A DNA stretch of 64,000 bases from assembly GCA_949358305.1 (NCBI GenBank), contig OX442314.1:40060581-40124580 (forward strand), read 5' to 3'. How positions within the stretch are numbered: the first letter of the stretch is position 1; every line of letters begins with the position of its first letter. The notes under the pieces were generated by a model. That model was not told where the DNA came from. It worked only from the letters and a program-made list of their open reading frames with translations, and searched no databases. A program made the translations under genes and the position numbers. Positions 1-64,000 of this stretch are shown here, in pieces. The stretch is from Strigamia acuminata (taxonomy: Eukaryota; Arthropoda; Chilopoda; Geophilomorpha; Linotaeniidae).

Positions 1-1709
1 TTCCCTTTTATCGATTCGCGCCTAAATGGCCCACATAAATCGACATGAAGCATTTCCATGGGGCCAGATGCCGTGATGTAATTGGTAGACACAAAAGGAG
101 ATCGCGTCTTCTTTGCCATGATGCACTTGTCGCACAATTTCGGATCCCGGTCCATAGTTAATTCCATGCCTCCTACTAAATTTTTATACACCATCTCTCT
201 TAAAGACTTAAATCCCAGATGTGCCAATCTGCGGTGCCATAAAATCACTGGCAATTTAGTAATTTTAGTTCCAGGTTTGTCTTTACCCCCGGTCAATGAC
301 AATCCAATATTAATCGGGGGGGGGGGGTGGGGACAATTGACTGTTCAACTCTTCTATTCAAACAAAACAATCCAGCAGTTTGAATTGCTTCAAATATTTT
401 GGTGCCAGTCATTGTCGACACAACACACTTATTGTCCGAAAATGACACAACATAACCTTGTTGCACAATTCGTGCAACCGACAATAAATTTGTTTTCAAT
501 GACGGGACATATTTAACATCAGTCAGTCTAATTATTTTCCTCTGGTCATCTAACCATAAAACTAAGAGCACAGTCCCGGTTCCCACTGAGGGCACCTTGC
601 GTCCATCCGCCAACACGACCTGTTTCCCAGGCGATAAGTCTAATTGTTCAAAGCACGATGCGTCATTGGACATGTGGGATGACGCCCCGGAATCCATGTA
701 CCATATCGGGTCCTCCCTAGTGGCTGTTGTGGTCGGGGAGTGAAGTAAACACGTGGTCTGGTGATAAGCGTGCATCGCATAATCAACCACATACTGCAGT
801 TCGTCCGCCTTCGCAGATGTTGAAGGTTGCTGGACAACTGCAACACTTGCGTTCTGCTTTCGGCCTCTAAAATTTCCTCGAGTGCGGGTCTGAGAGCGGG
901 CACGAATCTCAGCAGCAGCCTTGGGGTCAACGAGTTGTCGGCATTCCGCATATCGATGGCCCAAACGCCCACAATTCCAACATTTCGTGGGCTGCCTGCC
1001 GGCCCGGTTGGTCGCTCCGCCACGCCAAGATCCAGGGTTTCCTCGTCCACCGCTTCCATTTGGGCCACGCGCCCATGCTGCACTTTCCAACTTGAAATCG
1101 GTGGGAGCAGGCAACGCCGTACGCCTCATCTCCTCCGCTTGCAATGCGCGTCGAAAAGTTTGCATTTTCAGTGTGCTGCGTCCGACCACGTTGCAACTTG
1201 TTACGACGCCTCTGTAGTCAGATGTCAGCCCCCTCAAGACGTGTGCGCACAGCTCGGCCTCGTCAATCGGTGCCCCGATTGAATTCAGCTCCTCGGCAAC
1301 CGATATCATCCGGTCCAAATATACCGCCACGGTTTCAGTCGGTTTCATGCGAATGTGTGCGAGTTCTACTCGCTTTTGAACTTTTAATTCTGCAACCTCG
1401 CCTTGATTTTCGGTCTTGAGTGCAGTCCAAGCCGACTTTGCCGTATCGTGGTTCAGCACATGGCGTAATTGAGCGGTATCAATAGTTTGCAGAATTATGT
1501 TAAGCGTTTCGACATCTTTTGTCGTCCATTCTTTAACTCGGGTCTTGAATGCATCATCAGTCTCGCCCAGAGTTTTGATCGGCGCATCATCGATTATAAC
1601 TGACCAAGCTTCCCTTGACTTGAGCAGCGTCGCGGTACTCCCACGTCGAATAATTGCGCCCGTTCAGCTTCTCTACGTATGTAATGGCAGATTCGACTTT
1701 GGCCGCCAT
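1..1709 (-). pseudogene. Copia gag-pol, 5' portion, frameshifted
   Basis: Translation starts at the ATG at 1709 (minus) with a typical copia Gag N-terminus (KLNGRNYSTW). A frame break near 1620-1640 separates it from the main reading frame, which carries a UBN2-like Gag core, a CCHC knuckle (CWNCGRLGHRYAEC), the protease motif DSGASSH and the pre-integrase region. A run of 12 G at 316-327 lies at a second frame break. Below it the frame carries CDKC and a stretch like the start of the integrase core (HVDLCGPF), up to the window edge. Gag packages the RNA, protease matures the proteins and integrase inserts the DNA. The poly-G break may be a mutation or a homopolymer sequencing error. Confidence 0.88.
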
Positions 1710-1820
1710 TTTATTCAAAAATTTCTAAATTCGTACCGCTCAACTTGTAAATACTTCATAAATTTCTGCACCGACTTCTGATTTCGATTTTCACAAATGT
1801 TCCTTTCTTTTAGATCATGT

Positions 1821-1835
1821 TGGGCCCATAACCCA
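1821..1835 (-). other. Primer-binding site, initiator tRNA-Met internal (half-tRNA) type
   Basis: The minus strand reads TGGGTTATGGGCCCA immediately after the LTR end. This matches the anticodon-stem region of initiator tRNA-Met, the half-tRNA primer used by Drosophila copia, rather than the tRNA 3' end. Confidence 0.75.
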
Positions 1836-1965
1836 TGTTAGGGAAATTGAGCAGAGCTCCCAAACTGGGAAAGAATCTACACACGTTTACATATTTAGTT
1901 GCAACCAAACAAGAACATCTGATTTAATGTAACAATTATTGTGTAAAGTGAATATATCTCTAACA
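1836..1965 (-). repeat. 5' LTR of the left-edge copia element (130 bp)
   Basis: On the minus strand the LTR begins TGTTAGAGA and ends TCCCTAACA, giving 9 bp imperfect inverted ends with the canonical TG...CA. It directly abuts the primer-binding site. The partner LTR lies outside the window, so its age cannot be judged. Confidence 0.75.
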
Positions 1966-3093
1966 GGCTCAGAAGATTGCCTTGCTTAAAAAGTGGGGCG
2001 CAATGCTAAAATGTTTGGGAACTCCTGATCTACAGTATAGACAGTGAGCGAACCTTTTCCATTGCCAGTAATTTTTGTACTAAAATAAGATCAAGATTGT
2101 CTAATCAATCTTTGAACGCACTTGTATTTTTAAAGTTGGATAGTACTGCTCTAGAGCACCATAAAATTAGTACAAAGTTGTAGATCTAGATTTAGAAGTT
2201 AGCAAGTGAATTACCTTGAAAATGGCCTTCAAGGTCAAATTTGATGACATCATTGGATTGCTCTCACCCAACTTCCTATACGATTGCTTCATCAAAGTTG
2301 GCCTACATGCAATTGCTCAGGAAATATTTGAGGGAAACAGACTTTTAGAACACCCTGTATAAAACACAAAAACCAGAAAAACATTTAAAAACCTTACTAA
2401 AAACCAACGAAAACGGGAAAAACACTTAATAACCAAATAAACCCCCCAATAAACACACAAAACCCAAAAAATAACTGTAAAACCTAAAAAACACGAAAAT
2501 AAAACAGGAAAAACCAAAAAAGAAACACCGAAAAACCAAAGAAACCGAGGGAAAAACGTCTCTACAACGTGTTGTTGCTAAGACGACACGTTGCTAAGAC
2601 GTCACCGCTGGTATAGAGGCTCGGCTGTATTGTGTGCAACAAGCTTGACAATCACCATCTTAAATGCCATCTACAAATGATGTTTTATCAGTCACATGAC
2701 ATTCCTGATTTAGCTTTTGTTCACTAAAGTTCACTGGGTTCCTAGCTAGCAACATGGCAGCTCCAAGTGTGTAAGTGTCTTATGTTTCAAACATTTAGCT
2801 TTATTTCTTTATTTATTTATGCATTGACTGTCCCACCACTGCATTCTGCTGCAAACTGTAGTATTAGTGTAAGATCATTGATTTTCAACAATGAAGTGAT
2901 GAAACCACATAAAATTTTTAACTATTTAGTGTGAAAAACCCCCCACTGGTAGAAGATTAGATTTTCACTATTTCTTAAGCGTGACTGTCAGCACGCCGCA
3001 TACCAGTATTGGGTGTTCCCCTGGTACGAGTAAGTCATTTCAAGACAATATTCTCAACAATTAATTCTACAGTATTTATAATTCTCTACAGCA
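1966..3093. other. Intergenic stretch upstream of the MYND gene
   Basis: No gene seen. Positions about 2340-2540 are A-rich low-complexity sequence (AAAAACC-like units). Positions 2572-2610 hold two copies of GTTGCTAAGACG followed by GACGTCA, a CRE-like core, and could be part of a promoter. A GTAAGT donor at 3030 and two CTACAG acceptors (ending 3072 and 3091) sit just before the MYND ATG, so a small 5'-UTR intron of 43 or 62 bp is possible. Confidence 0.4.
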
Positions 3094-3999
3094 ATGTCTT
3101 CGCCCGACGTTCACGACCACGACATTGAAAACATTGTCCCCACCGTCGATCTCGACATCACATCGAGTGTTTTCTCGCAGCATCGCAGCAACATCCACTT
3201 CCTGAAAACACTATCAATAGCCCACACTTTCACCACGACGCGCCAACTAGAAAACTCGCCACCGGAAGCCATAACAACATTCCTGCAACAAAAATTCCCA
3301 CTCGCATCGGTTGCAATGTCCTACATCAACTTTGCCAGCGTCATCGCCTACCTCAAATGTTTCCCAACACATCCCGACGAATACAAGCTGCCGTCCGCCC
3401 CGTCCGAGGAACCACCAACGTCTCCGGCAGACATTAAAGCGACGACCGGCGATGTTTACGAAGAAAACACGGCAGGACTCACGTTGACGCAGTTGTTGCT
3501 GATGCCCTCTCTGACACCCCGTAGTCGGACACTCGGTTTGTGCGCGCGCGCGGTCAAACAATCGCGTGCGGAGCCGGTCGCGATCGGTTTCAAACAGCTG
3601 AACGGACGGGGGTGGTATTTCGGGTACGAGTTGAAGTGCACCGTGGCCGACGAGCCGTGCTTCGGTTTGTCGGCCGTCGAAATGCTCGTGGAGGACGTGG
3701 ACAATGCGGTGGGATTGGTCACCGTGTTGAACTTGAGTCGTGTGGAGAACAGGGAGGATTTGTTCGGATTCGGGAGTGTGTTTCACGTGAAGAATCCTGT
3801 TTTTGACGGATTTCGGGTTTGTGTCAAGGGGAGAGAGAATTTGAGGTTTGAGGATCGGCTCGACTGGCTGCGGTGTCGTATTTGCGGCCGTGTTGGAGGT
3901 TTTGTGTGTCCCGGATGTAAACAAGTGTGGTATTGTTCCGAGGAATGTCGGGAGTATGATTGGGATCGAAGGAACCATTTTTTGATTTGTAGTAATTAA
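3094..3999 (+). CDS. MYND-type zinc-finger protein, single exon
   Basis: A 301-residue protein. Its C-terminus is a clear MYND finger: C261, C264, C272, C275, C281, C285, H295 and C299 have the family spacing, with the typical YCSEEC and DW...H...C pattern. MYND fingers usually bind proline-rich partner peptides. The first 260 residues contain no domain I recognise: there is no SET domain, so it is not a canonical SMYD methyltransferase. The ATG lies two bases after an acceptor-like CTCTACAG, so the 5' UTR may be spliced, or a short upstream coding exon may exist. Coding GC content is well above that of the flanks. The C-terminus ends two residues after the last finger cysteine. Probably a functional host gene; its biological role is unknown. 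Confidence 0.8.
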   Translation: MSSPDVHDHDIENIVPTVDLDITSSVFSQHRSNIHFLKTLSIAHTFTTTRQLENSPPEAITTFLQQKFPLASVAMSYINFASVIAYLKCFPTHPDEYKLPSAPSEEPPTSPADIKATTGDVYEENTAGLTLTQLLLMPSLTPRSRTLGLCARAVKQSRAEPVAIGFKQLNGRGWYFGYELKCTVADEPCFGLSAVEMLVEDVDNAVGLVTVLNLSRVENREDLFGFGSVFHVKNPVFDGFRVCVKGRENLRFEDRLDWLRCRICGRVGGFVCPGCKQVWYCSEECREYDWDRRNHFLICSN

Positions 4000-4083
4000 A
4001 TTATCCGTCTGTGCGATCTGTTTTGTGTGTGTTGTTCAGTGTTGGTGTGGAAATGTAAGTTACAGCGAGCGAAAATGTTTATT

Positions 4084-4896
4084 AGGGGGTTTCATTAATT
4101 AAACAATTTTGTAATTTTGCAACTTTAGCAATTTTGCACTTTTGGATTTGTCACATGGTATCAGTTCCACCAATCATGTGCATAATTGCAAAAACACAAA
4201 ACAGAAAAAATACACAAAACACAAAATCAAAGGTAGTTTTGCTATTTTGACAAAATGACAGCAGCCAAGCTCAATCCAAGTGGCCATCACAAATTGTGAT
4301 TAACAATTAGGTGCAAAAACAATTATTTAAATAGTCACATGACTTCCTATCCACCATATTGGGTTTTAGTTATACCCAACCAATTTTAAAATGTGATGCA
4401 AAATAACTAGTTCTATTTGTGTGATGGAACAAAATTTTTTTTAATAAGGTGCATTTTAATAAATATAAGTTTCACAGATTGTACCAGAGCCATTAATTGA
4501 GTTTCCTAGCTGTTATACAGTCATGGATGCATCAGCATATTGATGATATACAAGGATACAAGTTGGCCACTTAGATAGAGCTTGGATGCCTCCATTTTGT
4601 TTTGACTTTCACAAGCCTCAAAATCACTTCTCATCAAAATCACAAAAACTACCTTTTAGATGATTTTGGGATTTTGTGTTTTCACTCTCTTGTACTTTAG
4701 TGAATGTGAATGTGATTGGGAGAACAGATATCACATGACAATACTCAAAAATCACAAAGTTGTCCAGATCACACAATTGCAAAATTGACTGGGTTAATTC
4801 AATGTAATCCCATTTTTGGAGGCATCAAAAAATAATGATTTTGTGATTAATGCAAAATCACAAAATTGAAAAATCATTCATATAATGAAACCCCCT
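4084..4896. mobile_element. MITE family 1, copy 1 (813 bp, TSD ATT)
   Basis: The ends are inverted repeats: AGGGGGTTTCATTA at the left and its complement at the right, with weaker pairing for another 15-20 bp. ATT flanks both sides (4081-4083 and 4897-4899), read as a 3 bp target duplication. The interior is non-coding and rich in CACAAAATT-like words. A second copy in the copia A leader (19757-21312) has the same ends and the same ATT flanks. This indicates a non-autonomous DNA transposon; the superfamily is not clear. Confidence 0.8.
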
Positions 4897-5010
4897 ATTG
4901 TTTGTTTCAGAATGGTTTTGGAATTGACTTTTCGAGGAATTGTGATTATGTGGCTGTAGATATGACTGATGGCTCATTGTAGAAATCGGTAGTATTAGTC
5001 ACCAATCTCT
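4571..5010 (+). repeat. 440 bp direct duplication, copy 1
   Basis: This segment (the right half of MITE copy 1 plus 114 bp of flank) recurs at 5593-6032, offset by exactly 1022 bp. I saw no difference between copies by eye. The near-identity points to a recent local tandem duplication. Confidence 0.9.
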
Positions 5011-5019
5011 ACTTTTATT

Positions 5020-5155
5020 TTTTAATTTTTTTTAGCAGTAATTTTAATGTTTGTAATTTTATGTTTGTTAAAAAATTAAAATTAATTAATTAAAGTTTTC
5101 TAAAAACAAACATAAAATTACAAACATTAAAATTACTGCTAAAAAAAAATAAAGT
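5020..5155. repeat. Long AT-rich palindrome (hairpin-forming)
   Basis: Two arms of about 45 bp (about 5028-5073 and 5103-5149) are almost perfect reverse complements around a 30 bp spacer. Each arm holds the word TTTAGCAGTAATTTTAATG or its complement. It lies between the two copies of the 440 bp duplication and next to the tRNA-like relic. It could be a small foldback element. Confidence 0.8.
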
Positions 5156-5165
5156 AAAAAATTTT

Positions 5166-5238
5166 CACACACACCAGGATTTGAACCTGTGTGGAAAGAT
5201 TCCTAGTCCATTGCCTGAACCACTGGACCACCACTACA
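5166..5238 (-). pseudogene. tRNA-Ser-like pseudogene or tRNA-derived SINE head
   Basis: The minus strand contains an A-box-like TGGTCCAGTGG and a B box GGTTCAAATCC at tRNA spacing. The region ATGGACTAGGAATC resembles the anticodon arm of tRNA-Ser, but the anticodon would read AGG, the long variable arm is missing and the acceptor stem pairs poorly. So it is not a working serine tRNA. It may be a pseudogene or the promoter head of a SINE. Confidence 0.6.
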
Positions 5239-5592
5239 AACTATTATTGTCTTCATGAAGACAGTCATGTTGTTGAACAAAGTTCTGATGTCATATGTCA
5301 TGTGATATCAAAAGAGGAAATGACATCATTGAATCTCAAATGATAAAATTGAACTTGGATCTTGGGACTATTTTTTACCTAGCAACTGTTGTTTACAGTA
5401 TTCATACACTAGGCCTGATTGCTCAGATTTGATGTATACACAGACAAAATAGTGCCAACTTTGAGCTCATTGTTTGCATTGTTGGCTGTCTATGGAATAA
5501 AATTATTTTAGGGTCTCATTCAGCATGATATAACAATCCTTCTTGTTTAATATTATAACAATCTGTGATAGCTTATTGGTGCTCTCCCCTTG

Positions 5593-6032
5593 TTAGATAG
5601 AGCTTGGATGCCTCCATTTTGTTTTGACTTTCACAAGCCTCAAAATCACTTCTCATCAAAATCACAAAAACTACCTTTTAGATGATTTTGGGATTTTGTG
5701 TTTTCACTCTCTTGTACTTTAGTGAATGTGAATGTGATTGGGAGAACAGATATCACATGACAATACTCAAAAATCACAAAGTTGTCCAGATCACACAATT
5801 GCAAAATTGACTGGGTTAATTCAATGTAATCCCATTTTTGGAGGCATCAAAAAATAATGATTTTGTGATTAATGCAAAATCACAAAATTGAAAAATCATT
5901 CATATAATGAAACCCCCTATTGTTTGTTTCAGAATGGTTTTGGAATTGACTTTTCGAGGAATTGTGATTATGTGGCTGTAGATATGACTGATGGCTCATT
6001 GTAGAAATCGGTAGTATTAGTCACCAATCTCT
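5593..6032 (+). repeat. 440 bp direct duplication, copy 2
   Basis: Direct repeat of 4571-5010. It carries only the right half of the MITE (the right end at 5918), so the copy arose by DNA duplication rather than transposition. Sequence diverges immediately after 6032. Confidence 0.9.
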
Positions 6033-6124
6033 GGAGGGAGATTAGACATTATAGTGATGTGAGTAGTTGCAAAAATTGAATCAAGGAAAACAACTTTACT
6101 ACAAATGTATTGATTACTTCACTA

Positions 6125-6299
6125 CAGTTTGCGCTGCTTATCTTGATGCCAAATTTTAACTGCGCATGCTTGTTGTACACACAGGAAATATTTTAGCACT
6201 GTGCTGTGCTGCTAAATAACGGTGAGAATTAGGAAATCATTTGCGCAGAATGGGATGTGCAGTTTATGAATTTGGCATCAAGTTACCGACTGTAAACTG
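6125..6299. mobile_element. Small MITE with TA target duplication (175 bp)
   Basis: The ends start CAGTTT and are imperfect inverted repeats over about 45 bp, sharing the block CTTGATGCCAAATT on opposite strands. TA flanks both sides (6123-6124 and 6300-6301). CAGT ends and TA duplications are typical of Tc1/mariner-type elements. It is too short to code for a transposase. Confidence 0.65.
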
Positions 6300-6599
6300 T
6301 AAGTACTACCAAATTAATGGAAGAGAAAAAAGCTCTTGCGAAAAACCATGACACATTGTTGAAAATCCAAATTTTTGTTGATTAATAAATTGCCTAATCC
6401 TTGTTTACTCTAGATGTGTAAGCACAAATTGTGATTACTACGTACCGGTAGTTGCAGAAGTATTTGACTGCAGACACTTTAAAGGGAACAAATGTGTGGC
6501 AACATCACATGTTTCTGTTTGCTACTGCTAGATGCCATCACTTCTCCACATACTAATTGCATTACAAATGATGAAATTATCAAATAAATTAATATGGTA

Positions 6600-6756
6600 C
6601 CGCCTCGTTTAAACGCCCGGGTTCATTAAGACACCAGGCAGTCATCGGTGATTTACGGAATTGGCGCCAGGCCTGAATAAACGCCGGGCTTCAAATTGGC
6701 GCCGGGGTCGTCGGCTCGAAAAAACTATTAAACGTCCGGCCATTTAAACGAGGTGG
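6600..6756. mobile_element. Small GC-rich MITE with TA target duplication (157 bp)
   Basis: The left end CCGCCTCGTTTAAACG and right end CCATTTAAACGAGGTGG are inverted repeats, flanked by TA at 6598-6599 and 6757-6758. The interior is GC-rich (GGCGCC, CCCGGG words) against an AT-rich background. Non-autonomous, probably mariner-like. Confidence 0.7.
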
Positions 6757-7039
6757 TAATGTTTATTTTAAGAATAAAAAATGTGCAATGAAACAAATTA
6801 TACCAAATGACACTAATCACGAATAAACAATAATTAACAAAACTTATGCCATGAATTTCTTGCATATCTTCCCAAATTCTCATCCATGCGTTTTGTTACC
6901 TAAAACAAACAAACAATTACTAGATTTTCAATTAATCAAAATTTCACAACAACAAAAAGTTTAAAAAAAGTAAACATCTGTAATGCATGGTGGAAGCATT
7001 ACATATTACACTTCTAAACCCCTTCTACACTTTTCTGCG

Positions 7040-7255
7040 TAGAAATATATCTGTCCGTCTGTCCCTAAATTAAACACCAAAATAAAATCACACAGATAAG
7101 ATCGATTTTTGCTAATAAAAAGTCAACCATTAATCCGATCGAAAGTTATTAGCACCATCGTTTTCAGCTGCAAAATCTACACAGGAAACTTTGTTTAAAC
7201 ATTCTAATCGGTCCTTTTTTCAAAATATTGGATTTTTTCTTGGTCGAATCTAAAC
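7040..7255 (+). repeat. Interspersed repeat, fragment; related copy at 20164-20911
   Basis: The block containing TTAATCCGATC..AAAGTTAT..ACCATCGTTTTCAGC matches positions about 20485-20630 in the same orientation, at clearly less than full identity. The upstream part contains TCTGTCCGTCTGTCCC. It resembles the non-coding part of a LINE or SINE, but no coding sequence is present. It abuts the copia fragment at about 7255. Confidence 0.5.
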
Positions 7256-7956
7256 AATTTCAGTTGGCTTAGTCGCCACCACAACCGTATTCTGCTGTGC
7301 AGGCAATACGGATACGTTTACACTTTGAATTTCAATTGCACAATTCACTTGATACATCCGATTTGACAATCTTTTCGCAGTTAACATCGGTTTGTCAATT
7401 GTTGATTCAAACATTGTTAATTTTCCATCAGCTATGAATGTTTTCAGACCCGCCTCGTCTGTACGACCGAGCAAAATCAGGTTTTTACGAAATTTCGGCG
7501 CATAATACACGTTCTTAAGCGTTAATTTGCGTCCACCCTTGCCATAATTAGACATTAAAACTATTTCACCAACCCCTTCAATACTGGAACTGCCTTCTCC
7601 TATTTGTACAAGATAATTTTTGATGGGTTCAACTGTGGTGAAACAGTCATAGCTGTATGAAAAGTGGTCCGTCGCGCCTGTATCGATGTACCAGGCCGTG
7701 TCTTCTGTGATGCCAAAGAAATCACAGGAAAATCCATTTGCTGGATGGCATATACCGCTGAGTAGAAGGTCAATGGCTCATCCAAAAATGCCTGATTCGA
7801 ACCACCGCCTGTTCTTCGCGAACGTCCTCCGGCGCGTCCTTGTCGTCGTGCCATTGGGGCAAATGTTCCACGCATTGATGGGTTCTCCTCTTGCTTTCGT
7901 GGCTTTTTACAATCCCTGGCAAAATGGTATTTGCCACCACAATTGTAACATATGTA
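7250..7956 (-). pseudogene. Copia Gag C-terminus, protease and pre-integrase relic
   Basis: From high to low coordinates the minus strand reads a CCHC knuckle, a basic Arg/Gly-rich linker, a protease active-site motif (DTG) and a pre-integrase region, with a frame change near 7700-7720 and a stop at about 7250. It is the downstream half of the split copia Gag-Pol; the rest of pol is absent. Confidence 0.8.
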
Positions 7957-8579
7957 TGTGAGTGTTCGGACGGACGCCACGTGGTCGGGGGAGAGCCACG
8001 GAGGCGCTGGACGCAACACACACGATAAAACAAACCACGAAATACACGGAGACACAATATAGTTTTAGTTATGGCTTTATTAGATGTCTAGGGGTATGAT
8101 TGTAGTGTCCCATAGTGTATTTCCCAAGGCGGCGGTTCCTTCGAACCGCCCCTAATCAGACCGCGTGGCACGGCGGCCATCGGCCGCCATGACACACGAG
8201 GTCGGTAATCGGTTTTGGGCCACGCCGCCGAAGTTACGGTTAACGTCCGGCGGACGTGGCGCAACTGGACGCTCAGGTCCCGGCGGGCGACATCATCGCC
8301 ACGCCGATAGTTTGGGTTATCTCAATAGCCAGTTTTGGAGGCGGTCGCAACACGACCGTTCGCCTTGCTGGTTGATCAACAACTCTCTTGTCCCTACGGG
8401 GACCAACCACTTCCGGAAGGGCGACTTCCGGGGCCCGATCCTGCTTGACCAAAGGCCCGCAGCTCCACCTGGTTGCGGGGGACCGCAACAGGCTGCGCGA
8501 GATACGAGAGGCGCTGGAGCTGCGCCAAGTGCATTGCCGTTGCAGTGCAGCGACCCGTGCGCAGGGGCAGCTGGTCACA
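7957..8579. repeat. Solo LTR, copy 1 (623 bp, TSD TGTA)
   Basis: The sequence starts TGTGAG and ends GGTCACA (inverted TGTGA/TCACA ends) and is flanked by TGTA on both sides (7953-7956 and 8580-8583). A related 630 bp copy lies at 58086-58715. AATAAA occurs on the minus strand (CTAATAAAGCC near 8085), which suggests minus orientation. No internal region of this family is in the window, so the family is unassigned; a 4 bp target duplication fits gypsy-type elements. Confidence 0.85.
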
Positions 8580-8583
8580 TGTA

Positions 8584-8940
8584 GTCACTCTGATTTGAGG
8601 GAGTTGCACGTAGTTTTTGCCACCGTCCACGTGAGAAAAATGCCCCTGAATTATCTCCAGATTCTGCTGTTGGCACGCCAAATTCCTCGTGTTGTTCATT
8701 CAATCGGTTGTATTCCCTGCGAAGTCGTTCTTTGACTTTAGCCTGAGTGAATTCTGGATCTGGCCAGTGATACATGATTTGTTTAACTCCCTCATATATC
8801 GGAGGAAGAAAATCCATGTACTGGAACGCAATGTCCTCTCCAGTCATGGTCACGTTCACATTTCTCAAGTCAATCGTCTTCCGATCCACTCGTGAAGTAA
8901 AAACAATCATCTGTTCATTTTCCTGTAACTTCATTTGCAC
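8584..8940 (-). pseudogene. Copia Gag core relic
   Basis: The minus strand carries about 118 residues of a copia Gag (UBN2-like core with LPPIYEGVKQIM and a Lys/Arg-rich tail), ending where the solo LTR cuts it. Its N-terminus is missing beyond about 8940, where unrelated GGCGGT-rich sequence begins. Confidence 0.75.
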
Positions 8941-8969
8941 GCCTGAGTTGCCCTTTTCTCGCTCTAGTG

Positions 8970-9078
8970 GTCGGCTGATAGGCGGCTTTGGCGGGTTTGG
9001 CGGTCATGATTTGGCGGTAATGGGTTTGGCGGTATTAATTTGGCGGTTTTGGCTTGGCGGTAAAAGTTTTGGCGGTGG
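8970..9078 (+). repeat. Degenerate TTGGCGGT repeats
   Basis: About eight copies of TTGGCGGT or TTGGCGGG occur at irregular 6-18 base spacing, in one orientation. The array begins where the copia Gag relic ends. It is a short degenerate minisatellite without coding evidence. Confidence 0.7.
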
Positions 9079-9627
9079 TGTCGTGCTACGTTTCATACCA
9101 ACTTCTTGTAGGTGCTATAAAATATTTCAAACATTAATGTTTTATCCTGCAAATGATAATGACCACATGGTGAAAATACCTTATATTATGAAGATATTAG
9201 TCATTTTTAGATTGCACGCTTTACAAAAAAAATTAGATTTAATACTTTGCAGCAAGATGTGCGAAGATCCAAGCTAGGAAGGCAGCATCGCAGCAGAGCC
9301 CAGTTCGAACTGGCTACCGGTAGCTGCGCACACAAAAAACTGAAAGAACAATTCAAACCACTGTGTTCAAAAGAACACACTAAAATGGTGAATTTATTCT
9401 TAACGAGAACTAAGCAAAACTACATAGATAAAAAGAACGAAGACATCTTAGGACTAACATCCAACAGTCGCGACAACAACAAACAATCTGGACGACCGAT
9501 TTCAGTTAAAAGATAACAGCTAACAAGTAAGTTATGAAAAAACGAATTGGTTCTGTGTTGATAAATTAAAGCATTACAGCTAGCAAAAAATACATAGTCG
9601 TAACAGAAATAATTACAAACAGCCCAA
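9079..9627 (+). other. Unassigned stretch with one short ORF (9247-9516)
   Basis: No recognisable gene. An 89-residue plus-strand ORF at 9247-9516 is Lys/Arg/Asn-rich and matches no family I know. It is probably chance or a decayed element. Confidence 0.3.
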
Positions 9628-9975
9628 ATGGGGATTTCATACTAAGGTCGAAATGAATAAGGTCGAAACAGGATTTCGACCTTATTCATTTTTACCCAAG
9701 TATCCCATCTTTGGGCGAAATGATTAAAGTCGAATTTACGTATACTGAAATGACTAGGGTCGAAATGACTAAGGTCGAAATGCCGTTTCTACCTTATTCA
9801 TGAATAAGGTCGAAATGACTAAGGTCGAAATCCTGTTTCGATCTTATTCATGAATAAGGTCGAAACTCTAAATTTTTATATGAATAAGGTCGAAACTCTA
9901 AATTTTTATATGAATAAGGTCGAAACTCAAAAATTCAAAAACTCAAAAACATGAGAATTTCCCATGAGAATCTCG
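9628..9975. repeat. Left arm of foldback element
   Basis: About ten GGTCGAAA units in both orientations, several as back-to-back TTTCGACCTTATTCATGAATAAGGTCGAAA-like palindromes, ending in a GAGAATTTCCCATGAGAAT block. Reverse-complementary to 56951-57287. Confidence 0.8.
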
Positions 9976-10392
9976 TGTCTTCTCTCTTTCTCTAATCACA
10001 ATCTAAAAAATGTTTTTTATCACATGTTTTATATTTCAGGAAACCAGAGCTTCTAGCAGAAACTTTTTCCCATTTTTTCCCATTTATTTTGTAAATAAGG
10101 AATAAAAAAACTTAATTTTAGCCTAAATAAAGTTGTTTTTATTTTGATATTGATTTAATTTTTTTTTTGAATGTTAATTGGCATTATAAAGTGTGTACAC
10201 ACTGGCCTGATCCAACAATGCAAAAAACACCGCCGAAAACACCGCATCTATTACAAAATGCGCGGCGACAGGCTCATTAGCGCATTTACCCGGTGCTTCA
10301 CTGCATCACATCAACGCCATATTTTTTCGGTTTTTTATGTTTTTTACCTCGTTTTAACTCGTTTTTATCAATTTTTTTATGATTTCTTAAGT

Positions 10393-11054
10393 TGTTACGA
10401 ATCAACTTAGATGTTTAATTGATTTGATCTGAATTTACGCGCAAGGTGATGTTAGCGCAAACCAGTGGGCAAAGTTCGTAGATTTACTCTGTTTGTTCCA
10501 TCGTCATATGCGGTGAATAAACCTAACTCGCTGTAACACACATTATTTATATTCGACGGGCTCAATCTCACGTTGTGGGTCTTTACGTTTAAAAAGAATG
10601 AGTATGCGCAGTGATATTCATATGCGGGTGGGCGTAGGATGTCACAGGCATGCGAAGGGATAAAAGGTGGGCAAAAAGAGGCGCTATTAAGTGTTAGATT
10701 AGAAGGTGCGCGTGTTAAAGCGCAAAATAAAGATTGACAAACTCAATTCAATCTAAGAGGTGTTAACTCGTTGAGAGAAATATGAGAAGTGTGGATTATG
10801 GATAAAAGCAGTGACCAGGTAAACATGAGTCATGTGACCAGGTCGATTTAAGTGGGTGAGGGGGATGAAAGGTATAAAATAAGGTTAATTGTTGGAAATA
10901 ATAAGATGCGCGCAATGAAGCTGCGCATATATTTAGAGATGAATCATCGATGTTAGATGAAAAGAAAGATTGGGAAAAAATAAGAAAACTTAAGATTGGG
11001 TCAGTCTAAGTTAGAAACGAATAAAAAAGAAGGGTGGGTAACCTGCCCGTGACA
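10393..11054 (-). repeat. Gypsy E 3' LTR (662 bp)
   Basis: Matches 56074-56746 throughout apart from the 11 bp indel and a few base changes. Flanked outside by AAGT and inside by the polypurine tract. Confidence 0.92.
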
Positions 11055-11067
11055 TCCCTCCCCCCTT
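11055..11067 (-). other. Gypsy E polypurine tract
   Basis: The minus strand reads AAGGGGGGAGGGA directly before the 3' LTR, the normal site for plus-strand DNA priming. Confidence 0.8.
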
Positions 11068-12926
11068 AGGCTTTTATTATTCGAGATTTATCGAAGGGAA
11101 TAAAAGGATAAGAGACAAGGAAAGTCATACAATAATAATGCGCTATGCGCAAAAACTATACAAATTGTCAAAAAATAAATAAGAAATAAACAAAAATAAA
11201 TTAAACAAAATGATGCGCGTCTGCGCAAAGACTTAACAACTCTGTCTAGAATAATGCACAAAAGTTAAACAATACTAAATTAAATATCAAAGATCAACTA
11301 AATTATTAAAGTTAAAGAATTAATAAATCACCATGGCTTTCGAAAATAAATTTGAACCAAATTTTTTCTGTAAAGTCACAATGGTAAAATTTAAATCATT
11401 TTACTCGAAATCACAAAACGAAACAGGGACGGCACAAGGAGGGCGAACACTAAACCTAAAGGGGCCGACGATACCTAGGACGGACGAGAGTCTATACACT
11501 TTACCCAAACAATTTATGTAATAAAAATTTTAAACACTTTTTACTTTTTACTTTTTGTATAAATAAACATTTTTTCTCGTTTCAAAATCAACGAAAAAAG
11601 AATCCACAATTTAAATTTAAATGAAAATAAAGAGCTGACACATGAGAATTATCAGGAATCGAAATGGGATTTATTAATTTTCAGATTGGGTATTATGTTA
11701 TGGTAGGATGCGCGTAATTGCGCAAAACAAACACAAAATAAAGGTAAGGTACAAAATTATGCAATCTGCATAAGGTAAGTATGATTTCAGATTAATTAGG
11801 AACTTTTAAATGGATGCGCGAGACTTTGCGCAAGGATAATTTAGGTTATTAATTCTATGAATGAAATGGAAAACAGAAACATATAAAATATTATAGAACA
11901 TAACAAATACCCGCGCGTACAATGCAACTCGTATTGCCACGGAATTAGACACGTTGATCTAAAATATCACAGAATTAAAGTAATTATGAAGAATTAGTTA
12001 AATATCACAATAATCTTGATTAAATATTAAATATTCATTAAATAAATTTAAACATGAAATATTAACTTGAATCATTCCAGAATGATTGCGCTAAAAATAA
12101 AGTTTAACTGAAATTAACCGAAATTAAATTAAAAATTAAATAGAATTAAATTCCTAATCTTTAGGACGATTATCATAATTAAATGAAGGTAATTCTGGAA
12201 TGATTATGGCACAAAAAGATATCACAATAATTGAAACAAAATAAATATATCAATAATATACTAGAAAAATTATCAAAATCATAATTGCACTTAAACAAAA
12301 TATAATTGTAGCACTAAAAGTCCAATTGTCCGATTTTAAAGCACTAAAAACGTAAAAATAATTAAATAAAAATATAAATTATCAGTGAGAATTATCACAG
12401 TAGAAAACTTGCGCAAAAATAATAACACTTATGATAAAACACTAATAATAATTATTTGTTCCTTGAATCAACACATTACCGCTGCCCAAGCTCCTTCCAT
12501 TAAGTCCTCCAACTCGAGAGATGTTTTACGGAGCGCCTCATCAATGGAATCGCATGGCGGAACAAGAAAATGATGAAAATTCAGAAATGATGAAGTTTTG
12601 TGGATACCATGTAGATATTTAAATGCAGGCCGGCCCAAACTCAACGCACAAATGCGGAGATATTTTACTAGGGCATTTACCAGAGATCCACGATCTGGCA
12701 ACGCAGTTTGGACACAATTCGGGTTAAATGATGATGAAAACACAAAATAATGATGAATAGTAGGTTGATGTGCGCACAAAGTACTCGCAAATCACCAGGA
12801 TCCTCGTATCAAGTCCTTCAACTCAACGCCGAAGCGGAGGAGTTTTATGAAGCGCCCATTAATACGATCTCCTGACTTCAATTCGCAAAAAACTTGCGCA
12901 CACAAAGCCACGTTTGGGATTGTTAC
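11068..12926 (-). other. Gypsy E 3' non-coding region with three degenerate repeats
   Basis: About 1.9 kb, very AT-rich, with no convincing coding sequence. Three related units of about 45 bp occur at 12501-12550, 12636-12690 and 12816-12872, all with an (AACTC)..GCGGAG..TTTTA..GCGCC-type core. They may be structural or regulatory RNA elements; function unknown. Confidence 0.5.
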
Positions 12927-15115
12927 TTACTCGAATTCCAAGGTTTGACGGTGTTGAGGATCTCGGAAATAAATTAGCATGTTGAACGCCACTTCCACCA
13001 CAACACGTCGCGCATCTTGGAATGTACGTGCGCCCTGCCGATTTATTTCGAAAAGACAGTGAGCCAGAAAGTATTCTCCATACCTCCTGTAGAGAAGATG
13101 CAACAGCGGCTCAGCCTCCGAACGAAACATATGCAAGTCCGCAATGGCTAAAGATCGGAAAAGCTGCCGCTGAGCCCGAATCGACATATCGAACTGGAGA
13201 CATCCTCGTTCTCCCTCAGCAAAATTGCAGCGAATCGCGGTGGGAGACATCAAACTTGGAAGAAGTTCCAGAGTTATAAATGGTTGGGTTGCATCCCACT
13301 CACCTCGTCTTGTGCGCGGGGCAGGAGGCAGGAACACGTAACGATAGACGGTTGAACAGCGTATCTCGCGCAATTCGGTCAAACGAACCCGCTCCCGATT
13401 TTGTTTGAATTCCTTTTCACTAGCTTCTTCGATTGCCCTTCTATTTGTGCGATGTTGTTCGGCGAGTCGCTCTCTTTCCAGTCATATCTCCTTCGATATT
13501 CCAGATCTTGTCGCTCATCTGTTCGGTCCTGTCGCCCACGTCGCTTCAGAGTCTGATGCAATACTTGGGAAATTTCCTCGTGCATTATCCATATTAACAA
13601 TTCCAGCGCATTTACTCGATCATAAAGATCACATTGGCTCAAACGATGTTGGATCTGATTGGACATAGATCGGATGCGCAAAAGTGTTTCATTAAAAACA
13701 TCTTGGAAATCAGCCTGGAGGATGTCAAAGTCGCGGTCCATCATAAATTTAATCAAGGCCATCCAACCTCGGCGCTCCATATAGAATCTGGATGACGGTT
13801 CGGACACTCCCCGCGCATATACATTTACCTCATAATGATTTAATAATTCGTAAATAACTTCGAACGTATGCACAGGTTTCGAGCTAACTCCAGACCTATC
13901 GGTGGACAAATCACAATGAGTAGCTGATGCGGTAATTGACCGTCCATCGCCCAACTGGGGCTGTGCTGACTCTAAATGTGATCCCGTTAGAAATAATCGA
14001 TCAGAAATAGTTACCGTGCTGTTAGGAGGTATGGATGCGCTAGTGTTTCCGGGGAGTGCATTTGGTACCACTCGAAAATGAGACACAAGGACGGAAATTT
14101 TGGACTTCTGCGAAGTCTCACGAGGTACAATCTTTACTGTTGCTCGTCTACTCAGTTCACCCGAGATTGGTCTTCTGGTTGGAGATTGCGGCAAATTGAC
14201 CGTACGTGGATCCCTCGCTTTCTTCTCAGGTTTTTGCGCATTTATAATTTGATCAGGAGGTGTCTCAATGATTACTTGATTAACTGGTCCCAATAATGGC
14301 GGAGTAATACTCAACTCGGATCCACAATCTCGAACTGGCGGTGTACTGGCCCGTTCCCGCTCAATCTCCTCGTTTTCCTGCTCTATCATTTCGTCCAATA
14401 ATGCGCTATCACACTCACAACATAAATTCAAAGTCAAATCCGGGGATGTAGGTGTTAGGCTGGGCTGCGCTTCAAACTGAGACGAGGCGCTTGCAAATAA
14501 TGCATCATCATCATCGTCACCGCTGCTCCAGCTATCATCAGCTTCAACTGGCAAATCCGACAAATGCGCAACGGCCCGTGCAATAGCTTCTTGAACCTGG
14601 TGTACATTACCATCGATAGTCTCCTGAAGAGATGAAATAACCTCTCGTCCCATTATTGCACGTGTTGCAGGCTGCTCATGATGTAGTGGGTCCTCAGCCG
14701 GTGAATCAAGAAGTTGGGCAATGCTAGTACCAGGATAAATCCACCGACGAAGATTAATATGATTTGTTTGCGCCACTCGTCGCGCACGTTGCCAGTACCA
14801 GCGATGTACCGTCTCGAATCGCAGAATCGAAGCCGGGCTCCCGTTGAGCTCCCTAAACGGTGAATATGTAACACCGCCAATATTAATGTTATCTTGCCTG
14901 CGTCGACGCAACGCCCATCCAAAAATCTGTCTCATCCAAACCGCGAATAGATCCCTCGGCAAGTCCCCATTCCCGTTGCACGCTCGACAGGTGAGAGCGG
15001 CTCGCGGCGGGTCCTCCTCCATACCGTGACCCGAGCAAACTGGACATATTTCGTGGCTCGGAAAACCCATACCGAATGTTTCCCCAAAAGGCTCCTCGTC
15101 CCGATTGGCGTCCAT
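12927..15115 (-). pseudogene. Gypsy E third ORF, DnaJ-type zinc motifs, one frameshift
   Basis: Starts at the ATG at 15115 and runs 578 codons to 13379. An overlapping -1 frame, open from about 13490, continues to 12927. The other frame between about 13490 and 13382 codes for a charged helix-like stretch, so one base indel near 13487 probably split a protein of about 730 residues. The N-terminus has two CxxCxGxG motifs (C24-G31 and C43-G50), the signature of the DnaJ zinc-binding domain, but only two of the usual four repeats and no J domain. A polyaspartate stretch lies near residue 200. I see no signal peptide, furin site or clear membrane anchor, so it does not look like an errantivirus Env. 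A pyrimidine-rich acceptor (CTTAG at about 15150) precedes it, so it might be made from a spliced RNA. Function unknown. Confidence 0.7.
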
Positions 15116-15923
15116 GTTGGTTTCGATATTCGTTGGAAATATAATGCGCCTAAGTTGGTGGAGGCAAAGCTTATATAAATGTACAAAACAAATGATACGT
15201 TTGACAAACGATACTCACAATTATCAAGCGCAAACAACACGAACGCGCACAGAACGAACAACAGGAACACTTATAACTTTCACGTGAATAATCCAATCAA
15301 AAATGCGCTTTATCGTAAACTAATGCTTCGAGAAGCTTCGATGAACAATTGAAAACTCGCACATGTAATAAAGTCGGGTTCGAGGTTAGACACTAACTAA
15401 TTACAATAGAAGAGCGACATTCAGTGTTGGAATTCGGAAGTTAACGAAGGTTGTCTTCGCTCAAAACTCTCGTTTCAAAGTGATTAAATAAGGATGGTGA
15501 GACAAACAAGTAATAATTCAGAACACAAAATATTAATTTAAATAAAGTGCGCATAAATTATATTGATTGAATAATTTAAATGAACTGTGGAAATAACCAC
15601 GTGCTATTGTTAGAGATTAATTGGCATCGCGCACTCTGGTGACGGACATAGTCCCTGATTGAAATGGACTTAGTCAATTTCCAGTCGCGAGTGAATGTAA
15701 ACATGAAACACATAACACAAAATATTAAATATAAAATATGAAGAAAACATAAAATAACATAAAACATAAAAATTGAGATGAATAAATTTAAAATAAAAGA
15801 AAAAATAGTTTTTTTTAAACAAAATAGGTAGTAAAGATAGATTTACACCGGATTACACTTGGGTTTTTTTTTTTTTGTTTTTTTTTTTTTTTTTTTAGTT
15901 TAGTTTTAGAAAATAAAAGAAAA
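15116..15923 (-). other. Gypsy E spacer between integrase and third ORF
   Basis: No coding sequence seen. AT-rich, with two long T runs at 15865-15897 (poly-A on the coding strand) and a possible splice acceptor near 15150. Confidence 0.5.
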
Positions 15924-18497
15924 TTACTTAAATGAAAGAAAATAGGTAGAAAAAATATCTAAAGTGTTGACAGTAAAAATTTCAACATGTTTATCAATAA
16001 TTTCAACGTCTTGTAAAGTTAAAAAATTGGCCTCGGCAAAAAACCAATGTCGCAATTCCACTACATTGTAGGGCTGGGTTTTTTGACCGTTTTCATCCAT
16101 TAGGATTACTGTATTGGGGCCCACCAATCTATGTATAATATATACACCTTCAGTACGCTGGCGTAAACCTGCTGCGAATTGTTTATCGGCAGATGAAGGT
16201 TGCCGATTGCGCAAAGTTACCCAGTCGCCAGGACGGAAGTCATGGGGGCGCCGTTTTAAATCGAACCACTTTTTGTGTCGAATTTGGGACTCGCGCAAGT
16301 TGTTAATCGCGCTTTCTCGCATTCTACGCATATGTTCGTGCAAATTCTCAGCTTCAACGGGCGGTAACGGTTCTCCGTCATCCGTGTCGCTATCCAGGTC
16401 GCCTGGGAATCGAGCTTCCTGGCCTATTACCATTTTAAAGGGTGAATACTTTAAAGAAATTTGATATGCCGAATTAATTGCGAGCACGAAATAGCCAATA
16501 TTGACATCCCATCGCGTATGGTCATCGTCAATATATGCTAATATACAGTTCTTTAAAGATTGGTTGAGTCTTTCCGCAATATTACCTTGCGGGTGGTATG
16601 CGGCGGTATATCTATTTATTGCGCCAAGTTGCTGGATTTGGCTACGAAATTCTGGTGAGCGAAAAGCAGGCGCATTATCGCTGATAATTATCTTGGGAAA
16701 ACCCCATCTTTTACAGAATTTCTGAATTTGTTTGACCGTAGTCGCTATATTCGAATTTTCAGTTAAGCGTACGTCTAACCATCGGCTAGCAGAGTCGACC
16801 ATCACAAAGGCATAGCAATGTCCTTCTGTGGATCGAGGTTTCTTGCCGTAATAGTCGATGTAAATGGCAGAGAAAAGATGGCGCGATCTGGACATTATCA
16901 TTTTTCCATATGGGAGTCTGTTAAGGGGTTTAGCTCTTTGACACGCTTCGCATACCTGGATCCATGTTCTGATATCCTCGCGCATCTTTGGCCAAAATAC
17001 GCGCGATTTAATGCGATGGAGTGTTCGTTCTTGCCCCATATGTCCAACTACGGGAGGATAGTGCATTGCGCGGAAATATCTTTCTCTAAGCTCAAATGGG
17101 AGATATATTTGGCGCCTCTTTCTAATTTCATTAATATGGACAGGAGGGAAACGACATAACATCTCTTTATACATGCCGAAATCTTGCGCGTCAGCCACAA
17201 TTTTAGCAGCCTCATCTGGATCAAGTGGTAACATTTGGGCAGTTAAATAAAATATCAACTCACGCGACCAGGGGTCCTGTCTTTGCGCAGCGATGATTTC
17301 AGCAGCAGTAGGCAACAGCTCGAACGGAGGATGTTCGATTGGAGGATCGTGCTCCAGTTCGGCTTGCTTCTCTGCTTCAGTTCTTGTACCCTCAACTACT
17401 GTCCTTTCCCGTCGTGGACGCAATCTCGATGGAGTCCTTTGCGCTGATGTTGGAGGCGCATAATAACTTCTTGTCGGCGGCGACATGTCACGAATAGGTC
17501 CAAAACTGTCCTCAGACGATGTGGAATCAGAATCCGGGTCTGAAGTATATCCCTCTGGCCTCTGCTGTCCTGATGGTCCCGCCGCATCGTCATACATCAC
17601 TGGTTCAGAAGGTTGACGCGGAGAAATAACAGGAAAATCAGTGATAGGAATTGAGGGTGTTGGGGAAGGAGTTGGTAAATTTGGAATTTCAGGAGAAGGT
17701 TTAGGAATAGGCCTTCGATGGCTACCGGGTTGAATTATTGGTGCAGGGACTCCAGTTATTCGACGGAAATTTCGTCGTATTCTGTCCACCAAAGTTCCAG
17801 GCGTCGGCAATTGTGAAGGCGCCGAAGCAGTCCTTTTTCTGAAGCTAGATGGATTTATTGGCGCAGGAATTTTAGTTGGAATAAGTACCGGAGGTGGAAT
17901 GGAACTAGGAATAGGAGTGGATATTGGAGTTGTAGGAGGTGTAGGAATAGGTAAGTGTGGCGGAATCAAAACAGGTTTAGATTTGGGTTTCACCACATGT
18001 GAAGGGATAGTGGATTTATGTTTCACCGCCTTCAACTTTCCTACTTGCTGTGATTTCAATAACTTTGGAAATGTCCATTTTTTAATAGTTCCTGCATACC
18101 TGGGTGGTAGCCATGGTGGTGTTTTAGGAATTAAAGATGGATCCTTTAATCTAGCTCGAGTTCGTGTTGCTATTGCGCGTTTAGCACGAGGAGATAAAAT
18201 TGGCACAATATTAATTTTGCGTGGTCTTCCTCGTTTCTTTATCAAAATTGGAATTAAAGAGCGCTGTCTACGAGTCCGCAAAGGCACTGAAACACGAACT
18301 GGTGATAAATTAGGAGTTTTTACTTGTGAAGTTGGTTGCGCAACTGGAACAGGCACATTTGGCGTTGCAGTTGGTTGCACAACTGGTGTCGGCGCAACTG
18401 GAGATAAAGTAGGCGGAGGTACCGACGTCGGAGTAGTAGCTGCGCCAGTTGGAGGTGGAGCTTGCGCACCTGAAGTTGGCGCATGTCCAGTCGCTTT
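15924..18497 (-). pseudogene. Gypsy E Pol, part 2: proline-rich linker and integrase
   Basis: Continuation of pol on the other side of copia A, with no stop up to the insertion point. About 330 residues rich in Pro, Thr and Ser come first, an unusually long linker. Integrase follows, with an HHCC-type zinc-binding region (GHMGQERTLHRI...CEACQRAK), then the core with Asp in IYIDYYG, Asp in ISDNAPAF and Glu in GNIAERLNQS, i.e. D, D, E at integrase spacing. The C-terminal part (PGDWVTLRNRQ) is the GPY/F-like region; no chromodomain is evident. This half looks intact but is separated from its promoter and RT by the 32 kb insertion. Confidence 0.9.
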
Positions 18498-18968
18498 TGT
18501 TGGTTATCGATGCCAAACAGTCCTCCGTACTTGTTTTGCGCATTTCTTAATGTATTACTGCATTATGCAGCCTAGTGTATTTATTAGGATTTATTTCATT
18601 ATTTAACATTGGGCATAATGCTGCCTCTATACTGTTTACATTTGTATTACTTATTATCAACACCAGATGGTGTGCATGTATGTTTTTCTCAATCACAATG
18701 GCCGCTTGCATGCCAGCAAGCACTCATGTATTTTCTCCACCTAAATGGACCAAATTATGTAAGCATTTTCGTTTTAATTAAACATTTAGTTTATTTTTAC
18801 ATTTTGTTTGTCACTTATGAGCATTTTAGAGTGCAGTGACTTTATTTTCCACCATTTTCAAGCGCTGGAGGTGCGCGCACGTCATTGCGCTCATATTAGC
18901 CGTGTTTCGGCATTTAAACTCGCTTCCACACACAGTATTTCATACTGTGAGCGCACTCCTCTGCTACA
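18498..18968 (+). repeat. Copia A 5' LTR (471 bp)
   Basis: TGTTGGTTATCG... to ...CCTCTGCTACA. The last 12 bases almost copy the 3' end of initiator tRNA-Met. Confidence 0.95.
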
Positions 18969-18970
18969 AG

Positions 18971-18988
18971 TGGTAGCAGAGGATGGTT
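18971..18988 (+). other. Copia A primer-binding site (initiator tRNA-Met 3' end)
   Basis: TGGTAGCAGAGGATGGTT is complementary over 18 bases to the 3' end of eukaryotic initiator tRNA-Met including CCA. Two bases separate it from the LTR. The LTR end can pair with it (stem 18957-18967 with 18973-18983). Confidence 0.92.
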
Positions 18989-19574
18989 GCTATCCTTGCA
19001 GCACGCCGAAACCGCTAATTTTTATCGCCATTTTCGCGAAATTCGCGAATTTGCGATAAATTTTCTATTTGCAGATTGCGCCGATTTCCGCGACGATTTT
19101 CGTCTCTAGAACGTTCGAGACGACACGCCGACGTTCTCACGTAGTCTGCACGACCAACTCTACGATTTTTCATTTAATTTCGTCCGAATTTCTGCGGGTT
19201 TCGCAATTTTCGAGACGAATTTCAATTTATTTTCAGATTTTCGCTGTTTTCCAACGAGAATCAACGTTGGAAACCCGTTTTACACAGCGTGAACGACGAT
19301 TTGGACTAATTCCCGACTTAGTACACCGTGTACGGTCGTTGTATCGACGATTTTTCTCGAAGAAACGACGATTTTCGACGATTTTCGCATTTAAATGCGC
19401 AACTACGCCATTTTCATCTCTAGATTGGCGCAACGTCTCATCACACTAATTAATACTTGCCTTTCAGTTGTCGTAATTAGCTTGTTAGTATTTAAGGTCG
19501 TATTAAGTTTTTGTGGGTCTTTTAGAATAGTTTTTGCTCTTCTGTTCCAGTCGGAACTACCGCATTAACTCATT

Positions 19575-19680
19575 CCTAGCCAGTGCTTACCGTGGCCAAC
19601 AGGTACTCCCGCGCCTCCAGGCAGGCGAACGGACCCCTGTGTGTTGGCTGGCTAGGGTTATTTGGCCACTTCAGAAGTGG
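19575..19680 (+). ncRNA. Conserved structured RNA in the copia A leader
   Basis: Perfect 9 bp outer stem (19575-19583 with 19648-19656), a second helix CCAACA/TGTTGG (19596-19601 with 19642-19647), an inner hairpin with a 5 bp stem and loop CCAGGC (19612-19627), and a following hairpin with a 6 bp stem and loop CAG (19666-19680). The same architecture occurs at 27877-27986 in copia C with different but still complementary outer and inner stems. This is a cis-acting RNA structure in the leader, not a free gene. Confidence 0.75.
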
Positions 19681-19756
19681 TCGCCCAATTCGATTGATAT
19701 CCACTTTGACAGTGCTCCGATTAGTGCGCCGTATTTGTGTAGTGCTATGCGATATT

Positions 19757-21312
19757 AGGGGGTTTCATTAATGAAGCAATTTTGTAATTTTGCAACTTTA
19801 GCAATTTTGCACTTTTGGATTTGTCACATGATATCAGTTCCACCAATCATGTGCATAATTGCAAAAACACAAAACAGAAAAAATACACAATCACAAAATC
19901 AAAGGTAGTTTTGCTATTTTGGAAAAGATGGCAGCAGCCAAACTCAATCCAAGTGGCCATCACAAATTGTGATTAATAATTAGTTTCAAAAACAATCTCA
20001 TAATTTTGCAATTTTGCAATTATTTAAATAGTCACGTGACTTCCTATCCACCATATTAGGTTATAGTTATATCCAACCAATTTTAAAATGTGATGCAAAA
20101 AAACTAGTTCTTATTTGTGTGATGGAACAAAATATTTTTTAATAAGGTGCATTTTAATAAATACTAGCTGTTCACCCACAAAGCCAAAGCCATAGATCAG
20201 ACAAATGTATACAACCAAATCATAAAATAAATTTTTGCAAAACTAAACCAAACCCATAATAATGCAACCCAAACCCAAACCACACCAAACTAAAACCAAT
20301 GCCAATCTGGCCAATACCCAAACACAATCAAACCCAAAAGTTAACCCAAACCCAACGCCAATCCAGCCAATTCAATTTTGGCCCAAACCACTGCAACCTG
20401 CTATTTTGTCCTCCTTTATTATTCAACCACTTTTTCCAACTTTTTCTTATAAATCAACCCAAAAAAGATCGTTTTTTCCAAAATTTAAAATCAACGGTTA
20501 ATCCGATCAAAAAGTTATCTGTACCATCGTTTTCAGCGGAATTTTCTTCTCTGGAAACCTGTTTTAAACATTTCATTCGGTTAATTTTACGAATTTTTGG
20601 TTTTGTCATGGTCGAATCTCGAATCCAAATTCTGCACCAAATTTCCAAATTTTCCCATTCGGTCCCCCGCTAAGATGGCCCGAATCGGCACTTTTCCTCG
20701 CCCGAATCAAAAAGTAAAAAATACAGGCTTGTGCAGAATTGTCTCCTCTTCAAAATGAGCTTGGTTCCATAATTTTCCGAGCTCATCTTGACATAGAAAA
20801 CAATAAAAAACGATACGCGACGAACATTTCCGCCTGAATTTCCATTCGGGCACCCGCTAAAATCGCCCTGAATCGCCCTGAATCGGTACTTTTTTTTACC
20901 CGAATCGAAGTATTGAGTTTCCTAGCTGTTATACAGTCATGGATGCATCAGCATTTTGATGATATACAAGGATACAAGTTAGCCACTTAGATAGAGCTTG
21001 GATGCCTCCATTTTGTTTTGAGTTTCACAAGCCTCAAAATCACTTCTTATCAAAATCACAAAAACTACCTTTTAGATGTTTTTGGGATTTTGTGTTTTTA
21101 CTCTTTTGTGCTTTAGTGAATGTGAATGTGATTGGTAGAACAGATATCACATGACAATACTCAAAAATCACAAAATCGTCCAGATCACACAATTGCAAAA
21201 TTGACTGGGTTAATTCAATGTAAACTCATTTTTGGAGGCATCAAAAAATAATGATTTTGTGATTAATGCAAAATCACAAAATTGCAAAATCATTCATATA
21301 ATGAAACCCCCT
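19757..21312. mobile_element. MITE family 1, copy 2, in the copia A leader (TSD ATT)
   Basis: Same AGGGGGTTTCATTA ends as copy 1 and the same ATT flanks (19754-19756 and 21313-21315). It is split by an unrelated insertion at about 20164-20911 that replaces about 30 bp of the family sequence. It separates the leader structure from the Gag ATG. Confidence 0.85.
20164..20911 (+). repeat. Interspersed repeat inserted in MITE copy 2
   Basis: Begins ACTAGCTGTTCACCC-like and contains a CCAAACCCA-rich stretch, then a block shared with 7040-7255, and two degenerate copies of a CCCGCTAARATNGCCC unit (about 20668-20710 and 20850-20910). No protein coding seen. Possibly a LINE/SINE remnant. Confidence 0.5.
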
Positions 21313-21398
21313 ATTGTGCACCGAGACCGTCAAGTGCTCCAATTGTACCATTCTCCATCCAGTGTGTTTTGCTACGGGTTGTTTCGTAACTCCACGTC

Positions 21399-24068
21399 AT
21401 GTCGAAGTCCGCAGACGGAAATCCAGGACGTCTTCCCATCCTTAGCGTAGGAAACTACGAACTTTGGCAGTGCTCAATGCGCATGGTACTCCGAAGCGAG
21501 GAATTGTGGGAACACGTAACGGAAGAAGAGGAGGAAGATTTCCTTAAAACAGCTGGGGACAAAGAGAAAAAGAAGTACAAGCGTCGTAAAGCCAAGGCAT
21601 TAGGCTTAATATACTGTTCTGTAAGCGAGGCGAAGAAGTCTGCGCTAGATGATTGTAAAACCCCGAAGGAAGCATGGGACATTTTAGCCAACATTTATGC
21701 GCCATCATCTCGTGCGCGACAGGCAGCCATGCGCCGAGAATTTTTGAATTTGCGCCTAGAGCAGGGCGAAGATATGGCCGACTTCTTAGGACGCGTTGAC
21801 TATCATGTCCGCCAAATGAAGGATATCGGAGAGATAACTTCGTCTGATCACCACGCTTACCAATACTTGGACTTATTGCCTCGTGAATATTCACAGATTT
21901 CATTCACGACATATCACTTGCCCAAAGGAGAATTTACACCAAAGAAAGTGTCTGAACAATTGCTCGCGGAACATATGCGACTCAAAGCTATGGATTCGCG
22001 CGACATAGACAATTCTAAATCTCCACGTGCCTATGCTGGTGAAAAACAGCAACGTGGGAGAAATCGTTCTCGTCCCTCTCGACCGTTATCTTCGGTGCAG
22101 TGTTTTAATTGCCAGGAATTTGGCCATTACGCAAATAAATGTCCATTACCGCCGCGCCGAGATGACAAAAATCAGCCGACAGCTTCACTTCAAAGGAAGC
22201 CAAGAAGTTCTAGCCGCAAACGCAACAAGAACTCAAACCGTGATGATTCGAGGCCAAGGGGGAATTCCAGCGCAAGACGGGAAACGAACTTTTTCGCCAG
22301 TGCGCCTCAACCAATGCCCACAATTCACTTCATGCAATCACATGAATGGATAGTGGATTGTGGGGCAACGGATCATGTGTGCCACGTCCAGGCTTGGTTT
22401 CAGGACTTTGTTAAAGTTGTGCCCTTTAACATAGCATTAGGTCAAGGACATTCCGAAGTTCTTGGAAAGGGCAAAGTCCAGATTGTCACAATGATCAACA
22501 ATGTAGAATGTGTCGCGAATCTCCAAGATGTGCTGTTTGCGCCAAAATTTGAGGCGAATTTGATCTCCGTATCAAAAATGGACAAAGCCAAACATCATAT
22601 CCATATTTGGGATGGAGGAGTCCATGTCTACAAATCTGATATCAATCATCCAATGCTTCGAGCCAAAGAAAAGGGCGGTCTGTATTACGTCGACGGCTTA
22701 TGTACACCCTCAACGGTCATATCAACAGTTAATGCGCCAGTTATACAGACGACCGCTCCAGCCCGAACATTAGTCACGGCAGAAGAGGACTACATTCAAT
22801 ATCCAAAGGCAAAGAAAAAGTCGAAGGACCCGGAACTGTTTACGGATTTTCGGCTCGAATTCCCTCCTTTGCCGAATGAAATTCCTCCACCTGCACCAAT
22901 TAAAGTAACCCAGTCCAAGACACTTCCTGTACCTACTCCCACCAATCCGTTACCTCAAGTCCCATCCTTTGCCAAGACATTAAAGGCAAACCCACCGATC
23001 TCCCAACCGAATTCAAATTCAAAACCGAATTCAAAGCCAACCAACGCAAAGAAGGTTGCAGCACCATCGGTTAAAAAGGATGCGACAGGGATATGGCACA
23101 GCAGATTGGGTCACCTTCATACCAATGCGATGAAACTTTTGGCCGGAAATGACCAACTTTACGGAGTTACACCGGCAGAAGTGAACAAAGAACTATCGTG
23201 TAATCATTGTCGAATTGCGAAATCAACGCGCATTTCTCACAAGCCGGATGCGCACCCCTTTTCAACTAAAGCCCTAGATCTCCTACACATGGACGTGTGG
23301 GGAGCTTCAAGAACGACTTCCTACGGAGGCGCGCGTTATGTGTTAACGATTATCGATGACGCCACGCGCTATGCCTGGATATTTCCGATGGCCCAAAAAT
23401 CCCAAGTGTTTGGACTCTTTAAGGACTATGTCACACGAATTGAACGAGTGACGGGCAAACGAGTCAAGGCCATCCGAACAGACCGAGGAGGAGAATTCTT
23501 ATCAAACGAATTTGACCGCTATTTAAAAGAGACCGGAATTCAGGCCCAAAGGACCAATCCACATAGCCCCGCTATGAATGGCACAGCAGAGCGAATAAAC
23601 CGCACCATGGCGGATTACACGCGTGCCATACTAGATGAAACTGGACTTCCAAACGAACTTTGGGCGGAATTCGCAGTGACTTTCTCGTACATAAAGAACC
23701 GGTGTCCTCATTCTCGTCTCAAAAATGAGGTGCCCTATATCCTGTGGCGACGACGTGCCCTTTCGCTCAGACACCTGCGCAAGTTAGGCTCCAAGTGCTG
23801 GGTTCATCATACAGCGCCCGGCAGGGACAAATTGGATCCACGAGCTTGGGAGGGCTATTTAGTCGGATACGCCACGACAACGCGAGGTTATCGCGTCTGG
23901 AATCCAACAGATAACAAGGTTATCGAGTCCATTCACGTCAAAATAGATGAACGGCAGTCCTATAAACGCTCAAATCATTATCGAGGTCCACAGGAACCGT
24001 GGACAGGACCAGATTTGGACCAAACGCATCAAGCGTCGCAAATTTATGAACCATTGCGCATTTCACAA
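21399..24068 (+). pseudogene. Copia A gag-pol, part 1: Gag, protease, integrase
   Basis: The ATG at 21399 opens about 890 codons without a stop. Gag core, CCHC knuckle (CFNCQEFGHYANKC), protease with the copia-type DCGATDH, pre-integrase HHCC (GHLHTNAM...CNHC) and integrase core with Asp in HMDVWG, Asp in IRTDRGGEF and Glu in GTAERINR are all present. After integrase the frame runs into gypsy B sequence at 24068 and stops at 24113. The rest of pol resumes at 48030. Close relative of the intact copia C protein. Confidence 0.9.
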
Positions 24069-25573
24069 TGGGAGAGCTTGTACGGGAAGCAGAGTTCCAG
24101 GTGGATAGCGTAGCGAGTGGGTTTCCGGCGTCGAGCGCAAGGTTGGATCAGATCCGGAAGCGAACCGCCGAGGATGAAGAGGGTAGACTTTTGATGGGAT
24201 ACATCAAGGAAGGCTGGCCAGAGAAGCATCATTTGCCCCTGTCGATGGGAGTATTTTGGAAGGATCGGGGTTATCTGACAGCGTGGAGGGGGTTGATCCT
24301 GAAGAATGACCGTATTTTCGTGCCGGCCGGCTTAAGAAGGGAGATTTTGGCTAAATTGCATGAAGGCCATCAGGGGATTGGTCACTGCAGGGCAAGGGCC
24401 CGGCAGTCAGTGTGGTGGCCTGGCCTGAGCCAGCAGTTGGCACAGTTGGTCGGCGACTGTAGGACGTGTCAGCAGTTTCGGGTGCCGCTGCGGGAGCCGA
24501 TGATCGCGACGGCGACGCCTTTGCTGCCTTGGCAGAAGGTGGGAACTGATATTTTTTTTTGGCGGGGCGGTAGTTACCTGCTTGTTGTCGACTACTACTC
24601 TCATTTCGTGGAATTAGAACGCTTGGATCGCATTACATCGGCGGCAGTGATCAGTAGGATGGAGTCGATTTTCGCGCGGCACGGGTATCCCGAGGAAATG
24701 GTGAGCGACTCGGGGACGCAATTTATGGCGGCCGAATTCGTGCGGTACGCGACCGAGAACGACTTCCGCCTTGTTACGAGTAGTCCGCATTACCACCAAA
24801 GTAACGGGGAAGCCGAAAGATTCGTTGCCACGGTCAAGCAGATGTTGGCCAAGAACGAGAATCCATATAAGGCATTGCTCCAATATCGAAATACACCGGG
24901 ACCAAGTGGGTATAGTCCGGCACAGTTGCTAATGTCGCGGCGCTTGAGGACGGGCATTCCGGTGCTCCAGACAGCGCTGCAGCCAAGGATTCCGAATCAT
25001 CGCGAGTTCCGAAAGAAACAAGAGGAGGCGAAGAGTCAACAGTGCGCGGATTACAACAGGCGGCACCGAGTGGTCCAGCGGCGCGAGTTGGTCGATGGCG
25101 AGGAAGTTTGGATTACGAACGAGAAGGTGTCGGGAGCAGTGGTGGGACCTGCCGGGACTCCGAGGTCGTACCTTGTAGAGACACCGCGGGGGACCATTCG
25201 GCGCAATAGTAACCAGTTGGTGCCAAGGATGACGGAGGGACCCGGGATAGAGGCGGCAGAGCGGTCAGCGGCATCGGACACCACCAGAGTCGAGGCGAAT
25301 GAACGAGACGGAGGATGGCGAGGCGAATGAGGGACCGGGGGAGCCGATAGTGGCCGCGAATCCGGCTGTGGCGGAGAATGGAGGAAGGACCGTGTATACG
25401 ACGAGGTCAGGGCGACGTGTTATACCGCCAGAGCGCTTGATAGAGACGATGAATGAATTGAACTTTAATGGAGTCTGATTTTAGTGGTTTTATTTTGTGT
25501 TTTATTTTTATTGTATTTTGATGTTGAATTGTATTTTATATCCTTTGTCGGATCGCGTTCCCCCAGGGGAAGA
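24068..25573 (+). pseudogene. Gypsy B 3' pol fragment (integrase)
   Basis: Begins mid-pol at a non-homologous junction with copia A, with no RT upstream. Integrase zinc-binding region and D, D, E core are present. A 2 bp loss in a GAGA run near 25307 shifts the frame, giving an early stop at about 25330 relative to the two full copies. Confidence 0.9.
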
Positions 25574-25693
25574 TGTGGTGTTCGCCACTAGAGGGCGATG
25601 GGGGCGCGGTCACATGTGCATTGTGGTGGGAGTGGCACTTTTTCATTAAAGCTCAACACGGCACGTATCGCTCTCTTATTACGACACACGACA
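25574..25693 (+). repeat. Gypsy B LTR 1 (120 bp)
   Basis: TGTGGTGTTCGCC...ACACGACA, preceded by the purine tract AGGGGAAGA and followed by the primer site TGGTGTCAGAAGTGG, so it serves as 3' LTR to its left and 5' LTR to its right. Confidence 0.9.
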
Positions 25694-25845
25694 TGGTGTC
25701 AGAAGTGGTTTTTGGGACGGTTTTTCAAGAGTTTGGTGTGGCGTAGGATTGCAGGCGACAGTGGGAGGAACGTGTGAGTTTTGACGAGTGAAAGATTGAT
25801 ATTAAGACTGAAAACAGTGTTGTGGCGGCGGGCCGAGGATCAAAG

Positions 25846-26692
25846 ATGGCGGCGTCGTTTCAGTTCGTTCCGCCGACGCCTTTTGATTTTAAATGCGCCG
25901 AGGGTTGGCCAAAGTGGATTCGGAGGTTCGAGCGGTATCGTGAGTCCTCGGAGTTGGATGTGGCGACTGAGTTGAGGCAGGTGACGACGTTAATTTATTG
26001 TTTGGGCGATGAAGCGGAGGACATTTTGGCCGCTTCAACCGTGACAGCGGCGGAGAAGAAGAAATACGCTAATGTGAAGAAAATATTCGAGGACTATTTT
26101 GTGGGTAAGCGGAATGTGATTTATGAACGTGCTAAATTTCACCGTAGGAAACAAGAGCCTGGAGAGACGGTGGACGCGTTCGTGACGGCGCTGCACGCGT
26201 TAATTGATACGTGCGCTTATGCCAGCTTGAAGGACGAGTTGGTGCGCGATCGGTTCGTCGTGGGATTGTTGGATGCGAAAATATCCGAGACATTGCAGCT
26301 GGACGGCAAATTGACATTGGAGACAGCGGTCGAGAAGGCGCGGATGAAGGAGGTGGTTAAGGGCCAGCAGAGCTTTATTCGTGCGGAAGAGCCGAATATA
26401 TTGACGGTGGGAGAGATGAAGTTTGGCCGTCGGGAGCAGCAGGAGCGGAGGCCCGGTAACGCGCCGAGTGGCGGTCAGTCGAGTTCGGGAGTTCGGCCGC
26501 CGGGGCCTGGATGCCGCAATTGTGGGTTTCCAAGGCACGAGCGAGGCGAGTGTCCAGCGAGGGAGGCCAAATGTCGAAGATGCGGAGGAAAAGGCCATTA
26601 TGCTCGCGTTTGTAGGAGTGCGCCGACGCATGAGATTCGCGAAGCCGAGGGAGGTCAGCTGGGAGAGCTGTTTCAGCAGGAGGCGCTGTTTT
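25846..26692 (+). pseudogene. Gypsy B copy 1 gag (cut by copia C)
   Basis: Starts at the ATG at 25846 and reads Gag with two zinc knuckles (CRNCGFPRHERGEC and CRRCGGKGHYARVC). The frame is cut after GTTTT at 26692 by copia C. The rest of this gag-pol resumes at 40219. Confidence 0.92.
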
Positions 26693-27238
26693 TGTTGGTC
26701 TACGGACCGTGTTTGTAGTCGATGTAAGACAGATTCGGCTTGTATTATCATTTTACCGGTGTATTTCTCAATTATTGCTTATTTACCGATCTTTTAAGTT
26801 GTTTATCATATTTTTGGTCATTTAGTCATTGTTTATGTATTTTAGCATGAGGCACCATGCATTTGTTAGTTTTGGAAGTTACTTTGACTATTTTCCTAAT
26901 TTGCAATGTTGTATTGCGACACAAGGTGTCGCTACTCACTCTCTCTCGAATCCAAGATGGCGCTGCACACGGAGTTGCTTGCCCATCCTTTTTCCCAACC
27001 TGATTTGGACCACTATGTAAGATATTTTGTTTATATTAAATCATTTTATTATTTGTATATGCTATTTGCATCATTCCACGGCATATAAGTGCTTGTGCAC
27101 GGCCGTATCTTGCTCGAAACGTTTTCGGCGCGAGTATTCTGCGCGCGAGAATTTGCGAGCACTCTGCGAGTCGGGTTCCGACTCTGTTTTCGATTTTTCG
27201 CTCGTAATTCCGAGCTAATTTCCTCCTCCTCTGCTACA
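26693..27238 (+). repeat. Copia C 5' LTR (546 bp)
   Basis: TGTTGGTCTACGG... to ...CCTCTGCTACA. Contains a TATA-like GCATATAAG near 27083, the probable promoter. Confidence 0.95.
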
Positions 27239-27240
27239 AT

Positions 27241-27258
27241 TGGTAGCAGAGGATGGTT
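27241..27258 (+). other. Copia C primer-binding site (initiator tRNA-Met 3' end)
   Basis: TGGTAGCAGAGGATGGTT, identical to the copia A site and again two bases from the LTR. The LTR end pairs with it (27227-27237 with 27243-27253). Confidence 0.92.
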
Positions 27259-27876
27259 GCTATCCTCTGTTAGCACGCTTTCCACTAATTTTTGCCAAGA
27301 AATTCGCGATTTTCGCGATTCGCGGCAAATTTTTGCCTATTTTCAGATTCCGACGTCGATTTCCGCCGATTTTCGTCCTTTTCGTTTTCGTAACGTCTTC
27401 GAGACGTTCATTCGACGTTCTACCGACGTTCTCCTGTCTAACTTTGCCGAAAATTACGCGGGTTACGCGAATTTTCCGGCAAATCTTTATATTTTCAGAT
27501 TTAACGCTGATTTCGCCGAGATTCCGACTCGTCACCGCCGACGAGGCGTGTTATCATCTAGAAACGGGCAAAACCCGCTGTATTCACCCCGGTGTGTCTA
27601 CAGTATCGTCGATTTATTTATCTTTCGACGATTTTTGGATTTTTCCTCGATTTATTCGGGTCGAATGCGCTTTTCAGCCGCTTTTTCGAGAAAAGCGAGC
27701 AAACCCGTGTTTTCTACACGACGGTGTGGTGACCAGCCCACACAGAATCTCCATTTCGCCTTCTTTATTTTTCAGGGTCGTATTATTATTATTGTTAGAT
27801 TTAAGGGGGATTTTGGTGTGGGACATTTAGTATCCTCGGCGCCCTTCGCTCGAATCCGGGCAAGCGTCGTTGTATT

Positions 27877-27986
27877 CCCCGATAGTGCTTGTCGTGGTAC
27901 AAGTGAGGTTTCCCGCGGTTCCAGGCAACCGGTCGGACCCTCTCAGACTGGCTATCGGGGGTTTTTTGATTTCTTCAGAAGGAATC
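27877..27986 (+). ncRNA. Conserved structured RNA in the copia C leader
   Basis: Outer stem 27877-27885 with 27952-27960 (perfect 9 bp), inner hairpin 27916-27931 with loop CCAGGC, following hairpin 27968-27986 with loop CAG. Loops and the TGCTT..CGTGG segment match copia A while stem bases differ with compensation. The copia A second helix is less clear here. Confidence 0.75.
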
Positions 27987-28088
27987 GCCCCATTTACGGT
28001 TTCCGCTTTGAACCACGAGGGAGGTGTGTGTGTGTTGTGAAGTGCATCGTGTTCGTCAGTGCTCCGAATTTAGTGCGCCAATACCACT

Positions 28089-28629
28089 TGTGAAAATCGA
28101 GTGATTTTACGCGTGATATAAACTATTATTTGAATTGCTATTCTCATTTTTGAATTGTTGTTATCTTTTATATTTCAATGTGTTGATTTGACTTGTGGTT
28201 TTAGTTGTTATTTGTGTTTCATTTACCATTTTATTAGATTGAATAGTTTAATATTGTTGTAATATTTCTTATTTTACTGCTTCAATATATTTGTATTTCT
28301 TATTTGAGTGTTTGACCTGTTCCTCATTTGTAGTACCTTGCCCTGTTAATCCCTTAATTGGTGTGGGTTTTTCCTACCTCTTGAGCGCCGTCTCATTGGC
28401 GCTCTGAACGCGTCATCCACATTCCTCTACCCCTTTTCCCATTGTGTTGAAAATAGAATAAACTTTTAGTGTACTTTTTACCTCTAAAACGTGTGGTCGT
28501 GTCTCTTCTTCACTCCGACGCCATTTGCAATTTTCATCAAAACCCTCAAGTAGTTACATCCATTTGTATCCAGGACTTTGGAAATTTATTGCTAAGTTTG
28601 TACTACATTTATCTTGTGCAAATTTAACA
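28089..28629 (+). repeat. BEL D 5' LTR (541 bp)
   Basis: TGTGAAAATCGAG... to ...AAATTTAACA. An AATAAAC near 28457 may be the polyadenylation signal. Confidence 0.95.
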
Positions 28630-28630
28630 T

Positions 28631-28648
28631 TGGTGCCGAAACCCGGGA
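28631..28648 (+). other. BEL D primer-binding site (tRNA-Phe type)
   Basis: TGGTGCCGAAACCCGGGA follows the LTR after one base and is complementary to the 3' end of animal tRNA-Phe with CCA. Confidence 0.8.
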
Positions 28649-28684
28649 AGTATTTCAATTTCCCATCTAATCAAAATCTACAAA

Positions 28685-31600
28685 ATGGTGAGAGTTTTTG
28701 AGTTGAAGAACAGGGCGTTCAGAGCGGCCATATTGGTCACCGAGACGCTCTTAACCACGATAACCACCGCGCTGACCGGACGAGCAGCGATACCGCAAGC
28801 CACGATTGAACTGTGGATGCAGCAGCTCGAGCAGAAACACAAACGAGCTCAAACAACGTTCGACGCCACCTTGGATCAAGCCAAATCTGACCAGGAAATC
28901 GACACCACGGTGCAGGCACTCGACGCGTTGGAGGACCGTTTGGCAGCAGCAAGAGCGGAATTAACAAGGTACATTCAAGCGTATTTTCCACCCGTTCCGC
29001 CCCAGAATTTACAAGCGGACGCGGACGCGCAACCGGCGACGAACATCGACGCACTAGCGGCGGCCATTACCGCAGCAGTGTCGGCGGCGACGCCACGAGT
29101 GACCCCAACAAACGGCCAGCCGTTCATCAAACGCAAACCGCTGGAGATTCCCAAATTTGACGGGCGCAAACCTGAGGAGTGGGGAGGATTTTGGAAAACA
29201 TTTTCCATTCAGGTTGGCGACGACGAGCAACTGGATGCGACACATAAACTGTTACATTTGAGGACATATTTGGTAGGAGACGCGTTAGATGACATCAAAG
29301 CGTTGGAGATTACAGCTGGAAATTATAATATCGCGGTCACACGCCTACAAAAAAAATATGGCGACAAGATCGTGCTTGAAAACAAATATTTGTCAAATTT
29401 AATTAACCTACCTTTAGTCAACAGCGATCGAGATAGGATGGGGCTCCAGAAGTTGCACAGACACGTAGAGATCAACATCGAGAATTTGGCGAACATCGAG
29501 GTACCACTGGCAGAAATTCAGCGTACCATTTTCCCCGTGCTGTCGTCCGCCATACCACGCAACGTGATTATGGAGTACGACAAAGACTGCGACGGAGAGA
29601 GGTCGGTAACAAGGCTAATGGATTGGCTGAGCAGCTACATCGCTAAACACGCCAAATACGACATGATGAAAACTCAAACAAAACCTGATGCAGCAACAAA
29701 CAAATCGTCATCCACGGATAACGCCCACAACAATAAGGGAAAATTCAAACGAAAAGAAAAGGAGCCTCGATCTGGATCAGCGTCACAACTTTCGGTAATA
29801 ATAATAAAATGCCAATTTTGTGATTCCACAGAACACAACCGAAAGCGATGTCCACTCTCGATGGAAGAGAGACGTAAAAAGTTGCAAAAAAAGGGAATTT
29901 GCTTGCGATGCTTGGGAAAAGCACCCCACAAAACTGAGGAGTGCAGGACTCGCATGAAATGCTACAGCTGCGAGGGAGCGCACCACACACACGTGTGCGA
30001 CACGCCAAAATCTACGGAGGTCGTCGAGGGAGTCACCCATTCGAACTCAGTAGTCACCACCTGTCCACCCAAGTCCGAATTTTTGATGGTCCAGATGGTG
30101 AAGATGGCGGGACCAAAACTGTCAACGTTGGGAGTGTGCTACATCGATGGGGGAGCCCAACGCACTTTCATACGGGCTGAATTGGTGAAAAAACTAAATT
30201 TACGCATTTTAGGAACTGAAACTATAAACTTAGCCGTGTTTGGACAAGAACCCCGATCAGAAGTCCGTAACAGGGTCGAATTGGTCCTCAGCCCCGCCAA
30301 TTCAAAGTCACCAGCCGTCACGATCGAGGCCATTGAAGCAGCCCACGTCACGTCCACGCCCGGAGAGCAACCGAACGCGCAACTTAAAGCAGAACTGCAC
30401 AGAAGAAAAATTGAAGTGGCCTGCAAGCAAGTCGTGTTGCATTCAAAGGAAGTGGACCTACTGATTGGAGTAGACCATTACTGGCGCGTAATGACGGGCC
30501 AGACGGAATATTTGGAAGAAAACTTGATTGCAGTTAAAACGAAATTTGGATGGACTTTACACGGACAGACCACGAATGGAACAAGAGTCATTGCTGCGCC
30601 GGTAAGAATTAACAAAATAACACTTGCCCCATCGACAGATGACCTTTTGCGCCGGATGTGGGAACTGGAACCGATTGGAGTACGCCACGAGTCGGTCGAA
30701 AACAACGACGACACTGAAACGTTGCAAAAATTTGAGAAAACCATCAAATGGACAGGTTCGAAGTATTCCGTGGAACTGCCTTGGATCGTGGACACCAACG
30801 AACTGGACGACAATTATCGAGGAGCAGAGCAACGCATCATGTCGCTGATTCGTCGCTTCCGAAAACAACCAAACCTCTACTTGGAGTACAAGAAAGTTAT
30901 TGACGAACAGTTAAAAATGGGAATTGTTGAAGAAATACCGAACCAAACTTCAACTGGACCAGTATACTACATGCCACACAGTCCGGTGATCAAAGAGGAA
31001 CGCGTCACCACAAAATTACGAGTCGTATTTGATGCATCATCACACCGAAAAGGCCACCTTTCCTTGAACGATTGCCTATCAAAAGGTATAAACTTTCTAC
31101 CTTCACTAACAATTATATTGCTAGGATTTCGTCTTGGGAGAGTGGCCATGATGGGTGACATTAAAAAGGCATTCCACATGATCGAGATCGCTCTAAAGGA
31201 CCGTGACGCAACGAGATTTTTCTGGATTGATGAGTGCTGGGACGGTATAGGAAAGGCATTGTTGAAAGTATTGCGACAAACTCGAGTGTTATTTGGCGCC
31301 ACACCAAGCCCATTTTTGCTGAGCGCCACCATTCGACATCACTTGCGCAAATACGAGAAGAAATACCCAGAAACAGTAAAGTTGTTGTTACGGTGTCTGT
31401 ACGTGGACGATTTCATCTCGTCGCTCAAGACCGTCGCTCAAGCGCTAATGACATTTCGCCAGTCCAACTTGATTTTTGCAGCAGCCGGTATGGAACTCGC
31501 TAAGTGGCAAACCAATTCGCCCGAACTGAGAACTGAATTTCGAGAGGAATGCCCATCTGACGCGACACTGACGTCTAATGAAGACACAAAGGTGCTGGGA

Positions 31601-33964
31601 ATTAGATGGAACCCGAATTTGGACGAATTAGGACTAGCGGTCGTAGAAACTTGCCCACCTAGCAAGAAAACGACCAAAAGAGAAGTAATCAAAATAACTG
31701 CTCAAATTTTTGACCCCTTAGGATTTGCTACACCATTCACCGTGACAGCACGCATGTTTTTCCAGTCCCTATGGCTGAGGAATTTGCCATGGGATGACGA
31801 ATTAGACAACGAGTTGCGCGCTGATTGGAAGAAGTGGACCGACCAAATTCCCACTCTAAGAAAAATTCAAATCCCACGATGGTTGGGACAGGACGAATTT
31901 GACCAATGTGAAGTACACATATTCTGCGACGCGAGTCCGAAGGCATATGGGGCGGTGGCATACATCCAGAACTCTAATGGTGATTTGATTGAGACTAATT
32001 TCATTTTGTCAAAGTGTCGTGTAGCTCCTGTTAAACCACTTACACTGCCAAGACTCGAGCTCATGGGAGCACTGGTTGCTGTACGTCTCTCCGACCAAAT
32101 CAAGGAGTTGATGACGCCAGGTGAAATATTTTTTTGGACGGACTCTCAGATATGTCTCCATTGGATCAAGAACACATCCAAACGACCACCAACCTTCGTC
32201 CACAATCGAGTTTTGGAGATAAGGGAGAAGTCAAAAATTGAAGAGTGGAGACACGTGCCAGGCGTGGAAAATCCTGCTGACCGCCTGACAAGAGGAATGG
32301 ACGCAGAAGCATTGATAACCGAGCAACTTTGGTGGCAGGGACCGGACTGGCTACGTGGAAGTCGTCGAGATTGGCCAAACCTGCCAACAGAGCCGGTCGA
32401 AGAGGATGACGAAACGACTGAAACGCACGTCGAAGCCGTGCAAACAGCAGTAACTAATATTTTCCCGTTTGCCAGGTTTGGATCGTTTTCAAAAGCAATC
32501 CGAACACTGGCATGGGTTTACAGATTTGCTGACAATGCTGGAAAGCGACAGACAGATGCCAGCCAACGCGGTCGAGGTCCATTAACTGCAGCTGAGATAA
32601 AACGGGCGAAATTCAGCTTGATTCGAATCGCGCAGTCGGACGCTTATGGCCAGGAAATAAATCAATTGAGAGATGGCAGACAAATTCAGAGGGATTCAAA
32701 ATTGCGAGACGTGAATACACAGCTGAACGAGATGGGGTTGATCGAACTGCAAACTCGACTGCAAAAATCGCGAGATTTGTACACCGCTGTGCAACCTTTG
32801 ATTTTACCTCCAAACCATAAACTCACGAAATTAATTTTGCAACACTCTCATTTACAGGTCCTTCATTGCGGATTGACAGCCACACTGTCTAAATTTCGAG
32901 AATTATACTGGACACCATCCGCAAGGAGGACCTTAAAATCGATTTTGGACAAATGCGTCGTCTGCAAAAAGATTCAAGGACGGTTGATGCGAGAAGTGCC
33001 AGGCCCCCTCCCAGCAGACAGGACGACTAAGTGCCAACCATTCGCGGTTACTGGGGTCGATTTTGCTGGACCGATAATAATAAAGGGACGAACAACCAAA
33101 GCTTACATAGCCCTTTTCACGTGTGCAACCATTCGAGCGGTCCATTTGGAACTGGTTCCCTCATTGTCAACAACAGACTTTTTGGGAGCTTTTGAACGAT
33201 TCATCAGTCGTAGAGGCCTCCCAAAGACGATGTACAGCGACAACGGGTCCACCTTTCACCGCGCTCATTTAGAACTTTCATCTCTTTTACGCTCCACCAA
33301 AGACGAGGCGTTCCAAAATTATCTGGCTCAAAAGGGAATAGAGTGGAAGTTCATCGTGGAAAATGCACCATGGTGGGGAGGGTTTTGGGAGAGGATGGTA
33401 CAGACAGTTAAACGTTGCTTGAAAAAAGTAATCGGATCTGCACACCTCAACTTTTATCAATTTGGAACTTTCTTGGCACAGACGGAAGCGGTCATCAACC
33501 GTAGGCCCATCACATACGTGTACGAGAAGCCAAGCGAAGCCGAACCACTTACTCCAGCACATTTCTTGACGGGAATCATGCAAACGCACTTGCCGGATTC
33601 AGGGTCGACTGAAATACTCGAACCGACTCAAAAGGAATTCGTTCGACAGTGGCAATATCAACAACGCATGTTGTCAACATTTTGGTCACGCTGGTCCCGT
33701 GAATATTTAAAGGACCTGAAGGTGCAAACGGGAAAATCAGACAAACGTGAGCTGCAAATTGACGACGTTGTGATAATTGAGGAGCAATTTAAACCCCGTT
33801 TGAAATGGAAGATGGGGAGAGTGGTCGAAGTCAGACGAGGTCGCGATGACAAAGTTAGGTCATGTGAACTCGTGCTCGCGGATGGGGGAAAATTACGTCG
33901 ACCAGTTCAACGTCTCGTGCGTTTGGAAGTGGGGTCAGACATCCCCTCCCCGCCGGCAGTGTGA
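28685..33964 (+). CDS. BEL D gag-pol polyprotein, intact (1759 aa)
   Basis: ATG at 28685, 37 bases after the primer site, open to 33964. Gag has the DUF1759-type core ([12 protein letters not shown]) and three zinc knuckles (about residues 376-437). The protease is A17 type, with DGGAQRTF (about 485) where DSGS/DSGA is usual. RT motifs GDIKKAFH (about 823) and YVDDF (about 905), RNase [10 protein letters not shown] (about 1079), integrase with Asp in GVDFAG, Asp in YSDNGS and Glu in WWGGFWERM (about 1456, 1518, 1569), then the DUF5641-like C-terminus. All catalytic residues are present apart from the unusual Gly in the protease motif. Probably competent or very recently so. Confidence 0.94.
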
Positions 33965-34500
33965 AAATCGAGTGATTTTACGCGTGATATAAACTATTAT
34001 TTGAATTGCTATTCTCATTTTTGAATTGTTGTTATCTTTTATATTTCAATGTGTTGATTTGACTTGTGGTTTTAGTTGTTATTTGTGTTTCATTTACCAT
34101 TTTATTAGATTGAATAGTTTAATATTGTTGTAATATTTCTTATTTTACTGCTTCAATATATTTGTATTTCTTATTTGAGTGTTTGACCTGTTCCTCATTT
34201 GTAGTACCTTGCCCTGTTAATCCCTTAATTGGTGTGGGTTTTTCCTACCTCTTGAGCGCCGTCTCATTGGCGCTCTGAACGCGTCATCCACATTCCTCTA
34301 CCCCTTTTCCCATTGTGTTGAAAATAGAATAAACTTTTAGTGTACTTTTTACCTCTAAAACGTGTGGTCGTGTCTCTTCTTCACTCCGACGCCATTTGCA
34401 ATTTTCATCAAAACCCTCAAGTAGTTACATCCATTTGTATCCAGGACTTTGGAAATTTATTGCTAAGTTTGTACTACATTTATCTTGTGCAAATTTAACA
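33960..34500 (+). repeat. BEL D 3' LTR (541 bp)
   Basis: Same as the 5' LTR by eye. The pol stop codon (TGA, 33962-33964) lies inside it. The bases just before it are pyrimidine-rich, so the plus-strand primer is not obvious; a purine run GATGGGGGAAAA lies at about 33882. Confidence 0.95.
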
Positions 34501-34554
34501 CCACTCTCGTCGCTTCTGTGATTTTTCGCGTTCTGTCTCGCCTTGGCTGCTATC

Positions 34555-37500
34555 ATGCAAAAAGTCAGTGATCCGACCAGCGGCAGAGTTCCCGTACTCG
34601 CTGTAGGGAATTACGACTCGTGGCAGAGGAGCATGCGAATGCTCCTCAAAGCAGAAGGATTGTGGCACCACGTGACGGAAACCGAGGAAGTTGAATACCT
34701 AAAAACCGCATCGGAAAAGGAGAAAGTCAAATATCAGCGCAAGAAAGACAAGGCTCTCGGCCTCATTTACTGTTTTGTCTCCGAGGCAAAGAAGTCGGCC
34801 CTTGATAATTGCGATACACCTAAACAATCTTGGGATAAGTTGGCGCAGATCTACGCTCCCAGCTCCCGCGCGCGCCAAGCCGCGATGCGCTGGGATTTCC
34901 TCGCTCTCCGACTTGGCCCGAACGAGGAAATGGCTGATTTCATCGCCCGCGTCGATTACCACGCCAGCCAACTTAAGTCGGTGGGTGAACCAGTCTCAGA
35001 TGTTCACCATTCGTATCAGTACTTACACCGCCTTCCGCCCGAGTATTCGCAAGCATCGTTTGCCATATACCATTGGCCAGATGACCAGTTCATACCGGAT
35101 AAAGTGTCCGAACAGCTTCTCTCCGAGTATATGCGCCTCAAATCAATCCATACGAACAATTCTCAGTCAGCATCGGCGCATACTTCCAACACTGGTCAAT
35201 CTCGACGGAATCAATCCCGACCTCCGCGTGATATTTCGACGGTTCGATGTTTTAATTGTCAAGAACTCGGACATTACGCCAACAAGTGCCCTCATCAGAA
35301 AGGCGATGGTCAGAACCGCCAGGCACCCGCTGCGCAAGTCCAACGCTCCTCTCGCAGTAAGAGCCGTCGCAGTAACAAGAACGCGTCGAAGCCGGAGGAT
35401 CCCAAGCCACGGGGCAGTTCCAGGCCACGACGAGATGCAAATTTCTTCGTCAATTGTCCCCAGATCATCGAGCGTCCTATTGCACATTTTATGCAGTCAA
35501 ATGAGTGGATCATTGACTGCGGGGCCACCGACCACATTTCTCATATTCGATCGTGGTTTTCGGACTTTGAACAAATTACGCCATTCGACATCGAACTCGG
35601 ACAGGGCAAGTCCAAAGTAACCGGACGTGGTAACGTGCGACTTCAGACCTCGATTGACAACTGTGACTGTTTTGTGACTCTACACAATGTCTTATTTGCA
35701 CCGAACTTTGAGGCGAATCTTGTCTCCGTGAGCAAAATCGACAGAAACAAATTCCACATTGATATATATGACGGGGAGGTTAATGTCTATCAATCCGACA
35801 TTCGCTCATCAGTTCTCCGGGCGAAGGAAAAGGCTGGATTATATTACGTGGATGGACTTTGTGTGACCCCCGCTATTGCGACAACGGTTTCGCCGACTCT
35901 TCAGCCTGCACCAACAACTCCAGTCAAGATGCTGGTCACTTCTGAGGTTGATTTCGAGCCAATTCCGAAACCGAAAAAGAAGTCAAAGACAAAAACTGAG
36001 CACATGACGGATTTTCGTATCGAGTTGCCATCTTTGGACGTCGTGAACGAAATTCCGACCCCAACTCCTACTAATCCGTTATCGAACCTAAGTCCTACCC
36101 AAGCTCAACTCCCTCCTTCCGTCCCATCCCATTCCGACGTCATTCAGTCAATCCCGACGTCATCCATCCCTAAAACGAGTTCTCCACCTAAAAAGGAGAC
36201 GGTTGCTGCTGCGGCATCAAGAAAAGACGCAACTGGACTGTGGCATAGTCGTCTTGGCCACCTCCACACCAAGTCAATGCGTCTTCTGGCAACCAATGAT
36301 CAGGTCTACGGGATGGAACCGGCTGAAGTGTCCAAGGAGTTGGCATGCAACGACTGTCGACTTGCAAAGTCAATCCGTAAATCACACAAGCCGGATTTAA
36401 ACCCAATTTCAACCAAAGCACTGGACCTTCTCCACATGGATGTCTGGGGACCATCAGAAACCACATCCATTGGGGGAGCTCGTTTCGTATTCACGATAAT
36501 TGACGACGCCACGCGATATTGTTGGATAACACCGATGGCACAAAAATCTCAAGTCTTCGGCATATTCAAGGATTTCGTCACCCGTATCGAATGCGTTGCA
36601 AGTACTCGTGTGAAGGCTATCCGTTCTGACCGTGGTGGAGAGTTCATGTCGAATGAATTCCTCGACTACCTTCGAGAGAAGGGCATCGAAGGTCAGCGTA
36701 CCAACCCTAATTCACCCGCTATGAATGGAACGGCCGAACGAATCAACCGGACAATGGCCGAAAACGTGAGAGCTGTGTTAAACGAGACCAAACTCCCGGA
36801 TGCGTTGTGGGCCGAATTGGCTGTGACATTCGCCTACATTAAAAACCGCTCTCCACATTCTCGTTTAAACAATCAGGTTCCTTATATCCTGTGGCGACAG
36901 CGAGCCCTTTCATTGCGGCATCTACGACGAATAGGATCAAAATGTTGGGTGCATTTTACCGCACCGGGACGCAAGAAGCTCCAAATGCGTGCCTGGGAGG
37001 GCTATGTTGTCGGATACGCAGTCGGAACGAGAGGATATCGCATTTGGAACCCATTGGATGATAAAATTACCGAATCATGTCATGTCAGGATCGACGAAAG
37101 GATATCGTATCGCCGGTCTATTCGAAATGGCAACGGGAATCACCAATCTACGTTTGAATTCCCGGTTGAAAACGTTCAAAACTTCCCACAATCGACTGTA
37201 TCGTTTGATGAAAACATCCAGTATCTTGACTGGCCAAAGGGATCGGACTCAGAGGATGAACACTCGTCGTCAGACGATGAGCCTGAGATGCCTCCGCTGG
37301 AAGAAAGTTCGAGCTCAGCCGCATCCGCTCAATTTATGACACCTGAGCGACAACTTCTTGAGGCGTGTGCTTTGAGATTGCCAAGCTCCGATAGTAATCT
37401 GGGTGATGACACGGATCGTGACGTTGATGATATAGACGAAGTTTCCCTTGTGCCTATGTCTACCTATACTTCTCCTCATGTGTCACCTCAAACTTCACCG

Positions 37501-39465
37501 CAAACCTCGCCCCCGTTATCCCAACCGGGCTCTCCGAGCAGATTTGTGACTACGCGAAGAACAATGGGTACTTCTGTTCTTCAACACACAATTCCAGTTT
37601 TTGGTGCAGGACCCATGTCTCCAGCTCCACTTCATGGTATCGAGGTATTACCAACCACTGCCAGACAGACAGCTTTTATGTGGAGATATATCGGAGGAGA
37701 TTCGCCGTGTGCTGGTTGGAAACGTGAAGAGCATCTCAGAAAGGATCAGAGACCCGGGAAAATTGACACCGACGTTTATTATTTCCCGGAACCGGATGTG
37801 CGACTGCGTTCCCGTAAAGACGTCGAAAAATATTGTCAGTTTAATCACATCGAGTACGATCCGGAGCTCTTCTTCTTTGGCAACATTGAATACACTTTGC
37901 CAACGATTCCTGGCCGACATGTGGCTCATCTCTGCCGAACCGAACCCGCATCTTTCGCCGAAATTCCGAAATTCGACGATGCTCCGAAATGGAGAGAAGC
38001 AATCGCAGAGGAACTCGGAACTTTTGAAGAGCGAGAGGTTTATGTTGAAGTACCGAGGCCGCCAGACACGACGATCCTCGGGTGCAAGTGGATCTTCAAG
38101 TTGAAATCTGACGCCGCTGGCAAGATTACTCGTTACCGCGCCCGCCTTGTTGCTCAAGGCTTCCGACAAACTCTCGGCGTCGACTACGATGAGGTTTTCA
38201 GCCCCGTAGTGAACTTTGTGCTCATTCGGATGTTCTTTTGTTTGCTCGTCGTTCTCCGAGGTTGGAAAGACGCGCACCTCGACGTGAAGTGCGCTTACCT
38301 TTACGGTGAGCTCGAGCATAAGGTGTACATGCGCATCCCGGCTGGGGCAACCTGTACAAATCCGAACAACGTCTGGCTACTCATAAAATCCCTTTACGGT
38401 CTGCACCAGTCGGGAAGACAGTGGTTTGAAAAGCTCGACGAAACGCTTCGATCTCTCGGATTCCGCAAACTTCCTGGCTGCAATTGCGTGTACATGTTTG
38501 GATCTTCGGCGCTAATGTTAGTCTACGTGGACGATATCGTTCTATTCTACGCAACTGACTCCGTTCTCGACCGTCTCATCACTCTGATTAGCACCAAGTT
38601 TCAGATTGTTAATCTGGGACCCATCACGAAACTACTCGGGGTTGAGTTCATTCGTGACGCTGGCAAAACATTCATCAGCCAGCGAACGTACATCGCAAAA
38701 ATCATAAAGAAGTTCGGCACCGTTATTAATAACCTCGTCAAGGTTCCAGTCACTCCGGGGACCATGCTCACAAAAGGACCGACAGAAAACCTAATCGATT
38801 TCCCATATCGATCCCTTATTGGATCTCTGTTATTTTTGGCCTCTCGAACTCGCCCCGACATCCTGTACTCGGTGATATTCCTTTCACAATTCAACACCTG
38901 TTATACGCAAGCTCACATCAAGGCTTTGTTTCAAGTGCTGCAGTACGTGTCTAACACAGCGGACTACTGCATTGAACTATCGGGATGTTCGACTGGACTT
39001 TTGTGGGCATACACCGACGCGTCGTGGGCATCGGACACCGCTACTTCACTCAGCTTCGGAGGATACATTTGTTATATCGGGAACACGCCAATTGGGTGGT
39101 CTTGCCGCAAGCAAACCACAGTCGCCTGTTCGACTATGGAGGCCGAATTTCTTGCCCTAGTCGACACGGTCAAGGAGCTTTATTGGCTGCATCATGTATA
39201 CTCCGAATGTTCGATACTCGACCGCGTTCCACGACCCGTCATCTACTCCGACGCACTTGCCGCTATCCAATTCACCGCGAATGACGTCGAGAACAGTAAG
39301 ACGAAGCACATTCGCGTTAAGTTCCATTGGCTGCGGGAGTGGTATTCGGCGGGACGTTTCGAGCTCAGAAAAGTGCCCGGCGATCTTAACGTCGCCGATA
39401 TATTTACAAAATGGCTCGGCTCGGAACGACTTCGATCACTCATCTCGCGAATCTTCCGACTCTAA
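34555..39465 (+). CDS. Copia C gag-pol polyprotein, intact (1636 aa)
   Basis: A single open frame from the ATG at 34555 (the frame is also open a few codons upstream without ATG). Gag core, CCHC knuckle CFNCQELGHYANKC (about residue 231), protease DCGATDH (about 316), integrase HHCC (about 562-603) and D, D, E (about 628, 690, 726), a long acidic Ser/Pro-rich linker, RT with YVDDIVLFY (about 1323), RNase H with YTDASW (about 1485) and MEAEF (about 1527). No stop, frameshift or catalytic change seen. Gag and Pol share one ORF, as in Drosophila copia. With paired LTRs, primer site and polypurine tract it looks complete, but its leader is now interrupted by BEL D. Confidence 0.94.
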   Translation: MQKVSDPTSGRVPVLAVGNYDSWQRSMRMLLKAEGLWHHVTETEEVEYLKTASEKEKVKYQRKKDKALGLIYCFVSEAKKSALDNCDTPKQSWDKLAQIYAPSSRARQAAMRWDFLALRLGPNEEMADFIARVDYHASQLKSVGEPVSDVHHSYQYLHRLPPEYSQASFAIYHWPDDQFIPDKVSEQLLSEYMRLKSIHTNNSQSASAHTSNTGQSRRNQSRPPRDISTVRCFNCQELGHYANKCPHQKGDGQNRQAPAAQVQRSSRSKSRRSNKNASKPEDPKPRGSSRPRRDANFFVNCPQIIERPIAHFMQSNEWIIDCGATDHISHIRSWFSDFEQITPFDIELGQGKSKVTGRGNVRLQTSIDNCDCFVTLHNVLFAPNFEANLVSVSKIDRNKFHIDIYDGEVNVYQSDIRSSVLRAKEKAGLYYVDGLCVTPAIATTVSPTLQPAPTTPVKMLVTSEVDFEPIPKPKKKSKTKTEHMTDFRIELPSLDVVNEIPTPTPTNPLSNLSPTQAQLPPSVPSHSDVIQSIPTSSIPKTSSPPKKETVAAAASRKDATGLWHSRLGHLHTKSMRLLATNDQVYGMEPAEVSKELACNDCRLAKSIRKSHKPDLNPISTKALDLLHMDVWGPSETTSIGGARFVFTIIDDATRYCWITPMAQKSQVFGIFKDFVTRIECVASTRVKAIRSDRGGEFMSNEFLDYLREKGIEGQRTNPNSPAMNGTAERINRTMAENVRAVLNETKLPDALWAELAVTFAYIKNRSPHSRLNNQVPYILWRQRALSLRHLRRIGSKCWVHFTAPGRKKLQMRAWEGYVVGYAVGTRGYRIWNPLDDKITESCHVRIDERISYRRSIRNGNGNHQSTFEFPVENVQNFPQSTVSFDENIQYLDWPKGSDSEDEHSSSDDEPEMPPLEESSSSAASAQFMTPERQLLEACALRLPSSDSNLGDDTDRDVDDIDEVSLVPMSTYTSPHVSPQTSPQTSPPLSQPGSPSRFVTTRRTMGTSVLQHTIPVFGAGPMSPAPLHGIEVLPTTARQTAFMWRYIGGDSPCAGWKREEHLRKDQRPGKIDTDVYYFPEPDVRLRSRKDVEKYCQFNHIEYDPELFFFGNIEYTLPTIPGRHVAHLCRTEPASFAEIPKFDDAPKWREAIAEELGTFEEREVYVEVPRPPDTTILGCKWIFKLKSDAAGKITRYRARLVAQGFRQTLGVDYDEVFSPVVNFVLIRMFFCLLVVLRGWKDAHLDVKCAYLYGELEHKVYMRIPAGATCTNPNNVWLLIKSLYGLHQSGRQWFEKLDETLRSLGFRKLPGCNCVYMFGSSALMLVYVDDIVLFYATDSVLDRLITLISTKFQIVNLGPITKLLGVEFIRDAGKTFISQRTYIAKIIKKFGTVINNLVKVPVTPGTMLTKGPTENLIDFPYRSLIGSLLFLASRTRPDILYSVIFLSQFNTCYTQAHIKALFQVLQYVSNTADYCIELSGCSTGLLWAYTDASWASDTATSLSFGGYICYIGNTPIGWSCRKQTTVACSTMEAEFLALVDTVKELYWLHHVYSECSILDRVPRPVIYSDALAAIQFTANDVENSKTKHIRVKFHWLREWYSAGRFELRKVPGDLNVADIFTKWLGSERLRSLISRIFRL

Positions 39466-39667
39466 AATTATCGACATTCCTAATTTATTTGCCCGACATC
39501 GAGGATCATCGAGCTCCAGTGGGAATATTCGGGCTTCCGTAGAGTTCTTCAATGACAGTACCCGGCTCGGTGATTCGAACTTTATTGTTTATATTTTCTC
39601 GTAACACACTGTAATTCCAGTACCCGTTCTGTATTTCCCCGAACCTATTTACATCGAAGGGGGGATT

Positions 39668-40213
39668 TGTTGGTCTACGGACCGTGTTTGTAGTCGATGT
39701 AAGACAGATTCGGCTTGTATTATCATTTTACCGGTGTATTTCTCAATTATTGCTTATTTACCGATCTTTTAAGTTGTTTATCATATTTTTGGTCATTTAG
39801 TCATTGTTTATGTATTTTAGCATGAGGCACCATGCATTTGTTAGTTTTGGAAGTTACTTTGACTATTTTCCTAATTTGCAATGTTGTATTGCGACACAAG
39901 GTGTCGCTACTCACTCTCTCTCGAATCCAAGATGGCGCTGCACACGGAGTTGCTTGCCCATCCTTTTTCCCAACCTGATTTGGACCACTATGTAAGATAT
40001 TTTGTTTATATTAAATCATTTTATTATTTGTATATGCTATTTGCATCATTCCACGGCATATAAGTGCTTGTGCACGGCCGTATCTTGCTCGAAACGTTTT
40101 CGGCGCGAGTATTCTGCGCGCGAGAATTTGCGAGCACTCTGCGAGTCGGGTTCCGACTCTGTTTTCGATTTTTCGCTCGTAATTCCGAGCTAATTTCCTC
40201 CTCCTCTGCTACA
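39668..40213 (+). repeat. Copia C 3' LTR (546 bp)
   Basis: Same sequence as the 5' LTR by eye; preceded by the purine tract AAGGGGGGATT (39657-39667). Confidence 0.95.
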
Positions 40214-40218
40214 GTTTT

Positions 40219-43200
40219 TGGGACGAGTTTCGGCCGGACCAGAGCGTGTTCCGGCCAGGCCAGAGCGTTCGCCGCCGTGGAGAGTAGGTGTACGAATTAA
40301 TAAACAGTTAATACGATTTAAGGTAGATTCAGGGGCGGACGTGACGGCGATTCCATCGACGAGTAGCTGGCGGCCGAGGCAGTTGGAACGACCGGGTCGA
40401 GGACTGTTTCATGCAGGAGCGGATCGCATGTCGGTGGTGGGCATGTTTTTGGAGGAGATACATTACGGAAAGTTGTCGGTGCAGGAATGGATTTATGTGG
40501 TGGACGATTTGAGCGAGCCCCTGCTGAGTCGGGACGCTAGTGAGAGGTTGGGCCTGATACGGTTTACGGGGAGTATGTCGGAGGTGACGGAAGAAGACCG
40601 ACGATATTTAACGGATTATCCGGAGATGTTCGACGGGATCGGGCGTATAAAGGGGGAATATGACATTGAGTTAGAACCTGATACGGTGCCATTTTCTATT
40701 TCAGTGCCGAGACGAGTTCCGATTCCATTGCTGCCTCGGGTGAAAAAACAGTTGGACATTATGCTTGAGCAGGGGATCATCAGCCGAGTGGAGGGACCGA
40801 CGGAGTGGTGCGCCGGAATGGTTACGGCCGAGAAGGGGAAGCCCGACAAGAACGGAGAAAGGGGGATTCGTATTTGTGTCGATTTGATACCTCTGAATAG
40901 GGGCGTGAGAAGGCTGAGGACGGTAATGCCCGACGTGGACACTACTTTGGCGTCGGTGGCGGGGTCAAAGTTTTTCACTAAATTGGACGCTTTTCACGGA
41001 TTTTGGCAGGTGATGTTGTCGGAGAGGAGTCGTTTGTTGACAACGTTTATTACGCCGTTCGGGCGGTTTTGTTTCAATCGCTTGCCGTTCGGTATAACGT
41101 CGGCACCGGAATATTTTCAGCAACGGATGAACGAAATTTTGGAGGGATGTGAGGGGTGCGAATGTCAGATCGATGACATCTTGGTTCATGGCCGGACTAG
41201 AATGGAACATGATAAGCGGTTGACGGTGGTCTTGAAGAAGTTGCGAGAGGCGGGGGTGAAGCTGAATCGAGAAAAGTGTGAATTTTGTAGGAGAGACATT
41301 AGGTTCCTCGGAGTTTACATCAGCGAACACGGAGTGCGGCCGGACCCGGAGAAGGTGGCGGCGATCGTGGGAATGGGGCCGCCAACTTCGGTGTCGGGCG
41401 TGCGACGATTGATGGGATTGGTGAATCATTTAGGCAAGTTCGTGCCCCAGCTGTCGCAGAAGATTCACCCAATTTCGGAGTTGTTGAGGGACGAGCGAAA
41501 GGTGATGTGGAGTTGGGGTCAGCCGCAGCAGGACGCGTTCGAGTGCATAAAGGCGGCGTTGTCGAGGGACGTGGAGCTAGCCCATTACGACTTAGGAGCA
41601 GGGGTGGTGGTGTCGGCGGATGCGTCGTCGTTCGGGCTCGGGGCGGCATTGCTGCAGCGGGCGGAGGGCGGCGATTTGCGGCCGATCGCCTATGCCTCTT
41701 CAATGATGTCAGAGACAGAGCAACGGTATGCTCAAATCGAAAAAGAGGCTTTGGCGGTTACTTGGGCCTGCGAAAAGTTTTCGAAATATTTAATAGGCCG
41801 TGATTTTCACATCCACACAGACCACAAGCCGTTGGTGCCTCTATTAGGAAATAAGAGCTTGGACGCAATGCCGGTGAGAATTCAGCGGTTCCGTATGAGG
41901 TTGATGTGGTTTAGATACACCATTTCGCACGTGCCGGGGCGACAGCTGATAATTGCGGACACGTTGTCGCGTGCGCCGGTGGAGAAGCCAACGGGGATGG
42001 GAGAGCTTGTACGGGAAGCAGAGTTCCAGGTGGATAGCGTAGCGAGTGGGTTTCCGGCGTCGAGCGCAAGGTTGGATCAGATCCGGAAGCGAACCGCCGA
42101 GGATGAAGAGGGTAGACTTTTGATGGGATACATCAAGGAAGGCTGGCCAGAGAAGCATCATTTGCCCCTGTCGATGGGAGTATTTTGGAAGGATCGGGGT
42201 TATCTGACAGCGTGGAGGGGGTTGATCCTGAAGAATGACCGTATTTTCGTGCCGGCCGGCTTAAGAAGGGAGATTTTGGCTAAATTGCATGAAGGCCATC
42301 AGGGGATTGGTCACTGCAGGGCAAGGGCCCGGCAGTCAGTGTGGTGGCCTGGCCTGAGCCAGCAGTTGGCACAGTTGGTCGGCGACTGTAGGACGTGTCA
42401 GCAGTTTCGGGTGCCGCTGCGGGAGCCGATGATCGCGACGGCGACGCCTTTGCTGCCTTGGCAGAAGGTGGGAACTGATATTTTTTTTTGGCGGGGCGGT
42501 AGTTACCTGCTTGTTGTCGACTACTACTCGCATTTCGTGGAATTAGAACGCTTGGATCGCATTACATCGGCGGCAGTGATCAGTAGGATGGAGTCGATTT
42601 TCGCGCGGCACGGGTATCCCGAGGAAATGGTGAGCGACTCGGGGACGCAATTTATGGCGGCCGAATTCGTGCGGTACGCGACCGAGAACGACTTCCGCCT
42701 TGTTACGAGTAGTCCGCATTACCACCAAAGTAACGGGGAAGCCGAAAGATTCGTTGCCACGGTCAAGCAGATGTTGGCCAAGAACGAGAATCCATATAAG
42801 GCATTGCTCCAATATCGAAATACACCGGGACCAAGTGGGTATAGTCCGGCACAGTTGCTAATGTCGCGGCGCTTGAGGACGGGCATTCCGGTGCTCCAGA
42901 CAGCGCTGCAGCCAAGGATTCCGAATCATCGCGAGTTCCGAAAGAAACAAGAGGAGGCGAAGAGTCAACAGTGCGCGGATTACAACAGGCGGCACCGAGT
43001 GGTCCAGCGGCGCGAGTTGGTCGATGGCGAGGAAGTTTGGATTACGAACGAGAAGGTGTCGGGAGCAGTGGTGGGACCTGCCGGGACTCCGAGGTCGTAC
43101 CTTGTAGAGACACCGCGGGGGACCATTCGGCGCAATAGTAACCAGTTGGTGCCAAGGATGACGGAGGGACCCGGGATAGAGGCGGCAGAGCGGTCAGCGG

Positions 43201-43409
43201 CATCGGACACCACCAGAGTCGAGGCGAATGAACGAGAGACGGAGGATGGCGAGGCGAATGAGGGACCGGGGGAGCCGATAGTGGCCGCGAATCCGGCTGT
43301 GGCGGAGAATGGAGGAAGGACCGTGTATACGACGAGGTCAGGGCGACGTGTTATACCGCCAGAGCGCTTGATAGAGACGATGAATGAATTGAACTTTAAT
43401 GGAGTCTGA
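40219..43409 (+). pseudogene. Gypsy B copy 1 pol (after copia C)
   Basis: Continues the interrupted gag-pol in register: protease DSGADVTAIPS, RT with the catalytic box IDDILVHG, RNase H SADASSFGLGAAL, integrase. The reading frame is open to 43409. It has no promoter or start of its own now, since copia C separates it from gag. Confidence 0.92.
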
Positions 43410-43504
43410 TTTTAGTGGTTTTATTTTGTGTTTTATTTTTATTGTATTTTGATGTTGAATTGTATTTTATATCCTTTGTCGGATCGCGTTCCCCCAGGGG
43501 AAGA

Positions 43505-43624
43505 TGTGGTGTTCGCCACTAGAGGGCGATGGGGGCGCGGTCACATGTGCATTGTGGTGGGAGTGGCACTTTTTCATTAAAGCTCAACACGGCACGTATC
43601 GCTCTCTTATTACGACACACGACA
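43505..43624 (+). repeat. Gypsy B LTR 2 (120 bp)
   Basis: Same sequence as LTR 1 by eye; shared between the copia C-interrupted unit and the intact unit. Confidence 0.9.
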
Positions 43625-43639
43625 TGGTGTCAGAAGTGG
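43625..43639 (+). other. Gypsy B primer-binding site (tRNA-Leu type)
   Basis: TGGTGTCAGAAGTGG abuts the LTR and complements the 3' end of tRNA-Leu(CAA) as known in animals. The same site is at 25694-25708. Confidence 0.75.
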
Positions 43640-43776
43640 TTTTTGGGACGGTTTTTCAAGAGTTTGGTGTGGCGTAGGATTGCAGGCAACAGTGGGAGGA
43701 ACGTGTGAGTTTTGACGAGTGAAAGATTGATATTAAGACTGAAAACAGTGTTGTGGCGGCGGGCCGAGGATCAAAG

Positions 43777-46700
43777 ATGGCGGCGTCGTTTCAGTTCGTT
43801 CCGCCGACGCCTTTTGATTTTAAATGCGCCGAGGGTTGGCCAAAGTGGATTCGGAGGTTCGAGCGGTATCGTGAGTCCTCGGAGTTGGATGTGGCGACTG
43901 AGTTGAGGCAGGTGACGACGTTAATTTATTGTTTGGGCGATGAAGCGGAGGACATTTTGGCCGCTTCAACCGTGACAGCGGCGGAGAAGAAGAAATACGC
44001 TAATGTGAAGAAAATATTCGAGGACTATTTTGTGGGTAAGCGGAATGTGATTTATGAACGTGCTAAATTTCACCGTAGGAAACAAGAGCCTGGAGAGACG
44101 GTGGACGCGTTCGTGACGGCGCTGCACGCGTTAATTGATACGTGCGCTTATGCCAGCTTGAAGGACGAGTTGGTGCGCGATCGGTTCGTCGTGGGATTGT
44201 TGGATGCGAAAATATCCGAGACATTGCAGCTGGACGGCAAATTGACATTGGAGACAGCGGTCGAGAAGGCGCGGATGAAGGAGGTGGTTAAGGGCCAGCA
44301 GAGCTTTATTCGTGCGGAAGAGCCGAATATATTGACGGTGGGAGAGATGAAGTTTGGCCGTCGGGAGCAGCAGGAGCGGAGGCCCGGTAACGCGCCGAGT
44401 GGCGGTCAGTCGAGTTCGGGAGTTCGGCCGCCGGGGCCTGGATGCCGCAATTGTGGGTTTCCAAGGCACGAGCGAGGCGAGTGTCCAGCGAGGGAGGCCA
44501 AATGTCGAAGATGCGGAGGAAAAGGCCATTATGCTCGCGTTTGTAGGAGTGCGCCGACGCATGAGATTCGCGAAGCCGAGGGAGGTCAGCTGGGAGAGCT
44601 GTTTCAGCAGGAGGCGCTGTTTTTGGGACGAGTTTCGGCCGGACCAGAGCGTGTTCCGGCCAGGCCAGAGCGTTCGCCGCCGTGGAGAGTAGGTGTACGA
44701 ATTAATAAACAGTTAATACGATTTAAGGTAGATTCAGGGGCGGACGTGACGGCGATTCCATCGACGAGTAGCTGGCGGCCGAGGCAGTTGGAACGACCGG
44801 GTCGAGGACTGTTTCATGCAGGAGCGGATCGCATGTCGGTGGTGGGCATGTTTTTGGAGGAGATACATTACGGAAAGTTGTCGGTGCAGGAATGGATTTA
44901 TGTGGTGGACGATTTGAGCGAGCCCCTGCTGAGTCGGGACGCTAGTGAGAGGTTGGGCCTGATACGGTTTACGGGGAGTATGTCGGAGGTGACGGAAGAA
45001 GACCGACGATATTTAACGGATTATCCGGAGATGTTCGACGGGATCGGGCGTATGAAGGGGGAATATGACATTGAGTTAGAACCTGATACGGTGCCATTTT
45101 CTATTTCAGTGCCGAGACGAGTTCCGATTCCATTGCTGCCTCGGGTGAAAAAACAGTTGGACATTATGCTTGAGCAGGGGATCATCAGCCGAGTGGAGGG
45201 ACCGACGGAGTGGTGCGCCGGAATGGTTACGGCCGAGAAGGGGAAGCCCGACAAGAACGGAGAAAGGGGGATTCGTATTTGTGTCGATTTGATACCTCTG
45301 AATAGGGGCGTGAGAAGGCTGAGGACGGTAATGCCCGACGTGGACACTACTTTGGCGTCGGTGGCGGGGTCAAAGTTTTTCACTAAATTGGACGCTTTTC
45401 ACGGATTTTGGCAGGTGATGTTGTCGGAGAGGAGTCGTTTGTTGACAACGTTTATTACGCCGTTCGGGCGGTTTTGTTTCAATCGCTTGCCGTTCGGTAT
45501 AACGTCGGCACCGGAATATTTTCAGCAACGGATGAACGAAATTTTGGAGGGATGTGAGGGGTGCGAATGTCAGATCGATGACATCTTGGTTCATGGCCGG
45601 ACTAGAATGGAACATGATAAGCGGTTGACGGTGGTCTTGAAGAAGTTGCGAGAGGCGGGGGTGAAGCTGAATCGAGAAAAGTGTGAATTTTGTAGGAGAG
45701 ACATTAGGTTCCTCGGAGTTTACATCAGCGAACACGGAGTGCGGCCGGACCCGGAGAAGGTGGCGGCGATCGTGGGAATGGGGCCGCCAACTTCGGTGTC
45801 GGGCGTGCGACGATTGATGGGATTGGTGAATCATTTAGGCAAGTTCGTGCCCCAGCTGTCGCAGAAGATTCACCCAATTTCGGAGTTGTTGAGGGACGAG
45901 CGAAAGGTGATGTGGAGTTGGGGTCAGCCGCAGCAGGACGCGTTCGAGTGCATAAAGGCGGCGTTGTCGAGGGACGTGGAGCTAGCCCATTACGACTTAG
46001 GAGCAGGGGTGGTGGTGTCGGCGGATGCGTCGTCGTTCGGGCTCGGGGCGGCATTGCTGCAGCGGGCGGAGGGCGGCGATTTGCGGCCGATCGCCTATGC
46101 CTCTTCAATGATGTCAGAGACAGAGCAACGGTATGCTCAAATCGAAAAAGAGGCTTTGGCGGTTACTTGGGCCTGCGAAAAGTTTTCGAAATATTTAATA
46201 GGCCGTGATTTTCACATCCACACAGACCACAAGCCGTTGGTGCCTCTATTAGGAAATAAGAGCTTGGACGCAATGCCGGTGAGAATTCAGCGGTTCCGTA
46301 TGAGGTTGATGTGGTTTAGATACACCATTTCGCACGTGCCGGGGCGACAGCTGATAATTGCGGACACGTTGTCGCGTGCGCCGGTGGAGAAGCCAACGGG
46401 GATGGGAGAGCTTGTACGGGAAGCAGAGTTCCAGGTGGATAGCGTAGCGAGTGGGTTTCCGGCGTCGAGCGCAAGGTTGGATCAGATCCGGAAGCGAACC
46501 GCCGAGGATGAAGAGGGTAGACTTTTGATGGGATACATCAAGGAAGGCTGGCCAGAGAAGCATCATTTGCCCCTGTCGATGGGAGTATTTTGGAAGGATC
46601 GGGGTTATCTGACAGCGTGGAGGGGGTTGATCCTGAAGAATGACCGTATTTTCGTGCCGGCCGGCTTAAGAAGGGAGATTTTGGCTAAATTGCATGAAGG

Positions 46701-47814
46701 CCATCAGGGGATTGGTCACTGCAGGGCAAGGGCCCGGCAGTCAGTGTGGTGGCCTGGCCTGAGCCAGCAGTTGGCACAGTTGGTCGGCGACTGTAGGACG
46801 TGTCAGCAGTTTCGGGTGCCGCTGCGGGAGCCGATGATCGCGACGGCGACGCCTTTGCTGCCTTGGCAGAAGGTGGGAACTGATATTTTTTTTTGGCGGG
46901 GCGGTAGTTACCTGCTTGTTGTCGACTACTACTCGCATTTCGTGGAATTAGAACGCTTGGATCGCATTACATCGGCGGCAGTGATCAGTAGGATGGAGTC
47001 GATTTTCGCGCGGCACGGGTATCCCGAGGAAATGGTGAGCGACTCGGGGACGCAATTTATGGCGGCCGAATTCGTGCGGTACGCGACCGAGAACGACTTC
47101 CGCCTTGTTACGAGTAGTCCGCATTACCACCAAAGTAACGGGGAAGCCGAAAGATTCGTTGCCACGGTCAAGCAGATGTTGGCCAAGAACGAGAATCCAT
47201 ATAAGGCATTGCTCCAATATCGAAATACACCGGGACCAAGTGGGTATAGTCCGGCACAGTTGCTAATGTCGCGGCGCTTGAGGACGGGCATTCCGGTGCT
47301 CCAGACAGCGCTGCAGCCAAGGATTCCGAATCATCGCGAGTTCCGAAAGAAACAAGAGGAGGCGAAGAGTCAACAGTGCGCGGATTACAACAGGCGGCAC
47401 CGAGTGGTCCAGCGGCGCGAGTTGGTCGATGGCGAGGAAGTTTGGATTACGAACGAGAAGGTGTCGGGAGCAGTGGTGGGACCTGCCGGGACTCCGAGGT
47501 CGTACTTTGTAGAGACACCGCGGGGGACCATTCGGCGCAATAGTAACCAGTTGGTGCCAAGGATGACGGAGGGACCCGGGATAGAGGCGGCAGAGCGGTC
47601 AGCGGCATCGGACACCACCAGAGTCGAGGCGAATGAACGAGAGACGGAGGATGGCGAGGCGAATGAGGGACCGGGGGAGCCGATAGTGGCCGCGAATCCG
47701 GCTGTGGCGGAGAATGGAGGAAGGACCGTGTATACGACGAGGTCAGGGCGACGTGTTATACCGCCAGAGCGCTTGATAGAGACGATGAATGAATTGAACT
47801 TTAATGGAGTCTGA
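43777..47814 (+). CDS. Gypsy B gag-pol polyprotein, intact (1345 aa)
   Basis: One open frame from the ATG at 43777 to 47814 with Gag and Pol fused and no frameshift. Landmarks: two CCHC knuckles (about residues 223-255), protease DSGAD (about 317), RT with IDD in CQIDDILVHG (about 598), RNase H DASSFGLG (about 748), integrase zinc-binding region (about 971-1010) and catalytic D, D, E (about 1033, 1089, 1123). All expected catalytic residues are visible. The open frame continues 5' as GTG with no better start. Belongs to the single-ORF, K02A2.6-like gypsy type common in invertebrates. Flanked by LTRs 2 and 3 with primer site and polypurine tract, so this unit may be functional. Confidence 0.92.
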   Translation: MAASFQFVPPTPFDFKCAEGWPKWIRRFERYRESSELDVATELRQVTTLIYCLGDEAEDILAASTVTAAEKKKYANVKKIFEDYFVGKRNVIYERAKFHRRKQEPGETVDAFVTALHALIDTCAYASLKDELVRDRFVVGLLDAKISETLQLDGKLTLETAVEKARMKEVVKGQQSFIRAEEPNILTVGEMKFGRREQQERRPGNAPSGGQSSSGVRPPGPGCRNCGFPRHERGECPAREAKCRRCGGKGHYARVCRSAPTHEIREAEGGQLGELFQQEALFLGRVSAGPERVPARPERSPPWRVGVRINKQLIRFKVDSGADVTAIPSTSSWRPRQLERPGRGLFHAGADRMSVVGMFLEEIHYGKLSVQEWIYVVDDLSEPLLSRDASERLGLIRFTGSMSEVTEEDRRYLTDYPEMFDGIGRMKGEYDIELEPDTVPFSISVPRRVPIPLLPRVKKQLDIMLEQGIISRVEGPTEWCAGMVTAEKGKPDKNGERGIRICVDLIPLNRGVRRLRTVMPDVDTTLASVAGSKFFTKLDAFHGFWQVMLSERSRLLTTFITPFGRFCFNRLPFGITSAPEYFQQRMNEILEGCEGCECQIDDILVHGRTRMEHDKRLTVVLKKLREAGVKLNREKCEFCRRDIRFLGVYISEHGVRPDPEKVAAIVGMGPPTSVSGVRRLMGLVNHLGKFVPQLSQKIHPISELLRDERKVMWSWGQPQQDAFECIKAALSRDVELAHYDLGAGVVVSADASSFGLGAALLQRAEGGDLRPIAYASSMMSETEQRYAQIEKEALAVTWACEKFSKYLIGRDFHIHTDHKPLVPLLGNKSLDAMPVRIQRFRMRLMWFRYTISHVPGRQLIIADTLSRAPVEKPTGMGELVREAEFQVDSVASGFPASSARLDQIRKRTAEDEEGRLLMGYIKEGWPEKHHLPLSMGVFWKDRGYLTAWRGLILKNDRIFVPAGLRREILAKLHEGHQGIGHCRARARQSVWWPGLSQQLAQLVGDCRTCQQFRVPLREPMIATATPLLPWQKVGTDIFFWRGGSYLLVVDYYSHFVELERLDRITSAAVISRMESIFARHGYPEEMVSDSGTQFMAAEFVRYATENDFRLVTSSPHYHQSNGEAERFVATVKQMLAKNENPYKALLQYRNTPGPSGYSPAQLLMSRRLRTGIPVLQTALQPRIPNHREFRKKQEEAKSQQCADYNRRHRVVQRRELVDGEEVWITNEKVSGAVVGPAGTPRSYFVETPRGTIRRNSNQLVPRMTEGPGIEAAERSAASDTTRVEANERETEDGEANEGPGEPIVAANPAVAENGGRTVYTTRSGRRVIPPERLIETMNELNFNGV

Positions 47815-47909
47815 TTTTAGTGGTTTTATTTTGTGTTTTATTTTTATTGTATTTTGATGTTGAATTGTATTTTATATCCTTTGTCGGATCGCGTTCCCCC
47901 AGGGGAAGA

Positions 47910-48029
47910 TGTGGTGTTCGCCACTAGAGGGCGATGGGGGCGCGGTCACATGTGCATTGTGGTGGGAGTGGCACTTTTTCATTAAAGCTCAACACGGCAC
48001 GTATCGCTCTCTTATTACGACACACGACA
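47910..48029 (+). repeat. Gypsy B LTR 3 (120 bp)
   Basis: Terminal LTR of the array; followed directly by copia A sequence beginning GAGG. Confidence 0.9.
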
Positions 48030-50246
48030 GAGGTCCACAGGAACCGTGGACAGGACCAGATTTGGACCAAACGCATCAAGCGTCGCAAATTTATGAACCA
48101 TTGCGCATTTCACAACCGCAAGTGAGATTTGACGACGAGTTGGAATATACCGATTGGCCCAAATTTCCGGATTCGGAAGATGAATGCGATACAGACTATG
48201 ACTCTGACGATTCAGCTCCGCCAGGCGCTCAAGCCCGGACACCACCAGGGTCTCCAATTAGGATTCCAACACCTGTCCTATCTCCAATAATTTCTCCAGT
48301 GATATCTCGAGCGCCAAGCCCACTTATCACACCAGGTAATACACCAACTCACACACCGCCAGGAACACCACCGGGTTCACCACCACGTTTTGTGAACGCT
48401 CGTCGAGGTTCTCGTGGCAATGCGCCACAAGCCCATCCAGCAGCGCACCATGGTCCACCTCCAACTGGAGCTGCAACTGCTTGTAAGTGGCGTTATGTTG
48501 GAGGCGATTCAGTGTGTAGACACTGGAAAAGAGAGGAACATTTGCGCAAAGTGCAGGAACCTGGCAAATTGAAAACAGATGTTTATTATTTCCCAGAAGC
48601 AGGACTCCGACTACGTTCTAGAGGTGAAGTTGAGGAATTCTGTCACATGAACAATATTCCTTATGATTCTGAACTATTCTATTTTGGCAATATGGAATAT
48701 GAATTGGAGGATCTTCCGCAACCACTTCCCAGAGTGCACCTTTGTCGTCGTGATCCCACTAGTTACGCAGAGGCTGTAAGATTTCCGGATTCGACCAAAT
48801 GGCAGGAAGCCATTAATGAAGAGTTAGACACTTTTGCAAAAAGAGGCGTTTATGAAGAGGTCCCAAAACCGGAAAATACAACCATATTAGGGTGCAAGTG
48901 GCTCTTCAAACTGAAGGAAGATGCGCAGGGTAAACCAGCAAGATATCGCGCTAGATTAGTGGCACAGGGCTTTCGTCAAACGTTAGGAGTGGACTACGAT
49001 GAAGTCTTTAGCCCTGTTGTCAATTTTGTTCTCATACGCCTATTCTTCTGCCTGCTAGTAGTGCTTAAAGGGTGGAAGGACGCACACTTAGATGTGAAGT
49101 GCGCATACCTATACGGTCGATTCCAGCTGGCGCAACATGTTCAAATCCAAATCATGTATGGCTTTTGATAAAGTCTCTCTATGGTCTCCACCAGTCCGGG
49201 CGCCAATGGTTTGAAAAACTGGATCAAACATTGCGCGATTTAGGATTTCGCAGATTACCAGGATGCAATTGTGTGTACATATACGGAACTTCCGCCGTGA
49301 TGCTGATATACGTCGATGATATAGTTCTATTTTACGCGACGGATGGCATCCTGACGCAATTAATTGCTCTCATTAGCACCAAATTCGATGTCGTGAATTT
49401 AGGACCAATTACGAAACTTTTATTTGTAGAGTTCATTCGTACTCCCAAAGGAATCTTCATTATTCAACGCGCATACATACAAAAGATTCTCAAGAAATTT
49501 GAAATTGTCGCCGATAAACTCATCAAGGTCCCAGTAACACCAGGAACGACGCTCGTCAAAGAGTCGAAAGAGGACTTGCCAGAATTTCCTTATCGTTCGT
49601 TAATAGGCTCTCTTCTCTTCCTCGCATCGAGGACACGACCTGATATATTATTCTCAGTTATAATGTTATCACAGTTTAACAATTGCTATAACCACACGCA
49701 CATCAAGGCACTCATGCAGGTTGTGCGCTACGTAGGCAATACTTTGGATTACGCAATTGTTCCAATGGACAACTATGGGGATATACTGACGCGTCCTGGG
49801 CCACCGAAGTCAGCACTTCTTTGAGTTTCGGCGGGTATATAGCCTATATTGGAAACGTCCCCATCGGATGGAGTTGTCGTAAACAAACCAGCGTGGCATG
49901 CTCAACGATGGAGGCGAAGTTTGTCGCCCTCGTTGAGTGCGTCAGGGAGCTGTATTGGCTCGATTACGTCTACAGTTCCGTCCCGATGTTGAATAGATCT
50001 TCACCACCTTTAGTGTTCTCCGATGCGCTTTCTTCCATCCAATTCACATCAAATGACGTGGAGAACAGTAAAACAAAACATATCCGAGTGAAATTTCATT
50101 GGATTCGGGAATGGTACACAGCAGGTGCATTCCAATTGTGCAAAGTCCCCGGATCAATGAACGTGGCAGACATTTTTACCAAATGGTTGGGCTCATCTCA
50201 ACTGCGTCTCCTGATTTCCCGGATTTTCAATTTCAACCTATCGTGA
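48030..50246 (+). pseudogene. Copia A gag-pol, part 2: RT and RNase H, two frame breaks
   Basis: Resumes with an 86 bp repeat of the part 1 end, then a Pro/Thr/Ser-rich linker and RT (GFRQTLGVDYDEVFSPVV). A deletion of about 25 bases at about 49121 breaks the frame. The catalytic box YVDDIVLFY is intact. A second indel near 49775-49790 breaks the RNase H region just before the SFGGY motif, after which CSTMEAKF and the C-terminus read through to 50246. These breaks plus the gypsy B insertion make copia A non-autonomous. Confidence 0.9.
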
Positions 50247-50454
50247 CATTCTTAATTTAGTTTTACCCGAATTTTGAGGATCATCGAGTTCCAGTGGGAA
50301 TTTTCGGGCTTCCGTAGCGATTAATTTAACAGTACCCGGCTCGATGTTCCGAATTATTATTTCCATTATTATTATTCTATGTAAAGTTACATTTAAAGTT
50401 TTTCCCTTAACTTATTCTTTATTTTTGCGGCTATTTGCCATCGAAGGGGGAAAT

Positions 50455-50925
50455 TGTTGGTTATCGATGCCAAACAGTCCTCCGTACTTGTTTTGCGCAT
50501 TTCTTAATGTATTACTGCATTATGCAGCCTAGTGTATTTATTAGGATTTATTTCATTATTTAACATTGGGCATAATGCTGCCTCTATACTGTTTACATTT
50601 GTATTACTTATTATCAACACCAGATGGTGTGCATGTATGTTTTTCTCAATCACAATGGCCGCTTGCATGCCAGCAAGCACTCATGTATTTTCTCCACCTA
50701 AATGGACCAAATTATGTAAGCATTTTCGTTTTAATTAAACATTTAGTTTATTTTTACATTGTGTTTGTCACTTATGAGCATTTTAGAGTGCAGTGACTTT
50801 ATTTTCCACCATTTTCAAGCGCTGGAGGTGCGCGCACGTCATTGCGCTGATATTAGCCGTGTTTCGGCATTTAAACTCGCTTCCACACACAGTATTTCAT
50901 ACTGTGAGCGCACTCCTCTGCTACA
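50455..50925 (+). repeat. Copia A 3' LTR (471 bp)
   Basis: Same ends and length as the 5' LTR; preceded by a purine tract GAAGGGGGAAAT (about 50443-50454), the plus-strand primer. Confidence 0.95.
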
Positions 50926-53900
50926 GCTTTACCTTTACCAGTTGGTCGCGGAATAAGAGATTTTCTCTTATTTTTCTTTTCTGTTGGTGAAGATGCTGCA
51001 ATGAGAGGCACTTTTTTAAATTTAGATTTAAACAATTTTCGAAATTGCAAATTAACGTCTTTTGGTAATTCTTTAATGATGTTAAGTGCTGGCCACTCGT
51101 TGCAATCATCAAAATAGGCAAGGTAGCACGCCTCGTCGACCTCCGGGCTATCATCCTCGTCGTCGAATTCAGGTGGGTCGACAGGAGCTCGACTCAGGGC
51201 ATCTGCTACCTTATTTTTGCATCCTGAACAGTGCAAAAACGTGAATTTATAGTCACTTAACGATAGTACCCAGCGGGCTAATCGTCCGGTTGGTTCTCTC
51301 TGCTGAAATAACCATTTAAGAGACTGATGGTCGCTCTCGAGGTAGAATGGCATCATCTCGAGGTATGCGCGAAAACGTTTGACACCCCAAACCGCAGCTA
51401 GACATTCGATCTCGGTTACTTTGTAGTTCTTTTCAGCGCTGTTTAATGCGCGAGAGGCAAATGCGATTGGAATTCTTACACCTTCATCGTTAAGTTGCAT
51501 TAAAGCAGCACCTAATCCAGAATAACTAGCATCGGTTTGTAATATAAATGGTTTTTTCCAACTGGGAAAACGTCTTTTTAAAGTAGGGATAGCAATTTGG
51601 TCCTTCAGATACTCAAACGCTTGTTGTTGTGCGTCTGTCCAATTCCAAATTGCATCTTTTTTAAGCAGTGGTCGGAAAACTTCACTAATTTTGGAAAAAT
51701 TTGCAATGAATGATTGGTAATAACCTACCATGCCTTTAAATCGTTGTAATTCGCGCAAGTTGGTTGGCGCGGGATAATTTTGAATAGCAACCACTTTCTT
51801 CGGATTTGGTGTAATCTGGCCGGATTCCACGATGTGACCCAAAACTTCGAGTCTTTTTTGACAAAGCTCGGTCTTGTTGGCATTCATGGTGAAACCAGCA
51901 TTGAACAATTCCTCTAGAACGAGGCGCAAATGTTGCACGTGTTCCTCAAAAGTTCGGCTAAAAATAATCACTTCATCAATATACACAAATACAAATTTGT
52001 AAAGATACTTTGCAAGAGTCTTATTCATCGCTCGTTGGAGTGTAGCGGGTCCGTTGATAGGTCCGAAAGGCATGCGCACATATTCGAACAAACCTCGATG
52101 TGTTATAAAAGCTAAATACCGTTCGTCACCTTTGCGCACGCCGATCTAATGGAAGGCTTCGCGTCCGTCGATTATCGAAAACCAATGCGCACCTCCCAAA
52201 TATGCGAAGATGTTATCAATGTCCGGAAGAGGATATACATCCGGAATTGTTTGCGCATTGATGGGGCGAAAATCCATAGCAGTTCTCCATTCGCCTGTTT
52301 TCTTTGGTACGACGACCGGAGCAACGGCGCAATCACTTTGGGATCGCCGAATAATACCTTGTTGTAATTTCTTGTCGATATATTTGTCAATTATAGCCTT
52401 TTTCGCTGGGTTTACCGGGCGTACTGGAACATGAATTGGACGGAAGTCCGGTTTCAGGTTTACCTCGTATTCGGTGTTGTTACATAAACCGATTTCTTCA
52501 CGAAATATTTGCGAAATGGGCTGCAATGTCTTAATTAACAATTTTATCTGTGACACTGTTAATTTGTTCCACAACTGGTGGTATATCCAATCCAAATCGG
52601 TCGGATCTCCACTGGGTTGGTACTGAAGAAAATTAATGTCATTAATGTTCATTTTAGAGTTATTCTCACCATTGTTTGGTTGCGCAGTTGAAGTGATGTT
52701 AATTTTCAACTCCTTCTTGGCATTGATGTCCTTAGCACGTTGCGCAACGAGTTGTTTGGCAATTGGGCGAATAACATTGATTTTTCGTCGTAAACGTCGT
52801 AATCGTCGGAACTGACTCAAAGTTAATTTTCGTGAAATTGTCTTTTTTAACTTGGAGGGGATTTTAGAAGTTTCTTTCCTCTTTGGTGACCAAATATTCG
52901 ACCATTTGCGTTGCGCACGATGTCGAATTTGTTTAACTCGGTACTGGGCATCGTCATGTGGATATTCGAATACTTCTTGTTGTAAAGGTCGGTGCGCGAG
53001 GAGGAGGCAATTAATTTCACTCACCGGATCCGGTTTCTTTAGTATTTTCGTCGGAACGATCTCACTAATGGCCGCCGGTGGGTTGGATGAATCCTGCGTT
53101 TCCTCCGGCGCAAATGGCAAAACCAGAATTGATTCTGACTTTTTTGCTTCTTCATAAGTCATGAACTTGCGGATCTCACTTGAGCCCACCATGCTCCACT
53201 GCTGTCTCGCATGGTCGATGTCGATTCTGGCCGCTGTGCAGAAATCGCGTCCGAGGAGCATATCCATCTTAGCATCGGGTAAAACCATGCAAATGAATTT
53301 TATTATGCCTATCGGGGCGCGCAAAGCGAGCTGCATCGACTTGGTGGAAGTTACTATGTCACCAGATGCAACCTGCACTTGCTCGTGGAGATTCACAAAG
53401 TCCAAACCCATTTTTTCGTGTAGTTGTTGGAACACGTCCTCACTCATTACACAAGTTTGTGCGCCTGAGTCCAGAAGCGCTGTACAAGCTACATTAGCCC
53501 AGGAAATCTTTACGCAAGGTGCTTCCTTGCACAAACGATCCCCGCGCGTTATCTCAATGATGGGTTCTTGAGTGTCTTTAAGTTCCTCTGGCGTTAACAT
53601 TACGAAAGATACCTTCATAGGAGAGATCACTTCCTTCGGAGCCTCAATCGTTGTTGCACTAAAAGTAGACTTAATTATTGGTAAAGTTTTAGTAATTCTA
53701 CTCACTATTGTCACTTTCGGGTTTTTCTTCAAAATTGCAGGTTGCAAATCTGTCAATTTCAGCAATTTGTCCTTTACAGCTTCAGAAACGGCAGTCTGCA
53801 AACCTGACGCCTTTGTAGCTGATGTGATGATGGAAGATGATGAAGAAATAACACTACTTACAGGTTTATACTCTGAAAGAGTAATAACAGTAGGAGTTGT

Positions 53901-54002
53901 TGTTGAATCAACCTGTAAAGGATTGTCCTCTTTCAAGTTAATTAAAGGTGAAGCGCGTCGTTTGGATTTCAGACATTTTGCGCGAAAGGCCGGTTGACTC
54001 AT
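50926..54002 (-). pseudogene. Gypsy E Pol, part 1: protease, RT, RNase H (TAG stop; YIDE active site)
   Basis: The frame opens at the ATG at 54002, overlapping the Gag stop by ATGA. Protease shows DSGAQT. The RT starts well (PKKTGEWRTAMDFRPIN) but is cut by an in-frame TAG at 52146-52148; the same frame continues to the copia A insertion at 50926. The RT catalytic box, normally YxDD, reads YIDE (FVYIDEVIIFS), so the second metal-binding aspartate is glutamate. RNase H (TDASYSGLGAAL) is present. The frame enters the copia A target duplication as Lys-Ala and resumes in register at 18497. Two defects, a stop and an active-site change, argue this copy cannot make active RT. Confidence 0.9.
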
Positions 54003-55969
54003 TTGCGGCCTGGTTCTACCGGCTTCCCGAACTTCAGGCCTTCGGAGTTTTCCGGTCTCCTAAATGGCTGGTAGCATATAGGGCACAACGGATGCCAAGT
54101 TGCAGTATCGACCAAATCCCACCAATCCTTTGGTGTTTTCCTCCAGGCAGTGCCCTTTTCAGGACATTTGACGGTTATTGGCGGTTTTGGCGCTGGTGGA
54201 AACGTGACAATTGTCGTGGAGCACACATGGTCCTTTGGGACGTCTGCCGGAGGCGTTAGGGCAGCTAAATTTAATTTAATTGTTGCCTTCTGAGCCGCCT
54301 CGGCGACTGTGCCCTTCTTAACTTCAAGTTCAGCATCCGTGTCACTACTGCTACTACTCGAGTCGGGTTCCTGCGCAGGTGGAGGTTGTTCTGGTCTCGC
54401 CTGTACCGCAGCTAACTCGACTAAGAATTGTTTTCTATACCTCGCAAAACGTTTGACGTCCTGGGACACGAGAGATTTGATGTCATCGTCTCCTTTGGAC
54501 TTCTCCGCAGCCTTGAGCACTGTGGGGCGTTGCGCATCACGTAGAGAGGGCATTCGTTGATCAGCCATACCCAGATCTTTGTATTCGTCTGCTCGAATGG
54601 TGTCCAGCTGTAGACGATTGTCGATGTCGTTTCCTCTTTGGATCGCCTCGTCCAGCGAGTTTACGTTCCATGCGCGCAAGAGATGAACAACCTCGGTTTG
54701 CATCATGTTCTGAGCTTTCTCCCATTGGAGCTCTGGGTCGGTATATCCTGCAACTAGAAGATAATATACAATCTCACTTAGAAATGACATCGTAGATTCT
54801 CCATTTCGCTGCTTTCACTTGGATAGCTTCACATTGGCCGCCGCCGTATTCATGGCGAAAGCTCGTCGAAATAATATTTCAAAGTCCTCCCATGTTTTTG
54901 GTTTTGGTTTTAGTGACAACCACCATCGCTGCGCTCTTCCACGCGTTGCTTGAATGACAAACACTTTTAAATATTCATCCACCGGGGCCTGCATAGAATA
55001 CATGTGCGCGTACAAATGCGCAAGAAAAAGATTAATGTAATCAAGATCAGCTTTATCTGGATCAAACAAAGGTGGTTTTCCAGGCTTGAAACAATTTTTA
55101 TCCTTACTTGCGTTTTGCGCTCTTACTGACGGCAATGACAACTTTGCCTTGGTGTCGGATCTATCCCGAGGATATCCCATCTTGGAGTATAGCATCGAGC
55201 TCATTAAATCTCGATTTGCTCGTGTTGAATGGTCCAAATGAGCAGATTCCTGTGATGGAGCCTGGGTGTAGATCGTTGCCATCGCCGGCATTGGCGGCGT
55301 TGTTGTTGTGTAGACAATTTGCGCAGCCTGCGCGGACGTTCTCGTCGGCTGGCCTCGATGTTCAACTTCCCGATACTGGTGCGGACATGCTGTGGGAAGT
55401 CCTAAATCATATGGCGCCGAGGTGCCTTTAACTCTTATGGAGCCATGAGAGGATCCACCGTCCAGAGACCGTACGGTCCCTGTTCGTAGAGAGCAAGGGC
55501 CTTGTTGGAATATTTCGCGAATTTCATTTACTAGACCTCGTGTTTGAGCGTAGTATTGGTTGCGCAAGTCGGACATCAGCAAGCCCTCCGCGTTTAATGT
55601 TACGGGGTCTACTAATGCGCTAGGCTCAGCTGGGCGGAAAAAAGATGGCGTCGCCAAAAAGTCAGCGGGTGTCGACGTGGCAAAATTTACTTGAGGTTGC
55701 GCTCGGGAGTTTGCGACAGCCATTGTCGTGATATGATTTGATGGGGCTGGCTGTTGTTGCGCAATACTCACAAGCGTTTCCTGTTGTTCGATACGATTTC
55801 TTCGTAATTGATCGTGTTGCTGCCATTCTCGAAACTCCCTCTCTTCCTCTCGGCGTACACCATTCCTCCGCTCGGACTGTTGCCATTCCTGCTCCATTTC
55901 TAACTCACTGAAATCAAATGGATCGCGCGTGACGGGACGAATTCCGTCACCTCCCAACTGTCTCGACAT
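53999..55969 (-). pseudogene. Gypsy E Gag, with an internal in-frame TGA
   Basis: Starts at the ATG at 55969 and runs 384 codons to a TGA at 54815-54817. The same frame continues for eight codons to the next ATG (54790) and on to 53999, so a single nonsense codon divides one Gag of about 655 residues. The first half has a Gln/Arg-rich N-terminus and a capsid-like core (KTWEDFEILFRRAF). The second half continues the capsid and ends in an acidic, Ser-rich tail. I see no CCHC knuckle, only an isolated CPIC, which is unusual for gypsy Gag. Its TGA stop overlaps the pol ATG (ATGA). Confidence 0.85.
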
Positions 55970-56051
55970 GATGAAGAAAATGTGAAATGATTAAATAAAT
56001 AACTCAAAAAACTAACCTTTTCGCGCGTTTAAGCCTTATAGGTGAGAGCGA

Positions 56052-56069
56052 ATCCTGTCAGGCTCGCCA
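56052..56069 (-). other. Gypsy E primer-binding site
   Basis: The minus strand reads TGGCGAGCCTGACAGGAT, four bases after the LTR end. The TGG start matches a tRNA CCA tail; the rest resembles a tRNA-Arg 3' end, though the isoacceptor is uncertain. Confidence 0.65.
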
Positions 56070-56073
56070 TGTT

Positions 56074-56746
56074 TGTTACGAATCAACTTAGATGTTTAAT
56101 TGATTTGATCTGAATTTACGCGCAAGGTGATGTTAGCGCAAACCAGTGGGCAAAGTTCGTAGATTTACTCTGTTTGTTCCATCGTCATATGCGGATATCG
56201 GACGGTGAATAAACCTAACTCGCTGTAACACACATTATTTATATTCGACGGGCTCAATCTCACGTTGTGGGTCTTTACGTTTAAAAAGAATGAGTATGCG
56301 CAGTGATATTCATATGCGGGTGGGTGTAGGATGTCACAGGCATGCGAAGGGATAAAAGGTGGGCAAAAAGAGGCGCTATTAAGTGTTAGATTAGAAGGTG
56401 CGCGTGTTAAAGCGCAAAATAAAGATTGACAAACTCAATTCAATCTAAGAGGTGTTAACTCGTTGAGAGAAATATGAGAAGTGTGGATTATGGATAAAAG
56501 CAGTGACCAGGTAAACATGAGTCATGTGACCAGGTCGATTTAAGTGGGTGAGGGGGGTGAAAGGTATAAAATAAGGTTAATTGTTGGAAATAATAAGATG
56601 CGCGCAATGAAGCTGCGCATATATTTAGAGATGAATCATCGATGTTAGATGAAAAGAAAGATTGGGAAAAAATAAGAAAACTTAAGATTGGGTCAGTCTA
56701 AGTTAGAAACGAATAAAAAAGAAGGGTGGGTAACCGGCCCGTGACA
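56074..56746 (-). repeat. Gypsy E 5' LTR (673 bp)
   Basis: Minus strand begins TGTCACGGG and ends CGTAACA. It carries 11 bp (ATATCGGACGG) not present in the 3' LTR. Confidence 0.92.
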
Positions 56747-56950
56747 AAGTTTTTTTCCATTTTTAAACCGTTTTTTAAGGTTTTTAATGTTTTTTTCCCC
56801 TTTTTTCCCGGTTTTTTGATGATTTTTCAGGTTTTTTTCAAGTTTTAATCAGTTTTTCATGGTTTTTATTTTTTTTTTTCGGTTTTAACCGGTGTTTTAT
56901 CATCTTTTACGTGTTTTTCTAATTTAAAAAGAGTTTCTTACAGTTTTAAC

Positions 56951-57287
56951 CGAGATTCTCATGGGAAATTCTCATATTTTTGAATTTTTGACTTTCGACC
57001 TTATTCATATAAAAATTTAGAGTTTCGACCTTATTCATGAATAAGGTCGAAATTATATGAATAAGGTCGAAATTACATTTTCTGAAATTACTAGGGTCGA
57101 AATGACTAAGGTCGAAATCCTATTTCGATCTTATTCATGAATAAGGTCGAAATGACTAAGGTCGAAATCCTGTTTCGATCTTATTCGTGAATAAGGTCGA
57201 AACTCTAAATTTTTATATGAATAAGGTCGAAATGAATAAGGTCGAAATCTTGTTTCGACCTTATTCATTTCGACCCAAGTATCCCAT
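56951..57287. repeat. Right arm of foldback element
   Basis: Starts with GAGATTCTCATGGG and continues with ATAAGGTCGAAA units in both orientations, ending in ATCCCAT. It mirrors the left arm, with differences in unit number. Confidence 0.8.
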
Positions 57288-57343
57288 GTCACCATATGAC
57301 CACTAAGAAATCAAAATAAATCGAATTAAAACAAATCAAACTA

Positions 57344-57800
<457 letters not shown>

Positions 57801-58085
57801 AAATCGTTACTTTTTTGTTACATTAAAAGCATCAAATACATTCACCCGACTTGCAAAACACAAACAAATCGACGTCGAACGGGCCGCTCTTCGCGCAAGA
57901 TCCGGGCTGCACTCGCTACCGTCTTCACCCGAAAGTTTTGTTGGAAACTGTCATTTTTGAAACATTGTTAATTGTTATATTTGGATTGTTGGGTGTTTTC
58001 AAATACAACACCATGCCCATGGTGTTATGTTTAGATTTGGATAAAAATATATAAACCGTACAGTATATTGTTGTTTTTGTTAATT

Positions 58086-58715
58086 TGTGAGTGTTCGGAC
58101 GGACGCCACGTGGTCTGGGGAGGACCGCGAGGCGCTGGACGCAACACACACGATGATTAAATCCACGAAATACACGAAAGACACAAGTTTAGGTTTTGGT
58201 TATTACTTTATTGTTGTCTAGGGGTATGATATGGTGTCTCAAGGTGTATTTCCCAAATGTAATAGCGGTTTTGCCGCTATTCCTAATTGACCACGTGTCA
58301 CGGCAATCGGTAGATCGCCATGACACGCGAGATCGGTTATTGCAGTTTGTGCCGCGTCGTCGCAACGTTCTTTAGAAACGTGCGGCGAACACGGCGTGTT
58401 GGACGCTCAGGTCCCGACCGGCAACAGCATTGCTGCGTCGGTCCTTCGGGTCTTTCCTACGATCGGCATTGCGAAGAAGGTCGGAACACGACCGTTCGCC
58501 ATGCTGGTCAAGAATCAACTGTCGGGCTACTGCGGGGCCCACCACTTCCGGAAGGGGCACTTCCGGTTCCCAATTGGCCGGAGCCAACGACCGACAGCTC
58601 CACCTGGTGCAGGGGACCGCGCCAGGTCGCGCACGAGAAACACGAGGTGCGCGAGAGCTTGGAAGCGCCGTGTGTCGCAGTGAAGTGACACAGGCTGAGT
58701 GAACAGCTGGTCACA
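58086..58715. repeat. Solo LTR, copy 2 (630 bp, TSD AATT)
   Basis: Begins TGTGAGTGTTCGG and ends GCTGGTCACA, related to 7957-8579 over its whole length with clear divergence. AATT flanks both sides (58082-58085 and 58716-58719). Lone LTRs arise when the two LTRs of an element recombine. Confidence 0.85.
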
Positions 58716-59290
58716 AATTTACATATCTTTTTTGTTCTTTTAATGAATACAAATTAATAAAGTTACTAACGATTTTACTTTTTCCACAAACTTACATGAT
58801 ATTGGCTGAATACAACACCATGGTGTTGTATTCGATTACAACACCAGGGTGGTGTTGTATTCGGGTGAAGACGGTAGGAAGCAGGCATTGGAAGAGGCCG
58901 AAGCCACCTCCCTCGCGATGCAGGTCGACGCACAGAATCAGTCAGACATCGTCATGGACGGGACTTCAACCGATTCGGTTGAGACCATCGCCCAGGAAGA
59001 TGTTTTGCCAATGGAGACTGAGCAGGTCGAGGTTCCTCTTGCCCAGCCTGAGAGCGCCAGGTTGGAGTTGAGGGACTCCGGCGACATTGAATCAACAGCT
59101 AGCAAGCACGAGTGCAGTGCCGCTGGAGGAAAAATGCGCTCAATTTAGGAACAGAAGAGCAGCAAGTGACCGGACTCGAGGGTTTGTCCCTAGATGCCCG
59201 TGAACAGCAGCGATCGGACGAGAAGCTAGAATTACTCCTGCAGACTGCAGCGCAAAGAAGTGAGGGGCAAAAAATTGTACAATAATGAAT
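58716..59290 (+). pseudogene. Unassigned coding-like fragment
   Basis: An acidic 99-residue ORF (58849-59148) ends at a stop, and a second open frame just after it (about 59150-59284, SLDAREQQRSDEKLELLLQ) continues the same polar, Glu/Gln-rich character. The codon pattern looks protein-like. It may be the C-terminus of a transposon or host protein broken by a frameshift. AACACCA/TGGTGTT palindromes lie at 58812-58860. No family recognised. Confidence 0.4.
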
Positions 59291-59499
59291 AAAATTAAAA
59301 CACAATCTTTATCGTTGATCCCGAAATGGTTTTAATTTAATCTACACACTTTTCCTGAACACCGCCAAATGCGCATAATACGCCGGCGCGTACGTACGCG
59401 ATATAAATTACGGAAATGACGTCATATGATGTCATTTCTGTAATTTTCATGGAGTAGACTGCTAAAAGTGTACTAAAACTGGTTTTTTAATTCAACCAG

Positions 59500-60187
59500 A
59501 GGTCAGAGAAGGACGAAAACCCCTGAAGCAAACAATCATTGGTATACTGATGCTGTGGGATGACTTGAAAATTAATTACAACTTCAAATCTCTTGCTACA
59601 AGAAGATGTAACCAAGATCCAGTTGAGAATTTCTTTTCCACCGTTAGGCAGCATGGTGGCTGTAATGATGCACCAACACCAACACAATTCAATCAGATCT
59701 TCAAAAAAATTGTCATTAATTCCTTACTCAAATCAAGTACTGCAGCAAATTGTCAATTCGACACAGATGTAATTCTTTGCTGTTGCAATCGCTTACAGAA
59801 TTATCAAAGCAGACAAATGTTAATACTGGTATCGCTCCAACTACAAGTTTGGTATTGTTGTTTCCCTCTTCATTGTTGACATTACCAGAAATCACAAGCG
59901 AGCATGAAAAAGTTATTCCTTACATGTCTGGTTATGTTTTAAAAAAGTTACTGTCATGGCATGAATGTGATATTTGCATCTAATCCCTACAAAATAACAC
60001 AAAGGTGTTATCACATGACAGGCAGCTTTTAACATTTTTTAAAGCATATGATAATACTGACAGCAATTTTCACCACTTACATCTGCCAAGTGTAGGTTTT
60101 GTAAAATTTCTTGAGATGCGTGACAACCTGAGAATTTTGCAAAAATTATTGAAAAAGAAAATATTTCCCAAACTCAGTGTAGCTTAA
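59500..60187 (+). pseudogene. P-element/THAP9-like transposase relic
   Basis: Starting near 59510 the plus strand reads LWDDLKINYNFKSL and DPVENFFSTVRQHGG followed by PTPTQFNQIFK, the conserved C-terminal block of P-element-type transposases. A frameshift near 59760 leads into a second frame with EHEKVIPYMSGYV and a CDIC zinc-like end (to 59983), then a stop and a third frame to 60187 with FVKFLEMRDN. The N-terminal THAP finger and catalytic core are absent, so it is a dead remnant. No terminal repeats found. Confidence 0.75.
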
Positions 60188-60907
60188 CAAATGACCAATC
60201 TGTTGTTGTATTCCTTTCAACCTGCAAAAATGCAAAAATATTTGTAATGTGTTTATTTTATAAGATCAAAATTGAGGAATGTTAAAAATAAGAAAAGGAA
60301 ATATTTAAAAATTACTAGTCAGTAAATAAATACATACCGGTACTAGTAGTTTAGCAAACACACCAATGAGTACTTGATTTTTTTTTAGCTGGTAGCGCTG
60401 CAGTCGCTGTGACGCAACAATCACTTCAGTAAACATCAAAGGCGGTGGGCGGAGTGGCCATTCTGTATTATTCTGTGGTCGAAGAGCTAATGCCGCTACG
60501 GGGTTTACGTACATAAATCAGGGTAAACCTTTCTCGACAGAACGAATCTTTCATCCCCCACCATATGTATAGAAGCCTAAAAGAACCGTTGAAACTGACT
60601 GAAAAGAAGATATCAAGGTGGAAAGTTTGTGTTGTTTCATTCACCGTGAGATTAAAAATAATAATAATAATAAATGGAAGTGAAAAAAATAAAATTGGAA
60701 AGTGCAAGCCTTAAATAGAGTTAAAATGAGTTATAATTCAAATTTATTCCTTCAAAACAAGTTCATCGATTGCGGGGGTTTGTAATGTCGTTGGATTGAA
60801 GAGACAACATCAATACAGGGAAGTTATCATCTTGTTTATTTCTATATACTTGTTTTGAAAATGTTGTTGAGTGTGACCTTTGAAATATATATATTTTTTT
60901 TTTAAAT
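60188..60907. other. Intergenic stretch downstream of the cullin gene
   Basis: No gene seen. Contains short low-complexity runs, including an ATA/ATAATA run near 60655-60675 and a T run near 60890-60905. Confidence 0.4.
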
Positions 60908-60913
60908 TTTATT
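60908..60913 (-). terminator. Putative polyadenylation signal of the cullin-5 gene
   Basis: The minus strand reads AATAAA about 70 bases after the stop codon, the usual placement for transcript 3'-end processing. Confidence 0.5.
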
Positions 60914-60981
60914 AATTTATAAAATGTGATTCAATGTTCGAAATAATGTCGTAAAAAAGTGAAAATCCAACAAAAAAGAAT

Positions 60982-63288
60982 TTAAGCAACGTACAATAAT
61001 GTGTTGAAATCGGACGCATCTCTCGCCAAGTAATTATTCTCGATGCACCACTCGACTTGCTCCTTGATCATCCTCTTGGTGGGCAAAAACATGTTTTTCA
61101 ACAATACCACCAACTCCATCTGCAACTGATCGCTCGCAATAGTCTTCCTCGTTTTCGCAACACGGACCAGCGCTTCTTGCATCCTCAGCTCCCTCAACTG
61201 TACGATCTCTTCGTTCTCCGCCTCTTTACTCTCCATCGACAGCTGCAACCGTCCGATCAGGTTCACTTTACCCCGTTTCTGCTCTTTCCCATTCCGAACC
61301 AAAGCGAACTCGTCGTTTATCCAAAACTGCGACTCACGATTGAAACCCGACGGCGACTTCACTTCCGGGTCGCACAACACAACGTTCCGTTTCAAACTCG
61401 TCGTCGTCGCGACCAACGACCACATGGTTTTCTGCAGCTGAGCTTCGGGCAGCTCGGTCGCCAATCGCAGATCCTCGAACGAAATTCTGTCGTTCGGACG
61501 CTCGTTCCACGCAAACAGCAACGCCATTTGGAACGTCGTCACGTCTAAATCGAATTTACCCGCCGCATTCTGGAAAGTAATCGTTGCAGTCGACAACTGA
61601 TGGTCCCAAGTCAATTTCCTTCCACTGAACTTGGTATTGTAAAATTTCTCCATCTCGCACACGTAATCCTCCAATTCGAGCGGCAGCGTCACGGCCATTT
61701 TGTTTCCCGGTCGCGACAAAGCGGTGGAAGTAAAAATCTTGACGTTGATTGAGTCTTTGATTTTCGGATTCGATTCTCTCAAGTCGCGATTGAAATCGAC
61801 GCTCAATTGAATGTCGTTGAACATCTTCGAGGCCTTGGAGACGTATTCGGCCGGCATCCCGATCTCTTTCAACCACCCGATCATCTCTTCTTCCTTGTCC
61901 AGATCGGCCGACGTGTCCAAGAGCAAACGCCGCGTCAAATGCGACTTGTAATAGATCATGTAAACGTCGACGTTCGATACGAATTTGAGCAGCTGTACGG
62001 CGTCTTTCAACTTGCTGTCGACGTCCGCCGAAGTGAGTTTCCTGCTCATTGGCGTTTTCCGTAACAACAAGTCGCAGTAGTTGGCCAACAACTCGGGGCA
62101 TTTCGACTCGGCCGAAGTTTTGTTTCTCACGCGGAGTTCCAATTTAAAGATGGTCGTGTCGTTGACGATTATTCTGAACGCCCTGTCCCTCGAAGAAAAG
62201 AATCGCGCGTCGTCTTCGAAAGCCACCTCGATCAATTCGCCGAACCGGTTGAACAGATCGATGAGTCGTTGCACGTACTTGTCGGAATTGTCGACGACCG
62301 TCTCGGCCGCGACCAACAAGTCCGCCAAACACGTGTCCACGGTGAACTTTTCCAGTTTCTTCAACATGGCCGCGATGCCGTCGGTCGTGCGATGCATCAA
62401 GCGAAACATCCGCTGCAGATTCTCGATGTCGTTGCGCTCGACCATCGACACGAATTCGAATAAAATCGTGTCCTGGACGGGCACAACTAACAGATCGGCG
62501 CACACTTTCGTCAGCGGAGTTTCCGAATCCCAATCCAACTTCAAATATTTGTCCGCGCGCTTTATTTCTTCGTCGAATCTCCCATCCGCATATTTCATGT
62601 AATCCACGACTCCGCTGGCTATCGACACCTCTGCCACTTCTTTTTGATAAAACGCCCGCGTTCTGTCGATATAAGCTTTTTCGAACATTTCACGGTAATT
62701 AAAATACTTGTCGCCGTCAACGGTGCACGCGTCTATGTCGGACACGCGTAAATTCGTTATTAAGATTGGATCGCCCAGTTTGCCGTTCCTTTCTGCGTCG
62801 ATTAGATTCATTGCGCTCGTGTGCACGCTGGGCGCAAGTTTGATGAAAATATCGTCGTTCCATGAATCCAGCATTAACTTGCGCACACTGAAGTCATTCG
62901 CATCGTGTTCCCATTTCTTAATCGTCAACGGCGTAAACGGTCCTGACAGATTTTCACTATCTTTCCAGAATTTTTCCCATTCGGCGACGTACGCTTTGAC
63001 CAACGCTTCGTCTTCGCGATGGATTTCGATTTTTTCCAGCGTACGCATAATGGTCGATTTAACGTTCTCCGCCGATATGTCGTACATTGACTTTTCAAGA
63101 TCGTACTGCACACAACCTTTGTGCACCATATGAAATAAATCCAACCACTCCTTTTTAGTAAAAGGTTCTCGCTGCAACACTTTAAAAACAGTCTCGCTAA
63201 TCAACGGAAACTTGATGCTTTTGAATTCAGTTTCAGATGCTTCGTGTGCCAATTCAGTTTCAGATTTTTCGTATGTAGAAGTTGCCAT
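60982..63288 (-). CDS. CUL5: Cullin-5, single-exon gene (768 aa)
   Basis: The ATG at 63288 opens 768 codons with no intron. The protein aligns with CUL5 along its length: N-terminal cullin repeats, a MKYAD stretch, PESKCPELLANYC-like segment (here AESKCPELLANYC), LLRKTP, HLTRRL, the cullin homology block (ITFQNAAG, ATELPEA) and the C-terminal winged-helix NEDD8 region. K712 (VRVAKTRK) is the expected neddylation lysine, and the end (NNYLARDASDFNTLLYVA) has the CUL5 pattern. CUL5 scaffolds an E3 ubiquitin ligase with Elongin B/C, SOCS-box receptors and RBX2. Length is close to the vertebrate protein. Absence of introns suggests a retrocopy or wholesale intron loss; the frame is undamaged, so it is probably functional. 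Confidence 0.95.
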   Translation of the reverse strand: MATSTYEKSETELAHEASETEFKSIKFPLISETVFKVLQREPFTKKEWLDLFHMVHKGCVQYDLEKSMYDISAENVKSTIMRTLEKIEIHREDEALVKAYVAEWEKFWKDSENLSGPFTPLTIKKWEHDANDFSVRKLMLDSWNDDIFIKLAPSVHTSAMNLIDAERNGKLGDPILITNLRVSDIDACTVDGDKYFNYREMFEKAYIDRTRAFYQKEVAEVSIASGVVDYMKYADGRFDEEIKRADKYLKLDWDSETPLTKVCADLLVVPVQDTILFEFVSMVERNDIENLQRMFRLMHRTTDGIAAMLKKLEKFTVDTCLADLLVAAETVVDNSDKYVQRLIDLFNRFGELIEVAFEDDARFFSSRDRAFRIIVNDTTIFKLELRVRNKTSAESKCPELLANYCDLLLRKTPMSRKLTSADVDSKLKDAVQLLKFVSNVDVYMIYYKSHLTRRLLLDTSADLDKEEEMIGWLKEIGMPAEYVSKASKMFNDIQLSVDFNRDLRESNPKIKDSINVKIFTSTALSRPGNKMAVTLPLELEDYVCEMEKFYNTKFSGRKLTWDHQLSTATITFQNAAGKFDLDVTTFQMALLFAWNERPNDRISFEDLRLATELPEAQLQKTMWSLVATTTSLKRNVVLCDPEVKSPSGFNRESQFWINDEFALVRNGKEQKRGKVNLIGRLQLSMESKEAENEEIVQLRELRMQEALVRVAKTRKTIASDQLQMELVVLLKNMFLPTKRMIKEQVEWCIENNYLARDASDFNTLLYVA

Positions 63289-63365
63289 TTCGATCGAATA
63301 TTAGAGCAAGTACTGAAGATGCTGAAGATGCTGAAGAAGAATGATTTGATAAGTGATTCTTGCTC

Positions 63366-63373
63366 TTTTTATA
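63366..63373 (-). promoter_or_regulatory. TATA box of the cullin-5 gene
   Basis: The minus strand reads GTATAAAAAGAGC, about 80 bases upstream of the ATG. A transcript starting about 30 bases downstream would have a 5' UTR of about 50 bases containing a short GATGCTGAA-like repeat. Confidence 0.6.
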
Positions 63374-63669
63374 CGACAACTTAAAGAGAACGTTATTGAA
63401 ACGATAACAACTGTTCGATTTGTCAAGTTTATTTAGACTCTATCTCAAAGACGTCGAGAAAACGTTGTGAGAGACGCACGGTAAACTTTCATTTTTTAAT
63501 TTTTTTAAACAAGCAATTGAGTACGATATGTTTGTTGAGTCCCGCGATGTTAATATGCTAAATTCAATATTTTTAATGTTGGCAATTACAGATTAATTAC
63601 ACTGCTAAACATTAATTACAATCTACATCTTGTAAACAAATTCTTGTTGACAGCTTCCATCGGTTATTA
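63374..63669. other. Intergenic region upstream of cullin-5
   Basis: No gene seen; AT-rich sequence with no clear repeat. Likely to include the cullin promoter. Confidence 0.4.
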
Positions 63670-64000
63670 CATTAAGTGAATCATTGACACTAGGAAGTTA
63701 TTTTGACCAGGTGGCTGGTCGTCAAACAGAAGGGCGTCGAGTGTAGAGCCGTGGTGTTGTGGAAATTGTAACATGAGGCTGGAGAAAGTACATAAACTCC
63801 TATCATATGTGGGAATGCCAGCATTTACTTTGTTGACAAATATAACTCTGCCAAAAGAGCCATCGTCATTAAAATACGACGAGTTGGTCGCCCTGATGGA
63901 GACGCGTACGCGCCCAAAACCACTCGTGATGGCCGAGATATTCACATTCCGCTTCAGGTTCAACACGTGCTGACACTTCAGGCTGATCTAACCTTCGAGA
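63670..64000 (+). pseudogene. Gypsy-like Gag fragment, running to the window edge
   Basis: The plus strand from 63773 encodes LLSYVGMPAFTLLTNITLPKEP and YDELVALMETRTRPKPL, the capsid pattern of gypsy Gag proteins. It reaches a stop at 63971-63973, and the upstream part is degenerate. No LTR visible here. Confidence 0.6.

Follow-up and report, generated by a model that had tools for sequence, protein, structure and literature searches.

A leader RNA fold conserved within a group of copia retrotransposons of Strigamia acuminata, a candidate packaging signal

Introduction

LTR retroelements are already known to carry leader elements, as portions of several published accounts attest (PMC4974528; PMC11381356; PMC3735527; PMC2443393; PMC2829016; PMC10974842). 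For Ty1, Ty3 and HIV-1, sequences for dimerisation and packaging are placed within structured RNA towards the 5' end in the relevant passages of two of these (PMC11381356; PMC4974528). Here we describe an RNA domain of the plus strand, some 150 nt long, that a clade of copia elements carries in its 5' leader between the primer-binding site (PBS) for the initiator methionine tRNA (tRNAiMet) and gag, and that is shown to be conserved for its fold. Two copies lie in the window (the whole stretch of DNA analysed, 64,000 nt), one in each of the elements that we call copia A and copia C, whose leaders had been proposed to fold alike despite different sequences (hereafter the original prediction).

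Host elements and their leaders

By their LTR pairs and protein domains, copia A and copia C are Ty1/copia LTR retrotransposons (Table 1). Both have LTRs, a copia-type gag and a PBS after the 5' LTR, and integrase precedes RVT_2, the full domain order being that of copia C, in which Retrotran_gag_2, zf-CCHC, rve and RVT_2 lie within a single 1640-aa frame. The zf-CCHC domain (a CCHC zinc knuckle) is present in the gag proteins of both elements, and a protein-database search with gag gave no match at E<=1e-10. Copies of the initiator tRNA gene are present in the genome, with 99% identity to the typed query sequence. Both leaders are untranslated, with the PBS at the start and the gag ATG at the end, and each has been split by a later insertion, formed in copia A by repeats at approximately 19753-21317 that are similar to window positions 4080-4901, and in copia C by a Pao element (28089-34500). 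The latter has 541-bp LTRs that are identical to each other and an uninterrupted frame of 1759 aa; it is a nested insertion, recent judging by its LTRs. The Pao-type peptidase nearby points to an animal genome, given where Pao elements occur.

Table 1. Coordinates of copia A and copia C features in the window.
Feature	Position	Strand	Remarks
copia A 5' LTR	18497..18968	+	self-BLAST; 3' copy 50454-50925, 99.6% identical
copia A primer-binding site	18971..18988	+	18 nt complementary to initiator Met tRNA 3' end
copia A SL-A	19530..19569	+	hairpin upstream of SL-B, loop AGTC; this copy has an interrupted outer helix
copia A SL-B	19575..19656	+	P1 19575-19584/19647-19656, P2 19599-19603/19636-19640, P4 hairpin 19612-19627, loop CCAGGC
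copia A SL-C hairpin	19664..19682	+	CTTCAGAAG
copia A boxes	19711..19732	+	two AGTGCNNCG; third 21333-21342, past later insertion
copia A gag-integrase frame	21399..24113	+	gag start 21399; domains gag to integrase only
copia C 5' LTR	26691..27238	+	self-BLAST; 3' copy 39666-40213, identical
copia C primer-binding site	27241..27258	+	18 nt complementary to initiator Met tRNA
copia C SL-A	27837..27869	+	hairpin, loop AATC
copia C SL-B	27877..27960	+	P1 27877-27886/27951-27960, P2 27903-27908/27939-27944, P4 hairpin 27916-27931, loop CCAGGC
copia C SL-C hairpin	27968..27986	+	CTTCAGAAG
copia C boxes	28041..28081	+	three AGTGCNNC
copia C gag-pol polyprotein	34555..39462	+	counted from its ATG

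Both elements also carry, about 30 nt after the PBS start, 8-9 nt complementary to tRNAiMet nt 19-28 (18999-19006 in copia A, 27272-27280 in copia C), which may be either a second box for the primer or a chance match. Elsewhere in the window, two copies of a 3.4-kb segment containing an RVT_1/RNaseH/integrase frame lie in the same direction (40214-43624 and 44619-48029; 99.9% identity, 4405 bases apart), and satellite-like blocks of TAAGGTCGAAATGA-type units, in direct and inverted copies, occupy 9640-9940 and 56950-57290.

Structure of the leader domain

The domain consists of three parts, SL-A (two helices with an ANUC-type loop), SL-B (a multi-helix structure) and SL-C (a hairpin); the original prediction gave two of these three structured domains and left SL-A and the helices P1b, P2 and P3 unnamed. 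SL-B is built from a P1 of 10 bp, a GC bulge, P1b, P2, P3 and P4, the last closed by a loop C[C/U]AGGN. The outer stem is formed in copia A by CCTAGCCAG (19575-19583) and CTGGCTAGG (19648-19656) and in copia C by CCCCGATAG (27877-27885) and CTATCGGGG (27952-27960); as predicted, 9/9 pairs of this 9-bp stem form in both elements, with both partners differing at four of the nine. The inner hairpin was also correctly described, reading CGCCT-CCAGGC-AGGCG in one element and CGGTT-CCAGGC-AACCG in the other, with two of five pairs differing around a constant loop, and the next hairpin (SL-C) indeed retains CTTCAGAAG while its stems differ between copia A and copia C. Two further claims hold in part: the TGCTT..CGTGG segment is conserved in A- and C-type leaders, other families having GGCTGAGCCC-type letters, and the downstream CAGTGCTCCGA block is present, though not unique, being a single copy of a repeated box.

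Those repeated AGTGCNNCGA boxes (AGTGC-type) lie between SL-C and gag and number 87 against 5.1 expected in 33 mutually related leaders. Two to six occur per leader in 29 of the 33 (copia A, copia C and leaders among L102-L138) and none in L108, L117 and L138; the upstream stretches of nine leaders hold 4, with 1.2 expected.

SL-A sits directly upstream of SL-B and comprises an outer helix, a 5'-heavy internal loop, an inner helix and a loop that is mostly AATC, AGTC or ATTC. This shape is obtained by MFE folding in 32/38 distinct sequences, with 18 different outer strands, and these 32 satisfy both a strict and a loose definition of it, as against 26/760 (strict) and 125/760 (loose) shuffled sequences. 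The MFE fold lacks the shape in copia A, L053, L055 and L061, all with a broken outer helix, in L128, whose inner part is displaced, and in L156, which was cut short. The folding energy of SL-A corresponds to z -3.71 in copia A and z -1.51 in copia C. Moreover, the SL-C hairpin was found in 25 of 26 representatives, with differing stems, the remaining one being cut off by the end of the fetched sequence.

The folding energy of SL-B taken alone is ordinary in copia A (z -0.52, 58/200 shuffles folding as well), the values for copia C being z -1.89 and 11/200; inside P1, the MFE fold of copia C by itself departs from the comparative fold. Since these energies are ordinary, single-sequence energy was dropped as proof of SL-B, and the case therefore rests on comparative evidence. 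At a given position, about 1/10,000 random draws would produce ten uninterrupted base pairs (G-U allowed), yet all pairs of P1 form in 53/56 genome rows, some of which are identical to one another; the pairing of P1 is thus more than chance.

Covariation analysis

All relatives used in this analysis come from one genome. A sequence-only alignment was made with MAFFT from 24 representatives (<93% identity) out of 47 rows, with a mean pairwise identity of 0.59 and a lowest of 0.375, and a structure-fitted alignment holds 26 representatives (<95% identity) out of 56 rows. The latter leans to the structure, because L117 and L138 were manually registered and L154 was entered segment by segment; the RNAalifold result, the sliding and shuffle test and the null of 9045 column pairs given below are all independent of it.

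On the sequence-only alignment 94.4% of 478 cells are paired, compared with 35.6-51.3% after sliding the partner over 1-3 columns and 69.5% in shuffled alignments; the covariation score is 0.733, compared with at most 0.190 slid and a mean of 0.275 shuffled. Three of five pairing measures exceed all 500 shuffles, the two that do not being pairs with a double change (195/500) and pair types (455/500). RNAalifold, run unguided on the same alignment, recovered P1, P2 and P3, with double changes at 15 of its 21 predicted pairs, and predicted neither P4 nor SL-C; its pairs 15-26 and 16-25 were not kept in the final structure.

We also used a phylogeny-aware null, computed with a script of our own that reassigns the substitutions of each branch to random columns and so approximates R-scape, without being R-scape itself. 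With the sequence-only alignment, four of 9045 column pairs reached E<0.05, all in P1/P2; with the structure-fitted one, 6/3486 column pairs were significant, again all in P1/P2, followed by the P4 pair 44-53 at 0.055, while the best off-structure pair stood at 0.125. When the null was restricted to the 30 pairs of the structure, 12 were significant (8 in P1, 2 in P2 and 2 in P4).

Counted by helix, paired cells amount to 255/258 in P1, 113/156 in P1b, 146/156 in P2, 77/78 in P3 and 109/130 in P4. P1b, the weakest, is a tentative helix: all six pairs form, with different letters, in families such as L112 and L136, and two to five of six elsewhere (three in copia A, four in copia C). G-U pairs outnumber A-C by 49 to 4 when the P4 pair 41-56, which forms in 10/26 representatives, is left out, and by 51 to 11 when it is counted. 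With G-U so far above A-C, it is the plus-strand RNA that is selected.

These results bear on whether the helices are DNA-level palindromes, an artefact of alignment or chance, an explanation with which the ordinary single-sequence energies of SL-B would agree; given the excess of G-U over A-C, the collapse of pairing on a one-column slide and the confinement of significant pairs to helices in the unrestricted tests, we regard it as hardly conceivable. The original prediction of selection for RNA structure is therefore borne out by more family members and by covariation statistics (our own approximation of R-scape), which support the view that the leader fold itself is under selection, its letters changing in matched pairs.

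Distribution among copia families

The genome searched comprises 237.5 Mb in 157 contigs, and relatives were gathered from copies of the A and C leaders, pattern matches and gag-guided sampling, so that they form a sample among the matches listed. SL-B is whole in 39 of the 42 loci fetched for their similarity to A or C gag (16 of 20, 16 of 20 and all 10, among the matches listed); of the other three, L140 has the 3' half of SL-B only, and L101 and L151 are without SL-B in the fetched stretch, L101 having no domain and L151 no core within its 156 nt. A second set of 38 loci (L071-L100, L114-L117, L121-L123 and L138) was found through the Pfam gag model alone; among the matches listed, SL-B occurs in three of these, namely L138, L117 (with one P1 mismatch) and L071, and in the remaining 35, which belong to other copia groups, a motif and stem search of both strands did not find it. 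Pattern searches of the whole genome gave 285 matches for the A/C type, compared with 43 for a backward-pattern control, and 384 for the general type, compared with 0 for the control. Within the sample, the domain is thus shown to be nearly restricted to one copia group.

Several observations were made alongside. L071 (reverse strand) has an A/C-type leader domain, next a half-tRNA-type primer-binding site and then a distant copia gag, and this element looks like a chimaeric copia. In other copia groups of the genome (L072, L075, L085, L090, L115 and L122 among them), gag directly follows a segment that could pair with the 5' half of tRNAiMet (AGGTTATGGGCCCAGCACGC...), an arrangement resembling that of Drosophila copia. 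What is presumably 5S-rRNA-like sequence, judging by a 5S motif, lies beside the copia elements at L148 (the upstream piece of L109) and L075. In public viral contigs searched for relatives, a 16-base pattern matched five times; inspection by eye showed P1 in none of these, and they were taken as chance.

Function of the leader domain

At gathering score no family of Rfam 15 matched the window, and at E<=1 none matched ten relatives; as far as that collection goes for these sequences the statement that the structure belongs to no known class stands. A self-cleaving ribozyme, one of the roles initially suggested, would suit a compact fold with conserved unpaired bases; we consider it highly improbable, as no known ribozyme family in Rfam was matched and cleavage at this place would presumably leave the PBS and the coding sequence of the genomic RNA on different pieces. 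An element for RNA export, stability or exonuclease blocking, protecting or routing the unspliced RNA, would likewise agree with a compact multi-helix leader fold largely confined to one copia group in the sample; nothing specific speaks against it, no Rfam family matches in the window or the ten relatives, and we hold this to be quite unlikely.

The distance of the structure from the gag ATG (approximately 250-285 nt) raises the question of translation, in which the domain would act as an internal ribosome entry site (IRES) or a shunt platform delivering ribosomes to gag. From the structure to gag, AUG is nearly absent (1 in 2922 nt over 11 leaders, the reverse complement CAT occurring 40 times), and copia A has a 57-codon upstream frame that stops 4 nt short of the structure, as expected of a shunt; moreover, an LTR element of a mussel has an IRES, though in an antisense 5'UTR, according to the part of the report concerned with it (PMC10974842). 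However, AUG is equally depleted upstream of the structure, with 10 in 7117 nt as against 68 CAT (11 leaders, PBS excluded), or 17 observed against 65 expected with the PBS included, and a true IRES would not require an AUG-poor upstream region. There is no Rfam IRES match either, and no upstream frame ends just before the structure in three other leaders: those of copia C and L112 end far upstream, and of two in L120 one ends far upstream and the other 17 nt inside the structure. AUG being avoided over the whole distance between PBS and gag, it is simplest to suppose that scanning ribosomes traverse the leader, the structure included, and that an IRES is not needed. An IRES-type role, which the original prediction had left room for under translation, is accordingly disfavoured by the depletion on both sides of the structure, and delivery of ribosomes by the domain seems unlikely overall. 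Two other explanations of the leader were set aside: hidden coding sequence, since the stop-free frames of 129 to 396 codons in long leaders have starts and ends that differ between families, and use of CAG as a fixed splice acceptor, which by eye is present in some leaders and missing in others.

A role in reverse transcription was also considered, SL-B offering a second site for the initiator-tRNA primer and thereby shaping the initiation complex. Besides the 18 nt complementary to tRNAiMet at the PBS of copia A and C, the J1/2 strand of SL-B (CTGCGCCAC) is complementary to tRNAiMet nt 7-15, a 9-nt match present in 7/11 long leaders and in 21/56 rows, and extra tRNAiMet-complementary boxes are employed by Ty1 and Ty3, as stated in a passage of PMC4974528. 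This match is nevertheless missing in the copia A, copia C, L111 and L117 types, which retain the fold, and broken in L103 and L105; we estimate that nine complementary nucleotides at some point in a leader are no rarity by chance alone, and among relatives the match is shared through common ancestry. We think this reading rather unlikely.

A fold that is gag-proximal, group-specific and strongly conserved, beside a Gag with a zinc knuckle, is in our judgement best read as a signal for the selection of genomic RNA, and among the roles named in the original prediction packaging or dimerisation is the most probable. We infer, with a probability of about one half, that the domain is a psi-like packaging signal read by Gag: structured RNA does lie between the PBS and the gag start, and the Gag of this clade, with its zinc knuckle in copia A and C, would use the domain to pick full-length genomic RNA. 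In the folded state Gag would read the conserved loops and bulges and the RNA would be packaged, and in a ribosome-scanned state, with the domain unfolded, the same RNA could serve as mRNA; the downstream AGTGCNNCGA boxes might provide single-stranded sites for Gag or a host protein. The P4 loop reads CCAGGN in 21 and CUAGGN in five of the 26 representatives; as CCAGGN, its usual form, is not a palindrome, a simple palindromic kissing loop of P4 is not conserved. Such a loop for dimerisation is not required of every packaging signal. Counting against packaging, the 35 sampled loci of other copia groups manage without the domain, and the copia A upstream frame would fit ribosome shunting rather than a purely packaging role, although the three other leaders do not share this. 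To the same side belongs the Ty1 5' pseudoknot, for which a packaging role could not be demonstrated, in the words of one section of PMC4974528.

Packaging and priming might also be combined, the three-domain leader being a structural RNA class new to Rfam that is both a packaging tag read by Gag and, in many families, a dock for the primer tRNA. This is a long shot; if it were true, with the dock at the SL-B strand complementary to the D arm of tRNAiMet, only primer-loaded genomic RNA would be packaged. With hundreds of motif copies in many families, the genome has in effect run its own covariation experiment, from which the helices, conserved loops and limits of the domain can be read. The question of what marks copia genomic RNA can now be put to a direct test, and a new Rfam family started from the alignment could serve to find such elements in other animals.

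Comparison with known systems

While leader RNA elements are already known as a kind, no description of a covarying leader RNA of animal copia, or of the present fold, was found in open-access titles and abstracts among the matches listed; the domain may work like psi. Sireviruses likewise show non-coding conservation across divergent copia families, the motifs concerned being those of PPT, LTR and junction, and the abstract gives no covarying leader RNA (PMC2829016). BARE of barley is likewise a copia element with an untranslated leader, for which its authors state dimerisation and packaging signals in the section at hand (PMC3735527); it is a plant element, unlike copia A and C, and is likened to them by the description of its leader, not by fold.

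Ty1 of Saccharomyces (Pseudoviridae), with its TIPIRT region and pseudoknot, is likewise of the Ty1/copia type, primed by tRNAiMet and structured near the 5' end of its RNA, and the same jobs are expected of that region, namely translation start, packaging and priming, in the portions of the two articles that deal with it (PMC4974528, PMC5454406). In Ty1, however, the PBS lies within the GAG ORF and the pseudoknot pairs with the 5' end, as a passage of PMC4974528 has it, whereas here three stem domains stand hundreds of nucleotides after the PBS in a long untranslated leader, so that the two are set apart by their descriptions. The psi leaders of retroviruses (MMTV, PMC8096270; HIV-1, PMC11381356) are, in the parts of these accounts concerned, structured stretches towards the 5' end of the genome to which Gag binds, and the copia domain would be alike if its reading as psi is right. 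The copia domain has no conserved palindromic P4 loop, and the likeness is one of place and proposed role.
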